A stretch of DNA of 46,454 nucleotides from assembly GCA_902607945.1 (NCBI GenBank), contig CACLMD010000004.1:1-46454 (forward strand), in the 5' to 3' direction. The notes beneath the pieces were generated by a model. It was not told the DNA's origin and searched no databases. It saw only the letters and a list, made by a program, of their open reading frames with translations. Below, one piece after another: positions 1 through 46,454 of the stretch (position 1 is its first letter; each line of letters begins with the position of its first letter). This stretch comes from an uncultured Pelagibacteraceae bacterium (GTDB lineage Bacteria; Pseudomonadota; Alphaproteobacteria; Pelagibacterales; Pelagibacteraceae). Both the position numbers and the translations under genes were made by a program.

Positions 1-95
1 TATATAAAGATATTCCTTGTCGAAATTTATATATTATATTCCTCATTAATTTTAGTGTGTAAGTTTAAATTATTAAATATAAAACAAATACTATA

Positions 96-1214
96 TTACA
101 GTTGTTTAGGAAAATAATCTTTTAAAGTTCCCTCTCTATAAACATCCGCTGTACAACAGTGAAGTCCTCCACCAAAGGCATATGCATCTCTTAAATTAAC
201 GGGAATTACTTCCATTCCAAGTTTATCTAATTGCTCTGCTTGATAAACCTCACTTTTTTCAACACAAACTGTTTTAGGATCAAGAACTAAAACATTCATT
301 GACAACCAAATTGAAGAATAGCAAAGTGGCGGTGGTTCATTATGTGCCGGCTGAGCACTATCAATAATTTCCCATCCATTATTTTCGAATAATTTTCTTT
401 GATCATTAGGCAGTCTTCTTTGAGGATTATTAATAATCAAGCCCTCTTTAATTGGTGTGAAAGTTGCATCTATATGAATTGGGTATGGATCTCCTGGAAA
501 ATTCACAGCATGAACTCTGTGTTCTTTATAATGTCTTCTTAACCAATCAATTCCTTTTAAATTTGTTGTAAACCCATGTTGAACTACTAGATCTTTACCA
601 AATCTAAGAACATCTGCAGCATCAAAAAGTGGTTCTTCCTCTGTTGTTACAAAGTATTTTTGTTCAGTCCACTCTAATCTTTTCTTAACACCAATTTTAT
701 CTGATAAATAATCTTTTCTATAAACAGCATCAGTTAGTCTTGGTTTTGGCGCAGACTCATGTCTCATATTGGGATCTTGATTATAATACTCTTTAAGTAA
801 AGGTCTATAACACAAATATTCAAACCATCTACAGCGATAACTCATGGTCGCTTCTAAAATTTCATTTCCAACAGTCAATAAAACATCTCTTGGAGGCATA
901 CAACCAAACATCGTTTCTGCATTCCAATCAGGGGTTGATATTTTTTGATTAAAAACTAATGGGGTTGGTCTATCAACTTTAATTCCTCTCTTTTCCAAAA
1001 TTTTTGAAAAATCATCTAAAAGATTATTTGCTTTATCGACAGTATCTTTTGTTCTCGGACCAAATTGACCTCTCATGTCACTATCTTCTGGAACTTTTGC
1101 ATCAAGTGCAGGTTCTGGAGCAGGAATGCAAGTTCCATCAGCTCGCCCAACTATTACATGCCTTAAAGGGTCCCATTCATTCCAACTATTAACAATTTTC
1201 TTATTCTTAATCAT
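96..1214 (-). CDS. Glycine amidinotransferase-like enzyme
   Basis: This 372-residue protein resembles the AGAT/StrB1 amidinotransferases, which move an amidino group from arginine to an amine such as glycine. The family's catalytic triad is visible: an Asp in DAADVLRF, a His in HIDATF, and the nucleophilic Cys in GGGLHCCTADV (about residue 353, followed by a second Cys). Length is close to bacterial family members. It lies 20 bases downstream of a DMT transporter gene on the same strand, so the two are probably cotranscribed. The acceptor amine (glycine, another amino acid or an inosamine) cannot be told from sequence. Family assignment is firm, exact substrate is not. Confidence 0.88.
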   Translation of the reverse strand: MIKNKKIVNSWNEWDPLRHVIVGRADGTCIPAPEPALDAKVPEDSDMRGQFGPRTKDTVDKANNLLDDFSKILEKRGIKVDRPTPLVFNQKISTPDWNAETMFGCMPPRDVLLTVGNEILEATMSYRCRWFEYLCYRPLLKEYYNQDPNMRHESAPKPRLTDAVYRKDYLSDKIGVKKRLEWTEQKYFVTTEEEPLFDAADVLRFGKDLVVQHGFTTNLKGIDWLRRHYKEHRVHAVNFPGDPYPIHIDATFTPIKEGLIINNPQRRLPNDQRKLFENNGWEIIDSAQPAHNEPPPLCYSSIWLSMNVLVLDPKTVCVEKSEVYQAEQLDKLGMEVIPVNLRDAYAFGGGLHCCTADVYREGTLKDYFPKQL

Positions 1215-1234
1215 TTTTTTATTATCCCAAGAAA

Positions 1235-2140
1235 TTAATTTAATCCAATAAACCGTTTATTCCATCTCATTATTAAACTGTAATAAAATAAAGATATGAA
1301 TAAAAAGAAACCACCTATAATAGTATTTGCATCTGGTACTTCATTAATGCCAAACAATGGTAGCCATACCCAAAAAATTCCTCCAATAACCTCTGTTAAA
1401 GATAGTAAGGTTAATTCAGCTGCAGGAATCGCTTTGGAACCAATTGAGTATAAAATTAGTCCAAGGCAAACTAAAGTACCATGTAATGAAAATAGTGAAC
1501 TATTGTAACTCGATGAAAAAAAAACTTGTTCTTTAAGTAAAATCATTATTGTTGCAAATACAAAACAAAAAAGTCCTGCAAATGCGACTGTCGTAAACTT
1601 AGGTGTTTCTTTTCTCCATCTTAAAGTAACTGAAAAAACTGAAAATCCAATTGAAGAAGTTATTCCAAAAATAAATCCAACTAGAGAATTTTCTTCAACA
1701 TTTCCAAAAGCCATTATTATTATTCCAATTGTTGCTATAACAATTGAAATCCAGACATTTAAAGAAATTTGTTCTTTCAAAAAAATAAACGCTAAGAGAG
1801 CTGTAAAAAAAGGCATTGCAGCCAAACATAATAAAGTAATTGCAGCTGTAGTATTCGTAATTGAGTAGATAAAAGAGATCATCGCAATACCTAGACCTGA
1901 ACCACCTATGATTCCAGATGTACCTATTTTTAAATAGTTTTTCCAGAATTTAATTCCCTCTTCGAAATATAGATAAAGATTAAGAATAATAAAAATGGTT
2001 AGCCCTCTTCCAAATATATACTGCCAAGGTACTAGATTAGGGTTATCCATATATCGGACTACTAAAGGTCCGAATGACCATAAAATTCCTGCGAATAAGA
2101 CAACTGGAACTGCTATTTTTGGGTTTTTTAATTCAAGCAT
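1235..2140 (-). CDS. EamA/DMT-family transporter
   Basis: A 301-residue inner-membrane protein with about ten predicted hydrophobic segments in two EamA repeats. Each repeat ends with the typical sequence of a membrane helix after a FLKEQIS-type or LTEVIGG-type motif. DMT carriers usually export amino acids or other small metabolites. Its start is separated by 177 bases from the divergent NifU-like gene, so the promoter lies in that gap. The amidinotransferase gene follows directly, which suggests that it carries a substrate or product of that enzyme; this is inference only. Confidence 0.85.
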   Translation of the reverse strand: MLELKNPKIAVPVVLFAGILWSFGPLVVRYMDNPNLVPWQYIFGRGLTIFIILNLYLYFEEGIKFWKNYLKIGTSGIIGGSGLGIAMISFIYSITNTTAAITLLCLAAMPFFTALLAFIFLKEQISLNVWISIVIATIGIIIMAFGNVEENSLVGFIFGITSSIGFSVFSVTLRWRKETPKFTTVAFAGLFCFVFATIMILLKEQVFFSSSYNSSLFSLHGTLVCLGLILYSIGSKAIPAAELTLLSLTEVIGGIFWVWLPLFGINEVPDANTIIGGFFLFISLFYYSLIMRWNKRFIGLN

Positions 2141-2317
2141 TCACAGAAGATTAAATCTAAAAATTTAGAACTACAACAAAATTAGAGCATATTAATCTAA
2201 AATTTTTTTTAAGCAGCTGGGGAAAAAATAATCAATAATTTTACCTCTTTTAAGTATATTAACAGCTTGGCTATAAGATCTCATTTTTTTTACTATATAA
2301 ATAGCATATAAATTAAA

Positions 2318-2716
2318 ATGGATTTAGAAATAATTAATATTGCATCTAATACTGATAACAACAGGAATATCAAGGATCATACACATTATTCTAAATTAAA
2401 AAATCCATTATGTGGAGACGAATTACAAATAGAATTAATAATTAAGAATAATAAAATAGTTGATTTTGGATATCATGGTAAGTCCTGCGTTTTTTGCCAA
2501 GCATCTGCTAGTTTACTTTCAAGGATTACAATTAATAATCAAAAAGACAAAATCAATAATTTGTGTGAAGAAGCTAAATTTTATTTTGATCAAAATATTG
2601 AAATAGAAGAGAAAAAATGGGTATTATTAAAAAAATTATTTAGAAAAAAGAATCTTGCTAGAAAAGAGTGCATTTTATTACCTTTTAAAGTGTTAAAAAA
2701 AATTGTATCTAAATAG
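2318..2716 (+). CDS. NifU/IscU-like Fe-S cluster scaffold
   Basis: A 132-residue protein with the IscU/SufU scaffold pattern. It has LCGDEL (first Cys plus the conserved Asp), then SCVFCQASASLL (second Cys region), then a third Cys in KECILLPF. Such proteins assemble [2Fe-2S] or [4Fe-4S] clusters from sulfur delivered by a cysteine desulfurase. The spacing of the three Cys fits the SUF-type NifU family, but the sequence is divergent and the Lys-rich C-terminal half is atypical. No other suf or isc gene is nearby, so its place in the assembly pathway is unclear. The first ATG after the divergent promoter region is used as start. Confidence 0.75.
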   Translation: MDLEIINIASNTDNNRNIKDHTHYSKLKNPLCGDELQIELIIKNNKIVDFGYHGKSCVFCQASASLLSRITINNQKDKINNLCEEAKFYFDQNIEIEEKKWVLLKKLFRKKNLARKECILLPFKVLKKIVSK

Positions 2717-2720
2717 TTTA

Positions 2721-3185
2721 ATGGGAAATTTAAAACAATCTATTTTAGCAGGCTTTTTTTCTATAATAACAATAGCAGTATTAACTTTTCTAACATATAA
2801 AACTGAGTTTGGAATATTTTTATTAGCTTCCTTTGGATCCTCTATGGTTTTACTTTATGGATATCCTGAAAGTCCATTTGCTAAACCAAAAAATGTTTTT
2901 TTTGGTCATTTAGTTACATCATTAGTGGGTTTGTTTTTTTTAAATTTTATTCCTTTACCCCTTTATATAATTATTCCATTAGCTGTAGGATTTGGAGTGA
3001 GTTTCATGATTTTATTAAATGTCACTCATCCCCCAGCTGGAGGAAATCCAATAATAGTAATTATAGGAAGTGTATCCTTTGACTACTTATTTAGTCCAGT
3101 AATAACTGGCTCAATTATAATCATAATTTTTGCAATAATTATTAATCGTTTTATTTTAAAAAAATCTTACCCTAGTCTTAAATAA
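2721..3185 (+). CDS. HPP-family integral membrane protein
   Basis: A small integral membrane protein of about 154 residues with four to five hydrophobic helices. It carries the family signature HPPAGGNP near residue 110 and a conserved SFGSSMVLLYGYPESPFAKP segment nearer the N-terminus. Some HPP proteins have been linked to nitrite transport in plastids and cyanobacteria, but most have no known function. I use the ATG at 2721, five bases after the stop of the NifU-like gene. An in-frame TTG at 2703 would overlap that gene. Same strand and tight spacing suggest cotranscription with the scaffold gene. Confidence 0.82.
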   Translation: MGNLKQSILAGFFSIITIAVLTFLTYKTEFGIFLLASFGSSMVLLYGYPESPFAKPKNVFFGHLVTSLVGLFFLNFIPLPLYIIIPLAVGFGVSFMILLNVTHPPAGGNPIIVIIGSVSFDYLFSPVITGSIIIIIFAIIINRFILKKSYPSLK

Positions 3186-3257
3186 TTCATTTGCTAGGTC
3201 TTACAAAATAATGTTAGATGCCATAAATAAATATTAAAAATATACGTGGGAGATTAA

Positions 3258-4457
3258 ATGAAAATATTATGCATACTATATGATGATCCTAAGGGTGGAA
3301 TGCCAAAATCATATGCACTTTCTGAATTACCAAAAATAGAAAAATATCCAGATGGAATGACCTTGCCTTCACCAAAAGGTAGAGATTATACTCCAGGACA
3401 ATTGTTAGGATGTGTTTCTGGTGAATTAGGACTTAGAAAATTTCTAGAAAGTAACGGTCACGAGTTAGTAGTAACTAATAGTAAAGATGGAGATGGATGT
3501 GAAGCTGACAAACATATTGTTGATGCTGATATAGTAATTTCTCAACCTTTCTTTCCATATTATTTAACTAAAGAAAGAATTTCGAAAGCTAAAAATTTGA
3601 AAATGGCAATCACAGCAGGTATTGGTTCAGACCACGTTGATTTACAAGCTGCAATGGATAATAAAATTGATGTTGTTGAGGTAACTTATTGTAACTCTAG
3701 ATCAGTAGCTGAACACATTGTTATGATGATAGTTTCAATGGTAAGAGATTACCACAATCAGCATAGAATAGTTAATGAAGGTGGATGGAATATTGCTGAT
3801 GCTGTTCAAAGATCTTACGATGTTGAAGGAATGCATATTGGAACAGTAGCTGCAGGACGGATTGGATTAGATGCTTTAAGAAAAATGAAACCTTTCGATG
3901 TTCATTTACATTATTTTGATAGACATAAATTACCTGATGCAGTTGAAAAAGAGCTTAACCTCACATTTCATGAATCTGTTGAGTCAATGGTTAAAGTTTG
4001 TGATGTAGTGACTATTAATTGCCCTCTTCACCCAGAAACTGAGAATTTATTTGATGATGCAATGATAAGTAAAATGAAAAAAGGAGCTTACATTGTAAAC
4101 ACTGCTAGAGGAAAAATCTGTAATCGTGATGCAATTGCAAAAGCATTAAAGAGTGGTCAATTAAGTGGTTATGCTGGAGATGTATGGTTTCCCCAGCCAG
4201 CACCTAATGATCATGTATGGAGAAGCATGCCACATCATGGTATGACGCCTCATACCTCAGGAACATCTTTAACAGCACAAGCAAGATATGCTGATGGTGT
4301 TAGAGAAATATTAGAATGTTTATTTGAAGGCAAAGAAATCAGAGACCAATACTTAATTGTTAAAGATGGTCAATTAGCTGGTATGGGTGCACACTCATAC
4401 AGTAAAGGTTCTGCAACTGGTGGTTCAGAGGAAGCAGCTAAATATAAGAAAAAATAA
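3258..4457 (+). CDS. fdh: NAD-dependent formate dehydrogenase
   Basis: A 399-residue cytoplasmic enzyme that oxidises formate to CO2 with NAD+. It belongs to the D-2-hydroxyacid dehydrogenase superfamily and shows the formate dehydrogenase-specific pattern. Features seen are TAGIGSDHVDL, YCNSRSVAEH, the nucleotide-binding GTVAAGRIG, NTARGK with the catalytic Arg, QPAPNDHVWR with the key Gln, and MTPHTSGT with the catalytic His. A GGGAG ribosome-binding site precedes the ATG. It is a single-subunit, metal-free enzyme, unlike the molybdenum FDHs. In a SAR11-type cell it would harvest NADH from C1 units made by glycine cleavage. A hairpin with a T-run follows the gene. Confidence 0.96.
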   Translation: MKILCILYDDPKGGMPKSYALSELPKIEKYPDGMTLPSPKGRDYTPGQLLGCVSGELGLRKFLESNGHELVVTNSKDGDGCEADKHIVDADIVISQPFFPYYLTKERISKAKNLKMAITAGIGSDHVDLQAAMDNKIDVVEVTYCNSRSVAEHIVMMIVSMVRDYHNQHRIVNEGGWNIADAVQRSYDVEGMHIGTVAAGRIGLDALRKMKPFDVHLHYFDRHKLPDAVEKELNLTFHESVESMVKVCDVVTINCPLHPETENLFDDAMISKMKKGAYIVNTARGKICNRDAIAKALKSGQLSGYAGDVWFPQPAPNDHVWRSMPHHGMTPHTSGTSLTAQARYADGVREILECLFEGKEIRDQYLIVKDGQLAGMGAHSYSKGSATGGSEEAAKYKKK

Positions 4458-4470
4458 ATAATTCTTTTAA

Positions 4471-4533
4471 TTATTAAAGGTAAGCTATTTAAAGTAGCTA
4501 CCTTTAATAATCTAGACTAAGTCTACCTTTTTT
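4471..4533 (+). terminator. Probable terminator after formate dehydrogenase
   Basis: An inverted repeat (4471-4485 with 4496-4510, one unpaired base) lies 14 bases after the fdh stop. It is followed by a second short stem TAGAC/GTCTA (4513-4525) and a run of six T. The second stem plus T-run fits an intrinsic terminator reading on the plus strand. Confidence 0.55.
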
Positions 4534-4550
4534 GTATAAGTTTCCGAATA

Positions 4551-5126
4551 ATGAGGTTTTTAATACTTATACTTTTAAGTATAGCATTGACAAATTCTGT
4601 ACTAGCCTTTGAAAAAGGTAAAGCATATTTTGCAGGTGGGTGTTTTTGGTGTGTGGAGGAATCTTTTGAGAAATTGATTGGTGTTGAGGAAGTGATTTCA
4701 GGATACTCTGGAGGGAAAACTGAAAATCCAACATATAAAGAAGTTACATATGGTAACACAGGTCACTTTGAGGTTGTTGAGGTGATTTACGACAAAAATT
4801 TGATTTCTTACGAGGAGTTACTGGAAAATTTTTGGATCAACATCGATCCATTTGATCCTTACGGGCAGTTTTGTGATAAAGGTTATAGCTATAGATCTGT
4901 AGCATTTTATACCAATAAGAAAGAAAAAGATTTAATTGAAAAAGACATAAAAAAACTCGAGAATAAGTTTAATAAAAAAGTTGTTACTTATATAAGGGAA
5001 TTTAAAAAATTTTACAAAGCCGAAGATCATCATCAAAATTATTATGAAGTATATTTTTTAAATTATTTAAAATACAAAGAGGCTTGTAGGAGGGAAGAAG
5101 TTTTAGAAAGAATTTGGGGAATGTAG
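4551..5126 (+). CDS. msrA: Peptide methionine (S)-S-oxide reductase, exported
   Basis: A 191-residue MsrA that reduces the S epimer of methionine sulfoxide in proteins. The catalytic motif AGGCFWC (Cys31) and the downstream GYSGG, EVIYD, FDPYGQFCDKG and EDHHQNY family motifs are all present. The first 19 residues form a hydrophobic signal peptide ending VLA, so this copy should act in the periplasm, unlike the cytoplasmic MsrB at 44099-44470. A further Cys near the C-terminus (KEACRREE) could serve in recycling. The selO gene begins six bases later on the same strand. Confidence 0.94.
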   Translation: MRFLILILLSIALTNSVLAFEKGKAYFAGGCFWCVEESFEKLIGVEEVISGYSGGKTENPTYKEVTYGNTGHFEVVEVIYDKNLISYEELLENFWINIDPFDPYGQFCDKGYSYRSVAFYTNKKEKDLIEKDIKKLENKFNKKVVTYIREFKKFYKAEDHHQNYYEVYFLNYLKYKEACRREEVLERIWGM

Positions 5127-5132
5127 TATTTT

Positions 5133-6587
5133 ATGAAAAATAATATCAACTGGAACTTTGATAATACTTATTTCAAATTGCCAGAGTCATTTAGAGAAAT
5201 AATTAAACCAGTAAAAGTTAAAAATCCAAGTCTAATTTTACTTAATAAATCTTTAGCAAAGTATCTTGATTTAGATTTTTCTAATTTAAATCAGTCAGAG
5301 TTATCTGCAGTATTTACTGGAAATAAGTTGCCTAAAGATTGCAATTCAATAGCTCAAGCTTATGCAGGTCATCAATTTGGTCATTTTACAATGCTTGGCG
5401 ACGGTAGAGCGGTATTAATAGGAGAACACACAACCAAATCAAATAAAAAATATGATATCCAATTTAAAGGGTCAGGAAAAACTGCATTTTCAAGAAATGG
5501 GGATGGACGAGCTGCATTAGGTCCAATGTTGAGGGAATATATTATCAGTGAAGCCATGAATGGCTTAAAAATACCTACAACAAGAAGTTTAGCTGTTGTC
5601 AAGACTGGAGAAGAAGTAATTAGAGAAACTTCACTGCCAGGAGCTATACTAACGAGGGTAGCCTCAAGTCATATAAGAGTAGGAACTTTTCAATATATTG
5701 CTGCACGAAAAAAAAAAGATGAGTTAAAAGTATTGTTAGATTATGTAATTAATAGACATTATCCAAACTTAAAAAATTCTCAAAACAAAGCTATAGAACT
5801 TTTAAATATTGTTTTAGAAAAACAAATCGACCTTGTTGTTGATTGGATGAGGGTTGGGTTTATTCATGGCGTTATGAACACTGATAATATGAGTATTTCA
5901 GGTGAAACGATTGATTATGGCCCTTGTGCATTTATGGATATCTATGATCCAAAAACTGTATTTAGTTCAATTGATCAAACAGGCAGATATGCTTATTGCA
6001 ATCAACCTGTTATTACAAAATGGAATTTAGCTAGATTTGCTGAATGTTTAGTGCCATTGATTAATAAAGACCAAGATAAAGCAGTTCAATTTGCAACTGA
6101 AATAATAAATTCTTTTGAAAAAAAATATGAGAAAAAATGGCTAAATATGATGAGAAATAAATTGGGTTTATTTGGCACTGAAGAAAAAGATAAATTTTTA
6201 ATTTTAGATTTATTAACTTGGATGCATCACAAAAAAGTTGATTATACAAATACCTTTTGTCATTTAATGAATGAAAAAATAAAAGAAGATAAAAATTATG
6301 AAGATAAAGATTTTATAAACTGGAAAAAAAGATGGGAAGATAGATCGTCAAAAAATAACAGTACATTAAAGAAATCCACAGAATTAATGAGAAATAACAA
6401 TCCATTATTTATTCCAAGAAACCATAAGGTTGAAGAAGCTTTAGAGGCTGCAGAGCAAAATGACCTAAAACCATTCAATAAAATTTTAGAAATTTTGGAA
6501 AAACCCTACAATGAACAGGAAGTAAATGGGGACTATCAATCTCCTTCTATGTCAGATAAAGAATATAAAACTTTTTGTGGCACTTAA
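5133..6587 (+). CDS. selO: SelO-family protein adenylyltransferase
   Basis: A 484-residue member of the SelO/YdiU pseudokinase family, which transfers AMP from ATP to Ser, Thr or Tyr of target proteins and is tied to redox stress in other bacteria. Conserved motifs visible are YAGHQFGHFTMLGDGRA (residues 77-92), QFKGSGKTAFSRNGDGRAALG, and GFIHGVMNTDNMS with the following TIDYGP metal-binding Asp. The protein ends TFCGT with Cys482 third from the end, the place where eukaryotic SelO carries selenocysteine. It is close to the usual bacterial length. Its adjacency to msrA supports a redox role. Confidence 0.95.
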   Translation: MKNNINWNFDNTYFKLPESFREIIKPVKVKNPSLILLNKSLAKYLDLDFSNLNQSELSAVFTGNKLPKDCNSIAQAYAGHQFGHFTMLGDGRAVLIGEHTTKSNKKYDIQFKGSGKTAFSRNGDGRAALGPMLREYIISEAMNGLKIPTTRSLAVVKTGEEVIRETSLPGAILTRVASSHIRVGTFQYIAARKKKDELKVLLDYVINRHYPNLKNSQNKAIELLNIVLEKQIDLVVDWMRVGFIHGVMNTDNMSISGETIDYGPCAFMDIYDPKTVFSSIDQTGRYAYCNQPVITKWNLARFAECLVPLINKDQDKAVQFATEIINSFEKKYEKKWLNMMRNKLGLFGTEEKDKFLILDLLTWMHHKKVDYTNTFCHLMNEKIKEDKNYEDKDFINWKKRWEDRSSKNNSTLKKSTELMRNNNPLFIPRNHKVEEALEAAEQNDLKPFNKILEILEKPYNEQEVNGDYQSPSMSDKEYKTFCGT

Positions 6588-6618
6588 AAATAATGAAATA
6601 AATTAACATAATCTTAAT

Positions 6619-6653
6619 AAGCAAATATACCTTTTAGAAAAAGATATTTGCTT
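6619..6653. terminator. Convergent hairpin between selO and an SDR gene
   Basis: A ten-base perfect inverted repeat (6619-6628 with 6644-6653, arms AAGCAAATAT and ATATTTGCTT) sits between two convergent genes. It is AT-rich, with short A and T runs nearby. It could end transcripts from either side. Confidence 0.4.
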
Positions 6654-6676
6654 TCAGCAAAAAGCTAAAAAAAATA

Positions 6677-7438
6677 TTAATCTTTTTTTTGATATTTTGT
6701 CATTTTACCAACCAAGCTAAAATAAATTTTGCTTGGCAATAAGCTTAATACTTTAAGTATTAATGTAAGTGATTTAGGAAAATGAATTTCAAAAACATTT
6801 TTGCTAATCAAACCATCATAAATTTTTTCAGCAGCATATTCTGTAGTTTTTAAAAAAGGCATTTTAAAATCATTCTTATCAGTCATTGGTGTTTTGATAA
6901 ATCCTGGAGATACTAAACAAACGCGAACATTAAATCTTTTAAAATCAAAATATAAACTTTCAGCTAAATTATTTAAGGCAGATTTTGATGGCCCATAACC
7001 AGTTGAATTTGGTAATCCTCTATACCCCGCAATCGAGGAAACAATAGTAATAATACCGCTTTTTTTATCTTTAAAGTATTTTTCTACAGCTTTAATACTA
7101 TTTACAGTACCAAAGAAGTTTATTCTGAATACTTCTTCCATTTGTTCTACATCTATATCTTTCTCTTTTTTAGGGTCCCAAGTACCTGTAGAAAAAAAAC
7201 AAATATCAACATTTTCGTACTTATTTTTTATATTGTTGAACACCTCTTTACATTTTAATTTATCTGTAACATCTAATTGAAAACTTGAAATATTTTCATA
7301 TTTGTTAGAAAGCTCATCTAATAATTCAATTCTCCTTGCAGATATAGCAACATTCCAACCCTCATTAGCAAATTTTATAGCTAAAGCTTTTCCAATACCT
7401 GTACTTCCACCAGTTATCCAAATAGTTTTTTTATTCAT
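6677..7438 (-). CDS. Short-chain dehydrogenase/reductase
   Basis: A 253-residue classical SDR. The cofactor-binding motif TGGSTGIGKA is near the N-terminus, the catalytic Ser is in IVSSIAGYRG and the YxxxK pair in GYGPSKSA, followed by VSPGFIKTPM. These enzymes reduce or oxidise carbonyl and alcohol groups with NAD(P)H. A hydrophobic stretch near the C-terminus (SLTLILKVLSLLP) may bind membrane or lipid substrates. It is transcribed divergently from tspO with only eight bases between the start codons, so at least one promoter lies inside the neighbouring gene. Substrate unknown. Confidence 0.88.
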   Translation of the reverse strand: MNKKTIWITGGSTGIGKALAIKFANEGWNVAISARRIELLDELSNKYENISSFQLDVTDKLKCKEVFNNIKNKYENVDICFFSTGTWDPKKEKDIDVEQMEEVFRINFFGTVNSIKAVEKYFKDKKSGIITIVSSIAGYRGLPNSTGYGPSKSALNNLAESLYFDFKRFNVRVCLVSPGFIKTPMTDKNDFKMPFLKTTEYAAEKIYDGLISKNVFEIHFPKSLTLILKVLSLLPSKIYFSLVGKMTKYQKKD

Positions 7439-7446
7439 TTATTAAG

Positions 7447-7929
7447 ATGTATAATACTTATATGCTAAAAAATAAATTTTTATCATTATTACTTTTTTTA
7501 ATAATTACATTTTCAGCGTCATTTATTGGAGGTTTGGTAACCATCAGTCTTAAAGATCCTTGGTATTCACAGCTTGAGAAATCTGACTTTAATCCACCAG
7601 ATTGGGTATTTGCTCCAGTCTGGACAACGCTATACTTAATGATGACTTTTGCAATTTGGTTTTTTTGGCACAGCAAAAATAGAGACATGAATACTGTTTA
7701 TTTATATTTCATTCATATAATATTTAATACAACTTGGAGTATTGTTTTCTTTGGTCTTCATCAAATATTTTTGGCATTAATTGTATTGAGTGTTCTAATT
7801 TTATTAATAATTATTCTTATTTTACGATTTAAACGTGCCAATATTATAAGTTATTATTTAATGATTCCCTATTTACTTTGGAGTTGCTATGCACTATTTC
7901 TCAATTTTAACTTATTAATGTTAAATTAA
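7447..7929 (+). CDS. tspO: TspO/MBR tryptophan-rich sensory protein
   Basis: A 160-residue membrane protein with five hydrophobic helices and the TspO family pattern. This includes DPWYSQLEKSDFNPPDWVFAP and VWTTLYLMM in the first half and FNTTWSIVFFGLHQ after it. TspO proteins bind porphyrins and sterol-like ligands and tune stress and pigment responses in other alphaproteobacteria. An alternative start at 7462 (MLKNKF) would shorten it by five residues, and I cannot decide between them. A FAD oxidoreductase gene starts two bases after its stop, so the two are likely cotranscribed. Confidence 0.9.
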   Translation: MYNTYMLKNKFLSLLLFLIITFSASFIGGLVTISLKDPWYSQLEKSDFNPPDWVFAPVWTTLYLMMTFAIWFFWHSKNRDMNTVYLYFIHIIFNTTWSIVFFGLHQIFLALIVLSVLILLIIILILRFKRANIISYYLMIPYLLWSCYALFLNFNLLMLN

Positions 7930-7931
7930 TT

Positions 7932-9035
7932 ATGGATGATGTTGTAATAGTTGGTGGAGGAATAATTGGTACTGCAACGGCATATTTCTTATCTAAAGAA
8001 GGTAGAAAAGTAAAAGTTATTGAAAGAGATCCGACATATAAAACTGCCTCTTTTCCTCTATCATTAGGTGGGTTTAGAAGACAATTTTTTCAAACTGAAA
8101 ATATTTTACTCGGTAAGTTTGCAAGAGAATTCATTTTTCAAATACCAGAATTACTAAAAACAGAAAAAAACCCCAATCCTACAGCAAGTATGGTAACCAA
8201 TGGTTATCTATTAATGTTTGGTCGAGAACATGCTGAAGAACAGTATGCGGCTTTAGAAAATCATAAGGCATGCGACGCAGGTACAAAAAATATTAAAGGG
8301 TCTGAATTATCAAAATTTTTTCCATATATAAATAGTGACGGAATAGAAACTGCTACATTTACAGACAATCAAAGTGAAGGATGGATTGATCCTTTTATGT
8401 TTCATGGTGCGTTAAAAAGTAAAGCAATCGAGCTTGGTGCTGAATTTGTAAAAGGAGAAGTAAAATCTCTTTCAGAAATAAAAGCTAAAACAATTATTTC
8501 TGCCGCAGGTTGCTGGACTAAGGAGCTATTAGAAGATATTCCAGTTGAACCACAAAAACATACTGTTTTTAGAGTCAAGTGCCCTAAGTATATTAAAGAG
8601 ATGCCTTTAACAGGAGATTTAACCACAGGTGTTTATTGGAGACCGGAGGGTGGAGAATATTTAGCAGGCTCACCTAATTCAGTTTTTAATGCAACAGATC
8701 TGGAGCCAGCTTGGAATGATTTTGAGGAATTAGTTTGGCCAGCATTAGCTCAAAGAATTCCTGCAATGGAGGAGCTAAAATTAACAGGGGGATGGGCTGG
8801 ATATTATGATTGTAATAAACTTGATAACAATGCAGTGGTTGGAAAACATCCAAAATTTGAAAATGTTTACTTAGCAACTGGTTTTACTGGAAGAGGTTTA
8901 ATGCAAGCGCCAGGAATAGGAAGAGCATTAACAGAATTAATTACAACTGGAGCTTATCAATCTATTGATATTTCAAATATGGCTGTTGAAAGAGTATTGG
9001 GTAAAAAAGCTAGACCAGAGCCTTACGTTTTATAA
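7932..9035 (+). CDS. FAD-dependent oxidoreductase of the DAO family
   Basis: A 367-residue flavoprotein of the glycine/D-amino-acid oxidase superfamily. The N-terminal dinucleotide-binding motif VVIVGGGIIGTATAYFL, the following acidic residue in KVIERD, and the C-terminal FAD-contact segment VYLATGFTGRGLMQAPGIG are clear. The middle region with SLGGFRRQF resembles FOXRED1-like proteins. Members oxidise amines, amino acids or 2-hydroxy acids; the substrate here is not evident. It is tightly spaced after tspO. An L-2-hydroxyglutarate oxidase role, which would match glaH elsewhere in the window, is possible but not specifically supported. Confidence 0.85.
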   Translation: MDDVVIVGGGIIGTATAYFLSKEGRKVKVIERDPTYKTASFPLSLGGFRRQFFQTENILLGKFAREFIFQIPELLKTEKNPNPTASMVTNGYLLMFGREHAEEQYAALENHKACDAGTKNIKGSELSKFFPYINSDGIETATFTDNQSEGWIDPFMFHGALKSKAIELGAEFVKGEVKSLSEIKAKTIISAAGCWTKELLEDIPVEPQKHTVFRVKCPKYIKEMPLTGDLTTGVYWRPEGGEYLAGSPNSVFNATDLEPAWNDFEELVWPALAQRIPAMEELKLTGGWAGYYDCNKLDNNAVVGKHPKFENVYLATGFTGRGLMQAPGIGRALTELITTGAYQSIDISNMAVERVLGKKARPEPYVL

Positions 9036-9040
9036 AAATA

Positions 9041-9721
9041 ATGATTAGATTTCATAATAGTAAAAGGCCTTTTAACAAGAAATTATTAATATTTATTTCA
9101 GACTTCATCAGAAGATTATGCGGTGGGGATAGAATTGGAAGATTATCAAAAATGATGATTACTCAAAGTGAAAAAATTTATTTGCAAAATAAAAAAAAAA
9201 TCACAATTTTAGATTTTGGATGCGGCTCAATGGAAATATCAAAAAAACTTGAAGAATTATCATATGTTAAACAAATAACAGGTGTAGATACGTTTGCATC
9301 AAGATTTAAAACGAAAAAAATGAAGTATATGCAATACAACAATTTTTTTAAGAATAATAAAAAAAAATATGATCTAATTATTATAATCGATGTTCTTCAT
9401 CATATGGGTATTGATGGTTCATATAAAATTTTAAAAAAATTATCAAAATTTTCAAAAAATATTGTTATTAAAGATCATTTTGAACATGGTTTTTTTTCAA
9501 GACAATTATTAAGATTTGTAGATTTTTATGCAAATTATGCGTATGACGTAAATATTCCAAAAAAATATTATGACTATTCCTCGTGGAAAAAAACAATAAA
9601 AAAAAGTCGTTTAAAAGAAGTAAAAATTATTGATTCATTCCAGCAACATGACGGTCTTTTTAATTTTATCTTAAACAAAAAGCACCATTTTGTGTCACAT
9701 CTAAAGCATGTTAAAAAATAA
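9041..9721 (+). CDS. Class I SAM-dependent methyltransferase
   Basis: A 226-residue protein with the SAM-binding motif I ILDFGCGSMEI (about residues 56-66), an acidic residue in GVDTF at the end of strand 2, and motif IV-like IIIIDVLHHMG. The rest is rich in Lys, Phe and Tyr. It starts five bases after the FAD oxidoreductase and its last 14 bases overlap the next gene, a polytopic membrane protein. Base composition is noticeably more AT-rich than the flanking genes. The methyl acceptor is unknown; pairing with a putative glycosyltransferase points to a surface glycan or lipid carrier. Confidence 0.78.
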   Translation: MIRFHNSKRPFNKKLLIFISDFIRRLCGGDRIGRLSKMMITQSEKIYLQNKKKITILDFGCGSMEISKKLEELSYVKQITGVDTFASRFKTKKMKYMQYNNFFKNNKKKYDLIIIIDVLHHMGIDGSYKILKKLSKFSKNIVIKDHFEHGFFSRQLLRFVDFYANYAYDVNIPKKYYDYSSWKKTIKKSRLKEVKIIDSFQQHDGLFNFILNKKHHFVSHLKHVKK

Positions 9722-10961
9722 AATTTTTCCATTATTTGTTTTATTAAGTTTTATTATTGGATTTATCTTCAGTGAAGACACTCTTGGAGGTGGAAAACAA
9801 GATTATTTGTATCATGAAAAATATTTTGTCTATTTTTATAATGATTTTTTTACTACATTAAAAAATTATGGAATGGATCAGATAAATGAAAATGTAAGAA
9901 ATTCACCTTTTTTTTATATAATTTTTTCCTTATTTTTAAAAATGGGACTTGGAATAGATGGTTTAAAACTTATAAATTTAATCATAATTATACCAATAGT
10001 ATATTTTTTTAATAAATGTCTTGATATTAAGTATAAAAAAATTTCCTCTTCTACAAAATTTTATATACTTTCTGTACTTTTGCTATCACCAACAATAAGA
10101 ACATTGTTAATTTGGCCATATCCCATTTTATGGGCTTTGTGTTTTTTTATTGTAGCCGTTTATTTTTATTTAAGTTTTGAAGAGACATTGAATAATACAA
10201 AAAAAATACAATTTGCTTTTTATAATGTCATATTTTTAGCTTTAGCATCATATTTTACACCAAACTTTGCAGTTTTTTCACTTTATTTTTTTTATAAATA
10301 TTACTTAAATTTTGGAAATTCCAAAAAAACTTTGAGTATTATTCTCTTAAATATCTTTTTGGCGTTACCAGCAATTTATTTTTTAATTTTGAAAGATTTT
10401 TATTTATTAAATAGTGATATTTACAAAGTTGATCCTTTAACAAAATACAATATATCAAATAAAATTATTATTATAACGACTATACTTTTTTTATTTTTTC
10501 TACCTTTGATTCCTAAGTTAAAAGATTTAAAATCTATACTAATAAAAACAAACTATTTAAATTGGAAATTTTTTGTCATTCTTTTGTTTATTGCTATTAA
10601 TATATATTTTTATAATTTCTTAGAAAATGCAGGTGGAGGAATTTTTTTTCATTTATCTAATATTTTATTAAACAATTCTTTAATAGTTTATTTAATATTT
10701 ACTATCAGTATTCTATTATTTTATTCTCTTAATCTTCATAATTTTAATAATATTTTAATTTTTTTTTTATTAGTTTTATATAATCTCCAATTTTCGATCT
10801 ATTATAAATATTTTGACCCTTTAGTGATGTTTTTAATTCTTTTTTTAATAAAATTTAGTAATAATTATTTAATGAAAATTGAATTAGTTGCAAAAAAATA
10901 TGTCCTTCTATACATGCTTTTTTTATCTTTAAATTTTGCAAAAATATATATTAATTATTAA
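9708..10961 (+). CDS. Polytopic membrane protein, GT-C-like
   Basis: A 417-residue, extremely hydrophobic protein with about ten to twelve membrane helices. The first periplasmic loop after helix 1 holds acidic residues and an aromatic segment (SEDTLGGGKQDYLYHEKYF), with NSPFFYIIFSLF beyond it. This layout is that of GT-C fold glycosyltransferases that use polyprenyl-phosphate sugars. I do not recognise a specific family, so the function is a guess from topology. The start overlaps the methyltransferase end by 14 bases, suggesting translational coupling. The coding sequence is the most AT-rich in the window, full of T runs. Confidence 0.6.
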   Translation: MLKNKIFPLFVLLSFIIGFIFSEDTLGGGKQDYLYHEKYFVYFYNDFFTTLKNYGMDQINENVRNSPFFYIIFSLFLKMGLGIDGLKLINLIIIIPIVYFFNKCLDIKYKKISSSTKFYILSVLLLSPTIRTLLIWPYPILWALCFFIVAVYFYLSFEETLNNTKKIQFAFYNVIFLALASYFTPNFAVFSLYFFYKYYLNFGNSKKTLSIILLNIFLALPAIYFLILKDFYLLNSDIYKVDPLTKYNISNKIIIITTILFLFFLPLIPKLKDLKSILIKTNYLNWKFFVILLFIAINIYFYNFLENAGGGIFFHLSNILLNNSLIVYLIFTISILLFYSLNLHNFNNILIFFLLVLYNLQFSIYYKYFDPLVMFLILFLIKFSNNYLMKIELVAKKYVLLYMLFLSLNFAKIYINY

Positions 10962-10987
10962 TTATCAAATATGATATTTAAAAAAAA

Positions 10988-11536
10988 TTAATCTTTAACA
11001 AATACGACAGTTAATTCAGCAACTTTAAAACCAAATTTAGTCATAGTTGCTTTATTAATGGCTACCCGATCATCTTGTTTAAAGATCCAATCGTCAAATG
11101 TAATTTTAATTTCCTTACCTTTGACCGGTACTAACAAAACATATTCAAATTTAAAAGCTGGACCATAAGAATAACCTTTTGCTTTACCAACAACATCACC
11201 CGCAGTGCCCTCGTAATTATTGTCATCAATTTTATTAATTTGCCATTGTCTGGTCTGAATTTCTCCATCATCCCAATTGAACTTTTCATCAAGTATCAAT
11301 TGTTTTCCATCCCATTTTCCATTTAGATCAGCAGAAAACTGTCTTGTTACTTTTCCTGATCTATTTTGAAGGACTCCCCAGGCTTTTATATTTCCAGATA
11401 AATACTCTTCAATGATCAGTCTTGGTTCTTTATTTTTAAAATCCTCAGGTTTCATAGCACTATTATTTGAGCAACTTGTAATTAAGAATAATGAAATTAT
11501 CAATGAAATTGACTTAATAATTTTAGAATATTGCAT
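10988..11536 (-). CDS. DUF3833-family lipoprotein
   Basis: A 182-residue protein with a lipoprotein signal: a hydrophobic N-terminus followed by the lipobox LITSC (Cys about residue 22). The mature part matches the DUF3833 pattern, with YLSGNIKAWGVLQNRSGKVTRQF and GKWDGKQLILDEKFNWDDGE. It should sit on the periplasmic face of a membrane. It is the last gene of a four-gene minus-strand cluster after a CFA-like methyltransferase. The same neighbours occur together in other proteobacteria, suggesting a role in making or moving the modified lipid. Biochemical function is unknown. Confidence 0.82.
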   Translation of the reverse strand: MQYSKIIKSISLIISLFLITSCSNNSAMKPEDFKNKEPRLIIEEYLSGNIKAWGVLQNRSGKVTRQFSADLNGKWDGKQLILDEKFNWDDGEIQTRQWQINKIDDNNYEGTAGDVVGKAKGYSYGPAFKFEYVLLVPVKGKEIKITFDDWIFKQDDRVAINKATMTKFGFKVAELTVVFVKD

Positions 11537-11552
11537 TATTATCTCCTTAGTT

Positions 11553-12731
11553 TTATTTATTTTGAATTGAAAATTGTATTAAATCGATATTTTTAGACTT
11601 AAAACCAGCCTCACAGTATGAAAGATAAAATTCCCACATCCTTTTAAAAGTTAAATCAAATCCTTGGTTTTTAATTTTTTCCCATTTTTTTAAAAATTCA
11701 TTTCTCCAAATAGCTAAAGTATTTGCATAATGGTCAGCATAAGAGACATAGGAATTAATAGCCAATCCATTATCTGAAACATATCTGTTGATACTATTCT
11801 TATTTGGTAGAAAGCCTCCAGGAAAAATATATTTTTGGATAAAATCTTGTTTATTTTTATACCTATCAAACAAACTATCATCAATCGTAATTGCTTGAAT
11901 TGCTGCCTTTCCACCATCTGATAAATTATTCTTTATAGTTTTGAAATATCCCTCTAAATAATTTTGACCAACAGCTTCTATCATTTCTATTGAAGCTATT
12001 GAATTATATTTACCTTGAAGGTCTCGATAATCTTTTATTTCAATATTAACTTTTTCGTTTAAACCACATTTAAAAATTCTTTCTTTTGTATACTCAAATT
12101 GTTTCTTTGAAATTGTAATACAATCTAGCTTAACATCATATTTTTTACCTAAGTATTCTGCAAAACCTCCCCAACCACATCCTATTTCTAAAATTTTATC
12201 ACCATTATTTGGTTTAATAAGATCAATTAATTTTTGATATTTATTATTTTGAGCCTCAGAAAGATTTTTTGACTCTTCATCAAAAATAGCACTGGAATAA
12301 GTAAGGGTATCATCTAACCAAAGTGAAAAAAAATCATTTCCTAAATCATAATGTTTAGCAATATTTTCTTTGCTTCGACTTTTTGTATTTTTGATTATTT
12401 TATTCTTTAAAAAATTTATCATTGAAAAATCAAGAAGCCCTGAAAATTTATATATAATCTGTATATTTCTTGCAGTTAACTCAATTAAATTTGATAAATT
12501 ATCAGTTTCAAATTCACCCCTCATATAACTTTCAGCAAATCCAATACTGCCACCTCTGATTAAGTTATAATTAAAATCTGGTTTTTTAATTGAAATATTT
12601 GCTTTTAATTTTTCATTTGGATTTCCAAATTTTAAATGTTGTCCATCAAATGAGACTAATTCAAGATAACCGTAATTAATTTTATTTAAAAATTTAATAA
12701 CTAATTTATCTGCTACTTTATTTAAAAACAT
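11553..12731 (-). CDS. Cyclopropane-fatty-acid-synthase-like methyltransferase
   Basis: A 392-residue SAM-dependent enzyme of the CFA synthase family, which acts on double bonds of membrane phospholipid acyl chains. Family landmarks are HYDLGNDFFSLWLD (127-140), the SAM motif LEIGCGWGGFAEYLG, VTIS-like CITISKKQ, IEMIEAVG with the conserved Glu252, and YIFPGGFLP. Compared with my recollection of E. coli Cfa, the bicarbonate-site Cys139 is Ser147 here (YSSAIF) and His266 is Gln279 (AIQAITI). Those changes suggest a methyltransferase that need not form cyclopropane. It overlaps the DUF1365 gene by one base (TAATG). Confidence 0.9.
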   Translation of the reverse strand: MFLNKVADKLVIKFLNKINYGYLELVSFDGQHLKFGNPNEKLKANISIKKPDFNYNLIRGGSIGFAESYMRGEFETDNLSNLIELTARNIQIIYKFSGLLDFSMINFLKNKIIKNTKSRSKENIAKHYDLGNDFFSLWLDDTLTYSSAIFDEESKNLSEAQNNKYQKLIDLIKPNNGDKILEIGCGWGGFAEYLGKKYDVKLDCITISKKQFEYTKERIFKCGLNEKVNIEIKDYRDLQGKYNSIASIEMIEAVGQNYLEGYFKTIKNNLSDGGKAAIQAITIDDSLFDRYKNKQDFIQKYIFPGGFLPNKNSINRYVSDNGLAINSYVSYADHYANTLAIWRNEFLKKWEKIKNQGFDLTFKRMWEFYLSYCEAGFKSKNIDLIQFSIQNK

Positions 12732-13495
12732 TAGTTCTCAATTGTTATATTATTCTTAATTTTAAATTTTTTTTTAATGAGCTTAATTCCTTTAATCCAT
12801 AATTTAAACGCTTCAAAATGTATCGCTGAAATAATTTTTAATGTCATTAATGGGTGTTTTAAATATGAATTCATCAAATTCTTAGTCGTCAAATCAGACC
12901 TGATACCATCCTGAGATGCAAAGAGAATTTTACCTTCCTTATCATATTGATCAATTATAATTGACAATTTTTCTGCTGGATTTAATACTCTAAAAAAATA
13001 ATTACAATCCATCTCAATGAATGGTGATACATGAAATTTTTTTGGGCAATTATTTTGAATTAATTTATTTTCATTTTGTACCCTAAATACATATGTATGT
13101 TGTTCTCCGAATGTATTTTTAACCTCATATAAGATAGAAATGAGTCTTTCATTTTTATTATAAATAAAAAAAACGCTAAGAGGATTAAAGACATAACCAA
13201 GTATTCTTGGATAACATAAAAGCTTAATTTCTATATTTTCTGTAATGATATTGTTGGTTTTTAAATTTTGCTTCACCCAATCAGATAAAGATGATCCATC
13301 ACGTGCTCCATGATCTCTTTCATAAAAACTAATTAGATTAAACCTATTTAAAGAAAAAAAACTTATCTTTTTATCAAGTTCTTCGAGTTCTGATAAATTT
13401 ATCAATAAAGAAAATACTTTATATTTAAAATAATGCTCTTTAGGTTTGAATCGTTTATGGATTACAGTCCCGTTATATATATAAGAATTAATCAT
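12731..13495 (-). CDS. DUF1365-family protein
   Basis: A 254-residue protein of the DUF1365 family, seen from the N-terminal YNGTVIHKRFKPKEHYFKYKVF, then FNLISFYERDHG, and LLCYPRILGYVFNPLSVFFIY. The family has no settled biochemical role but nearly always sits between a flavin amine-oxidase-like gene and a CFA-like gene, as here. It overlaps the upstream flavoprotein gene by eight bases and the downstream CFA-like gene by one. A soluble cytoplasmic partner in fatty-acid modification is the reasonable inference from that conserved context. Confidence 0.87.
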   Translation of the reverse strand: MINSYIYNGTVIHKRFKPKEHYFKYKVFSLLINLSELEELDKKISFFSLNRFNLISFYERDHGARDGSSLSDWVKQNLKTNNIITENIEIKLLCYPRILGYVFNPLSVFFIYNKNERLISILYEVKNTFGEQHTYVFRVQNENKLIQNNCPKKFHVSPFIEMDCNYFFRVLNPAEKLSIIIDQYDKEGKILFASQDGIRSDLTTKNLMNSYLKHPLMTLKIISAIHFEAFKLWIKGIKLIKKKFKIKNNITIEN

Positions 13496-14726
13496 TAAGG
13501 TTTTTCAGCATTTCAATAGATGATTTTATTCCATCTTCATGAAATCCGTAACCAAAATAACTTCCACAAAAAAGCAAATCTTTTTGATTTTGTAATTTAA
13601 CAAGCTCTGATTGAGCATCTAACGCTTTATGATCATAATAAGGGTGGGTAAATTTGACTTTTTTTAATACCTTTGTTTTATCAATCTCAAAATAAGGATT
13701 TAAAGTTAAAAAAATATTTTCATCACACTTTAAGTTCTGAAGTAAATTCAGCCAGTATGTAATTGAATTTTTTTTAAGATCTTTATTATCAATTGAAGAG
13801 TTCCATGAACACCAAGCCTTTTTATTTTTTGGCATAGCTCTCTGATCTGTGTGAATGTAGGCTACATTTTCTTTATAACTAAAATTTGATAGAATATTTT
13901 TCTCATCTTTAGTAGGATTTTCAATTAGTTTTAAAGCTTCATCAGCATGTGTTGCTAATATTACTTTGTCATAATCAAAGAATTCATTTTCTCCTCCATA
14001 ATATAAATCTAAACCAGTAGATTTTCTTTTAATTTTTGTAATTTTATAATTTTTGAAGTATTCTCCACTCACTTTAGAAATAATCTTATTAACATAAGAT
14101 CTACTTCTATTTGCAACTGTATACCATTCAGGTCTATTTTTTAACTTAAACAGTCCATGATTTTGAAAAAATTTCAAAAAAAAATCAATTGGCATTTTAC
14201 TAGCTTCATATGGAGGCATCGACCAAATTGCAGATACCATTGGTATAATATGATAATTAATAAATGTTTGAGATAATTTATTAATTTTTAAATATTCACC
14301 TAAGGTTTTTTTTTCATCTGAAATGGATATTTGGTCACTTTTTTTGTAAAATCTAATTATATCAAAAAACATCTTTAAGAATTCAATATTAAATAAATTT
14401 AATTTATTTGAAAAAATACCTCCCAGGCCTTTGCCACAATACTCAAAATTTGTATTATCTACTGAGACTGAAAATGACATATTACTTTTTTCAATTTGAA
14501 CATCATTTTCTTTAAAAAAATTAATTAAGTTTGGATATGTTTTAAAATTAAAAACTATAAAACCTATATCAACTGATATTTTTTTTGATCCAAAAGTAAG
14601 ATCAGTTGTACATGAGTGCCCACCAAAGTAATCCTCTTTCTCAAAAATATCTACACGATGTTTTTTAGATAAATAATAAGCTGCACTTAATCCTGAAATA
14701 CCTGACCCAATAACTGCAATTTTCAT
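13488..14726 (-). CDS. NAD/FAD-binding amine-oxidase-like oxidoreductase
   Basis: A 412-residue flavoprotein of the COG2907 type. The Rossmann motif IAVIGSGISGLSAAYYL starts at residue 3, followed by DIFEKEDYFGGHSCT, and a C-terminal FAD segment LLFCGSYFGYGFHEDGI. Relatives occur next to CFA-like and DUF1365 genes in many proteobacteria, including clusters under ChrR/sigma-E control in Rhodobacter that have been tied to modified and furan fatty acids. A desaturase or oxidase step on a methylated acyl chain is plausible. It starts seven bases after the end of gcvP, so it may be read through from the glycine-cleavage operon. Confidence 0.87.
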   Translation of the reverse strand: MKIAVIGSGISGLSAAYYLSKKHRVDIFEKEDYFGGHSCTTDLTFGSKKISVDIGFIVFNFKTYPNLINFFKENDVQIEKSNMSFSVSVDNTNFEYCGKGLGGIFSNKLNLFNIEFLKMFFDIIRFYKKSDQISISDEKKTLGEYLKINKLSQTFINYHIIPMVSAIWSMPPYEASKMPIDFFLKFFQNHGLFKLKNRPEWYTVANRSRSYVNKIISKVSGEYFKNYKITKIKRKSTGLDLYYGGENEFFDYDKVILATHADEALKLIENPTKDEKNILSNFSYKENVAYIHTDQRAMPKNKKAWCSWNSSIDNKDLKKNSITYWLNLLQNLKCDENIFLTLNPYFEIDKTKVLKKVKFTHPYYDHKALDAQSELVKLQNQKDLLFCGSYFGYGFHEDGIKSSIEMLKNLND

Positions 14727-14732
14727 TAATGA

Positions 14733-17603
14733 TTATGCTGCATCTTCTTTAAATTCATCCATACTAGGACAAGTACAAAAGATATTTTTATCACCATATA
14801 CATTATCAACTCTTGCAACTGGAGGCCAAAATTTATTTGTTTTTAAAAATTTAGCTGGATAAGCAGCTTGCTCTCTAGAATATTTATGATCCCAATCATC
14901 AGATGCAAGTTCAGTATCAGTATGAGGTGCATTTTTAATTGGATTATCTAATTTATCAAATTTACCTGACTTAAGCATATCTATTTCTGATTTAATACTT
15001 ATTAAAGTATCACAAAATCTATCTAATTCAGATAAACTTTCACTTTCAGTTGGTTCAATCATCATTGTACCTGCTACTGGCCAAGACATTGTGGGAGCAT
15101 GGAAACCATAATCAATCAATCTTTTGGCAATATCCTCTTCAGTTATCCCAGTTTCACTTTTGATAGATCTAATATCAATTATACATTCATGAGCTACGTT
15201 ACCGTTTGAGCCTTTATAAAGAATTGGGTAATGATCTTTCAATCTGTTAGCTATGTAGTTTGCATTTAGTATAGCAACTTGCGTTGCTAATTTTAAACCT
15301 TGAGAACCCATCATTTTTATATACATCCAAGATATTGACAAAATACTTGAGCTACCCCATGGTGCGGCTGAAACTGCTCCTATTCCAGTTGCAGGTCCAC
15401 AATCTTTAACAACAGGATGATTAGGTAGATAAACTTGTAAATGTCTTTTACATGCAATAGGTCCCATTCCAGGTCCTCCTCCACCATGTGGAATACAAAA
15501 TGTTTTGTGTAAGTTTATATGACAAACATCTGGACCAAAATTTCCAGGTTTAGCTATTCCAACAAGTGCATTTAAGTTTGCTCCATCCATGTAAACTTGA
15601 CCTCCATGTTTATGAATTAACTCGCAAATATCTTTTATTTTTTCCTCAAATACACCATGTGTAGATGGATATGTGACCATTAAAGCTCCAAGATTTTCAG
15701 AATGTAATTCTGCTTTTTTCTTCAAATCTTTAAAATCTACATTTCCCTCTTTATCACAATTAATAACTACTACTTTCATTCCAACCATCTGTGCGCTTGC
15801 TGGATTAGTTCCATGAGCTGAGCTTGGTATTAAACATATATTTCTATTTTGATCTCCTCTATCTAAATGATATTTTCTTATTACCATTAATCCTGCATAT
15901 TCACCTTGAGCGCCTGCATTTGGCTGAAGTGAAACTCCAGAAAAACCAGTAATTGACCTTAACCAATTTTTAAGATCAGTAAACAATGCTCTATATCCCT
16001 CCATCTGCTCAATAGGCACAAACGGATGAGGCTCAGCTAGTTCTCTCCATGAAATAGGTATCATTTCTGCAGTAGCATTTAATTTCATAGTACATGAACC
16101 TAGTGCAATCATAGTTCTATTAAGAGCTATATCCTTATCTTCTAACTTTTTAAGATATCTAAGCATTTCTGTCTCTGAATGATATGAATTAAAAACAGGG
16201 TGTTCTAAATATTTTGAAGTTCTTAATAAATTTTTTGGAAGATTAGGTAAACTGACTGTAGGATCTTCTTTTTTAATTGACTCTGCCACATTAAAAATTT
16301 TTAAAAGTTGATTTACTCTATAGACATTTTTTTTTTCATCAAAAGAAATGGCAAGCATATCTGAGCTTACTTTTCTGATATTCACCTTTTGATTTAAAGC
16401 ATTTTTAAAAATTTGGTCTGTCTTTTCTTTAGTAATAATAGTTACGGTATCAAAAAAATAATCTGAATATAATTCATATCCAGATTGTTTTATTTTATCA
16501 GCAAAATTTTTTGCTAATTGTGATACTCTTTCAGAAATATTTTTAATTCCATCTGGACCGTGATAAACAGCATATGCTGCTGACACAATTGCTAATAAAG
16601 CTTGAGCGGTACAAATATTACTTGTAGCTTTGTCTCTTCTGATGTGTTGCTCTCTGGTCTGCAGTGACAATCTATATGCCTTATTTCCATGTCTATCAAC
16701 TGAAACTCCAACTATTCTACCTGGCATAGATCTTTTGTATTCATCTTTTGTTGCAAAAAATGCTGCGTGGGGACCCCCATAACCCATCGGAATACCAAAC
16801 CTTTGAGAACTTCCAATTGCAATGTCAGCCCCAAGTTCCCTTGGTGTTTTTAACTTTGCGAGTGCAAGAAGATCACATGCTAAAATTGATTTACCATTTT
16901 TTTTATGAATTTTACTTATTGCTTCGCTAGGATCTTTAATGTCACCTAAAGTTCCAGGATACTGTAAAATTCCGCAAACTAAATCTTCTTTTAACTGTTC
17001 TAAAACTTTATCCTCATTTCCAACAAGAACTTTTAAACCCATTGGTTCTGCTCTTGTTTTTATAACGTCAATTGTTTGTGGATGACAATTTTCTGAAACA
17101 AAAACTAGATTACTATCACTTTTGTTAAGTCTATGACTTAAGCCCATAGCCTCAGCTGCTGCGGTACCTTCATCAAGTAAAGATGCATTTGCTATATCCA
17201 TTCCTGTAAAATCAACTATCATTTGTTGAAAGTTTAGAAGCATTTCTAATCTTCCTTGTGCTACTTCAGGCTGATAAGGAGTATAAGATGTATACCAACC
17301 TGGATTTTCTAAAATATTTCTTAAAATTACATATGGTGTATACGTTCCATAATAACCCATACCAATAAAATTGGAGTAAATTTGATTTTTTTTTGAAATT
17401 GCTTTTAGTTTTCTCAGTGCTTCATATTCTGAATTTGATTCTCCTATATTAAGTTCACCTTTAAACTGTATTTTTTCAGGAACAGTACTATTAATTAGAT
17501 CATCTAATGACTTAAAATTTAGATCTTTGAGCATTTTTTGTTGATCATTATCTGAGGGACCTATATGCCTACGAATAAAATCTTTTTGAGAATTATGTAG
17601 CAT
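14733..17603 (-). CDS. gcvP: Glycine dehydrogenase (decarboxylating), P-protein
   Basis: A 956-residue, full-length single-chain P-protein of the glycine cleavage system. It decarboxylates glycine with pyridoxal phosphate and passes the aminomethyl group to the lipoyl arm of GcvH. The N-terminal FIRRHIGPSD motif is present, as are the glycine-rich segment near QPNAGAQGEYAG and the PLP-binding Lys700 in HINLHKTFCIPHGGGGPG. The order gcvT-gcvH-gcvP with overlapping ends (TAATG with gcvH) makes one operon under the upstream glycine riboswitch. In the organism this supplies methylene-tetrahydrofolate and NADH from glycine. Confidence 0.98.
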   Translation of the reverse strand: MLHNSQKDFIRRHIGPSDNDQQKMLKDLNFKSLDDLINSTVPEKIQFKGELNIGESNSEYEALRKLKAISKKNQIYSNFIGMGYYGTYTPYVILRNILENPGWYTSYTPYQPEVAQGRLEMLLNFQQMIVDFTGMDIANASLLDEGTAAAEAMGLSHRLNKSDSNLVFVSENCHPQTIDVIKTRAEPMGLKVLVGNEDKVLEQLKEDLVCGILQYPGTLGDIKDPSEAISKIHKKNGKSILACDLLALAKLKTPRELGADIAIGSSQRFGIPMGYGGPHAAFFATKDEYKRSMPGRIVGVSVDRHGNKAYRLSLQTREQHIRRDKATSNICTAQALLAIVSAAYAVYHGPDGIKNISERVSQLAKNFADKIKQSGYELYSDYFFDTVTIITKEKTDQIFKNALNQKVNIRKVSSDMLAISFDEKKNVYRVNQLLKIFNVAESIKKEDPTVSLPNLPKNLLRTSKYLEHPVFNSYHSETEMLRYLKKLEDKDIALNRTMIALGSCTMKLNATAEMIPISWRELAEPHPFVPIEQMEGYRALFTDLKNWLRSITGFSGVSLQPNAGAQGEYAGLMVIRKYHLDRGDQNRNICLIPSSAHGTNPASAQMVGMKVVVINCDKEGNVDFKDLKKKAELHSENLGALMVTYPSTHGVFEEKIKDICELIHKHGGQVYMDGANLNALVGIAKPGNFGPDVCHINLHKTFCIPHGGGGPGMGPIACKRHLQVYLPNHPVVKDCGPATGIGAVSAAPWGSSSILSISWMYIKMMGSQGLKLATQVAILNANYIANRLKDHYPILYKGSNGNVAHECIIDIRSIKSETGITEEDIAKRLIDYGFHAPTMSWPVAGTMMIEPTESESLSELDRFCDTLISIKSEIDMLKSGKFDKLDNPIKNAPHTDTELASDDWDHKYSREQAAYPAKFLKTNKFWPPVARVDNVYGDKNIFCTCPSMDEFKEDAA

Positions 17604-17983
17604 TATGAAGAACTCTCTTTTGCAAATTTGTCATAATCTTCTTTATTCATAAGACTATCCATTTCAGATTGATCTTTCATTTTGAGTTTAAAAAACCATG
17701 CAGAACTTTCTGGATCTTCATTAATTTTTGAAGGATCATCAACTATCACCTGATTAGTGTCTACCACCTCACCACTTACTGGAGTGTAAACATCGCTAGC
17801 AGCTTTTGTTGATTCTACTACTCCTGCTGTGCCATCTTTTTCAACATTAGATCCTTTTTCAGGAAGTTCTGCAAATACTATATCTCCTAACATTTCAGTT
17901 GCATGCTTTGTTATTCCAATAGTTGCTATATCACCCTCTAATTTAATCCATTCATGTTCTTTTGAATATTTTACCTCGCTCAT
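17603..17983 (-). CDS. gcvH: Glycine cleavage system H protein
   Basis: A 126-residue lipoyl carrier protein that shuttles the aminomethyl intermediate between GcvP, GcvT and the L-protein. The lipoylated Lys60 lies in [20 protein letters not shown], the standard H-protein motif, and the N-terminus has the usual [17 protein letters not shown]. It overlaps gcvT by four bases (ATGA) and gcvP by one base, so translation of the three is likely coupled. Length is normal. Confidence 0.98.
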
Positions 17984-19086
17984 TTATTTACTCCTTTCAC
18001 ATGATTTTTTTTATAAAATGGTAATCCGCAAATATTTGCTGGATGTTTTTTTCCTCTCACTTCCAGGAATACTTTCGTATCTTTTTTTGAGAATTCATTT
18101 TCTACATATCCCATAGCTACTGGTCCATTAACGCTTGGTCCAAATGTTCCACTTGTAATTTCTCCGATATGAACGTTAGATTGATTAAATATTTTAGTTT
18201 TTTCTCGAGCTATTACTCTTCCCTCTGGTTTGATTCCAACTCTAATTTTACTGACACCATTATTTAATTGTTTAATAATTATGTCAGATCCTATAAAATC
18301 TCCATTGGATATTCTTTCTTTTGAAATTGCCCACTTTAAATTTGCTTCCACTGGGGTTTTATCTTTATCAAGATCATGACCATATAAACATAAACCAGCT
18401 TCCAGTCTTAAAGTATCTCTTGCTCCTAAACCTATTAATTTGGATCCTTTGTTGATTAATTCTCTAGTTAATTTATCTACAAAATCATTTGGGATAGATA
18501 TCTCAAAACCATCTTCACCTGTATACCCAGATCGCGTAATATAAATTTTCTGATTTTCAAGTGAAAACCAGTTTCCTGACATAAAATTTAGATCCTTTAC
18601 ACCATCAACAAGTTCGTTTAGGATTTGTGATGATTTAGGGCCTTGGATTGCAATTAAAGATCTATTTTCATCCAATACCATTTTATACTTTTCTTTTAAT
18701 AATTCCTTTAAAATTTTGAAGTCATTGTCTTTGCATGCTGCGTTAAGAATTATTAAAAAACCATCATTAATTTTTGTAATAATCAAATCATCCTGAATAC
18801 CAGCATCTTTATCCATTAAGAAACTGTATTTTGAATGATTTAGTCTTAAATTTTTCAAATCTAATGGAAAGATTTTTTCTAAATCTTTGATTAAGTCATC
18901 ACCGCCATAAATAAATAATTGGCCCATATGAGAAACATCAAAAATACCTGAGTGATTTCTAGTAAATTTATGCTCTTCTACAATACCTTCAGAATATTGA
19001 ATTGGCATTTGATAGCCTGCAAATTCGACAAATTTTGCATTACAATCTTGATGTAGTTGGTACAGCGATGTTTTTTTTGTTTTCAT
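17980..19086 (-). CDS. gcvT: Glycine cleavage system aminomethyltransferase
   Basis: A 368-residue T-protein that transfers the methylene group to tetrahydrofolate and releases ammonia. It shows the family features [10 protein letters not shown] near the N-terminus, [42 protein letters not shown], and the C-terminal GPVAMGYV. The ATG at 19086 is well supported because the protein starts with a conserved N-terminal motif and it follows the riboswitch directly. The start codon itself is the 3' end of a 12-base sequence complementary to the riboswitch linker, so translation start is the likely control point. Confidence 0.98.
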
Positions 19087-19245
19087 ATTAACTCTTTTTA
19101 CCCATCTGTATATTTGCCTGAGAGTTTTGCTCCTTCGGCGAGAATTAAATCTCTTTCCAGAGTTAATATGCTACGGTCCTTTTTGCCTGAGAGATTCCTG
19201 GGTGGTTGCTCCTTCGGCGCTACGATATTCTGTAGTCTCTCCCGT
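19084..19245 (-). promoter_or_regulatory. Tandem glycine riboswitch controlling gcvTHP
   Basis: Two glycine aptamers lie in tandem in the gcvT leader. Each shows the conserved GCCGAAGGAGCAA core followed by CTCTCAGGCAAA. Aptamer I spans about 19173-19245, closed by ACGG with CCGT. Aptamer II spans about 19105-19161, closed by TCTG with CAGA. The 12 bases at 19159-19170 are perfectly complementary to 19084-19095, which contain the gcvT start codon and the bases just upstream. This gives an expression platform that acts on translation; no T-run follows the second aptamer. Glycine riboswitches are known in SAR11 genomes. Confidence 0.96.
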
Positions 19246-19251
19246 AAAAGA

Positions 19252-19280
19252 ATAATCTTACATGTATGTGAAAAAGTCAA
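19252..19280 (-). promoter_or_regulatory. Probable promoter for the gcv riboswitch operon
   Basis: Reading the minus strand, TTGACT (19275-19280) is followed after 17 bases by GATTAT (19252-19257). The predicted transcript start is about 19245, exactly where aptamer I begins. The -35 element overlaps the stop codon of the upstream DMT gene. Confidence 0.6.
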
Positions 19281-20155
19281 TCAGAAACAATTTTTTTTCG
19301 CTTATTTAAAAGTGAATAAAACTGAAGTAATACAGCAAAAAGTATAATTGCACCTCCTATTAATCCAAACGTTGAAGGTCTTTCACTCACAAAAAGAAAT
19401 GCCCATATCGGACCAAGTACAGATTCGGAAAGCATAATTATTCCAACCGTAGCAGAAGGAGTTGTTCTTGCTCCGATTGTAATAAATATAAAACCAAATC
19501 CAACTTGAAAAAAACCGGCTAGAAAACCTAAAAAAATATCATGAGGGGATATCATTATTTTAGTTGAGAGCAAAAACCCAACTAAACATGAACATACCCC
19601 AGCTACAAATTGAGCTGGGACCATATCTACAGTCGGATATTTTCTTATTATTATAATTAAAATTGCAAAAACTATTGGCATTGAAAATGCTGCTAGGTTT
19701 CCAGATAACTCACCTGGTGTGAGTGAATTTCCAACCATCAATAAAACACCTATCATTGCTAAAATAATTGAAATTAAAGTTGAAGTGCTTATTTTTTCTT
19801 TTAAAAAAAAATACCCAAATACTGAAAGAAATAGTATTTGAAGTGAAATGATAAAATTAGTATTTGCAACTGTCGTATTATACATTGCAAAAACATAACC
19901 ACAGAAACCAATAGATAGTATGATTCCACCAAAAAATCCTGGTAAACCTGAAACGTAGAATGATTTCAAAGTTTTTCCTTTATAGCTAATAATTAAGAAA
20001 GCTAAAATAGTAAGAGAAAAAAATAAAGATCTCCAAAATAAAATTTGCCATAAAGTTGCACCCTCAAATGATTTAACAAGCAATCCACCAAAACTTAAAC
20101 TTAAAGCTCCTAAAAAGATTAATAATGGGCCAGGTAAGTTTCTTATAAAAGTCAT
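19277..20155 (-). CDS. EamA/DMT-family transporter
   Basis: A 292-residue inner-membrane carrier with ten predicted helices in two EamA repeats. Typical landmarks include LSFGGLLVKSFEGATLWQILFWR near the N-terminus and FLKEKIS and LSESVLGPIWAFLFVSERPS at repeat ends. The start codon overlaps the stop of pxpC by one base (TAATG), so it forms an operon with pxpB and pxpC. That placement suggests it moves 5-oxoproline, glutamate or a related compound; DMT carriers are usually exporters, so efflux is as likely as uptake. Substrate unproven. Confidence 0.86.
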   Translation of the reverse strand: MTFIRNLPGPLLIFLGALSLSFGGLLVKSFEGATLWQILFWRSLFFSLTILAFLIISYKGKTLKSFYVSGLPGFFGGIILSIGFCGYVFAMYNTTVANTNFIISLQILFLSVFGYFFLKEKISTSTLISIILAMIGVLLMVGNSLTPGELSGNLAAFSMPIVFAILIIIIRKYPTVDMVPAQFVAGVCSCLVGFLLSTKIMISPHDIFLGFLAGFFQVGFGFIFITIGARTTPSATVGIIMLSESVLGPIWAFLFVSERPSTFGLIGGAIILFAVLLQFYSLLNKRKKIVSD

Positions 20156-21108
20156 TATATTTGTGAAATTAGATTTTGAGTCTCTAAGTCATATAGTTTA
20201 AATAAAGTTTCTGCGCTAGATAATTCGACTTCTTGGAATTTAATTTTTGAACCAGGCATAAGTTGAACCAATTTGTCATAATCAGCACTAATAACTACAG
20301 CTATCTTTGGATAACCCCCTATTGTTCCATGGTCAGAAAGCATAATTATAGGATTACCATCAGCAGGAATTTGAATTACACCTTTCAATATTCCCTCGGA
20401 TTTAATGTTTGTATCAACAATATTTTCAATCTTTGGACCTTCTAATCTCATACCCATTCTGTCAGATAATTTTGAAACTATAAACTCCTTTTCAAAAAAT
20501 ATTTTTTTTCCTTTATCAGAAAAATAATCATAATTAGTACCCTTAATAACTCTTATCTTTTCAATTTTTGAATTAAGATAATTAAGTTTTTTTTTTGAAA
20601 AATCTTTGCTTATTTTTTTAATTTGAATTTCCTGACCATTTACAATTTTTTTTCCATCGTTAGATCCAATTTTAGCTTTTGTATTTATAGAACAACTTTT
20701 CCATTGAAATTCTAGATCAATCTCTGCACCAATTGCAAGATAACCATAAACAGATTTATTAGTTGATAAAAGATCTATTTCATCTTCATCCTCTAATAAA
20801 TAAGTTTCATAACAATTTCCTTCAAATACTTTATGATTTTTTTTTAATCTAAACTTTACATTTCCGGTTATAGCTATATTTATTTTATCTCCATGATACT
20901 TAAGTAAAGGTCCTTGATAGGCAAATTCTATAACAGGGGAATTTAAATCGTTTTTTACCAATTTATTGGATAATAAATAATTTCTATTATCCATTGCACC
21001 GCTAAAAGGTATTCCAATGTGATATAAATTTTCTCTTCCTAAGTCTTGAAAAGTAGTATTTATACCTGCTCTAATTATTTTAAAATAATTTTTACTCATT
21101 GTATTCAT
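20155..21108 (-). CDS. pxpC: 5-oxoprolinase subunit C
   Basis: A protein of about 317 residues of the PxpC/KipA (biotin-dependent carboxyltransferase-like) family. With PxpA and PxpB it opens 5-oxo-L-proline to glutamate at the cost of ATP. Family motifs visible are IIRAGINTTFQDLGRENLYHIGIPFSGAMD, SDRMGMRLEGP, GVIQIPADGNPIIMLSDHGTIGGYP, written here as separate conserved blocks. The ATG at 21108 is preferred; ATG 21099 is also possible, and an upstream TTG at 21120 would lengthen the overlap with pxpB. It overlaps the pxpB end by several bases. Confidence 0.92.
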   Translation of the reverse strand: MNTMSKNYFKIIRAGINTTFQDLGRENLYHIGIPFSGAMDNRNYLLSNKLVKNDLNSPVIEFAYQGPLLKYHGDKINIAITGNVKFRLKKNHKVFEGNCYETYLLEDEDEIDLLSTNKSVYGYLAIGAEIDLEFQWKSCSINTKAKIGSNDGKKIVNGQEIQIKKISKDFSKKKLNYLNSKIEKIRVIKGTNYDYFSDKGKKIFFEKEFIVSKLSDRMGMRLEGPKIENIVDTNIKSEGILKGVIQIPADGNPIIMLSDHGTIGGYPKIAVVISADYDKLVQLMPGSKIKFQEVELSSAETLFKLYDLETQNLISQI

Positions 21109-21766
21109 TATATTGATCAATATTTATTTTTTTAAAAACTACTGTGTCTCCAGGATTTATTAAATTTGGTTTTTTTTCTTTTTTACTATTAAAAATTCTA
21201 AGGGGTGAATTACCAATAATGTTCCAGCCTCCTGGACTTTCAAAAGTATAAATATTTGCAAATTGTTCTGTTAACCCAACTGATCCCTTTGGAACTTTTA
21301 CCCTAGGTGTTTCCAATCTTTTTGCTCTCATCTTATCATCAAGGTCACCAAGAAAAGGCATACCAGCTATAAACCCTGTCATGTAACAAAAGTATTCTTT
21401 AGCAAAAAAATTATCAAAAATTTTATCTCGGTTTAAATTTAGTTTTTTTTCTAATCTTTTTATATCTAAAGAAAGTGTTTCATCACAACAAACTGGTATT
21501 TCTATTTTATTTGATGATAAATTTTCTTTTTGATCGATTGTAATATTTTCAATAATTTTTTTAATGTTCTTATAATTTGTTCTTTTTAAATCGTAGGATA
21601 TAATTAGTTTATTATAAGATGGTGTTAGGTTATTAATTCCATCAATCTTTTTAAGTTTTAAAGTTTTAAAATACCTAATAACTAAAGAATTAACTTCTTT
21701 ATTAACTTCATTACCAAAATCACAATATAAAGCTGCGTCACCAAGATTTGATATATTTTTTAACAT
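21092..21766 (-). CDS. pxpB: 5-oxoprolinase subunit B
   Basis: A 224-residue PxpB/KipI-family protein, the partner of PxpC. The conserved C-terminal block is clear: FIAGMPFLGDLDD, RLETPRVKVPKGSVGL and FESPGGWNIIGNSP. The N-terminal GDAALYCDFGN is also typical. The gene is divergent from pxpA, with only 21 bases between the pxpB start and the preferred pxpA start, so both promoters must overlap the coding ends. It heads the pxpB-pxpC-DMT operon. In other bacteria pxpA, pxpB and pxpC lie in the same direction, so this divergent arrangement is less usual. Confidence 0.92.
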   Translation of the reverse strand: MLKNISNLGDAALYCDFGNEVNKEVNSLVIRYFKTLKLKKIDGINNLTPSYNKLIISYDLKRTNYKNIKKIIENITIDQKENLSSNKIEIPVCCDETLSLDIKRLEKKLNLNRDKIFDNFFAKEYFCYMTGFIAGMPFLGDLDDKMRAKRLETPRVKVPKGSVGLTEQFANIYTFESPGGWNIIGNSPLRIFNSKKEKKPNLINPGDTVVFKKINIDQYNEYNE

Positions 21767-21787
21767 GCCATGTTATACTTACAATTT

Positions 21788-22570
21788 ATGACTATTGAAA
21801 TTAATATAAATTGTGATTTAGGTGAAAAATCTAAACATCATTCTAATAAGTATGATCCTGATTTACTTGAAATAGTAAATTCAGCAAATGTTGCTTGTGG
21901 TTTTCATGCTGGAGATGATGAATCTATGAGTCAGGTAGTTCAAATATCAAAAAAAAATAATGTTAGTATCGGTGCTCATCCCTCTTTTAATGATCCAGAA
22001 AATTTTGGAAGAAAAAGGATGAATCTTTCTTCGGGTGAAATTAGAAGATTAATAATTGATCAATATGAAATTCTACAAAAAATCGCAAGCAAACATGGAG
22101 AAGTGGTCACTCATATTAAACCGCATGGTGCCTTAAATAATATGGCCTGTGAAGATATTGAATTGGCTACTACTTTGGCAAAAACTATTAATGAGATAGG
22201 TAAAGATTTAATCTATCTAGTGCCAACTGGTTCAAAAATGGAGAAGGCTGCAAAAAAACTGAATATTAAAATAGCATGTGAAATTTTTGCAGACAGAAAC
22301 TATGAAGATGATGGAAATTTAGTTTCTAGAAAAAAAAGTCACGCATTAATAATTAATCCTGAACAAGCGAAAAAACACGTATTAAGCATGGTCAAAAATC
22401 AGGCTATCAATTGTCACAGTGGTAAGCAAATACCTTGCGAAATAGACTCGGTATGCATACATGGAGATAATAAAAGCTCTTTGGCAACTGCAAAGTCAAT
22501 AAAGGATAATTTGCATGATAATGGCCTTAAATTATTAGCTTTAAACAAAATGGAGAAATTTAAAAAATGA
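21788..22570 (+). CDS. pxpA: 5-oxoprolinase subunit A (LamB/YcsF family)
   Basis: A protein of 260 residues that supplies the ATP-dependent lactam-opening component of 5-oxoprolinase. The N-terminal ININCDLGE, the metal-site SANVACGFHAGDDESM, SIGAHPSFNDPENFGR, THIKPHGALNN and EIFADRNYEDDGNLVSR motifs are all standard. I choose ATG 21788, because the conserved core begins immediately after it; an upstream ATG at 21770 would add six residues. It overlaps the next gene by four bases (ATGA), so a TPR protein is translationally coupled to it. Confidence 0.95.
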   Translation: MTIEININCDLGEKSKHHSNKYDPDLLEIVNSANVACGFHAGDDESMSQVVQISKKNNVSIGAHPSFNDPENFGRKRMNLSSGEIRRLIIDQYEILQKIASKHGEVVTHIKPHGALNNMACEDIELATTLAKTINEIGKDLIYLVPTGSKMEKAAKKLNIKIACEIFADRNYEDDGNLVSRKKSHALIINPEQAKKHVLSMVKNQAINCHSGKQIPCEIDSVCIHGDNKSSLATAKSIKDNLHDNGLKLLALNKMEKFKK

Positions 22571-23064
22571 TTAAAAGTTTTATTGTAACATCAATTATTT
22601 ACATGTTTTTAGTAACAACTAGTTTTTCAGCTGGTTCAAGTTCATCTGGTGGAGATGGAGGATCAATGAAATCTAATTATGAAAAAGCTGTGTCGCATAT
22701 TAAAAGTGCTAAAAAACTTGAAAAAAAAGGAAAATTAAAAAAAGCAAATCAAAAATATGCAAAAGCACAAAAACTCCTTTTAAAATCTAACAAAAAAGAT
22801 CCAAGTAAACCAGATACATTAAATTATCTTGGTTTTACTACTAGAAAATTAGGAGATTTTGAAAATGGTGAAAAATATTACTTACAGGGTCTAGCTATAA
22901 ATCCAACTCATATTGGAATTAATGAATATCTTGGAGAATTATATGTGGCTACTGGTAGACATAATCTAGCAATAGAAAGACTTGAAGTATTAAAAAGTTG
23001 TAATTGTAAAGAATATGAAGAGTTAAAAGCTATAATAGCTGGCGAAAAAGTTTCTAAATACTAA
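22567..23064 (+). CDS. Exported TPR-repeat protein
   Basis: A 165-residue protein with a hydrophobic signal peptide ending FSA at about residue 22, then a Gly/Ser-rich linker (GSSSSGGDGG) and tetratricopeptide repeats. The latter are seen in YEKAVSHIKSAKKLEKKGKLKKA, NYLGFTTRKLGDFENGEKYYLQGLAINP and YLGELYVATGRHNLAIERLE. TPRs bind other proteins. A CNCKEYEEL segment near the end holds two Cys. It is coupled to pxpA by a 4-base overlap and its stop overlaps the convergent dctM stop. Periplasmic location is inferred from the signal peptide; the partner is unknown. Confidence 0.82.
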   Translation: MIKSFIVTSIIYMFLVTTSFSAGSSSSGGDGGSMKSNYEKAVSHIKSAKKLEKKGKLKKANQKYAKAQKLLLKSNKKDPSKPDTLNYLGFTTRKLGDFENGEKYYLQGLAINPTHIGINEYLGELYVATGRHNLAIERLEVLKSCNCKEYEELKAIIAGEKVSKY

Positions 23065-24371
23065 TTTAAATTTTGAACCATTTGTTCTGGTAACCATAAG
23101 GCAATTTCTGGAAAAATCACAACAAGTATTACCGCTAACACCATTAGTAAAAATAATGGAAATGCACTTTTTGCAATATAGCCCATATCCTTGTTTGCCA
23201 TTCCTTGGAGGACAAATAAATTAAAACCTACGGGAGGTGTTATTTGGGCCATCTCTACTACAATAACTAAAAATATACCAAACCAGATCATATCAAAACC
23301 AGCTTGTCTGATCATAGGTTCAATTATTGCCATTGTTAATACAACTGCAGATATTCCATCAAGAAACATTCCTAGAATTATGTAAAAAATCATTAAAACT
23401 AAAATTAAAACATAAGGAGAAAGATCCATATTTTGTATCCATATTGCCAAATTTCTTGGCAATCCTGTAAACCCCATCGCTAAAGATAAAAAAGTAGAGC
23501 CAGCTAGTATAAATGCAATCATACAAGAGGTTTTGGTTGCACCTAGTAAAGATGATTTAAATGTTTCTAGGGTTAAACTTTTTTGGAAGTAAGATAAAAT
23601 TAAAGCTCCAATAACACCTAATGAGGCTGCTTCGGTGGCAGTTGCTATTCCAGTGTATATAGAGCCTATAACAGCAGAAATTAACAATATTACAGGTAAA
23701 AGTTGCCTTGATCTTTTTATTTTTTCTAAAAAAGAATATTCCTCAATAATTTTTGGCATTTCTTTTTTATTGATTAATGACCAAATAATTACATAGGACA
23801 TAAAAATTAACGCAATCATTATACCTGGAATAATTCCAGCAATGAATAATTTAGCTATAGACTCTTGAACAGCGACTCCATAGATAATTAAAATAATTGA
23901 TGGAGGTATTAGTAAACCTAAGGTTCCTGAACCAGCTAAACTTCCAAGTAATATTTTTTCTGGATAGTTTCTTTTTCTCAATTCAGGAATAGACATCTTA
24001 CCAACTGTTGCTACAGTTGCAGCTGATGAACCAGATATAGCAGCAAACAATGCACATCCTACAACATTTACGTGAATTAAGCCTCCAGGTAATTTTTGCA
24101 TCCAAGGAGATAAGCCTTTAAAAAGATTTTCTGAGAGTTTAGTTCTAAATAATATTTCACCCATCCAAACAAATAAAGGTAAGGCTGTTAAAGTCCATGA
24201 TGATGATGTTCCCCATATAGTAGTCGCCATTGCGTCACCTACTGGTCTAGAAGTAAATAAAATCATCCCAATAGCAGATACTCCAATCATGCTCAATGCA
24301 ACCCAAATTCCAGAGCCTAAAAAAAATAGCAAAACAGTAATAAAAAAAATTGTTAAAAAAATCTCAGCCAT
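23061..24371 (-). CDS. dctM: TRAP transporter large permease
   Basis: A 436-residue DctM-family protein with about twelve hydrophobic helices, the ion-coupled membrane component of a TRAP importer. Recognisable segments are LPLFVWMGEILFRT, GCALFAAISGSSAATVATVG, GSLAGSGTLGLLIPPSIILIIYGV, IGALILSYF and the C-terminal QITPPVGFNLFVLQG. Its start is two bases from the dctQ stop. The stop overlaps that of the convergent TPR gene. Together with dctQ and dctP it makes a complete Na+-driven uptake system. The location beside pxp genes hints at 5-oxoproline or a related acid as substrate. Confidence 0.95.
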   Translation of the reverse strand: MAEIFLTIFFITVLLFFLGSGIWVALSMIGVSAIGMILFTSRPVGDAMATTIWGTSSSWTLTALPLFVWMGEILFRTKLSENLFKGLSPWMQKLPGGLIHVNVVGCALFAAISGSSAATVATVGKMSIPELRKRNYPEKILLGSLAGSGTLGLLIPPSIILIIYGVAVQESIAKLFIAGIIPGIMIALIFMSYVIIWSLINKKEMPKIIEEYSFLEKIKRSRQLLPVILLISAVIGSIYTGIATATEAASLGVIGALILSYFQKSLTLETFKSSLLGATKTSCMIAFILAGSTFLSLAMGFTGLPRNLAIWIQNMDLSPYVLILVLMIFYIILGMFLDGISAVVLTMAIIEPMIRQAGFDMIWFGIFLVIVVEMAQITPPVGFNLFVLQGMANKDMGYIAKSAFPLFLLMVLAVILVVIFPEIALWLPEQMVQNLN

Positions 24372-24854
24372 TTAATTTTTTTTTATATTTAAAATAAATT
24401 GATGAAAAACACTTATAAAAAATATCGTTGATCCAATCGCTACACTGGTTTGTGGTATCCATATTAAAATTTCATCTGCGCCTTCGCTTCTTTCTTGAAA
24501 TTTATAAGATATTATAAGCATTTTAATAAAATAGAATGCTAAGTATCCTGAAAAAAAACTAGCTATACTTAAGCACCATATTTCTATTAACCATCTTTTA
24601 TTGCCTGAAAACTTTTCTAAAAAAAGGGTGATCCTTATATGACCACCTTCAACAAAAGTATATGCTAGAGCGAAAAAAGACGCTGCTGCCATACAGTATC
24701 CAGAGTATTCTGCTAATCCTCTGATATAAAAACCAAATATTCTAGATGAAATACCTATAAGAATAAATACTGCAACTAATATTAAAAAGGTTGCAGCTAT
24801 GTAACCTGAAAATTTGTAAAGCTTATTTAAATTTTTATCTAAAAATCTTAACAT
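24372..24854 (-). CDS. dctQ: TRAP transporter small permease
   Basis: A DctQ-family protein of about 160 residues with four hydrophobic helices, the small membrane partner of DctM. The features NKLYKFSGYIAATFLI, the GGHIRITLFLEKFSG loop and the final IGSTIFFISVFHQF helix are typical. I use ATG 24854. An in-frame GTG at 24869 falls inside a strong hairpin and looks less likely. There is no clear Shine-Dalgarno before the ATG, because the stem ends five bases upstream of it, so dctQ translation may be weak relative to dctP. Confidence 0.88.
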   Translation of the reverse strand: MLRFLDKNLNKLYKFSGYIAATFLILVAVFILIGISSRIFGFYIRGLAEYSGYCMAAASFFALAYTFVEGGHIRITLFLEKFSGNKRWLIEIWCLSIASFFSGYLAFYFIKMLIISYKFQERSEGADEILIWIPQTSVAIGSTIFFISVFHQFILNIKKN

Positions 24855-24859
24855 AAATA

Positions 24860-24892
24860 TTAAGGCCACTTGTATTAGTTAAGTGGCCTTAA
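24860..24892 (-). promoter_or_regulatory. Intercistronic hairpin between dctP and dctQ
   Basis: A perfect 12-base inverted repeat (24860-24871 with 24881-24892, arms TTAAGGCCACTT and AAGTGGCCTTAA) with a nine-base loop lies just after dctP and just before dctQ. No T-run follows on the minus strand. It is probably an mRNA-stabilising or attenuating stem that lets dctP be made in excess, rather than a full terminator. Confidence 0.7.
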
Positions 24893-24907
24893 GATAAAAA
24901 AATTAAA

Positions 24908-25879
24908 TTATTTGTAAGCTGATAAGACAGCATCTCCTCTTGAGCCGGCCTTTTGAGACCATTCTTTAGCCATTGTCTCTCCAACTTTTTCAAAATGAGA
25001 TTGTAAAGAAGAATTAACTTTACCAACTACCATACCGGCATCTGCTAAAGCTTTTTTGTCTCCAACATTTCCTTGTTTTGATAATTGCCAGCCTTTTCTT
25101 TCAGCTAAAGCTGCCTGTTTCATTACTAAATCCTGAGTTGCTTTATCTAGTTTATTCCAAGCATCTTTGTTAACAATCACCATATTTTTTGGAAACCAAG
25201 CTGCTATGTCGTAAAAGTATTTTACACCATTCTCCCAAATCTTAGAATTTTTTCCAGTTGTAGGGGAAGTGATCATGCTTTCAACTGCACCAGTAGAAAA
25301 AGCCTGGCTTATTTCAGCAGCTTCAATTTTTGTCGGCGCCATTCCTGTCAACTCTGCTATCCTTATTGTTGCTGAGTTATATGCTCTAAATTTCAAACCT
25401 TTGAGATCATTAACAGAGTTAATTTCTTTTTTACTATATAAGCCTTGAGCTGGCCAAGGAACAGCATATAAAAAAACTAATCCTTTAGCGTCCAAGCCTT
25501 TTGCTATCTCATCTTTTGATGCTTTATATAATTTCATAGCATCTGAGTAAGATGTTGCTAAAAAAGGTTGAGAGTCCACTTCTAAAAGTGGATCTTCTTT
25601 TCCTAAAGCTGACATAAATCTCTCACCAATCTGAGCTTGGCCAGTTCTAACAGCTCTAAAAATTTCTCCTCCCTTAAATAGGGATCCACCAGGGTGAGTA
25701 ACAATAGTCAACTTCCCCCCACTTTTTTCAGTTACATTTTTTGCAAATTCAGTCGCATTTGCAGAATGAAAATTACCAGCACCATAAGCTAGCGCCATGT
25801 CCCATTTTTCTGCTATTGCAAAATTTATTGACAAAATTAACGAAACTAAAACAGTTAATAAATATTTCATGAATTTCAT
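24908..25879 (-). CDS. dctP: TRAP transporter substrate-binding protein
   Basis: A 323-residue periplasmic binding protein of the DctP family. A signal peptide (MKFMKYLLTVL onward, ending AIA) is followed by AYGAGNFHSANATEFA, FKGGEIFRAVRTGQAQIG and LKGLKFRAYNSATIRIAELTGMAPT. The latter block carries the conserved Arg that salt-bridges a carboxylate ligand in most family members. A strong GGAGGA site lies just before the ATG. It is the first gene of the dctP-dctQ-dctM operon, with a hairpin behind it. Ligand unknown; related Bordetella proteins bind pyroglutamate, and pxp genes lie next door here. Confidence 0.95.
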   Translation of the reverse strand: MKFMKYLLTVLVSLILSINFAIAEKWDMALAYGAGNFHSANATEFAKNVTEKSGGKLTIVTHPGGSLFKGGEIFRAVRTGQAQIGERFMSALGKEDPLLEVDSQPFLATSYSDAMKLYKASKDEIAKGLDAKGLVFLYAVPWPAQGLYSKKEINSVNDLKGLKFRAYNSATIRIAELTGMAPTKIEAAEISQAFSTGAVESMITSPTTGKNSKIWENGVKYFYDIAAWFPKNMVIVNKDAWNKLDKATQDLVMKQAALAERKGWQLSKQGNVGDKKALADAGMVVGKVNSSLQSHFEKVGETMAKEWSQKAGSRGDAVLSAYK

Positions 25880-25992
25880 TTATCCTCCATTTCTATATTT
25901 TACATTTCATTATGTATTAAAAAAATTATCAATAAAAAAATGATACTACTTTTAATTGAATAATTATGAATATTTAATAGTATGTTTCTACT

Positions 25993-26607
25993 TTGATAGA
26001 AGAATTAATTATATTAACCCAAATTATCTTTATAGATATTATTTTGGCTGCAGATAATGCAATAATTATTGGTTTAATTGCTGCTAACTTCGTACCAAAA
26101 AATAGAAAGTTGATAATTCTCTGGGGTGTGGTTGGCGCATTAGTCTTTAAAGTTATTTTTGCTTTATTTGCTACTTACTTATTTGAATTTTATTTTATAA
26201 AAATTTTAGGAGGATTGCTTTTAATTTGGATCGTTAATGATTTAAGAAAAGATTTAGCTGAAATGAAAAATAAAATTAAGACTACAGTTAAAAAATCTAC
26301 TGAACCATCATTTATTAAAAGTGTATACAAAGTATTATTTGCAGATATCACAATCAGTTTTGATAATGTAATTGGAGTAGTTGGAGCTTCTAAGGGTTAC
26401 TTTGGTTTCATGATTTTTGGACTCGTTTTATCTGTAGTTCTGACAGGAGCATTAGCCACATATTTAGCTAACTATATTCAAAAACATATTTGGATTGCAT
26501 ATGTTGGTTTATTTTTTATTTTGATTGTTGGTATTCAGTTAATCATAGGTGGGTTAAATGATTATGGGGTTTTATCAATTAATGAAACTTTTCAAAAATA
26601 TTTTTAA
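25993..26607 (+). CDS. TerC-family integral membrane protein
   Basis: A 204-residue protein with six or seven hydrophobic helices and the TerC family pattern. The acidic helix motifs IIFIDIILAADNAIIIG and DITISFDNVIGVVGA occur in the two halves, each with the Asp residues thought to handle metal ions. TerC proteins have been tied to manganese export and to metallating exported proteins. The only start that covers the conserved N-terminus is TTG at 25993, since an in-frame stop lies at 25978. It is divergent from dctP. An EamA gene follows eight bases later on the same strand. Confidence 0.88.
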   Translation: MIEELIILTQIIFIDIILAADNAIIIGLIAANFVPKNRKLIILWGVVGALVFKVIFALFATYLFEFYFIKILGGLLLIWIVNDLRKDLAEMKNKIKTTVKKSTEPSFIKSVYKVLFADITISFDNVIGVVGASKGYFGFMIFGLVLSVVLTGALATYLANYIQKHIWIAYVGLFFILIVGIQLIIGGLNDYGVLSINETFQKYF

Positions 26608-26615
26608 TTAAGATC

Positions 26616-27473
26616 TTGCCTTTTAAACATTTACTAATTTTACTTTTTATTGTTATAGCTCATGGTAGTGCATTTCCTTTTACTAAATTGGTCTTAAATG
26701 ACTCTGTTCCTCCTATCCTTATGGCATCATTAAGAATGGGTTTAGTATTATTAATATTAATTCCTTTTTGGAAATTTAAAATACCGGATAGAAAATATAT
26801 GCCCTCACTGGTAGCTTTTTCAATTTCAATGGGTGTTATGGTTTATGTGTTTATGACACTCGCATTGTACTATTCCTCTATTATCTCACCTGTGATTATA
26901 GGATCTCAATTAGCAGTACCTTTTGGAATTCTTGCTAGTGCTTTCATGTTAAATGAAAACATAAGTCTAAAAAAATGGTTTTTTATATTTTCTGCTTTTA
27001 TTGGAGTATTGATAATCTTTTTTGATCCAAAATTAGTCGATAATTTTTTAGGATTATTCTTTGCAAGTCTAATGGCGTTAGCTTTTGCTTTTTCTCAAGT
27101 TTTTTCTAGACAACTAAGAGATTTAGATATTAGTTTAACTAATGCGTTTACTGGTCTATTTGGTTTTATAATTTTATTAATTCTATCTTCTTTAATAGAG
27201 GGAGATACTCTCTCAACTATTCAATCTATAAGTTCTAATTCCTGGATTTTAATATCTTACCAAGCAATCGTTGTTTCTTTAGGAGCTCACTTGTTAATGT
27301 TTTATTTATATAAGTTTTATACTGTGGGTCAAATCTTCCCTTCCTATTCTCTCTTTCCTATATTTGGCATAGCACTGAGTTTTTTAATTTTAGGTGAAGT
27401 TCCGACTGTTTTGTTCATATTGGGTGGAATTATTGTTATTGGCTCTGTCTTTTTGCTTCATAAAATAAGATAA
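26616..27473 (+). CDS. EamA/DMT-family transporter
   Basis: A 285-residue membrane carrier with ten helices in two EamA repeats. HGSAFPFTKLVLNDSVPPILMASLRMGL opens the first repeat and FPSYSLFPIFGIALSFLILGEVP closes the second. Translation most likely begins at the TTG at 26616 because the next ATG would remove helix 1. With the TerC-like gene it makes the second TTG-started gene in a row, both with short spacers. Substrate unknown. Confidence 0.83.
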   Translation: MPFKHLLILLFIVIAHGSAFPFTKLVLNDSVPPILMASLRMGLVLLILIPFWKFKIPDRKYMPSLVAFSISMGVMVYVFMTLALYYSSIISPVIIGSQLAVPFGILASAFMLNENISLKKWFFIFSAFIGVLIIFFDPKLVDNFLGLFFASLMALAFAFSQVFSRQLRDLDISLTNAFTGLFGFIILLILSSLIEGDTLSTIQSISSNSWILISYQAIVVSLGAHLLMFYLYKFYTVGQIFPSYSLFPIFGIALSFLILGEVPTVLFILGGIIVIGSVFLLHKIR

Positions 27474-27481
27474 TTTATCCA

Positions 27482-27510
27482 TTGAAATATTTAATTAATC
27501 ATAATTAAAT
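27482..27510 (+). promoter_or_regulatory. Probable promoter for a Liv-type binding-protein gene
   Basis: TTGAAA (27482-27487) and TTAAAT (27505-27510) are separated by 17 bases, about 40 bases upstream of the binding-protein start. An AAGGA ribosome-binding site precedes the ATG at 27549. Confidence 0.4.
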
Positions 27511-27548
27511 TGGTTTTTTATAAATTGTTAACAATAAAAAGGAAAATA

Positions 27549-28739
27549 ATGAAAAAAATATTTATTGCTGCTTTTATGTTTGTCTCAACTTTTACATCAA
27601 ACATATTCGCAGATGGACACTCAATTAAAATGGGAATAATTTTGGGATTTACCGGTCCTATTGAGTCTTTAACTCCTGCAATGGCTGCATCAGCAGAGCT
27701 TGCTTTTAAAGAAGCATCAGACTCTGGTTCGCTATTAGGTGGAAAAAAAATTAAAGTAGTAAGAGCAGACTCAACTTGTGTTGACTCAGCAGCAGCAACT
27801 GCAGCAGCTGAGGGTGTTATTTCGCAAGGTGTAGCTGCTATAATGGGTGCTGACTGTTCTGGAGTAACTGGAGCAATAGCATCAAACGTTGCTGTACCAA
27901 ATGGTGTAGTAATGATTTCACCATCAGCTACATCACCAGGATTAACAACTCTTGATGATAAAGGGTATTTTTTTAGAACCGCTCCGTCTGATGCAAGAGG
28001 TGGTCAAATTTTAGCTGATATTACAAAAGATAGAAAAGTTAAAAGTGTTGCAATAACTTACACAAATAATGATTATGGTAAAGGTCTAGCAGATGTTTAT
28101 GAAGCAGCTGTAAAAGCGCATGGTATTAAAGTAACAGCTGTAACTGCTCATGAAGATGGTAAAGCAGACTACTCTTCTGAAGTTGCAACTCTTGCATCAG
28201 CAGGTGGTGATGCTGTAGCTGTTATAGGATATCTTGACCAAGGTGGTAAAGGAATTATCCAGGCTTCTTTGGACTCTGGAGCTTTTGATAAGTTTATTTT
28301 ATCTGATGGTATGATAGGTCAATCTTTAGTTGATGCATTTGGTAAAGATTTGAAAAAATCTTTTGGTTCAATGCCTGGATCAACTGGAAAAGGAGCAGGT
28401 GTATTTGCTAATGTAGCAAAAGCTGCTGGTATTGACTCTTCAGGTCCTTATACAAGTGAGTCTTATGATGCTGCTGCTTTAATTGTTTTAGCAATGCAAG
28501 CAGGTGGATCAGCTGATAGAGCATCAATTGCAAAAAATGTAATGGATGTTGCTAACGGTCCTGGAACAAAAATTTACCCAGGTGAACTTAAAAAAGGTTT
28601 AGATTTATTAGCTAAAGGTAAAAAAGTTGACTACGAAGGTGCAACTGGAGTAACTTTTACTGACGTCGGTGAAGCTGAAGGTTCTTTCTTAGAACAAGAA
28701 ATTAAAGGCGGAAAGTTTAAAACTAAAAAACAAAGATAA
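27549..28739 (+). CDS. ABC transporter substrate-binding protein, Liv type
   Basis: A 396-residue type I periplasmic binding protein. A signal peptide (MKKIFIAAFMFVST, cleaved after IFA) precedes HSIKMGIILGFTGPIESLTP, and later segments such as ADCSGVTGAIASNVAVPNGV and YTNNDYGKGLADVYE follow the branched-chain amino-acid binding family. I set the start at 27549, since this ATG has an AAGGA site and opens the signal peptide; an in-frame start at 27510 would add 13 residues. No permease gene lies on this strand. Its likely partners are livG-livF-livH-livM on the opposite strand at 30022-33896. Ligand not determined. Confidence 0.93.
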   Translation: MKKIFIAAFMFVSTFTSNIFADGHSIKMGIILGFTGPIESLTPAMAASAELAFKEASDSGSLLGGKKIKVVRADSTCVDSAAATAAAEGVISQGVAAIMGADCSGVTGAIASNVAVPNGVVMISPSATSPGLTTLDDKGYFFRTAPSDARGGQILADITKDRKVKSVAITYTNNDYGKGLADVYEAAVKAHGIKVTAVTAHEDGKADYSSEVATLASAGGDAVAVIGYLDQGGKGIIQASLDSGAFDKFILSDGMIGQSLVDAFGKDLKKSFGSMPGSTGKGAGVFANVAKAAGIDSSGPYTSESYDAAALIVLAMQAGGSADRASIAKNVMDVANGPGTKIYPGELKKGLDLLAKGKKVDYEGATGVTFTDVGEAEGSFLEQEIKGGKFKTKKQR

Positions 28740-28755
28740 TTAATATCTTATTCAA

Positions 28756-28790
28756 AAAACCCCGGTAATTAAATTTACTGGGGTTTTTTT
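28756..28790. terminator. Bidirectional terminator between binding-protein and MFS genes
   Basis: The arms CCCCGGTAA and TTACTGGGG (one G-U pair) form a GC-rich hairpin, with A and T runs on both sides. It ends the plus-strand binding-protein transcript and overlaps the stop codon of the convergent MFS gene, so it can also end the minus-strand operon. Confidence 0.8.
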
Positions 28791-29944
28791 TGTTTAAAAT
28801 CTGCTCTTAAAGTTGAAATAATAATAATTACTAAAAATATTATACAAACTAAATTCATTGTTTTCCAACTAGTTAAATTAATAAATACTCCAGCAGATAA
28901 GCTTGCTGTTGCTTGAACTGTATAAACAATAAGGTCATTAAAACCTTGTGCCTTAAATTTTTCTTCTTCTCTATAAGATAAAACTAATAAACTAGTTCCT
29001 GATATAAATAAAAAATTCCAACCTAATCCCAAGAAAATTAGAGCAACTAAATAATTAAAGAAAGTTTGTTCAAAAAAACTTAATAAAATTGTTATTAAAA
29101 ATAACATAACTCCTGCGTACATAATCTTACTATGACCAAATTTTTTGATTAAGTTTCCAGTGATTAAAGATGGTAAGAACATAGATGCAATATGTAATTG
29201 AATTACAAAACCTGTTTTAGATAAACTCATTTTTTCCATTACATGCATACTAATTGGTGTAGCAGTCATCAAAAATGTCATCACTGCATAAGCAAATGCT
29301 GAAGCAATTAAAGCTTGTAAAAACCTAGGTTGTGAAATTAGCTCAAAATAACTTCTGCTACTTTTTTTTATAAAATTATTTTTTTTATGACCATCTTCAT
29401 AAAATAATAAAAAAATAGTTGATGTAAGTGTTAAAACTGCAAGGGCTATATATGAACCTGCATATAAATGCTGGGAAATAATTTCTTTAGAAACATTAGC
29501 TAAATTTGGCCCTATAAATGCAGAACCTATTCCCGCTAATAATATTATTGATATTGCTTTTGGGGCCATTTCTTTATCGACTGTTTCAACTGCAGCAAAT
29601 CTATATTGGTGACTAAAAGCTACTCCTGCTCCAATTAAGAAACATCCTAAATTGAATAATGTAAAACTCTCTATAATTATTGAGTAAGCTGCTATTAAAG
29701 ATGCAACTGAAGTTCCGACCGATGCAAAAATAAATCCTGATCTACGTCCTATTATACTCATTACTTTTGCTGCGAACATTGCAAAAATTGCAATTCCTAC
29801 TATTGATAATGCCATTGGTAATGTTGATAAAGATTTTATAGGACTAAGTTGAGAACCAATAATTCCACTCAAGAATACTGTGACGGGTGCAGCCGTAAAT
29901 GCGAAAATCTGACTTAAAATTAGTAGCCAAAGATTTTTATTCAT
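28775..29944 (-). CDS. MFS transporter
   Basis: A 389-residue major facilitator with twelve hydrophobic helices. The loop between helices 2 and 3 has AAKVMSIIGRRSGF, a version of the MFS signature, and the central loop is short and basic (EDGHKKNNFIKKS). It is the last gene of the minus-strand P5C-reductase-like/liv operon. Its ATG overlaps the stop of an upstream 22-codon ORF (TAATG), which suggests coupled translation. The substrate is unknown; the context hints at exchange or export of the compound imported by the ABC system. Confidence 0.88.
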   Translation of the reverse strand: MNKNLWLLILSQIFAFTAAPVTVFLSGIIGSQLSPIKSLSTLPMALSIVGIAIFAMFAAKVMSIIGRRSGFIFASVGTSVASLIAAYSIIIESFTLFNLGCFLIGAGVAFSHQYRFAAVETVDKEMAPKAISIILLAGIGSAFIGPNLANVSKEIISQHLYAGSYIALAVLTLTSTIFLLFYEDGHKKNNFIKKSSRSYFELISQPRFLQALIASAFAYAVMTFLMTATPISMHVMEKMSLSKTGFVIQLHIASMFLPSLITGNLIKKFGHSKIMYAGVMLFLITILLSFFEQTFFNYLVALIFLGLGWNFLFISGTSLLVLSYREEEKFKAQGFNDLIVYTVQATASLSAGVFINLTSWKTMNLVCIIFLVIIIISTLRADFKQKKPQ

Positions 29945-30012
29945 TAAAACATATACTTATCAGCCATATACATGGCCCAAGCTATTGCGGCACCTAATAT
30001 AATATATTTCAT
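29944..30012 (-). CDS. Candidate 22-residue membrane peptide
   Basis: A 22-codon ORF encodes MKYIILGAAIAWAMYMADKY followed by Met-Phe. It is a single hydrophobic segment with a short polar end, of the right length to span a membrane once. It begins nine bases after the livM stop and ends in a TAATG overlap with the MFS start, an arrangement expected of a translated gene rather than spacer. It lacks a clear Shine-Dalgarno site and I recognise no family. It could be a small accessory subunit or only a coupling leader peptide. Confidence 0.5.
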   Translation of the reverse strand: MKYIILGAAIAWAMYMADKYMF

Positions 30013-30021
30013 ATAGGATAA

Positions 30022-31392
30022 TTATTTTATTTCTATTTTTTCTGGAAGTATACCTTTAGGTCTATATCTCATAATCAATAATAAACCCACTCCCATCATT
30101 AAAAACCTAAAATAAGGTACACTTTCAATTAAATGGATCTTTAAGAAGTGACTATCTTCCAAACCTGCGGTTGTAAGATTAACCAAATATAGTCCTATTG
30201 GTGCTGCTTCAATCCATAAAAACCAAACTACAAAACCTCCTAAAATTGCACCAAAATTATTTCCACTTCCACCAACAATAACCATTACCCAGATCAAAAA
30301 AGTATATCTCATTGGTCTATAGCTGCCTGGAGTAAATAATCCATCTTGAGTGACTAACATCGCTCCAGCTATTCCAACTATTGCTGATCCTAAAACAAAA
30401 ATTAATAAGTGTTGTTTGACTACATTTTTACCCATAGCATTTGCTGCCTCCTCATTATCTCTAATAGCCCTCATCATTCTTCCCCAAGGAGAGTAAAGAG
30501 CTTTTTGAGTTAAAATCAAAAGAATAATCACAACTACTAAAAATAATCCTGAGTAACAAAGTTTTACAAAAACTGATGAACCTTCAATCACAAATTGGTT
30601 AAGAGCAGCTTGTCTTTCAATTAGATCTGAAATTAAATTTAATTTTCCAGAATTAAATTTTTCAACTAGATTTATAAACCAATCAGTTTGTTGTAAATTA
30701 ACCTCATAAGGTGCGGGACGTTTCAATCCAATTACATTTTTTACACCTCGTGTTAACCAGTCTTCATGTTTAATTATAGCAATCACAATTTCAGAGATTA
30801 ACAAGGTTGCTATAGCTAAATAATCGGCTCTTAAGCCTAAGGCTACTTTTCCAATAACAAATGCTAATCCACCTGCAAATAAAGCTCCCACAATCCAAGA
30901 AAAAATAATTGGAAGACCTAATCCTCCTAAGAAACCAGTTTTTGCTGGATTTACTTCTTCAATTGCCTCTATACCAGGCTCAGAAATAAATCGAATAATA
31001 ATAATTCCTAAAATGATTATTGTAGCAATAATATAATTTCTTAATTTCGATTTTTTATATTTCATTAAAACGAATCGAACAGCTAGTACCATTCCTATAA
31101 CAAGGAATAGACTAAATAAAATATTAAAACCTCCAGCACTCCAAGCTTCTTGAACTGGATTAACAGAAATTAAAACTGCTGCTAGACCACCTAGGGCTGT
31201 GTAGCCCATTATTCCAAAGTTAATTAAACCAGCATAACCCCATTGAATATTAGCACCCATCGTCATTACAGCTGAGATCAAACAAAGATTAAATATTGAT
31301 AGTGCAATATTCCAAGATTGAAATATTCCTACAAGGATAATCAACCCTATCATTATACTATAAGCAGCAATTACATTAAAATTTTTTCTCAC
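30022..31392 (-). CDS. livM: Branched-chain-type ABC permease, LivM
   Basis: A 456-residue inner-membrane permease of the LivM family, longer than the common 330-residue form. Extra sequence between the conserved AIATLLISEIVIAIIKHE block and the second half includes a soluble insert (about residues 217-275) with a TDWFINLVEKF stretch. The EAA-like loop is seen in RAIRDNEEAANAMGKNV. About ten helices are predicted. It overlaps livH by four bases. With livH, livF and livG it forms a full importer whose binding protein is likely the plus-strand gene ending at 28739. Confidence 0.94.
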   Translation of the reverse strand: MRKNFNVIAAYSIMIGLIILVGIFQSWNIALSIFNLCLISAVMTMGANIQWGYAGLINFGIMGYTALGGLAAVLISVNPVQEAWSAGGFNILFSLFLVIGMVLAVRFVLMKYKKSKLRNYIIATIIILGIIIIRFISEPGIEAIEEVNPAKTGFLGGLGLPIIFSWIVGALFAGGLAFVIGKVALGLRADYLAIATLLISEIVIAIIKHEDWLTRGVKNVIGLKRPAPYEVNLQQTDWFINLVEKFNSGKLNLISDLIERQAALNQFVIEGSSVFVKLCYSGLFLVVVIILLILTQKALYSPWGRMMRAIRDNEEAANAMGKNVVKQHLLIFVLGSAIVGIAGAMLVTQDGLFTPGSYRPMRYTFLIWVMVIVGGSGNNFGAILGGFVVWFLWIEAAPIGLYLVNLTTAGLEDSHFLKIHLIESVPYFRFLMMGVGLLLIMRYRPKGILPEKIEIK

Positions 31393-32399
31393 AACACTTT
31401 TCCCTTAAATATTCCAGATGGTCTATATAATAATACAATTACTAATATCGAAAAAGACACTGCAAATTTATAATCAGTTGAAAGCAACTGAACCAAACTA
31501 TCTGGCTCCATACTTGTTGGTAAAACATAAATAAAAAATTTCTTATAGGCGTATGTTAAAAGTATTTCTGAAAAGGCAATTACATATCCGCCTAAAAATG
31601 CCCCAAACGGATTACCAATACCTCCAACAATTGCTGCAGCAAATATAGGAAGCATATTATTAAAGTAAGTGAATGGCTTGAAACTTTTATCTAAACCATA
31701 TAAAGCACCACCAACTGTTGCTAAAATTCCTGCAATTATCCAAGTAATCATGACAATTTTTTTAGGATCAATTCCTGAAAGAAGTGCTAGATCTTCATTG
31801 TCAGAATAAGCCTTCATACTTTTTCCTGTCTTAGTTTTATTTAAAAACCAAAATAAAATTGAAACTAATACAATAGTTGCAAATATGGTTAACACTTGTG
31901 TTGATTTAATTGCTAAACCTTCATTGAGACCTGTCATTTCTTTAAATTCACGAGCTTTGATTATAAATTTTTCTCCGTCAAAAAATCTTCTATCAGAAGG
32001 GCCAATGATAATTCTAACAACAGCTTGAGTAACAAACATCACTCCAATACTAACCATAGCAAGTTGTACAGGTGGACTTTTATTTACTCTATAATATTTA
32101 AAAACAAATTTATCAATAAAGAGCATATAAAAAATCATAAATATAATTGCAAATGGAATAGCTAATAAAGCCGTTGGTAATATTCCAAGTGAAACACCAA
32201 TAGATTGAAAATACCAGGTAATCAAAATGGTTATCATCGTTCCAAAAGACATCATGTCTCCAGTTGCAAAGTTAGCAAACCTTAAAATTCCATAAATTAA
32301 AGTAACAAAAATTGCACCTAGCGCTAACTGAGAACCATAAGTTAAGGCTGGTATAAAAATATAATTCAATAAAAGTATTATAGCGTTTAAAAAATCCAA
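31389..32399 (-). CDS. livH: Branched-chain-type ABC permease, LivH
   Basis: A 336-residue LivH-family permease with about eight helices. Family segments include the N-terminal LTYGSQLALGAIFVTLIYGILRFANFATGDMMSFG block, the EAA-like loop MKAYSDNEDLALLSGIDPKK and AAIVGGIGNPFGAFLGGY. It overlaps livM by four bases and begins one base after livF ends. It pairs with LivM to form the membrane channel of the importer. The domain between helices 3 and 5 (FDGEKFIIKAREFKEM) is longer than in E. coli LivH. Confidence 0.94.
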   Translation of the reverse strand: MDFLNAIILLLNYIFIPALTYGSQLALGAIFVTLIYGILRFANFATGDMMSFGTMITILITWYFQSIGVSLGILPTALLAIPFAIIFMIFYMLFIDKFVFKYYRVNKSPPVQLAMVSIGVMFVTQAVVRIIIGPSDRRFFDGEKFIIKAREFKEMTGLNEGLAIKSTQVLTIFATIVLVSILFWFLNKTKTGKSMKAYSDNEDLALLSGIDPKKIVMITWIIAGILATVGGALYGLDKSFKPFTYFNNMLPIFAAAIVGGIGNPFGAFLGGYVIAFSEILLTYAYKKFFIYVLPTSMEPDSLVQLLSTDYKFAVSFSILVIVLLYRPSGIFKGKVL

Positions 32400-32400
32400 G

Positions 32401-33108
32401 TTATCCTCCTAAAAAAGAGCTTCTGACTCTTGGGTCGTTTAATAATTGACTACCAGATCCGGTATATCTGTTTTCTCCGGTAACTAAAACATAACCTCTA
32501 TCAGAGATACTTAATGCTTGTTTTGCATTTTGTTCCACCATTAAAATTGCTACATTAGTTTGTTTTACTTTTACTATGTGATCAAATAATTCATCCATTA
32601 CAATAGGAGAAACCCCAGCAGTAGGCTCATCTAACATTAAGACTGATGGTTTAATCATTAAAGCTCGGCCAAGAGCTACTTGTTGTCTTTGACCACCAGA
32701 TAGTTCTCCAACTAATTGATTTCTTTTTTCTTCTAGAATTGGAAATAAATTATAAATTTCATCAATTGTATCTTTATAATCGTTGTTAATCAAAAAAGCT
32801 CCCATTTCTAAATTTTCCTCTACTGTCATGCCTGCAAATACATTTTTTGTTTGTGGGACAAACGAAATACCTTCTTTAACTCTCTCTTGAGGTGAAAGTT
32901 TAGAAATATTTTTACCATTAATTATTACTGATCCAGATTTTAGATTTAATAATCCTAACATTGCTTTCATTGCTGTTGATTTACCAGCTCCATTTGGTCC
33001 TAGAATAGAAACAATCTCACCTCGATCGACATTTACTGAACATGAATTAATGATATCTGGACCGTTTCCATATCCACCAGTCATATTATTACCTTCAAAA
33101 AAAGCCAT
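32401..33108 (-). CDS. livF: ABC transporter ATP-binding protein, LivF
   Basis: A 235-residue cytoplasmic ATPase of the LivF type. The Walker A motif GPNGAGKST, signature LSGGQRQQVALGRAL, Walker B VLMLDEPTAG and switch His region in VEQNAKQAL are all intact. It energises the LivH-LivM channel together with LivG. Two bases separate it from the livG stop side and one from livH, consistent with one transcript. The C-terminus ends with the SFLGG typical of LivF. Confidence 0.95.
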   Translation of the reverse strand: MAFFEGNNMTGGYGNGPDIINSCSVNVDRGEIVSILGPNGAGKSTAMKAMLGLLNLKSGSVIINGKNISKLSPQERVKEGISFVPQTKNVFAGMTVEENLEMGAFLINNDYKDTIDEIYNLFPILEEKRNQLVGELSGGQRQQVALGRALMIKPSVLMLDEPTAGVSPIVMDELFDHIVKVKQTNVAILMVEQNAKQALSISDRGYVLVTGENRYTGSGSQLLNDPRVRSSFLGG

Positions 33109-33110
33109 TA

Positions 33111-33896
33111 TTAATTTTTCTTTAACTTTGAACCTCTCCCTAAATAACTTTCTATAACTTTTTCATCATTTTTAGCATCTTCTACAGAACCCTCAAATAA
33201 CACTGAACCTTCAGCCATTACTATTACTGGATCACATAATCTACCTATAAAATCCATATCATGCTCAATCATGCAAAAAGTATATCCTTTTTCTTTGTTT
33301 AATTTTTCAATAGCTGTTCCAAGATCTTTCAATAATGTTCTGTTAACTCCTGCACCCACTTCGTCTAATAACACTAATTTAGCATCAACCATCATGGTTC
33401 TTCCAAGTTCAAGTAATTTTTTTTGGCCACCAGAAAGATTTCCAGCTAGTTCATTTGAAAGATGTCCTAGATTTAGAAAATTTACTACTTCTTTTGCTTT
33501 GTTTTTAATTGACTCTTCCTCTTTTGCTACTAAGGAAGGTTTAAGAAAAGTATTCATTAACTTTTCACCAGATTGATTACCCGGAACCATCATTAAATTT
33601 TCTAAAACAGATAAATTAGTAAATTCATGTGCTATTTGGAAAGTTCTAAGCAATCCTTTTGAAAATAATTCATAAGATGGGACATTAGTAATATCTTCAT
33701 TGTTAAATAAAACATTTCCAGCAGATGATTTTAAATTTCCTGCTATTAAATTAAATAATGTAGTTTTACCTGAACCATTTGGTCCAATAATTCCAGTAAT
33801 AGTTCCCTTTTTAACTTTAATTGAACAATCTGAAACAGCAGCTAACCCACCAAAATATTTAGATAAATTACTTATTTCTAAAATATTTTCTGACAT
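33111..33896 (-). CDS. livG: ABC transporter ATP-binding protein, LivG
   Basis: A 261-residue ATPase of the LivG type. Motifs seen are Walker A GPNGSGKTT, the LivG-typical LLRTFQIAHEF, signature LSGGQKKLLELGRTM and Walker B LVLLDEVGAG, where Val replaces the usual Pro after the catalytic Glu. The switch region reads MIEHDMDFI. It starts three bases after the P5C-reductase-like gene, so that gene is probably the first of the operon. The partner ATPase is LivF. Confidence 0.94.
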   Translation of the reverse strand: MSENILEISNLSKYFGGLAAVSDCSIKVKKGTITGIIGPNGSGKTTLFNLIAGNLKSSAGNVLFNNEDITNVPSYELFSKGLLRTFQIAHEFTNLSVLENLMMVPGNQSGEKLMNTFLKPSLVAKEEESIKNKAKEVVNFLNLGHLSNELAGNLSGGQKKLLELGRTMMVDAKLVLLDEVGAGVNRTLLKDLGTAIEKLNKEKGYTFCMIEHDMDFIGRLCDPVIVMAEGSVLFEGSVEDAKNDEKVIESYLGRGSKLKKN

Positions 33897-33899
33897 TAT

Positions 33900-34667
33900 T
33901 TATTTATTCAATCTTTTGTGAATACTATTCAATGTGCTTATAACAGATTTATAGACACCTTTTTTTGTCATTTCATTAAGACCTTGTTGGTTTAGTCCTC
34001 TAGGTGTTTGAGACTCTTTTACTAAAAATTTAAGTTCTTTTTTGGAATGTATCACAGCATCTTCTGATAAAGCTAAGAATAAAGAAGTTATATATCTTTG
34101 CGCATCTCTTTTATTAATTCCTTTTTTTACAAGCCAATCACTCATTTCTCTTAGCATATTATAATAAGATGCCATCATTCCTGATGTCGACCAAAAATTG
34201 ATTGATAATCTCTCATTTTTTATTTCAATTGTAGATCCAATTTTATTAAAAAAATTTTTGACTTTCTTATTTGGTGGGCAAATGGGTATTGGACCCTTTT
34301 TAATTGATATTGGTGGCAATGGGATTGCTCTTACTATATCGGCATTAACTTTTATCATTTTCTTTAATTTTGATAATGTAATTGTTGAAATAAAACTAAT
34401 AATTGTCTGTTTAGAATTAAAACTTAAATTTTTTATAATTTTTTCTCCAACTGAAGGTGTTATAGATAAAAAAACCCAATCAGAATTATCAACAATATAT
34501 TGATTGCTTTTATTTATAATAATTTTCTTAAATCTTTTCTTTAAACTTAAAGATGTCTTATTATTTCTTTTTGAGATTATTATTTTTTTAAATTTAATAT
34601 TTGAATTACAAATTCCAGTAATTACTGAGGATGCTATTTTTCCAGTACCTATAAATCCTAATTTCAT
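33900..34667 (-). CDS. Divergent pyrroline-5-carboxylate-reductase-like protein
   Basis: A protein of about 255 residues with an N-terminal NAD(P)-binding motif MKLGFIGTGKIASSVI and the C-terminal fold pattern of ProC (ALSEDAVIH, then SQTPRGLNQQGLNEMTKKGVY in place of the ProC SPGGTT block). The usual ProC MPNTPA motif is replaced by AIPLPPISIKKGP. It may therefore reduce a different cyclic imine or keep only the fold. I use ATG 34667 (34673 also possible); a longer in-frame start at 34721 would lie inside the terminator of the upstream gene. It heads the liv operon. Confidence 0.7.
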   Translation of the reverse strand: MKLGFIGTGKIASSVITGICNSNIKFKKIIISKRNNKTSLSLKKRFKKIIINKSNQYIVDNSDWVFLSITPSVGEKIIKNLSFNSKQTIISFISTITLSKLKKMIKVNADIVRAIPLPPISIKKGPIPICPPNKKVKNFFNKIGSTIEIKNERLSINFWSTSGMMASYYNMLREMSDWLVKKGINKRDAQRYITSLFLALSEDAVIHSKKELKFLVKESQTPRGLNQQGLNEMTKKGVYKSVISTLNSIHKRLNK

Positions 34668-34694
34668 AGTCATTACTATATCAACAAAACTAAT

Positions 34695-34700
34695 ATTATA
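34695..34700 (-). promoter_or_regulatory. Possible -10 element for the P5CR-like/liv operon
   Basis: A perfect TATAAT on the minus strand lies directly after the terminator of the preceding gene and 27 bases before the chosen start. No good -35 match is visible upstream because that region is the terminator stem. It would give a very short leader. Confidence 0.35.
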
Positions 34701-34701
34701 A

Positions 34702-34732
34702 GGCAAAAAAAAAGCCCCCAAAAGGGGGCTTT
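34702..34732 (-). terminator. Intrinsic terminator after the beta-barrel gene
   Basis: On the minus strand, AAAGCCCCC and GGGGGCTTT pair with a four-base loop (34711-34719 with 34724-34732) and are followed by a run of nine T. It lies 24 bases after the stop of the outer-membrane protein gene. Confidence 0.9.
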
Positions 34733-34756
34733 TAAATTTTTAAACTAATTTTTTAA

Positions 34757-35452
34757 TTAGAATGTTTTTCCAACAGAAAGTTTACCAGAAACACCATCTA
34801 AATTCTTTAGTTTGATTGATTTATTGGTATCAACTGTGTTAGTTACTGTTTGTGCATCAAATGCCATGTAATTACCTTCAAATCTAATGAAAGTACCATT
34901 GTCATTAGTTACATTGTAACCTACTCCAAATACAGTACCATCTAATTCAGCATTCGGGTAACTACCACCAGTACCTAGTTTTTCGTTGGTAATAACATCT
35001 ACTTGCATTACACCAGCTTTTGCATAGAAATTTTCACCAATTCTAGCAGCAACATAAAGAGTAGTTAGATCTTCAAAATCAACTTGAAGTTTGTTGACTG
35101 CGTCAGTGATTGCATCTGCATCACCTTGTGCTCCACCTGGCTCTTGCTGTTTATCTTGTTTTGATGTTTCAGTTTCTTCTGTTTCTAAAGCCATAGGTAC
35201 GTAGTCTATTCCAACTACTAAAACACTACCTATTGTTTTCTCTAGAAATATAGATCCCCAGGCCGCTTCACCATGTTCAGATCCATTTTGGTTGCTTGCT
35301 TTACTAGCAGCTCCTGTATCTGAGAAACTTTCGTTCGCAGACGCTGCGAATAAACCAGCACTTCCAGAAACACCAATGTTAATACCCATATCTGCAGAAG
35401 TAGGCAAAACATAAAGCACTGAAAATACTATGCTCAAAAATAATTTCTTCAT
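34757..35452 (-). CDS. Putative outer-membrane beta-barrel protein
   Basis: A 231-residue exported protein with a signal peptide (MKKLFLSIVFSVLYVLPTSA). The mature part is rich in Gly, Thr, Asn and alternating hydrophobic residues, as in an eight-stranded barrel, and ends in Phe (KLSVGKTF), the usual outer-membrane assembly signal. A polar, acidic region around residues 85-115 (ETEETETSKQDKQQEPGGAQ) is probably an exposed loop. It has its own promoter, an AGGA site and a strong terminator, so it is a single-gene unit likely to be abundant. I do not recognise a named family. Confidence 0.7.
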   Translation of the reverse strand: MKKLFLSIVFSVLYVLPTSADMGINIGVSGSAGLFAASANESFSDTGAASKASNQNGSEHGEAAWGSIFLEKTIGSVLVVGIDYVPMALETEETETSKQDKQQEPGGAQGDADAITDAVNKLQVDFEDLTTLYVAARIGENFYAKAGVMQVDVITNEKLGTGGSYPNAELDGTVFGVGYNVTNDNGTFIRFEGNYMAFDAQTVTNTVDTNKSIKLKNLDGVSGKLSVGKTF

Positions 35453-35496
35453 ATTTCTTCCTTTTATATTTATTAAATTAATTTAATTCCGCTCTT

Positions 35497-35525
35497 AGTA
35501 TCATATAAGAAGAAGAAAAATTCAA
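35497..35525 (-). promoter_or_regulatory. Probable promoter of the beta-barrel gene
   Basis: On the minus strand TTGAAT (35520-35525) and GATACT (35497-35502) are spaced by 17 bases. This gives a leader of about 38 bases before an AAGGAAG ribosome-binding site and the ATG at 35452. Confidence 0.5.
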
Positions 35526-35558
35526 TCATTAGAGTATAATAGTTAGAAAATTATTATG

Positions 35559-35576
35559 TGTTGTAATATTACAACA
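35559..35576. promoter_or_regulatory. Perfect 18-base palindrome, possible operator
   Basis: TGTTGTAATATTACAACA is a perfect 18-base palindrome. It sits about 34 bases upstream of the -35 element of the beta-barrel gene and about 65 bases after the csiD stop. It resembles a dimeric regulator site. No T-run follows on the minus strand, so it does not look like a terminator. The binding protein is unknown. Confidence 0.45.
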
Positions 35577-35640
35577 AAAAAAGGTTTAATTATAAGGCTT
35601 TTTTTACTATTTTAAAATACAATTTGAAATTGTAAATATA

Positions 35641-36546
35641 TTAAGAGAATTTACCCCTTATTCTCATCAACTCTCGACTCAAAAGCTTGTTTACCACGAA
35701 AGGTTTTCTTCCATGTAACCAAAAATAATTATTAGCAACCAAAATTGAACCTACAGGTAACTTGGTTATTATTTTATTTTTACTTTCTTCTAACGAGTCT
35801 GACAGTTTTTGCAGAAAAACTCCTTGATCCATATTTTTAGGTTCTGGAAATTGGTCTATATATGAAATTTGTGGTTTACCACTTTTATCTTCTGAAAAAA
35901 CTGGGTGTTCAACTTTATAATCTATATTTTTACTTTTTGGAGAACCCCAAATAAAATTTTGTCTTCCGATAGGATCATTGAACAGTTCATCGCAATATTC
36001 CCAATCATCAAGATGTAACATTGCTGTTTCTCCACCCTCTACATTTTTTTCCTCAAGTTTTGTCATTAAGAGCCAATCTGTAGTTTCTTTTACATAAGTT
36101 CCATCAGTATGAAGATCCATATTTGTATAAGCTTTTCTTAAATAAGAGTCACTTTTATCTTCATGTTTGACATGAAATCTAGCATAAAATTTTCCTGCCA
36201 TAGAGTCATGATTGGGATTACCAATCAAATGAGCTATAGCAGTTGATAATTTTACTAGAAAAATATCATCAATATTTGAATTTTTATTTTGTGCACTTAC
36301 AATAAAACATCCAAGATTTCTTTCTCTTACTATCTTATTAATTAGTGGACTAAGTTGATTTTGACTTAGATCATCTAAACTTTTAGCAATTGTAAATCTT
36401 GTAAATGGTTTATATTCAATTGCTGTTAGATCAAATTTTTTAAAAGGAAAAATTAGTTTTTCAATAGTATTATCTTTAATCTTGATATTAATAATTCTTT
36501 TAGATAACTGATTAGTTGAAATTTCAAATCCTGATATATCATTCAT
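35641..36546 (-). CDS. glaH: CsiD/GlaH-family glutarate 2-hydroxylase
   Basis: A 301-residue Fe(II)/2-oxoglutarate dioxygenase of the CsiD family. E. coli GlaH hydroxylates glutarate to L-2-hydroxyglutarate in lysine degradation. The Fe site is visible as His146 and Asp148 in MDLHTDGTY, with the distal His278 in NNYFWLHGRKPF, and the 2-oxoglutarate Arg in SRELMRIRG. Blocks GGETAMLHLDDWE and YIDQFPEP also match the family. It is the last gene of the ABC/azlCD operon, 37 bases after azlD. No lhgO gene follows, unlike in E. coli. Family is firm; glutarate as substrate is by homology. Confidence 0.9.
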   Translation of the reverse strand: MNDISGFEISTNQLSKRIINIKIKDNTIEKLIFPFKKFDLTAIEYKPFTRFTIAKSLDDLSQNQLSPLINKIVRERNLGCFIVSAQNKNSNIDDIFLVKLSTAIAHLIGNPNHDSMAGKFYARFHVKHEDKSDSYLRKAYTNMDLHTDGTYVKETTDWLLMTKLEEKNVEGGETAMLHLDDWEYCDELFNDPIGRQNFIWGSPKSKNIDYKVEHPVFSEDKSGKPQISYIDQFPEPKNMDQGVFLQKLSDSLEESKNKIITKLPVGSILVANNYFWLHGRKPFVVNKLLSRELMRIRGKFS

Positions 36547-36583
36547 ATTATATTTTAACTAAATATATTAAGTTTTTAAAGTA

Positions 36584-36907
36584 TTAAAAATAACTATTTA
36601 ATATTCCCATTGAAATTGCAGAAAAAATCGTAGGATAAACAAAGTTTTTCTTTGAAATAAAAAAAACAAATAAAGATAACAATACAACAACTAATCTGCT
36701 TGCATAGCTTGCATCTATTAAAACACCAGCAGGAAAAATTATAGTTCTTGCTATTAATGCCGCTAAAGTTGCATAGGCTAAACAATTAAACCACTTAAAA
36801 AGCTGAGATGTTTCTTTAATACTCTCTGATGTAATCGTACCCAAAAATCTAGACAAAAATGTTGCTAAAGACGTAACTAGAATTGCATAAACAATATTAG
36901 CTGACAT
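36584..36907 (-). CDS. azlD: AzlD-family membrane protein
   Basis: A 107-residue protein with four hydrophobic helices, the small partner in AzlCD exporters. Typical segments are ATFLSRFLGTI, FKWFNCLAYATLAALIARTIIFPAG and the C-terminal FVYPTIFSAISMGIL. AzlCD exports branched-chain amino acids in Bacillus and E. coli (YgaZH). It overlaps azlC by 11 bases. Being in an operon with an importer of the Liv type suggests a paired import and export balance. Confidence 0.87.
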   Translation of the reverse strand: MSANIVYAILVTSLATFLSRFLGTITSESIKETSQLFKWFNCLAYATLAALIARTIIFPAGVLIDASYASRLVVVLLSLFVFFISKKNFVYPTIFSAISMGILNSYF

Positions 36908-37601
36908 TATACTCTCCGACTAAATAGGCTATAGTTCCACCAATTACACCTGCTAACAGAATTGACCACTCAGGTGAAAATAAATAGATAATTGGTCCTA
37001 ATATTATTCCAAGTAAGACAGATAAAGTAACTTGTACAGTTTTTGATGCTCCAATTAACATACATAAAAAATAAACTGGATTAAGAATTGCTAATCCAAT
37101 CATCATGTCTTTATTCATGTATTCTGAAAAATAGAAACCTATAAATGTTCCAACAACAGAAACACTTAATGTTGCACTTCCAATTCCAATCCAATAATCA
37201 ATCCTATATTCTTTTGGAATTTTCTTGTAATTACTTTTCATTATTAACCACGCGGAAACAGCAATAAAATGACAAGAAAAGTAATACTTCCACTTAGGTT
37301 GAGATTTGTGCATCATTAACGGAAACAAAGATACAGCCATAGGATAAAGCCGTGCATTAACTATCCAAACTGCTAGAAAAATATTAAGTAGAGATGCTCC
37401 AATTAACATGGACTCAGCCATTACTAGTGAACCGGGCAATGCATAAGTTAAGACAGTTGAAAAAATACTTTCTTGAATATTAAAACCTAAATTTTTAAAA
37501 AGAGCTCCAATCGCCACAAAGCAACAAGTAAGGGCTATTGCTGGACTGTCATAAGTAAATATAGATCTATAACCTTTTAAGAAAAAACTTTTATTTACCA
37601 T
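36897..37601 (-). CDS. azlC: AzlC-family amino-acid exporter
   Basis: A 234-residue protein with six to eight helices and AzlC-family features, such as FNIQESIFSTVLTYALPGSLVMAESML, FLAVWIVNARLYPMAVSLFP and the GIGSATLSVSVVGTFIG helix. It forms the exporter with AzlD. The start codon overlaps the stop of the livF-like gene by one base, so it is coupled to the ABC operon. Substrate is by homology; other amino acids are possible. Confidence 0.85.
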   Translation of the reverse strand: MVNKSFFLKGYRSIFTYDSPAIALTCCFVAIGALFKNLGFNIQESIFSTVLTYALPGSLVMAESMLIGASLLNIFLAVWIVNARLYPMAVSLFPLMMHKSQPKWKYYFSCHFIAVSAWLIMKSNYKKIPKEYRIDYWIGIGSATLSVSVVGTFIGFYFSEYMNKDMMIGLAILNPVYFLCMLIGASKTVQVTLSVLLGIILGPIIYLFSPEWSILLAGVIGGTIAYLVGEYNVS

Positions 37602-38386
37602 TATCCACCCAGGAATAATCTACCTACATCTGGGTTTTCTAATAAATCATCTCCTTTTCCAGCTATAGCAGTTTGACCTGAAACTAAAACATAACCAATA
37701 TCAGCAAACTCAAGACCTTTTTTAGCATTTTGCTCAACAAGGATAATTGTTTTTTTTTCGTTTTGTTGAAGATCTCTTAAAATTTCAAATACCATATCTA
37801 TATATCTGGGCTCAAGACCAATTGATGGTTCATCAACTAGTAAAACTGATGGCTTCATAACTAATGCTCTAGAAATTTCTAATAATCTTCTTTCACCTCC
37901 AGATAAAACTTTTGCTGGTTGATTTCTTCTATTTCCTAGTCTTTCATATTTTTGAAGAATTTTTTCAGCCTCTGCGTAAGACTCTTCTGTTTTATCTTTA
38001 ATAAATCCTCCCATTAATAAATTTTCTTCTACTGTCATGTCTGGAAATACAGAATTATCCTGAAGTATATAAGCTATTCCAACTGATTTAAGTTTTTCAG
38101 CTGGAGAAAGATTGGTTATTTCTTTTCCATCAATTTCAATTTTTCCAGAAAAGATATTTGTAAACCCATAAATTGAATGAAGTATTGTTGATTTACCTGC
38201 ACCATTGGGACCTATCAAACATAATGATTGAGCTTTACTAACAAAAAGTTCAAAATTATGCAGTATCTCCATTTTACCATAACCAGCATTTAAATTTTTA
38301 ATAGTTAAGTGGACATCGTTAGGAGAAAGATTTTTTAAATCCTCAGCTATAGGTGCTTTACCTAAAACTTCATATTGATTAGACAT
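37601..38386 (-). CDS. livF: ABC transporter ATP-binding protein, LivF type
   Basis: A 261-residue ATPase with an extra N-terminal extension of about 25 residues (MSNQYEVLGKAPIAEDLKNL) before the core. Walker A GPNGAGKST, signature LSGGERRLLEISRAL and Walker B VLLVDEPSIG are intact, as is the VEQNAKKGL switch region and the LFLGG ending. Its start codon overlaps the livG-type stop by one base and its stop overlaps the azlC start by one base. It energises the second Liv-type importer in this window. Confidence 0.95.
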   Translation of the reverse strand: MSNQYEVLGKAPIAEDLKNLSPNDVHLTIKNLNAGYGKMEILHNFELFVSKAQSLCLIGPNGAGKSTILHSIYGFTNIFSGKIEIDGKEITNLSPAEKLKSVGIAYILQDNSVFPDMTVEENLLMGGFIKDKTEESYAEAEKILQKYERLGNRRNQPAKVLSGGERRLLEISRALVMKPSVLLVDEPSIGLEPRYIDMVFEILRDLQQNEKKTIILVEQNAKKGLEFADIGYVLVSGQTAIAGKGDDLLENPDVGRLFLGG

Positions 38387-39126
38387 TATTGAGCCCCCAA
38401 ATAAGCATCAACAACTCGCTTATCATTTTTAATTTCATCTGGTGAACCATTTGCGAGCATTTTTCCATGAGCTAAACAAAAAATATCCTCTGCTAGTTGC
38501 ATAATCACCTTCATATTATGTTCGATTACTAAAAGTGTTATGCCAAAATCTTGATTAACTTTAATTAATCTATCAATAATTCCATTGATTAAAGTTGGAT
38601 TAATTCCTGCAGTAGGCTCATCTAATAATAACATTTCAGGCTCATTCATTAATGCCATCGCAAGTTCTAATAATTTTTGCTGACCAAAAGATAAGTCACC
38701 TGCTCTTAATTTTCTTTTTTGGTATAAACCAACAAAATTCAATAAATTTTCAGCTTTTTCTGTCAAATCTTTTGGAATCTTATTAAATATTGTAAATAAA
38801 CTAGCGTCACTACCTTTGTGACTAATCAGCATGTTTTCTACACAATTCAACTTTCCATAAATTCTTGTTTGTTGAAAGGTTCTTAGCAGACCAAGTTTTG
38901 CAATCACTGGAACTGGTAATTCAGATACTTCTTTTCCATTAAACTTAATAGATCCATTATCTATTGGATAAGTACCTACGATAGAGTTAAATAAAGTAGT
39001 TTTACCCGAACCATTTGGTCCAATTAAACCAACAATTTTACCTTTCTCAACTTTCATTGATATATCAACATTGGCTTTAACCCCACCAAACGATTTACTT
39101 ACATTGCTAACTTCCAAAATACTCAT
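38386..39126 (-). CDS. livG: ABC transporter ATP-binding protein, LivG type
   Basis: A 246-residue ATPase with Walker A GPNGSGKTT, LLRTFQQTRIY, the LivG-style signature LSFGQQKLLELAMAL, Walker B LLLDEPTAG and the IEHNMKVI switch. It overlaps livM by four bases and livF by one. It is the second ATPase of the importer encoded from 41479-42717 downward. Sequence identity to the other livG in this window is moderate, so they are not a recent duplication. Confidence 0.94.
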   Translation of the reverse strand: MSILEVSNVSKSFGGVKANVDISMKVEKGKIVGLIGPNGSGKTTLFNSIVGTYPIDNGSIKFNGKEVSELPVPVIAKLGLLRTFQQTRIYGKLNCVENMLISHKGSDASLFTIFNKIPKDLTEKAENLLNFVGLYQKRKLRAGDLSFGQQKLLELAMALMNEPEMLLLDEPTAGINPTLINGIIDRLIKVNQDFGITLLVIEHNMKVIMQLAEDIFCLAHGKMLANGSPDEIKNDKRVVDAYLGAQ

Positions 39127-40172
39127 TTTAATTCTACCTGTGCTTTTCGATCAGCTTCATCAACTACTTCTCCAAATCTTTCAGGGTATTTTTCTCTTAG
39201 CCATCCCATTATTCCCTCAGGGAAATATATTACTATTACAACTATAAGAACTCCAAGTGCAACGTACTGCCAACCTAAAAAGAATGTCCAAAATCCTTCT
39301 TTGAAAATATGAAATACAGTTGCTCCAATAACTGGTCCCCATAGAGTTCCTTTACCACCCAAGATTGCCATCAAGACCATGAATACTCCCATCTCTCTTC
39401 CATCAAACGCTACATCAGTGGAGTCTATGTAACCAACTAGTCCACCCATAATTCCTCCAGCTAATCCGCAAAAGAAAGCGGATATCATCCACCCAATAAT
39501 CTTATATTTCATTGTTTGAATTCCCATCGCCTCAGCTTTGTCTTCATTATCTCTTATTGCATTTAAGATTAACTTAAATCTAGTTGAGTAAATTGATTTG
39601 ACAGTAATGAAAGTTAAAACAACTGCCATAAAACTTAAGAAATAAAAAAATTCTCCTCTCGACTCTAAACCACCAACATCAGGAAATGGTGGAGTTGTAA
39701 AACCTTGTCCAGCTCCAATAATTTCTATACCTCCTGAAATTTCTCCTGCAGCAACTCCTAAACCTAATGTACAAATTGCAAAGTAATGTCCCCTTAATCC
39801 TAAAATTGAGTAACCAATTAGTCCAGCAACAATTGTTGGGACCACTGCGGCAACCACAAGTCCAACTGCCATTCCTTGAAAAAATTGAGCAGGTGTATGT
39901 ACAAATGTTTTCTCACCACCACTTTCAGTCCATTCAGCTAAAGGAAAAAACATTCCAACTTGAACAGATGCACAAAGGTACATTCCAAGGCCATAAAATA
40001 AAATATTACCAAAAGTGTTATAACCCATTTCCCCACCTTGAATATTCCAAGTAAGAGCTAAAACAATTAGAACACAAAGTATTGATAATTGAACTTTAAA
40101 TGCTGGAAAAACAAAGGGTGCAGCTAATCCAAAAATTAAAATTGCAGTATATAAAATTAAATTTTTGTTCAT
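39123..40172 (-). CDS. livM: Branched-chain-type ABC permease, LivM type
   Basis: A 349-residue permease with about nine helices. Landmarks are LTWNIQGGEMGYNTFGNILFYGLGMY, GLRGHYFAICTLGLGVAAGEISGG, the EAA-like loop NAIRDNEDKAEAMGIQT, and AILGGKGTLWGPVIGA. An acidic periplasmic segment near WTESGGEKTFVHTPAQFF is unusual. A charged cytoplasmic tail (LREKYPERFGEVVDEADRKAQ) ends the protein. It overlaps the upstream 118-residue gene by four bases and livG by four. It pairs with LivH. Confidence 0.93.
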   Translation of the reverse strand: MNKNLILYTAILIFGLAAPFVFPAFKVQLSILCVLIVLALTWNIQGGEMGYNTFGNILFYGLGMYLCASVQVGMFFPLAEWTESGGEKTFVHTPAQFFQGMAVGLVVAAVVPTIVAGLIGYSILGLRGHYFAICTLGLGVAAGEISGGIEIIGAGQGFTTPPFPDVGGLESRGEFFYFLSFMAVVLTFITVKSIYSTRFKLILNAIRDNEDKAEAMGIQTMKYKIIGWMISAFFCGLAGGIMGGLVGYIDSTDVAFDGREMGVFMVLMAILGGKGTLWGPVIGATVFHIFKEGFWTFFLGWQYVALGVLIVVIVIYFPEGIMGWLREKYPERFGEVVDEADRKAQVELK

Positions 40173-40525
40173 TTTTTCCCTTTAATTTTATAAACATATC
40201 CCCATCCAGTTGCGATATTATAAAAACAATATCCTGCCCAACCAATTAATAAATAAGGCCAAAACTTGATTGCTAATAAAATTATTCCACCACCTCGTCT
40301 AGCAGCTGCTCTTCCTTGTTGTTGACTTGAAGCTTGTGATAAAGGATCTTCCCAACCAGAAAGCAAATAAATACCAGCAATTAAATTGTATGCAGAGAAA
40401 ATAATTAATATTGTAACGCAAATCTTTAAAAACTCGAACTTTTCTTTATCCTGAAAATAAGCCATAGGCCAAATAATTACAAAACTACCAATAAATGATA
40501 TAGCTATAATTTTTGCTGTAATCAT
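40169..40525 (-). CDS. Unknown small membrane protein within a liv operon
   Basis: A 118-residue protein with about three hydrophobic segments: residues 4-24, 33-56 and 79-103. Between the second and third lies a polar, Gln/Arg/Gly-rich linker SQASSQQQGRAAARRGGG. I do not recognise a family. It starts two bases before the end-side of livH on the same strand and overlaps livM by four bases, so it is made with the two permeases. It may be an accessory subunit of the importer, or a spacer protein helping membrane insertion. It is too long and too well embedded to be spurious. Confidence 0.75.
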   Translation of the reverse strand: MITAKIIAISFIGSFVIIWPMAYFQDKEKFEFLKICVTILIIFSAYNLIAGIYLLSGWEDPLSQASSQQQGRAAARRGGGIILLAIKFWPYLLIGWAGYCFYNIATGWGYVYKIKGKK

Positions 40526-40526
40526 C

Positions 40527-41420
40527 TTATTTTAAATACTCTCTTTTTCTTGATAACTTAAATCTTCTGTAAACAAGAATTAAAACTAATAATAAAAATA
40601 CTGCACCAATTCTAAATTCTGTACCTAAAATGTAATCTGCGAATTCCTCAAAAACCCCTAATCCCATTCCTGATAAAGCTACTCCAGGTAAATTTCCTAA
40701 TCCTGCAACAATTACAATCATGAAGGACCTAATTGTGTAAGGTAATCCCATGTATGGATGAATTGTAAATGTTATTGATATTAGCGCACCTGCAACTCCG
40801 CAAAGAGCTGCATTAATGCCAAATGTAGCAGCATAAACTTTCTCTGTATCTACTCCTAAAATCTTTGCTGCTCTTGAATTCTGCGCAGTTGCTCTAATGG
40901 CACGGCCAAGCTTAGATTTTTTCATATAAATCACTAAACAAATTGCGAATAAAATACTAATGAATGCAGAAAATATTTTTGAGTTTGGTAAAACTACTGC
41001 ACTATCAAATAAAAAAGTTGTTCCATAACCAGAGTTAGCTAGAACAACATCTGCACCAAATGCAAAATTCATTAGTTGCATAAAAAGAATACTAATTCCA
41101 AATGTAGCAAGAATTGAAATGAATAAATCTCTATCCACAACTTTATTAATTACCAACTTGTAAAGCCCAACTCCAACAAAATACATTATAATTGGCGCAA
41201 CGATTACGCCCCAAGCAGGATGAATTCCATAAAGATACATAAAATATGCAATATATCCTCCAAGAATAACTAAATCACCTTGTGCAATATTTATGATATT
41301 CATAACTCCCCATTGCAAAGCCATACCATAAGCAATCAATGCAAATAAAATTCCTAAAAGTATCCCATCCAAGCAAGCTTGAACGCTAATCATTGGATAT
41401 TGGAAAACCATAAAATCCAT
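40527..41420 (-). CDS. livH: Branched-chain-type ABC permease, LivH type
   Basis: A 297-residue permease with eight helices. Family segments are ACLDGILLGILFALIAYGMALQWGVMNIINIAQGDLVILGGY near the N-terminus, the EAA-like loop IRATAQNSRAAKILGVDTEK and VIVAGLGNLPGVALSGM. It is separated from the binding-protein gene upstream by a strong terminator-like hairpin, so its level is probably lower than that of the binding protein. It is followed by the unknown 118-residue gene after one base. Confidence 0.94.
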   Translation of the reverse strand: MDFMVFQYPMISVQACLDGILLGILFALIAYGMALQWGVMNIINIAQGDLVILGGYIAYFMYLYGIHPAWGVIVAPIIMYFVGVGLYKLVINKVVDRDLFISILATFGISILFMQLMNFAFGADVVLANSGYGTTFLFDSAVVLPNSKIFSAFISILFAICLVIYMKKSKLGRAIRATAQNSRAAKILGVDTEKVYAATFGINAALCGVAGALISITFTIHPYMGLPYTIRSFMIVIVAGLGNLPGVALSGMGLGVFEEFADYILGTEFRIGAVFLLLVLILVYRRFKLSRKREYLK

Positions 41421-41430
41421 AATTCGACCT

Positions 41431-41466
41431 TAAAAAAAAATACCCCCTAGAGTTTAGGGGGTATTT
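41431..41466 (-). terminator. Hairpin with T-run after the binding-protein gene
   Basis: A perfect 12-base inverted repeat (41438-41449 with 41455-41466) with a five-base loop lies 13 bases after the binding-protein stop. On the minus strand it is followed by a run of T (nine A on the plus strand). It is likely a partial terminator, since livH and the rest of the operon follow at once. Confidence 0.8.
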
Positions 41467-41478
41467 ATAGATTAGTTA

Positions 41479-42717
41479 TTATCTTTCAGACCACTTAGGA
41501 ACTGGGTGAATCAACTTAGCTGAAGCCCACTTAAGTGGAGCTACAACTTTGTTTTCACATTTCCCAGCGCTATCACACATAACTTGGAAAAGTACCATCG
41601 GCTTGTCAACGTTCTGACCACCCGGTGCGAACTTTATATTTCCATAGAATGTTTGCATGTTAGTTGCTGCTAGAGCATCTCTTACTTTCTTTTGATCGAA
41701 AGAATTAGCTCTTTCAAAAGCATCTTTGAAAACTAACAATGCTGCTGAAGACTCAGCTGCTTGGTACGGCGGATCATATCCAAACTCTTTTGTAAAGTCT
41801 GCCGCATAAGTCATACCATCCTTAAAGAAGTCATCTTTATAAGTTAACGTTTTATGCCATTGTGAAGCACAAAGAGCATACTGAGAATTTTTACCATGTT
41901 GTTTTGATAATTTCGCAGCATCACAGTGCGTCATTGCTAGCATTGGAACATCCACTTTCATTTCCGCAATTTGTCTAACTGCAGTTAATGCACCTTTTGT
42001 ATGACCTGAAACAACTAAAACGTCTGGCTTCATTTGTTTAACTTTAACTAATGTTGCAGCCATATCGTTTAGCTCTTTAGGTAGTTTATCGTCAATTATA
42101 ATCTCAGATCCAGTTCTTTTTGCTGCATCTAAAATACCTAATCTAACGTCTTGAGAAAATGCATCTTGTTCAAATGCTTGTGCAATTCTTACACCTTTTC
42201 CACCATTCAACTCTACTGCAGTTTCAATAGCTACATCAAGATAAAGGTTTGCTGGAGCTAAAACTGCAAATAGATATTTGTAACCTTTAGTAAACAAAGA
42301 TCTAGAAGCACCATTTGCCTCAACCATTGGTACACCATATTTTTCTGTTACAGGTGCAATTGCTTTTGTTAATCCTGAACTGTATGGGCCAAGCATAAAC
42401 TCAACACCATCTTGTGAGATTAATCTTTCTGCAAGCTGTGCTGCTCTTTTTGGGTTTGACTCATCATCATAATAAATGATTTCAAACTTATAAGTTTTTC
42501 CACCAACTTTTACTCCACCCATGCTGTTAATTCTATCCACAGCCATATTATAGCCGTTTTGAGTATGAACACCATTTGATGAATACTTACCTGTTAGTGA
42601 AATAGCAGAACCTAAAATTATCTTATCCCCAACAACTTTTGCAAAAGATGTTACCGATGTTGATAATAATAATGCTAATGCAGAAATAAAACTTAATATT
42701 ATTTTATTTATTTTCAT
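41479..42717 (-). CDS. ABC transporter substrate-binding protein, Liv type
   Basis: A 412-residue type I periplasmic binding protein with signal peptide (cleaved about residue 26, SFA). Family blocks include ILGSAISLTGKYSSNGVHTQNGYNMAVDRIN, YYDDESNPKRAAQLAERLI and LGPYSSGLTKAIAPVTEKYGVPMVE. It carries several Cys in the C-terminal half (HCDAAK, YALCASQ, CDSAGKCE), which may form disulfides. It heads the livH-118 aa-livM-livG-livF-azlC-azlD-glaH operon, with an own promoter and a hairpin after the gene. Ligand unknown. Confidence 0.94.
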   Translation of the reverse strand: MKINKIILSFISALALLLSTSVTSFAKVVGDKIILGSAISLTGKYSSNGVHTQNGYNMAVDRINSMGGVKVGGKTYKFEIIYYDDESNPKRAAQLAERLISQDGVEFMLGPYSSGLTKAIAPVTEKYGVPMVEANGASRSLFTKGYKYLFAVLAPANLYLDVAIETAVELNGGKGVRIAQAFEQDAFSQDVRLGILDAAKRTGSEIIIDDKLPKELNDMAATLVKVKQMKPDVLVVSGHTKGALTAVRQIAEMKVDVPMLAMTHCDAAKLSKQHGKNSQYALCASQWHKTLTYKDDFFKDGMTYAADFTKEFGYDPPYQAAESSAALLVFKDAFERANSFDQKKVRDALAATNMQTFYGNIKFAPGGQNVDKPMVLFQVMCDSAGKCENKVVAPLKWASAKLIHPVPKWSER

Positions 42718-42748
42718 TTTATTTCCCTTTTTAATTAATTAAAATCCG

Positions 42749-42777
42749 ATTAAATAAAGAAAACTATAGTTTTGCAA
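42749..42777 (-). promoter_or_regulatory. Probable promoter of the liv/azl/glaH operon
   Basis: On the minus strand TTGCAA (42772-42777) and TTTAAT (42749-42754) are separated by 17 bases, about 30 bases before the binding-protein start. An AAGGGAAA ribosome-binding site precedes the ATG at 42717. Confidence 0.5.
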
Positions 42778-42803
42778 GAGACAAAAGGTGCCTTCAGCAT
42801 TAG

Positions 42804-43418
42804 CTAATACTGTTGTGTAATAATAATTATAAAAGCAATTAAAACTAAAACACCCGCAGAGATTGTATTTATTGTTTTTGGATTAGTTTTTATCCAATTA
42901 ATTAATTTTTGAGCCATTAAAGCATAACCAATTAAAGATAAAAAATCTAAAACAACATAAGTTGTAATTAAGATAAAGAATTGAACAACATAATTTGAAT
43001 TAAAATCAATAAACTGCGGGAATATTAAAGGAAAAAACAACCAAGCCTTAGGACTTGTTCCTGCAACTAAAAAACCATCTTTAAAAAAAGAAATAAAACT
43101 TTTTGAAGTAACTACTTTTTGATTTATTTGTTTAGGGGCTGATTTATAAACATCATAAGCCAAATAAAGTAAATAAATTACTCCAATCCATTTAAAAATA
43201 TTTAAAAAATTTGGATTATCTGAAAAGAAACTACCTAAAACAAAAATAACTAAAGTTGCCTGAATAAAATTTGCTGTAATATCTCCTAATGCAGTCCAAA
43301 CACATTTTTGAACTCCATAACTCATGGAATATGAAATAATAACAATCCTTGGTGTGCCTGGTGTAATAAATAAGAAAATTATGATTTGTAAAAAAAGGAT
43401 AAAATCTAGGGGGAGCAT
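42804..43418 (-). CDS. LysE/RhtB-family exporter
   Basis: A 204-residue inner-membrane protein with six hydrophobic helices. The N-terminal LFITPGTPRIVIISYSMSYG block and GTSPKAWLFFPLIFPQFID are LysE/RhtB family landmarks. These carriers export amino acids such as lysine, homoserine or threonine. It lies upstream of the ABC operon in the same direction but is separated from it by an 86-base gap with a promoter. The gene is divergent from a DUF2805 unit with a gap of 40 to 120 bases. Substrate not determined. Confidence 0.87.
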   Translation of the reverse strand: MLPLDFILFLQIIIFLFITPGTPRIVIISYSMSYGVQKCVWTALGDITANFIQATLVIFVLGSFFSDNPNFLNIFKWIGVIYLLYLAYDVYKSAPKQINQKVVTSKSFISFFKDGFLVAGTSPKAWLFFPLIFPQFIDFNSNYVVQFFILITTYVVLDFLSLIGYALMAQKLINWIKTNPKTINTISAGVLVLIAFIIIITQQY

Positions 43419-43432
43419 ATAAAAAAAAAAGA

Positions 43433-43475
43433 TAGTCCTTAAAAACCGGGAGCTAAAGATGGCTAAGAAGGACTA
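43433..43475 (+). promoter_or_regulatory. Inverted repeat around a small-ORF start
   Basis: Eight-base arms TAGTCCTT (43433-43440) and AAGGACTA (43468-43475) enclose a GGGAG ribosome-binding site and the ATG at 43459. As RNA, this would place the start region in a hairpin loop upstream of the DUF2805 gene. Function is uncertain. Confidence 0.35.
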
Positions 43476-43533
43476 CCAAAACCATAATAACAGATCTAAA
43501 AAAAAATGCATTATCGATTTTTTTCAAATATAA
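43459..43533 (+). CDS. Candidate 24-residue basic leader peptide
   Basis: A 24-codon ORF starts MAKKDYQNHNNRSKKK and ends CIIDFFQI. It has a GGGAG site with good spacing to the ATG and stops seven bases before the next start, whose AAGGA site overlaps this stop codon. The peptide is basic then hydrophobic. I recognise no family. It may be a leader peptide or a small gene coupled to the DUF2805 protein, or it may be chance. Confidence 0.35.
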   Translation: MAKKDYQNHNNRSKKKCIIDFFQI

Positions 43534-43540
43534 GGAATTA

Positions 43541-43837
43541 ATGAAAAAAAAAGGTCACACCCCGATTACAAAGGTTAAAAATCCTGAACCAAATATCGAA
43601 AGTCCAGATTGGGTCATCTGGGCTGCTTGGGCAGATAGAATCACTTTTGAGGAGATAGAGGAAAAAACTGGAAACACTGAATCTCAAGTAATAAAAATAA
43701 TGAGGAGATCTCTTAAACCATCTTCGTTTAGATTATGGAGAAAAAGAGTAAATCAGAAAAGTATAAAACATAGAAAAAAATTTGAATATTCAAGAAAACA
43801 AATTACTAGTAAAATTAAAAAAGGTGATTATCTATAA
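43541..43837 (+). CDS. DUF2805 / TIGR03643-family protein
   Basis: A 98-residue, very basic protein of the DUF2805 (TIGR03643) family. It shows the conserved SPDWVIWAAWADRITFEEIEEKTG and MRRSLKPSSFRLWRKRV blocks. The middle looks like a helix-turn-helix of the ITFEEIEEKTGNTESQVIKIM kind, so nucleic-acid binding is plausible. No function is established for the family. A glutaredoxin gene starts three bases later on the same strand, so the two probably form one unit, perhaps with the small ORF upstream. Confidence 0.85.
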   Translation: MKKKGHTPITKVKNPEPNIESPDWVIWAAWADRITFEEIEEKTGNTESQVIKIMRRSLKPSSFRLWRKRVNQKSIKHRKKFEYSRKQITSKIKKGDYL

Positions 43838-43840
43838 TCT

Positions 43841-44095
43841 ATGAAGAAAATAACAATTTATACAGGTCCCATGTGTAATTTTTGTGAAGCAGCAAAAAGA
43901 TTATTATCTAGAAACAATGCAGTTTTTAGTGAAATTGATATTTCAAAGGTAGATGGTGCTAAAGATGAAATGATCAAGAAATCTAATGGGAAAAAAACAA
44001 TACCACAAATATTTTTCAATGATCAACACATCGGTGGTTATGATGATGTTCGTGCCTTAGAAAAAGAAAATAAACTTCAAGATCTTTTAAAATAA
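43841..44095 (+). CDS. grxC: Glutaredoxin 3
   Basis: An 84-residue dithiol glutaredoxin. The active site is Cys12-Asn-Phe-Cys15 in GPMCNFCEAAKRLL, where the common second position Pro-Tyr is replaced by Asn-Phe. The cis-Pro motif KTIPQIFFNDQHIGGYDDVRAL is standard and binds glutathione. It reduces protein disulfides and mixed glutathione disulfides in the cytoplasm. It is convergent with msrB, with the two stop codons three bases apart. Length is normal for the class. Confidence 0.95.
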   Translation: MKKITIYTGPMCNFCEAAKRLLSRNNAVFSEIDISKVDGAKDEMIKKSNGKKTIPQIFFNDQHIGGYDDVRALEKENKLQDLLK

Positions 44096-44098
44096 AAA

Positions 44099-44470
44099 CT
44101 ATTCCTTAGGTTTAAAAACTAAACAAACTCCATTATTACAATATCTTTTACCAGTAGGCCGAGGTCCATCTTCAAAAATATGGCCATGATGAGCGTCACA
44201 ATTCTTACAATGATATTCTGTACGCGCATAACCTATCAAATGATCTGTTTTTGTTTCAAAAACATTTGGTAAAGACTCATAAAAAGACGGCCAACCTGAA
44301 CCACTTTCATATTTAGTAAAAGAATTAAATAACTTTATTCCACAATTAGCGCAATGATAACTACCTTCTCTCTTTTCATTATTTAAATCACTTGTACCTG
44401 GGAGTTCGGTTCCATCTTCAAACATTACTAATTTTTGTTCAGCTGTTAGATTAGGATTTTTTTTTGTCAT
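44099..44470 (-). CDS. msrB: Peptide methionine (R)-S-oxide reductase
   Basis: A 123-residue MsrB that reduces the R epimer of methionine sulfoxide. The structural zinc site is made by Cys40 and Cys43 (CANC) and Cys88 and Cys91 (CKNC), and the catalytic Cys111 lies in KRYCNNGVCLVF. The GSGWPSFY and HHGHIFEDGPRPTGKRYC motifs are typical. No signal peptide is seen, so it is cytoplasmic, in contrast to the exported MsrA at 4551. It starts four bases after the stop of the upstream deacetylase-like gene. Confidence 0.96.
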   Translation of the reverse strand: MTKKNPNLTAEQKLVMFEDGTELPGTSDLNNEKREGSYHCANCGIKLFNSFTKYESGSGWPSFYESLPNVFETKTDHLIGYARTEYHCKNCDAHHGHIFEDGPRPTGKRYCNNGVCLVFKPKE

Positions 44471-44474
44471 CTAT

Positions 44475-45368
44475 TTAAAATAATTTAGCACAAGATTGAT
44501 GTAAAAATGAGTGTAATTCGACTAATTTATCAAAGTCTTTGTTATAACCACCGCCTAAAACACCACAAAGAGGAATTCCCTTTGAAAAGAAGTTTTCAGT
44601 AACTAGTTCATCTCTTTCTTTAATTCCTTCGTCAGAAATTTTTAATTTACCTAAGCGATCGTTATGATGAATATCAACACCAGCTATATAAAAAACATAA
44701 TCAAAATTTTCCTCATTAAGCTCATTTAAATAAAACTTAAGAGTTTTAAGGTATTGTTTGTCTTCTAAGTTATCCTCAAGTTCAACATCTAGATCACTTA
44801 TTGATTTTTTAGCAGGATAATTTGATTTTGAGTGCATGCTAAAAGTAAATACATTTCTATTATCTTTAAATATATCTGAATTTCCATTGCCCTGATGTAC
44901 ATCTAAATCAACAATTAAAATTCTACCAACTAGTCCTCTATCAAGTAAATATTGAGCAGCTACCGCTACATCATTAAAAACGCAATAACCAGCACCACCA
45001 TCAAAATTTGCATGGTGACTCCCCCCGGCAGTATTGCAAGCAAGACCATAATTAATCGCAAGTTTTGATGCTAAAACAGTCCCTCCAGTAGCTACTAAAG
45101 ATCTTTGAACGACACTATCAACTAGAGGAAAACCAATTTTTTTTACACCATTTTTATCTAAAGTTTTATTCTTTATATCTTTGATATACCTCTCTGAGTG
45201 AGCTCTTTTTAAGGTCTCATGAGAACATGGATATGGTTTATGAAACTCTTTAACTATCTTTTGGTTTATTAAATATTTTGCAAGTTCACCAAATTTGTTA
45301 ATTGGAAATTTATGATCATCACCAATTTTAGCAAAATAATCTTTATGATTAATAACTGGTAAATCCAT
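44475..45368 (-). CDS. Histone-deacetylase-family zinc amidohydrolase
   Basis: A 297-residue member of the arginase/HDAC fold, closest in pattern to class IV deacetylases. Catalytic features are the paired His118-His119 in GGSHHANFDGGAGYCVFND, zinc ligands Asp156 and His158 in DLDVHQGNG and Asp232 in AGVDIHHNDRLG, and GVLGGGYN with the likely transition-state Tyr. Bacterial members act on acetylated polyamines or other small amides. I use ATG 45368, two bases after the upstream stop; a longer start at 45407 would overlap that gene. It runs with a D-2-hydroxyacid dehydrogenase. Confidence 0.9.
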   Translation of the reverse strand: MDLPVINHKDYFAKIGDDHKFPINKFGELAKYLINQKIVKEFHKPYPCSHETLKRAHSERYIKDIKNKTLDKNGVKKIGFPLVDSVVQRSLVATGGTVLASKLAINYGLACNTAGGSHHANFDGGAGYCVFNDVAVAAQYLLDRGLVGRILIVDLDVHQGNGNSDIFKDNRNVFTFSMHSKSNYPAKKSISDLDVELEDNLEDKQYLKTLKFYLNELNEENFDYVFYIAGVDIHHNDRLGKLKISDEGIKERDELVTENFFSKGIPLCGVLGGGYNKDFDKLVELHSFLHQSCAKLF

Positions 45369-45370
45369 TT

Positions 45371-46321
45371 TTACTCGATAATACGAATAGGCTTTCCGTC
45401 TACACAAGCTTCTAAAGATTCAATCATTTGTGTATAATAAATACTATAATTTTCTGCAGTAACATAACCTATGTGAGGAGTAAGTAGTGCATTAGGTAAA
45501 AATCTAAGTTTATTATTTTCTGGTAATGGTTCTTTTTCATAAACATCAATTCCTGCACCAGCGATAACATTTGTAGATAAAGCGATAATTAAATCATCTT
45601 CATTAATAATGGGTCCTCTTGAAGTATTAATAATAAAAGAGGTTTTTTTCATTTTATCCATTTCTTTTAAAGTAATACAATCTTTGTATCTATCTCCACC
45701 CTGAACATGAATAGATAAAAAATCTGAGACTTTTATTAAATCTTCTTTACTACAAGGAAGCACATCTAGTTCTTTACAGGTATCTAAGTTAAGATTTTCA
45801 CTCCACGCCATCACCTGCATACCAAAAGCTTTACCAATTTTAGCTACTTGTGATCCAACTTTACCAAGACCAATTAAACCTAAAATTTTTCCCTTGAGCT
45901 CTACTCCAATAGTTGTTTGCCAATATCCTTGATACATGTTGTCTATTTCCTCTTTTAAATTTCTAGCTAGTCCTAATATCAAAGCCCAGGTTAACTCGGG
46001 CGTTGGATTGATATTACTGTCAGTCCCACAAACTATAATTTTCCTATTTTTAGCTGCTTCAAGATCTATTGATTTATTTCTTAGACCGCTTGTAATAATA
46101 AATTTCAATTTACTAAGATTGTTTATTAAATTTTTAGTCATTTGTGTTCTTTCTCGCATAATTAATAAAGCCTCAAAATCTGCTAATTGTTCAAGAGCAT
46201 CAGCTTCATCAGTAAACGGTTCACTAAAAATCTTAAATTCATACTTTCCAGATAGTTTTTCTAAATCAACAAATTGTTGAGAGACGTTTTGATAATCATC
46301 TAAAATTGCAACTTTAAGCAT
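45371..46321 (-). CDS. D-2-hydroxyacid dehydrogenase
   Basis: A 316-residue NAD(P)-dependent enzyme of the D-isomer 2-hydroxyacid dehydrogenase family. The nucleotide motif LGLIGLGKVGSQVAKIG, catalytic Arg in NTSRGPI, Glu in GIDVYEKEPLP and His in LTPHIGY are in order. The second motif VAKIGKAFGMQVMAWSENL is typical of hydroxypyruvate, glyoxylate or phosphoglycerate-like enzymes; the exact substrate is open. Its start overlaps the end of a DMT gene by eight bases, and the deacetylase-like gene starts two bases after its stop, so the three form one operon. Confidence 0.92.
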   Translation of the reverse strand: MLKVAILDDYQNVSQQFVDLEKLSGKYEFKIFSEPFTDEADALEQLADFEALLIMRERTQMTKNLINNLSKLKFIITSGLRNKSIDLEAAKNRKIIVCGTDSNINPTPELTWALILGLARNLKEEIDNMYQGYWQTTIGVELKGKILGLIGLGKVGSQVAKIGKAFGMQVMAWSENLNLDTCKELDVLPCSKEDLIKVSDFLSIHVQGGDRYKDCITLKEMDKMKKTSFIINTSRGPIINEDDLIIALSTNVIAGAGIDVYEKEPLPENNKLRFLPNALLTPHIGYVTAENYSIYYTQMIESLEACVDGKPIRIIE

Positions 46322-46454
46322 TTTTTAATTCCTTATTTGATAAGAATAAACCTAATATAATCAATGCAGCACCAATCAAGTGGAAAAATTGAAACTGTTC
46401 ATTAAAAAATGTAATTGCCATGATTGTACTAAATAAAGGAATTAAAGATAAGAA
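46314..46454 (-). CDS. EamA/DMT-family transporter, C-terminal part
   Basis: The minus strand reads in frame from the window edge to a stop at 46314-46316, giving 46 residues with the closing EamA pattern: SLIPLFSTIMAITFFNEQ, then FQFFHLIGAALIILGLFLSN. The rest of the gene lies outside the window. Its end overlaps the start of the D-2-hydroxyacid dehydrogenase by eight bases. This is the fourth DMT carrier in the window. Confidence 0.8.
   Translation of the reverse strand, partial: FLSLIPLFSTIMAITFFNEQFQFFHLIGAALIILGLFLSNKELKNA

Follow-up and report, generated by a model that had tools for sequence, protein, structure and literature searches.

Does the 22-codon open reading frame (ORF) between livM and a major facilitator superfamily (MFS) transporter gene of an uncultured Pelagibacteraceae bacterium encode a protein, and does that protein serve the transporter beside it? 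The Pelagibacteraceae (SAR11) are among the most abundant bacteria of the ocean, and their genomes rank with the smallest of free-living organisms; a 69-nt gene that selection has retained there is unlikely to be idle. The window, i.e., the whole 46,454-nt stretch of DNA that was analysed, belongs to a genome of 832 kb and 68% completeness (G000), in which the peptide has a single match. The original prediction had placed a 22-codon ORF at 29944-30012 in the livM/MFS gap, with its stop overlapping the MFS start as TAATG. This was confirmed, with the ORF on the minus strand: it runs from an ATG start over 22 codons to TAA, lies inside the 77 nt that separate the stop of livM from the MFS start, and encodes MKYIILGAAIAWAMYMADKYMF. 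Read in frame, the plus strand of the same interval contains an internal stop. The features of the locus are as follows.

27510..28739, plus strand: convergent gene for the periplasmic binding protein that belongs to the liv cluster (Pfam PF13458, E 4.2e-33)
28775..29944, minus strand: MFS transporter gene, a dispensable downstream neighbour (Pfam PF07690, E 9e-23), behind 32 of 90 livM-linked copies
29942..29946, minus strand: TAATG stop/start overlap of the microprotein and MFS genes, 1 nt common to both; the same overlap in 32 of 32 livM-linked copies with an MFS gene behind
29944..30012, minus strand: putative membrane microprotein gene of 22 codons, product MKYIILGAAIAWAMYMADKYMF; profile match in 121 of 155 genomes of the order, codon-frame substitution pattern
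30013..30021, minus strand: 9-nt spacer from the livM stop to the microprotein ATG; of 90 livM-linked copies measured, 89 have a distance between -4 and +9 nt
30022..31392, minus strand: livM, encoding a 456-aa ABC permease for branched-chain amino acids (Pfam PF02653, E 1.6e-29); found upstream of the microprotein in the majority of genomes of the window's genus
31389..33896, minus strand: livH and two ABC ATPase genes, the rest of the livGFHM permease operon (assigned by Pfam); missing at the site in L118 and L119

Like livM, livH was assigned by PF02653; the letters livG and livF are given to the two ATPases by position only.

Coding status was assessed on 102 loci of the window's genus chosen by livM and not by the peptide, leaving out G492, with livM at a contig end, and G029, with a broken livM. 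An intact peptide lay nearby in 91 of these loci, a degenerate one in G500 and none in 10; for five of the 10, the genome carries the peptide elsewhere. Copies were recognised by YxxDKY and further members by similarity, so this choice itself accounts for part of the invariance of these columns. At the 10 livM loci without YxxDKY, another gene starts about 9 nt or less from the livM stop, and hence no diverged copy was passed over at these loci. The set of 90 measured copies omits the degenerate one (L130) and L117, which has no ATG at the core and whose ORF begins with TTG; the ATG start of all 90 is by construction, as the script sought ATG.

Substitutions at codon positions 1, 2 and 3 numbered 74, 30 and 179 over 45 independent pairs, with a pN/pS of 0.19; the corresponding value for the last 100 codons of livM was 0.11. 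Pooled over the 90 copies, the frame of the ORF gave a pN/pS of 0.31; the two other sense frames gave 0.87 and 1.40, and the three antisense frames 0.45, 1.34 and 1.59. The original prediction had named frame-disrupting changes in close relatives and lack of a conserved peptide as refuting; it passed both checks, with one exception among the 102 livM-anchored loci: in the G500 copy the central part of the peptide has another sequence, with charged residues in it, consistent with decay. Because the sequence is conserved and its substitutions track the codon frame, it is nearly certain that the ORF is a protein-coding gene under purifying selection. Gene callers usually apply a length floor of 90 nt; a 69-nt gene falls below it and is therefore probably missing from annotations. 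The peptide would rank among the shortest conserved bacterial proteins. At the locus that was left out for its broken livM (G029:C17:6752-8120), livM is interrupted by stops and a frame change, possibly an assembly error, and the peptide behind it (8128-8193) was matched without stops.

The taxonomic range was examined by several searches. With the 22-residue query, tblastn at E <= 1 returned matches in 277 of the 399 genomes sampled for the genus and in 261 of the 397 sampled for the order. Some of these are weak or false, such as one inside a 304-aa ORF in G399, and they include five genus genomes with solely weak matches. A profile of 35 sequences (A1), which includes copies first picked up at weak E-values, was run on 155 genomes of the order at least 90% complete, the window's own (68%) being counted within this number. 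It gave strong matches in 121 of the 155 Pelagibacterales genomes (E <= 6.1e-8), the rest lying at E >= 0.012 or having no match. These comprised 98 of 115 genomes of the window's genus, 2 of 3 in genus g3, 5 of 5 in g4, 14 of 14 in g5 and 2 of 2 in g6; no strong match was obtained in g2 (0/2), g7 (0/1), g14 (0/1) or a second family (0/12). Four matches at E <= 0.005 were found in a class-wide sample of 387 alphaproteobacterial genomes, all within the same family, so that within this sample the peptide occurs only in Pelagibacteraceae. A degenerate DNA pattern searched against a named genome collection hit at least 119 stretches, and the 80 among those listed were all from Pelagibacteraceae or Pelagibacterales. 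The peptide is conserved far beyond chance, mostly with one match per genome. This distribution bears on the possibility that the product is the toxin of a type I toxin-antitoxin system (of the Ibs, Hok or TisB kind), which its small size and hydrophobicity would suit; conservation across genera, purifying selection and the single match in most genomes weaken that reading and make it highly improbable.

The proposal that the peptide tunes the adjacent MFS transporter did not hold. An MFS gene stands behind 32 of the 90 livM-linked copies, always with the 1-nt TAATG overlap, a point in favour of the proposal; nevertheless, 58 copies have no MFS gene behind them, the MFS gene of G421 (L131) occurs in a genome that lacks the peptide, and the neighbours in the printed loci of other genera are unrelated. 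The gene thus does not accompany the MFS gene, and a role linked to it was rejected on gene content as scarcely credible. Most of the 58 copies are followed instead by a terminator-like hairpin, as judged by eye. These copies also bear on a leader peptide or coupling ORF, for which translation and not the product would matter: the ORF is very short, and in many copies its start or stop overlaps an adjacent gene, but the copies that run into the hairpin have no same-strand gene right behind to be regulated, and the amino-acid pattern is kept while the codons vary. The leader reading is likewise weakened, and we regard it as very unlikely.

Within the window's genus, the peptide is tied more closely to livM than to the MFS gene. 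In 89 of 90 copies its start falls between -4 and +9 nt relative to the end of livM, and 13 of these overlap livM; the exception, L116, has it at +374, after a thioredoxin-like gene, as it also is in L117. Among 115 genus genomes, 97 have livM and the peptide, 10 neither, seven livM alone and one the peptide alone. The seven include G492, where livM is at a contig end, G500, with the degenerate peptide, and five others; in the peptide-alone genome, G521, livM is cut by a contig end. A functional link to Liv and simple linkage would fit this co-occurrence equally well. If the peptide were a small subunit or modulator of the branched-chain amino acid importer LIV (livGFHM), made after LivM from one shared mRNA, this would account for the tight spacing. 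It would also account for the genus genomes at least 90% complete in which livM has no match: there are 11, of which 10 also lack the peptide, the eleventh being G521.

Several observations stand against an importer subunit. In G398 and G228 (L118 and L119), a ProC-like gene directly precedes an intact peptide and livGFHM is not at the site; the same ProC-like gene precedes livG in G408, G384 and the window. The best LivM matches left in these two genomes are only 29-32% identical, although the assemblies are 86% and 72% complete, so livM could lie elsewhere. The peptide is carried by four other genera, mostly without this livM: 22 of 23 peptide-bearing genomes have no livM at E <= 1e-60, and in the remaining one (G533) livM lies apart from the peptide. 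Conversely, no peptide follows livM in L356 (G533, g5), L357 (g14) or L358 (second family), and a profile search of L356-L359 found none. In five genomes of the window's genus, livM and the peptide are on separate contigs. Because two genomes keep the peptide without livGFHM at the site, other genera mostly lack livM and five genus copies lie elsewhere, LivM is not an obligate partner, close neighbour though it is. The natural absence of livGFHM and the relocation of the peptide weaken a Liv-specific role, which we consider unlikely.

The identity of the relocated copies was controlled with a profile built from the livM-linked genus copies alone, which removes the circularity of A1. It recovered 23 of 23 given loci of four other genera, with per-genome E-values from 6.5e-10 to 1.2e-4 (two further loci, L366 in G496 and L370 in G427, were omitted from the run), and five relocated copies of the same genus at E <= 3.9e-11; the degenerate G500 copy scored 0.006, and nine livM loci that lack the peptide gave nothing at E < 1.

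The genes beside these copies, whose names we assigned by eye and take to be approximate, change from lineage to lineage. In g6 the peptide follows an NlpC/P60-like gene in six of six genomes (loci printed with their neighbours), and in g5 it follows a MazG-like gene, beside a fumarase-like gene, in six of seven. In g3 it comes after an SDR gene (G406) or after other genes (G577, G636), while five genomes of the window's genus carry a relocated copy near a DUF4396-like gene. The peptide is often directly behind the stop of another gene across lineages; g4 differs, the peptide lying ahead of an AEC-type permease gene, with no close same-strand gene upstream, in two of two genomes. No neighbour family is common to all nine context groups compared. 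Some recur in two or three of the nine, for example a fumarase-like cluster in g5 and at two relocated loci; this cluster was discarded as a shared neighbour, a fumarase motif check being positive in the g5 loci only.

The DUF4396-like gene was sought in 25 genomes. It is present without the peptide in 13 (G413, G205, G009, G168, G221, G141, G467, G253, G670, G399, G404, G400 and G403) and missing from two with the peptide (G406 and G470), which rules it out as a partner; both are missing from G054, G063, G498, G317, G421 and G514, where loss and an assembly gap are indistinguishable. Since the neighbours differ between lineages, the peptide probably does a job of its own and does not tune an adjacent transporter, and operon context alone would give a wrong function.

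The product had been described as a single membrane-length hydrophobic helix, and this was borne out in part. The composition is of membrane type and one helix is predicted for a relative; hydropathy is only moderate, the Kyte-Doolittle mean being 1.75 for residues 3-17 and, for the best stretch of 19 residues, 1.24 (two relatives reach 1.71 and 1.82), and by this measure the window peptide is short for a full membrane span. AlphaFold2 gave one helix over residues 2-34 (mean pLDDT 93) for the 35-aa relative from G636, in a single-sequence model of a kind of peptide, short and hydrophobic, that readily folds as a helix. The members of A1 are 22-35 aa long, within the size class of small single-helix membrane proteins (<=50 residues), and by size, hydropathy and the helix of the relative, the peptide is predicted to belong to this class.

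The conserved pattern is G-x7-Y-x2-D-K-Y, followed, after one further residue, by F in almost every copy. G7 is invariant, position 11 is G or A, and Y15, D18, K19 and Y20 are invariant, the Y and DKY columns having been partly selected for; F22 occurs in 56 of 59 distinct cores, and the window peptide ends in the aromatic/charged tail DKYMF. Positions G7, 11, 15, 18 and 22 fall within an 80-degree helix arc. The conservation moment at 100 degrees over the whole pattern was not significant (permutation p 0.08 to 0.15), and conservation of a helix face was accordingly not used as evidence of an interface.

The small-residue motif, the invariant residues and the predicted single helix suggest an accessory helix for a membrane partner. 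We propose that the peptide is expressed along with whichever gene adjoins it and inserts into the membrane as one helix, which would pack on a membrane protein through its small-residue (G7, G/A11) and Y15/D18/F22 side, while the aromatic/charged tail would anchor it at the interface. It would then act as a small accessory subunit or stabiliser of this protein, which would not be the adjacent MFS protein and need not be LivM. The microprotein is probably such a small accessory subunit, with its membrane partner encoded elsewhere; for the fuller statement, an independent single-helix membrane microprotein that is specific to Pelagibacteraceae and accessory to such a partner, we estimate a probability of roughly 55%. 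The G7 and G/A11 pair also forms a GxxxG/A motif that could drive self-packing, and this, with the differing neighbours, would suit a stand-alone membrane peptide that has no fixed protein partner and, for instance, assembles with itself or acts on the lipid bilayer. Four invariant residues (Y, D, K and Y) in a peptide of only 22 would rather suggest specific contacts, and we hold a stand-alone peptide to be improbable. More tentatively than the accessory microprotein, and at somewhat less than even odds, we suggest that a core membrane complex has a subunit of 22 residues, confined to Pelagibacteraceae and undescribed before, whose gene may have moved between operons from lineage to lineage while G...Y..DKY.F stayed fixed.

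The family collections searched gave no meaningful match. NCBIfam gave no match at E <= 10 for five members scanned; Pfam gave none for three of the five, including the window peptide, and two weakly matched unrelated families (E 0.22 and 0.25). With A1, two PDB matches at E 6.3-6.4 and a best PHROGs match at E 0.11, to one to three of the 35 members, were taken as chance. Nothing on this peptide was found in searches of open-licence PMC papers. As judged from sequence, this is a 22-aa peptide gene conserved across Pelagibacteraceae with no family match in the libraries searched.

Conserved small membrane proteins are a recognised class, as passages of PMC10903887, PMC4325964, PMC7267776 and PMC11364881 describe. 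Partner tests for three such systems covered 22 genomes, 14 with the peptide and 8 without. KdpF, a subunit of about 29 aa of the Kdp potassium pump, resembles the window peptide as a very short single-helix membrane protein; unlike KdpF, the peptide has no Pfam or NCBIfam match, and KdpA (PF03814) is absent from all 22 genomes, 14 of them peptide-bearing (control positive in 5 of 14 known genomes), so a KdpF-type role is out. CydX, which a passage of PMC4325964 gives as a 37-aa subunit of cytochrome bd oxidase, is likewise a short membrane protein conserved in a bacterial group; in contrast to CydX, the peptide matches no family, and a CydX-type role is out because subunit II of the oxidase (PF02322) was found in 0 of 22 genomes (control positive in 10 of 14 known genomes). 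AcrZ, according to part of PMC7267776, is a small partner of the AcrB pump. Like the peptide, it is a small membrane protein, and an RND pump (PF00873) is present in 22 of 22 genomes; unlike AcrZ, the peptide has no family match, and the pump occurs equally in the 8 peptide-lacking genomes, so its presence does not discriminate. The gene for AcrZ lies apart from that of its partner. In a single-contig g4 genome (G515:C1:270574-273599), the RND pump appears as two adjacent, slightly overlapping ORFs, either a split or a sequencing error.

Several further observations concern the surrounding transporter genes. The binding protein of the window's liv cluster is one that we take to be SAR11_1361. 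In the part of PMC5069961 that treats it, SAR11_1361 is named livJ2, of a Leu/Ile/Val-binding transport system. A second LIV-type cluster, by eye a binding protein, two permeases and two ATPases, lies at 37601-42717 on the minus strand of the window, about 4 kb upstream of the first, and L119 contains a cluster similar to it. The stretch from livM to the convergent binding protein gene is a swap zone, in which MFS, LysE-like and thioredoxin-like genes and a gene for a 253-aa membrane protein interchange among relatives (L130, L131, L132-L135, L141 and L116). At 20155-25879 of the window, a three-gene TRAP-type transporter adjoins genes that, by eye, we presume to be like those for 5-oxoprolinase subunits.
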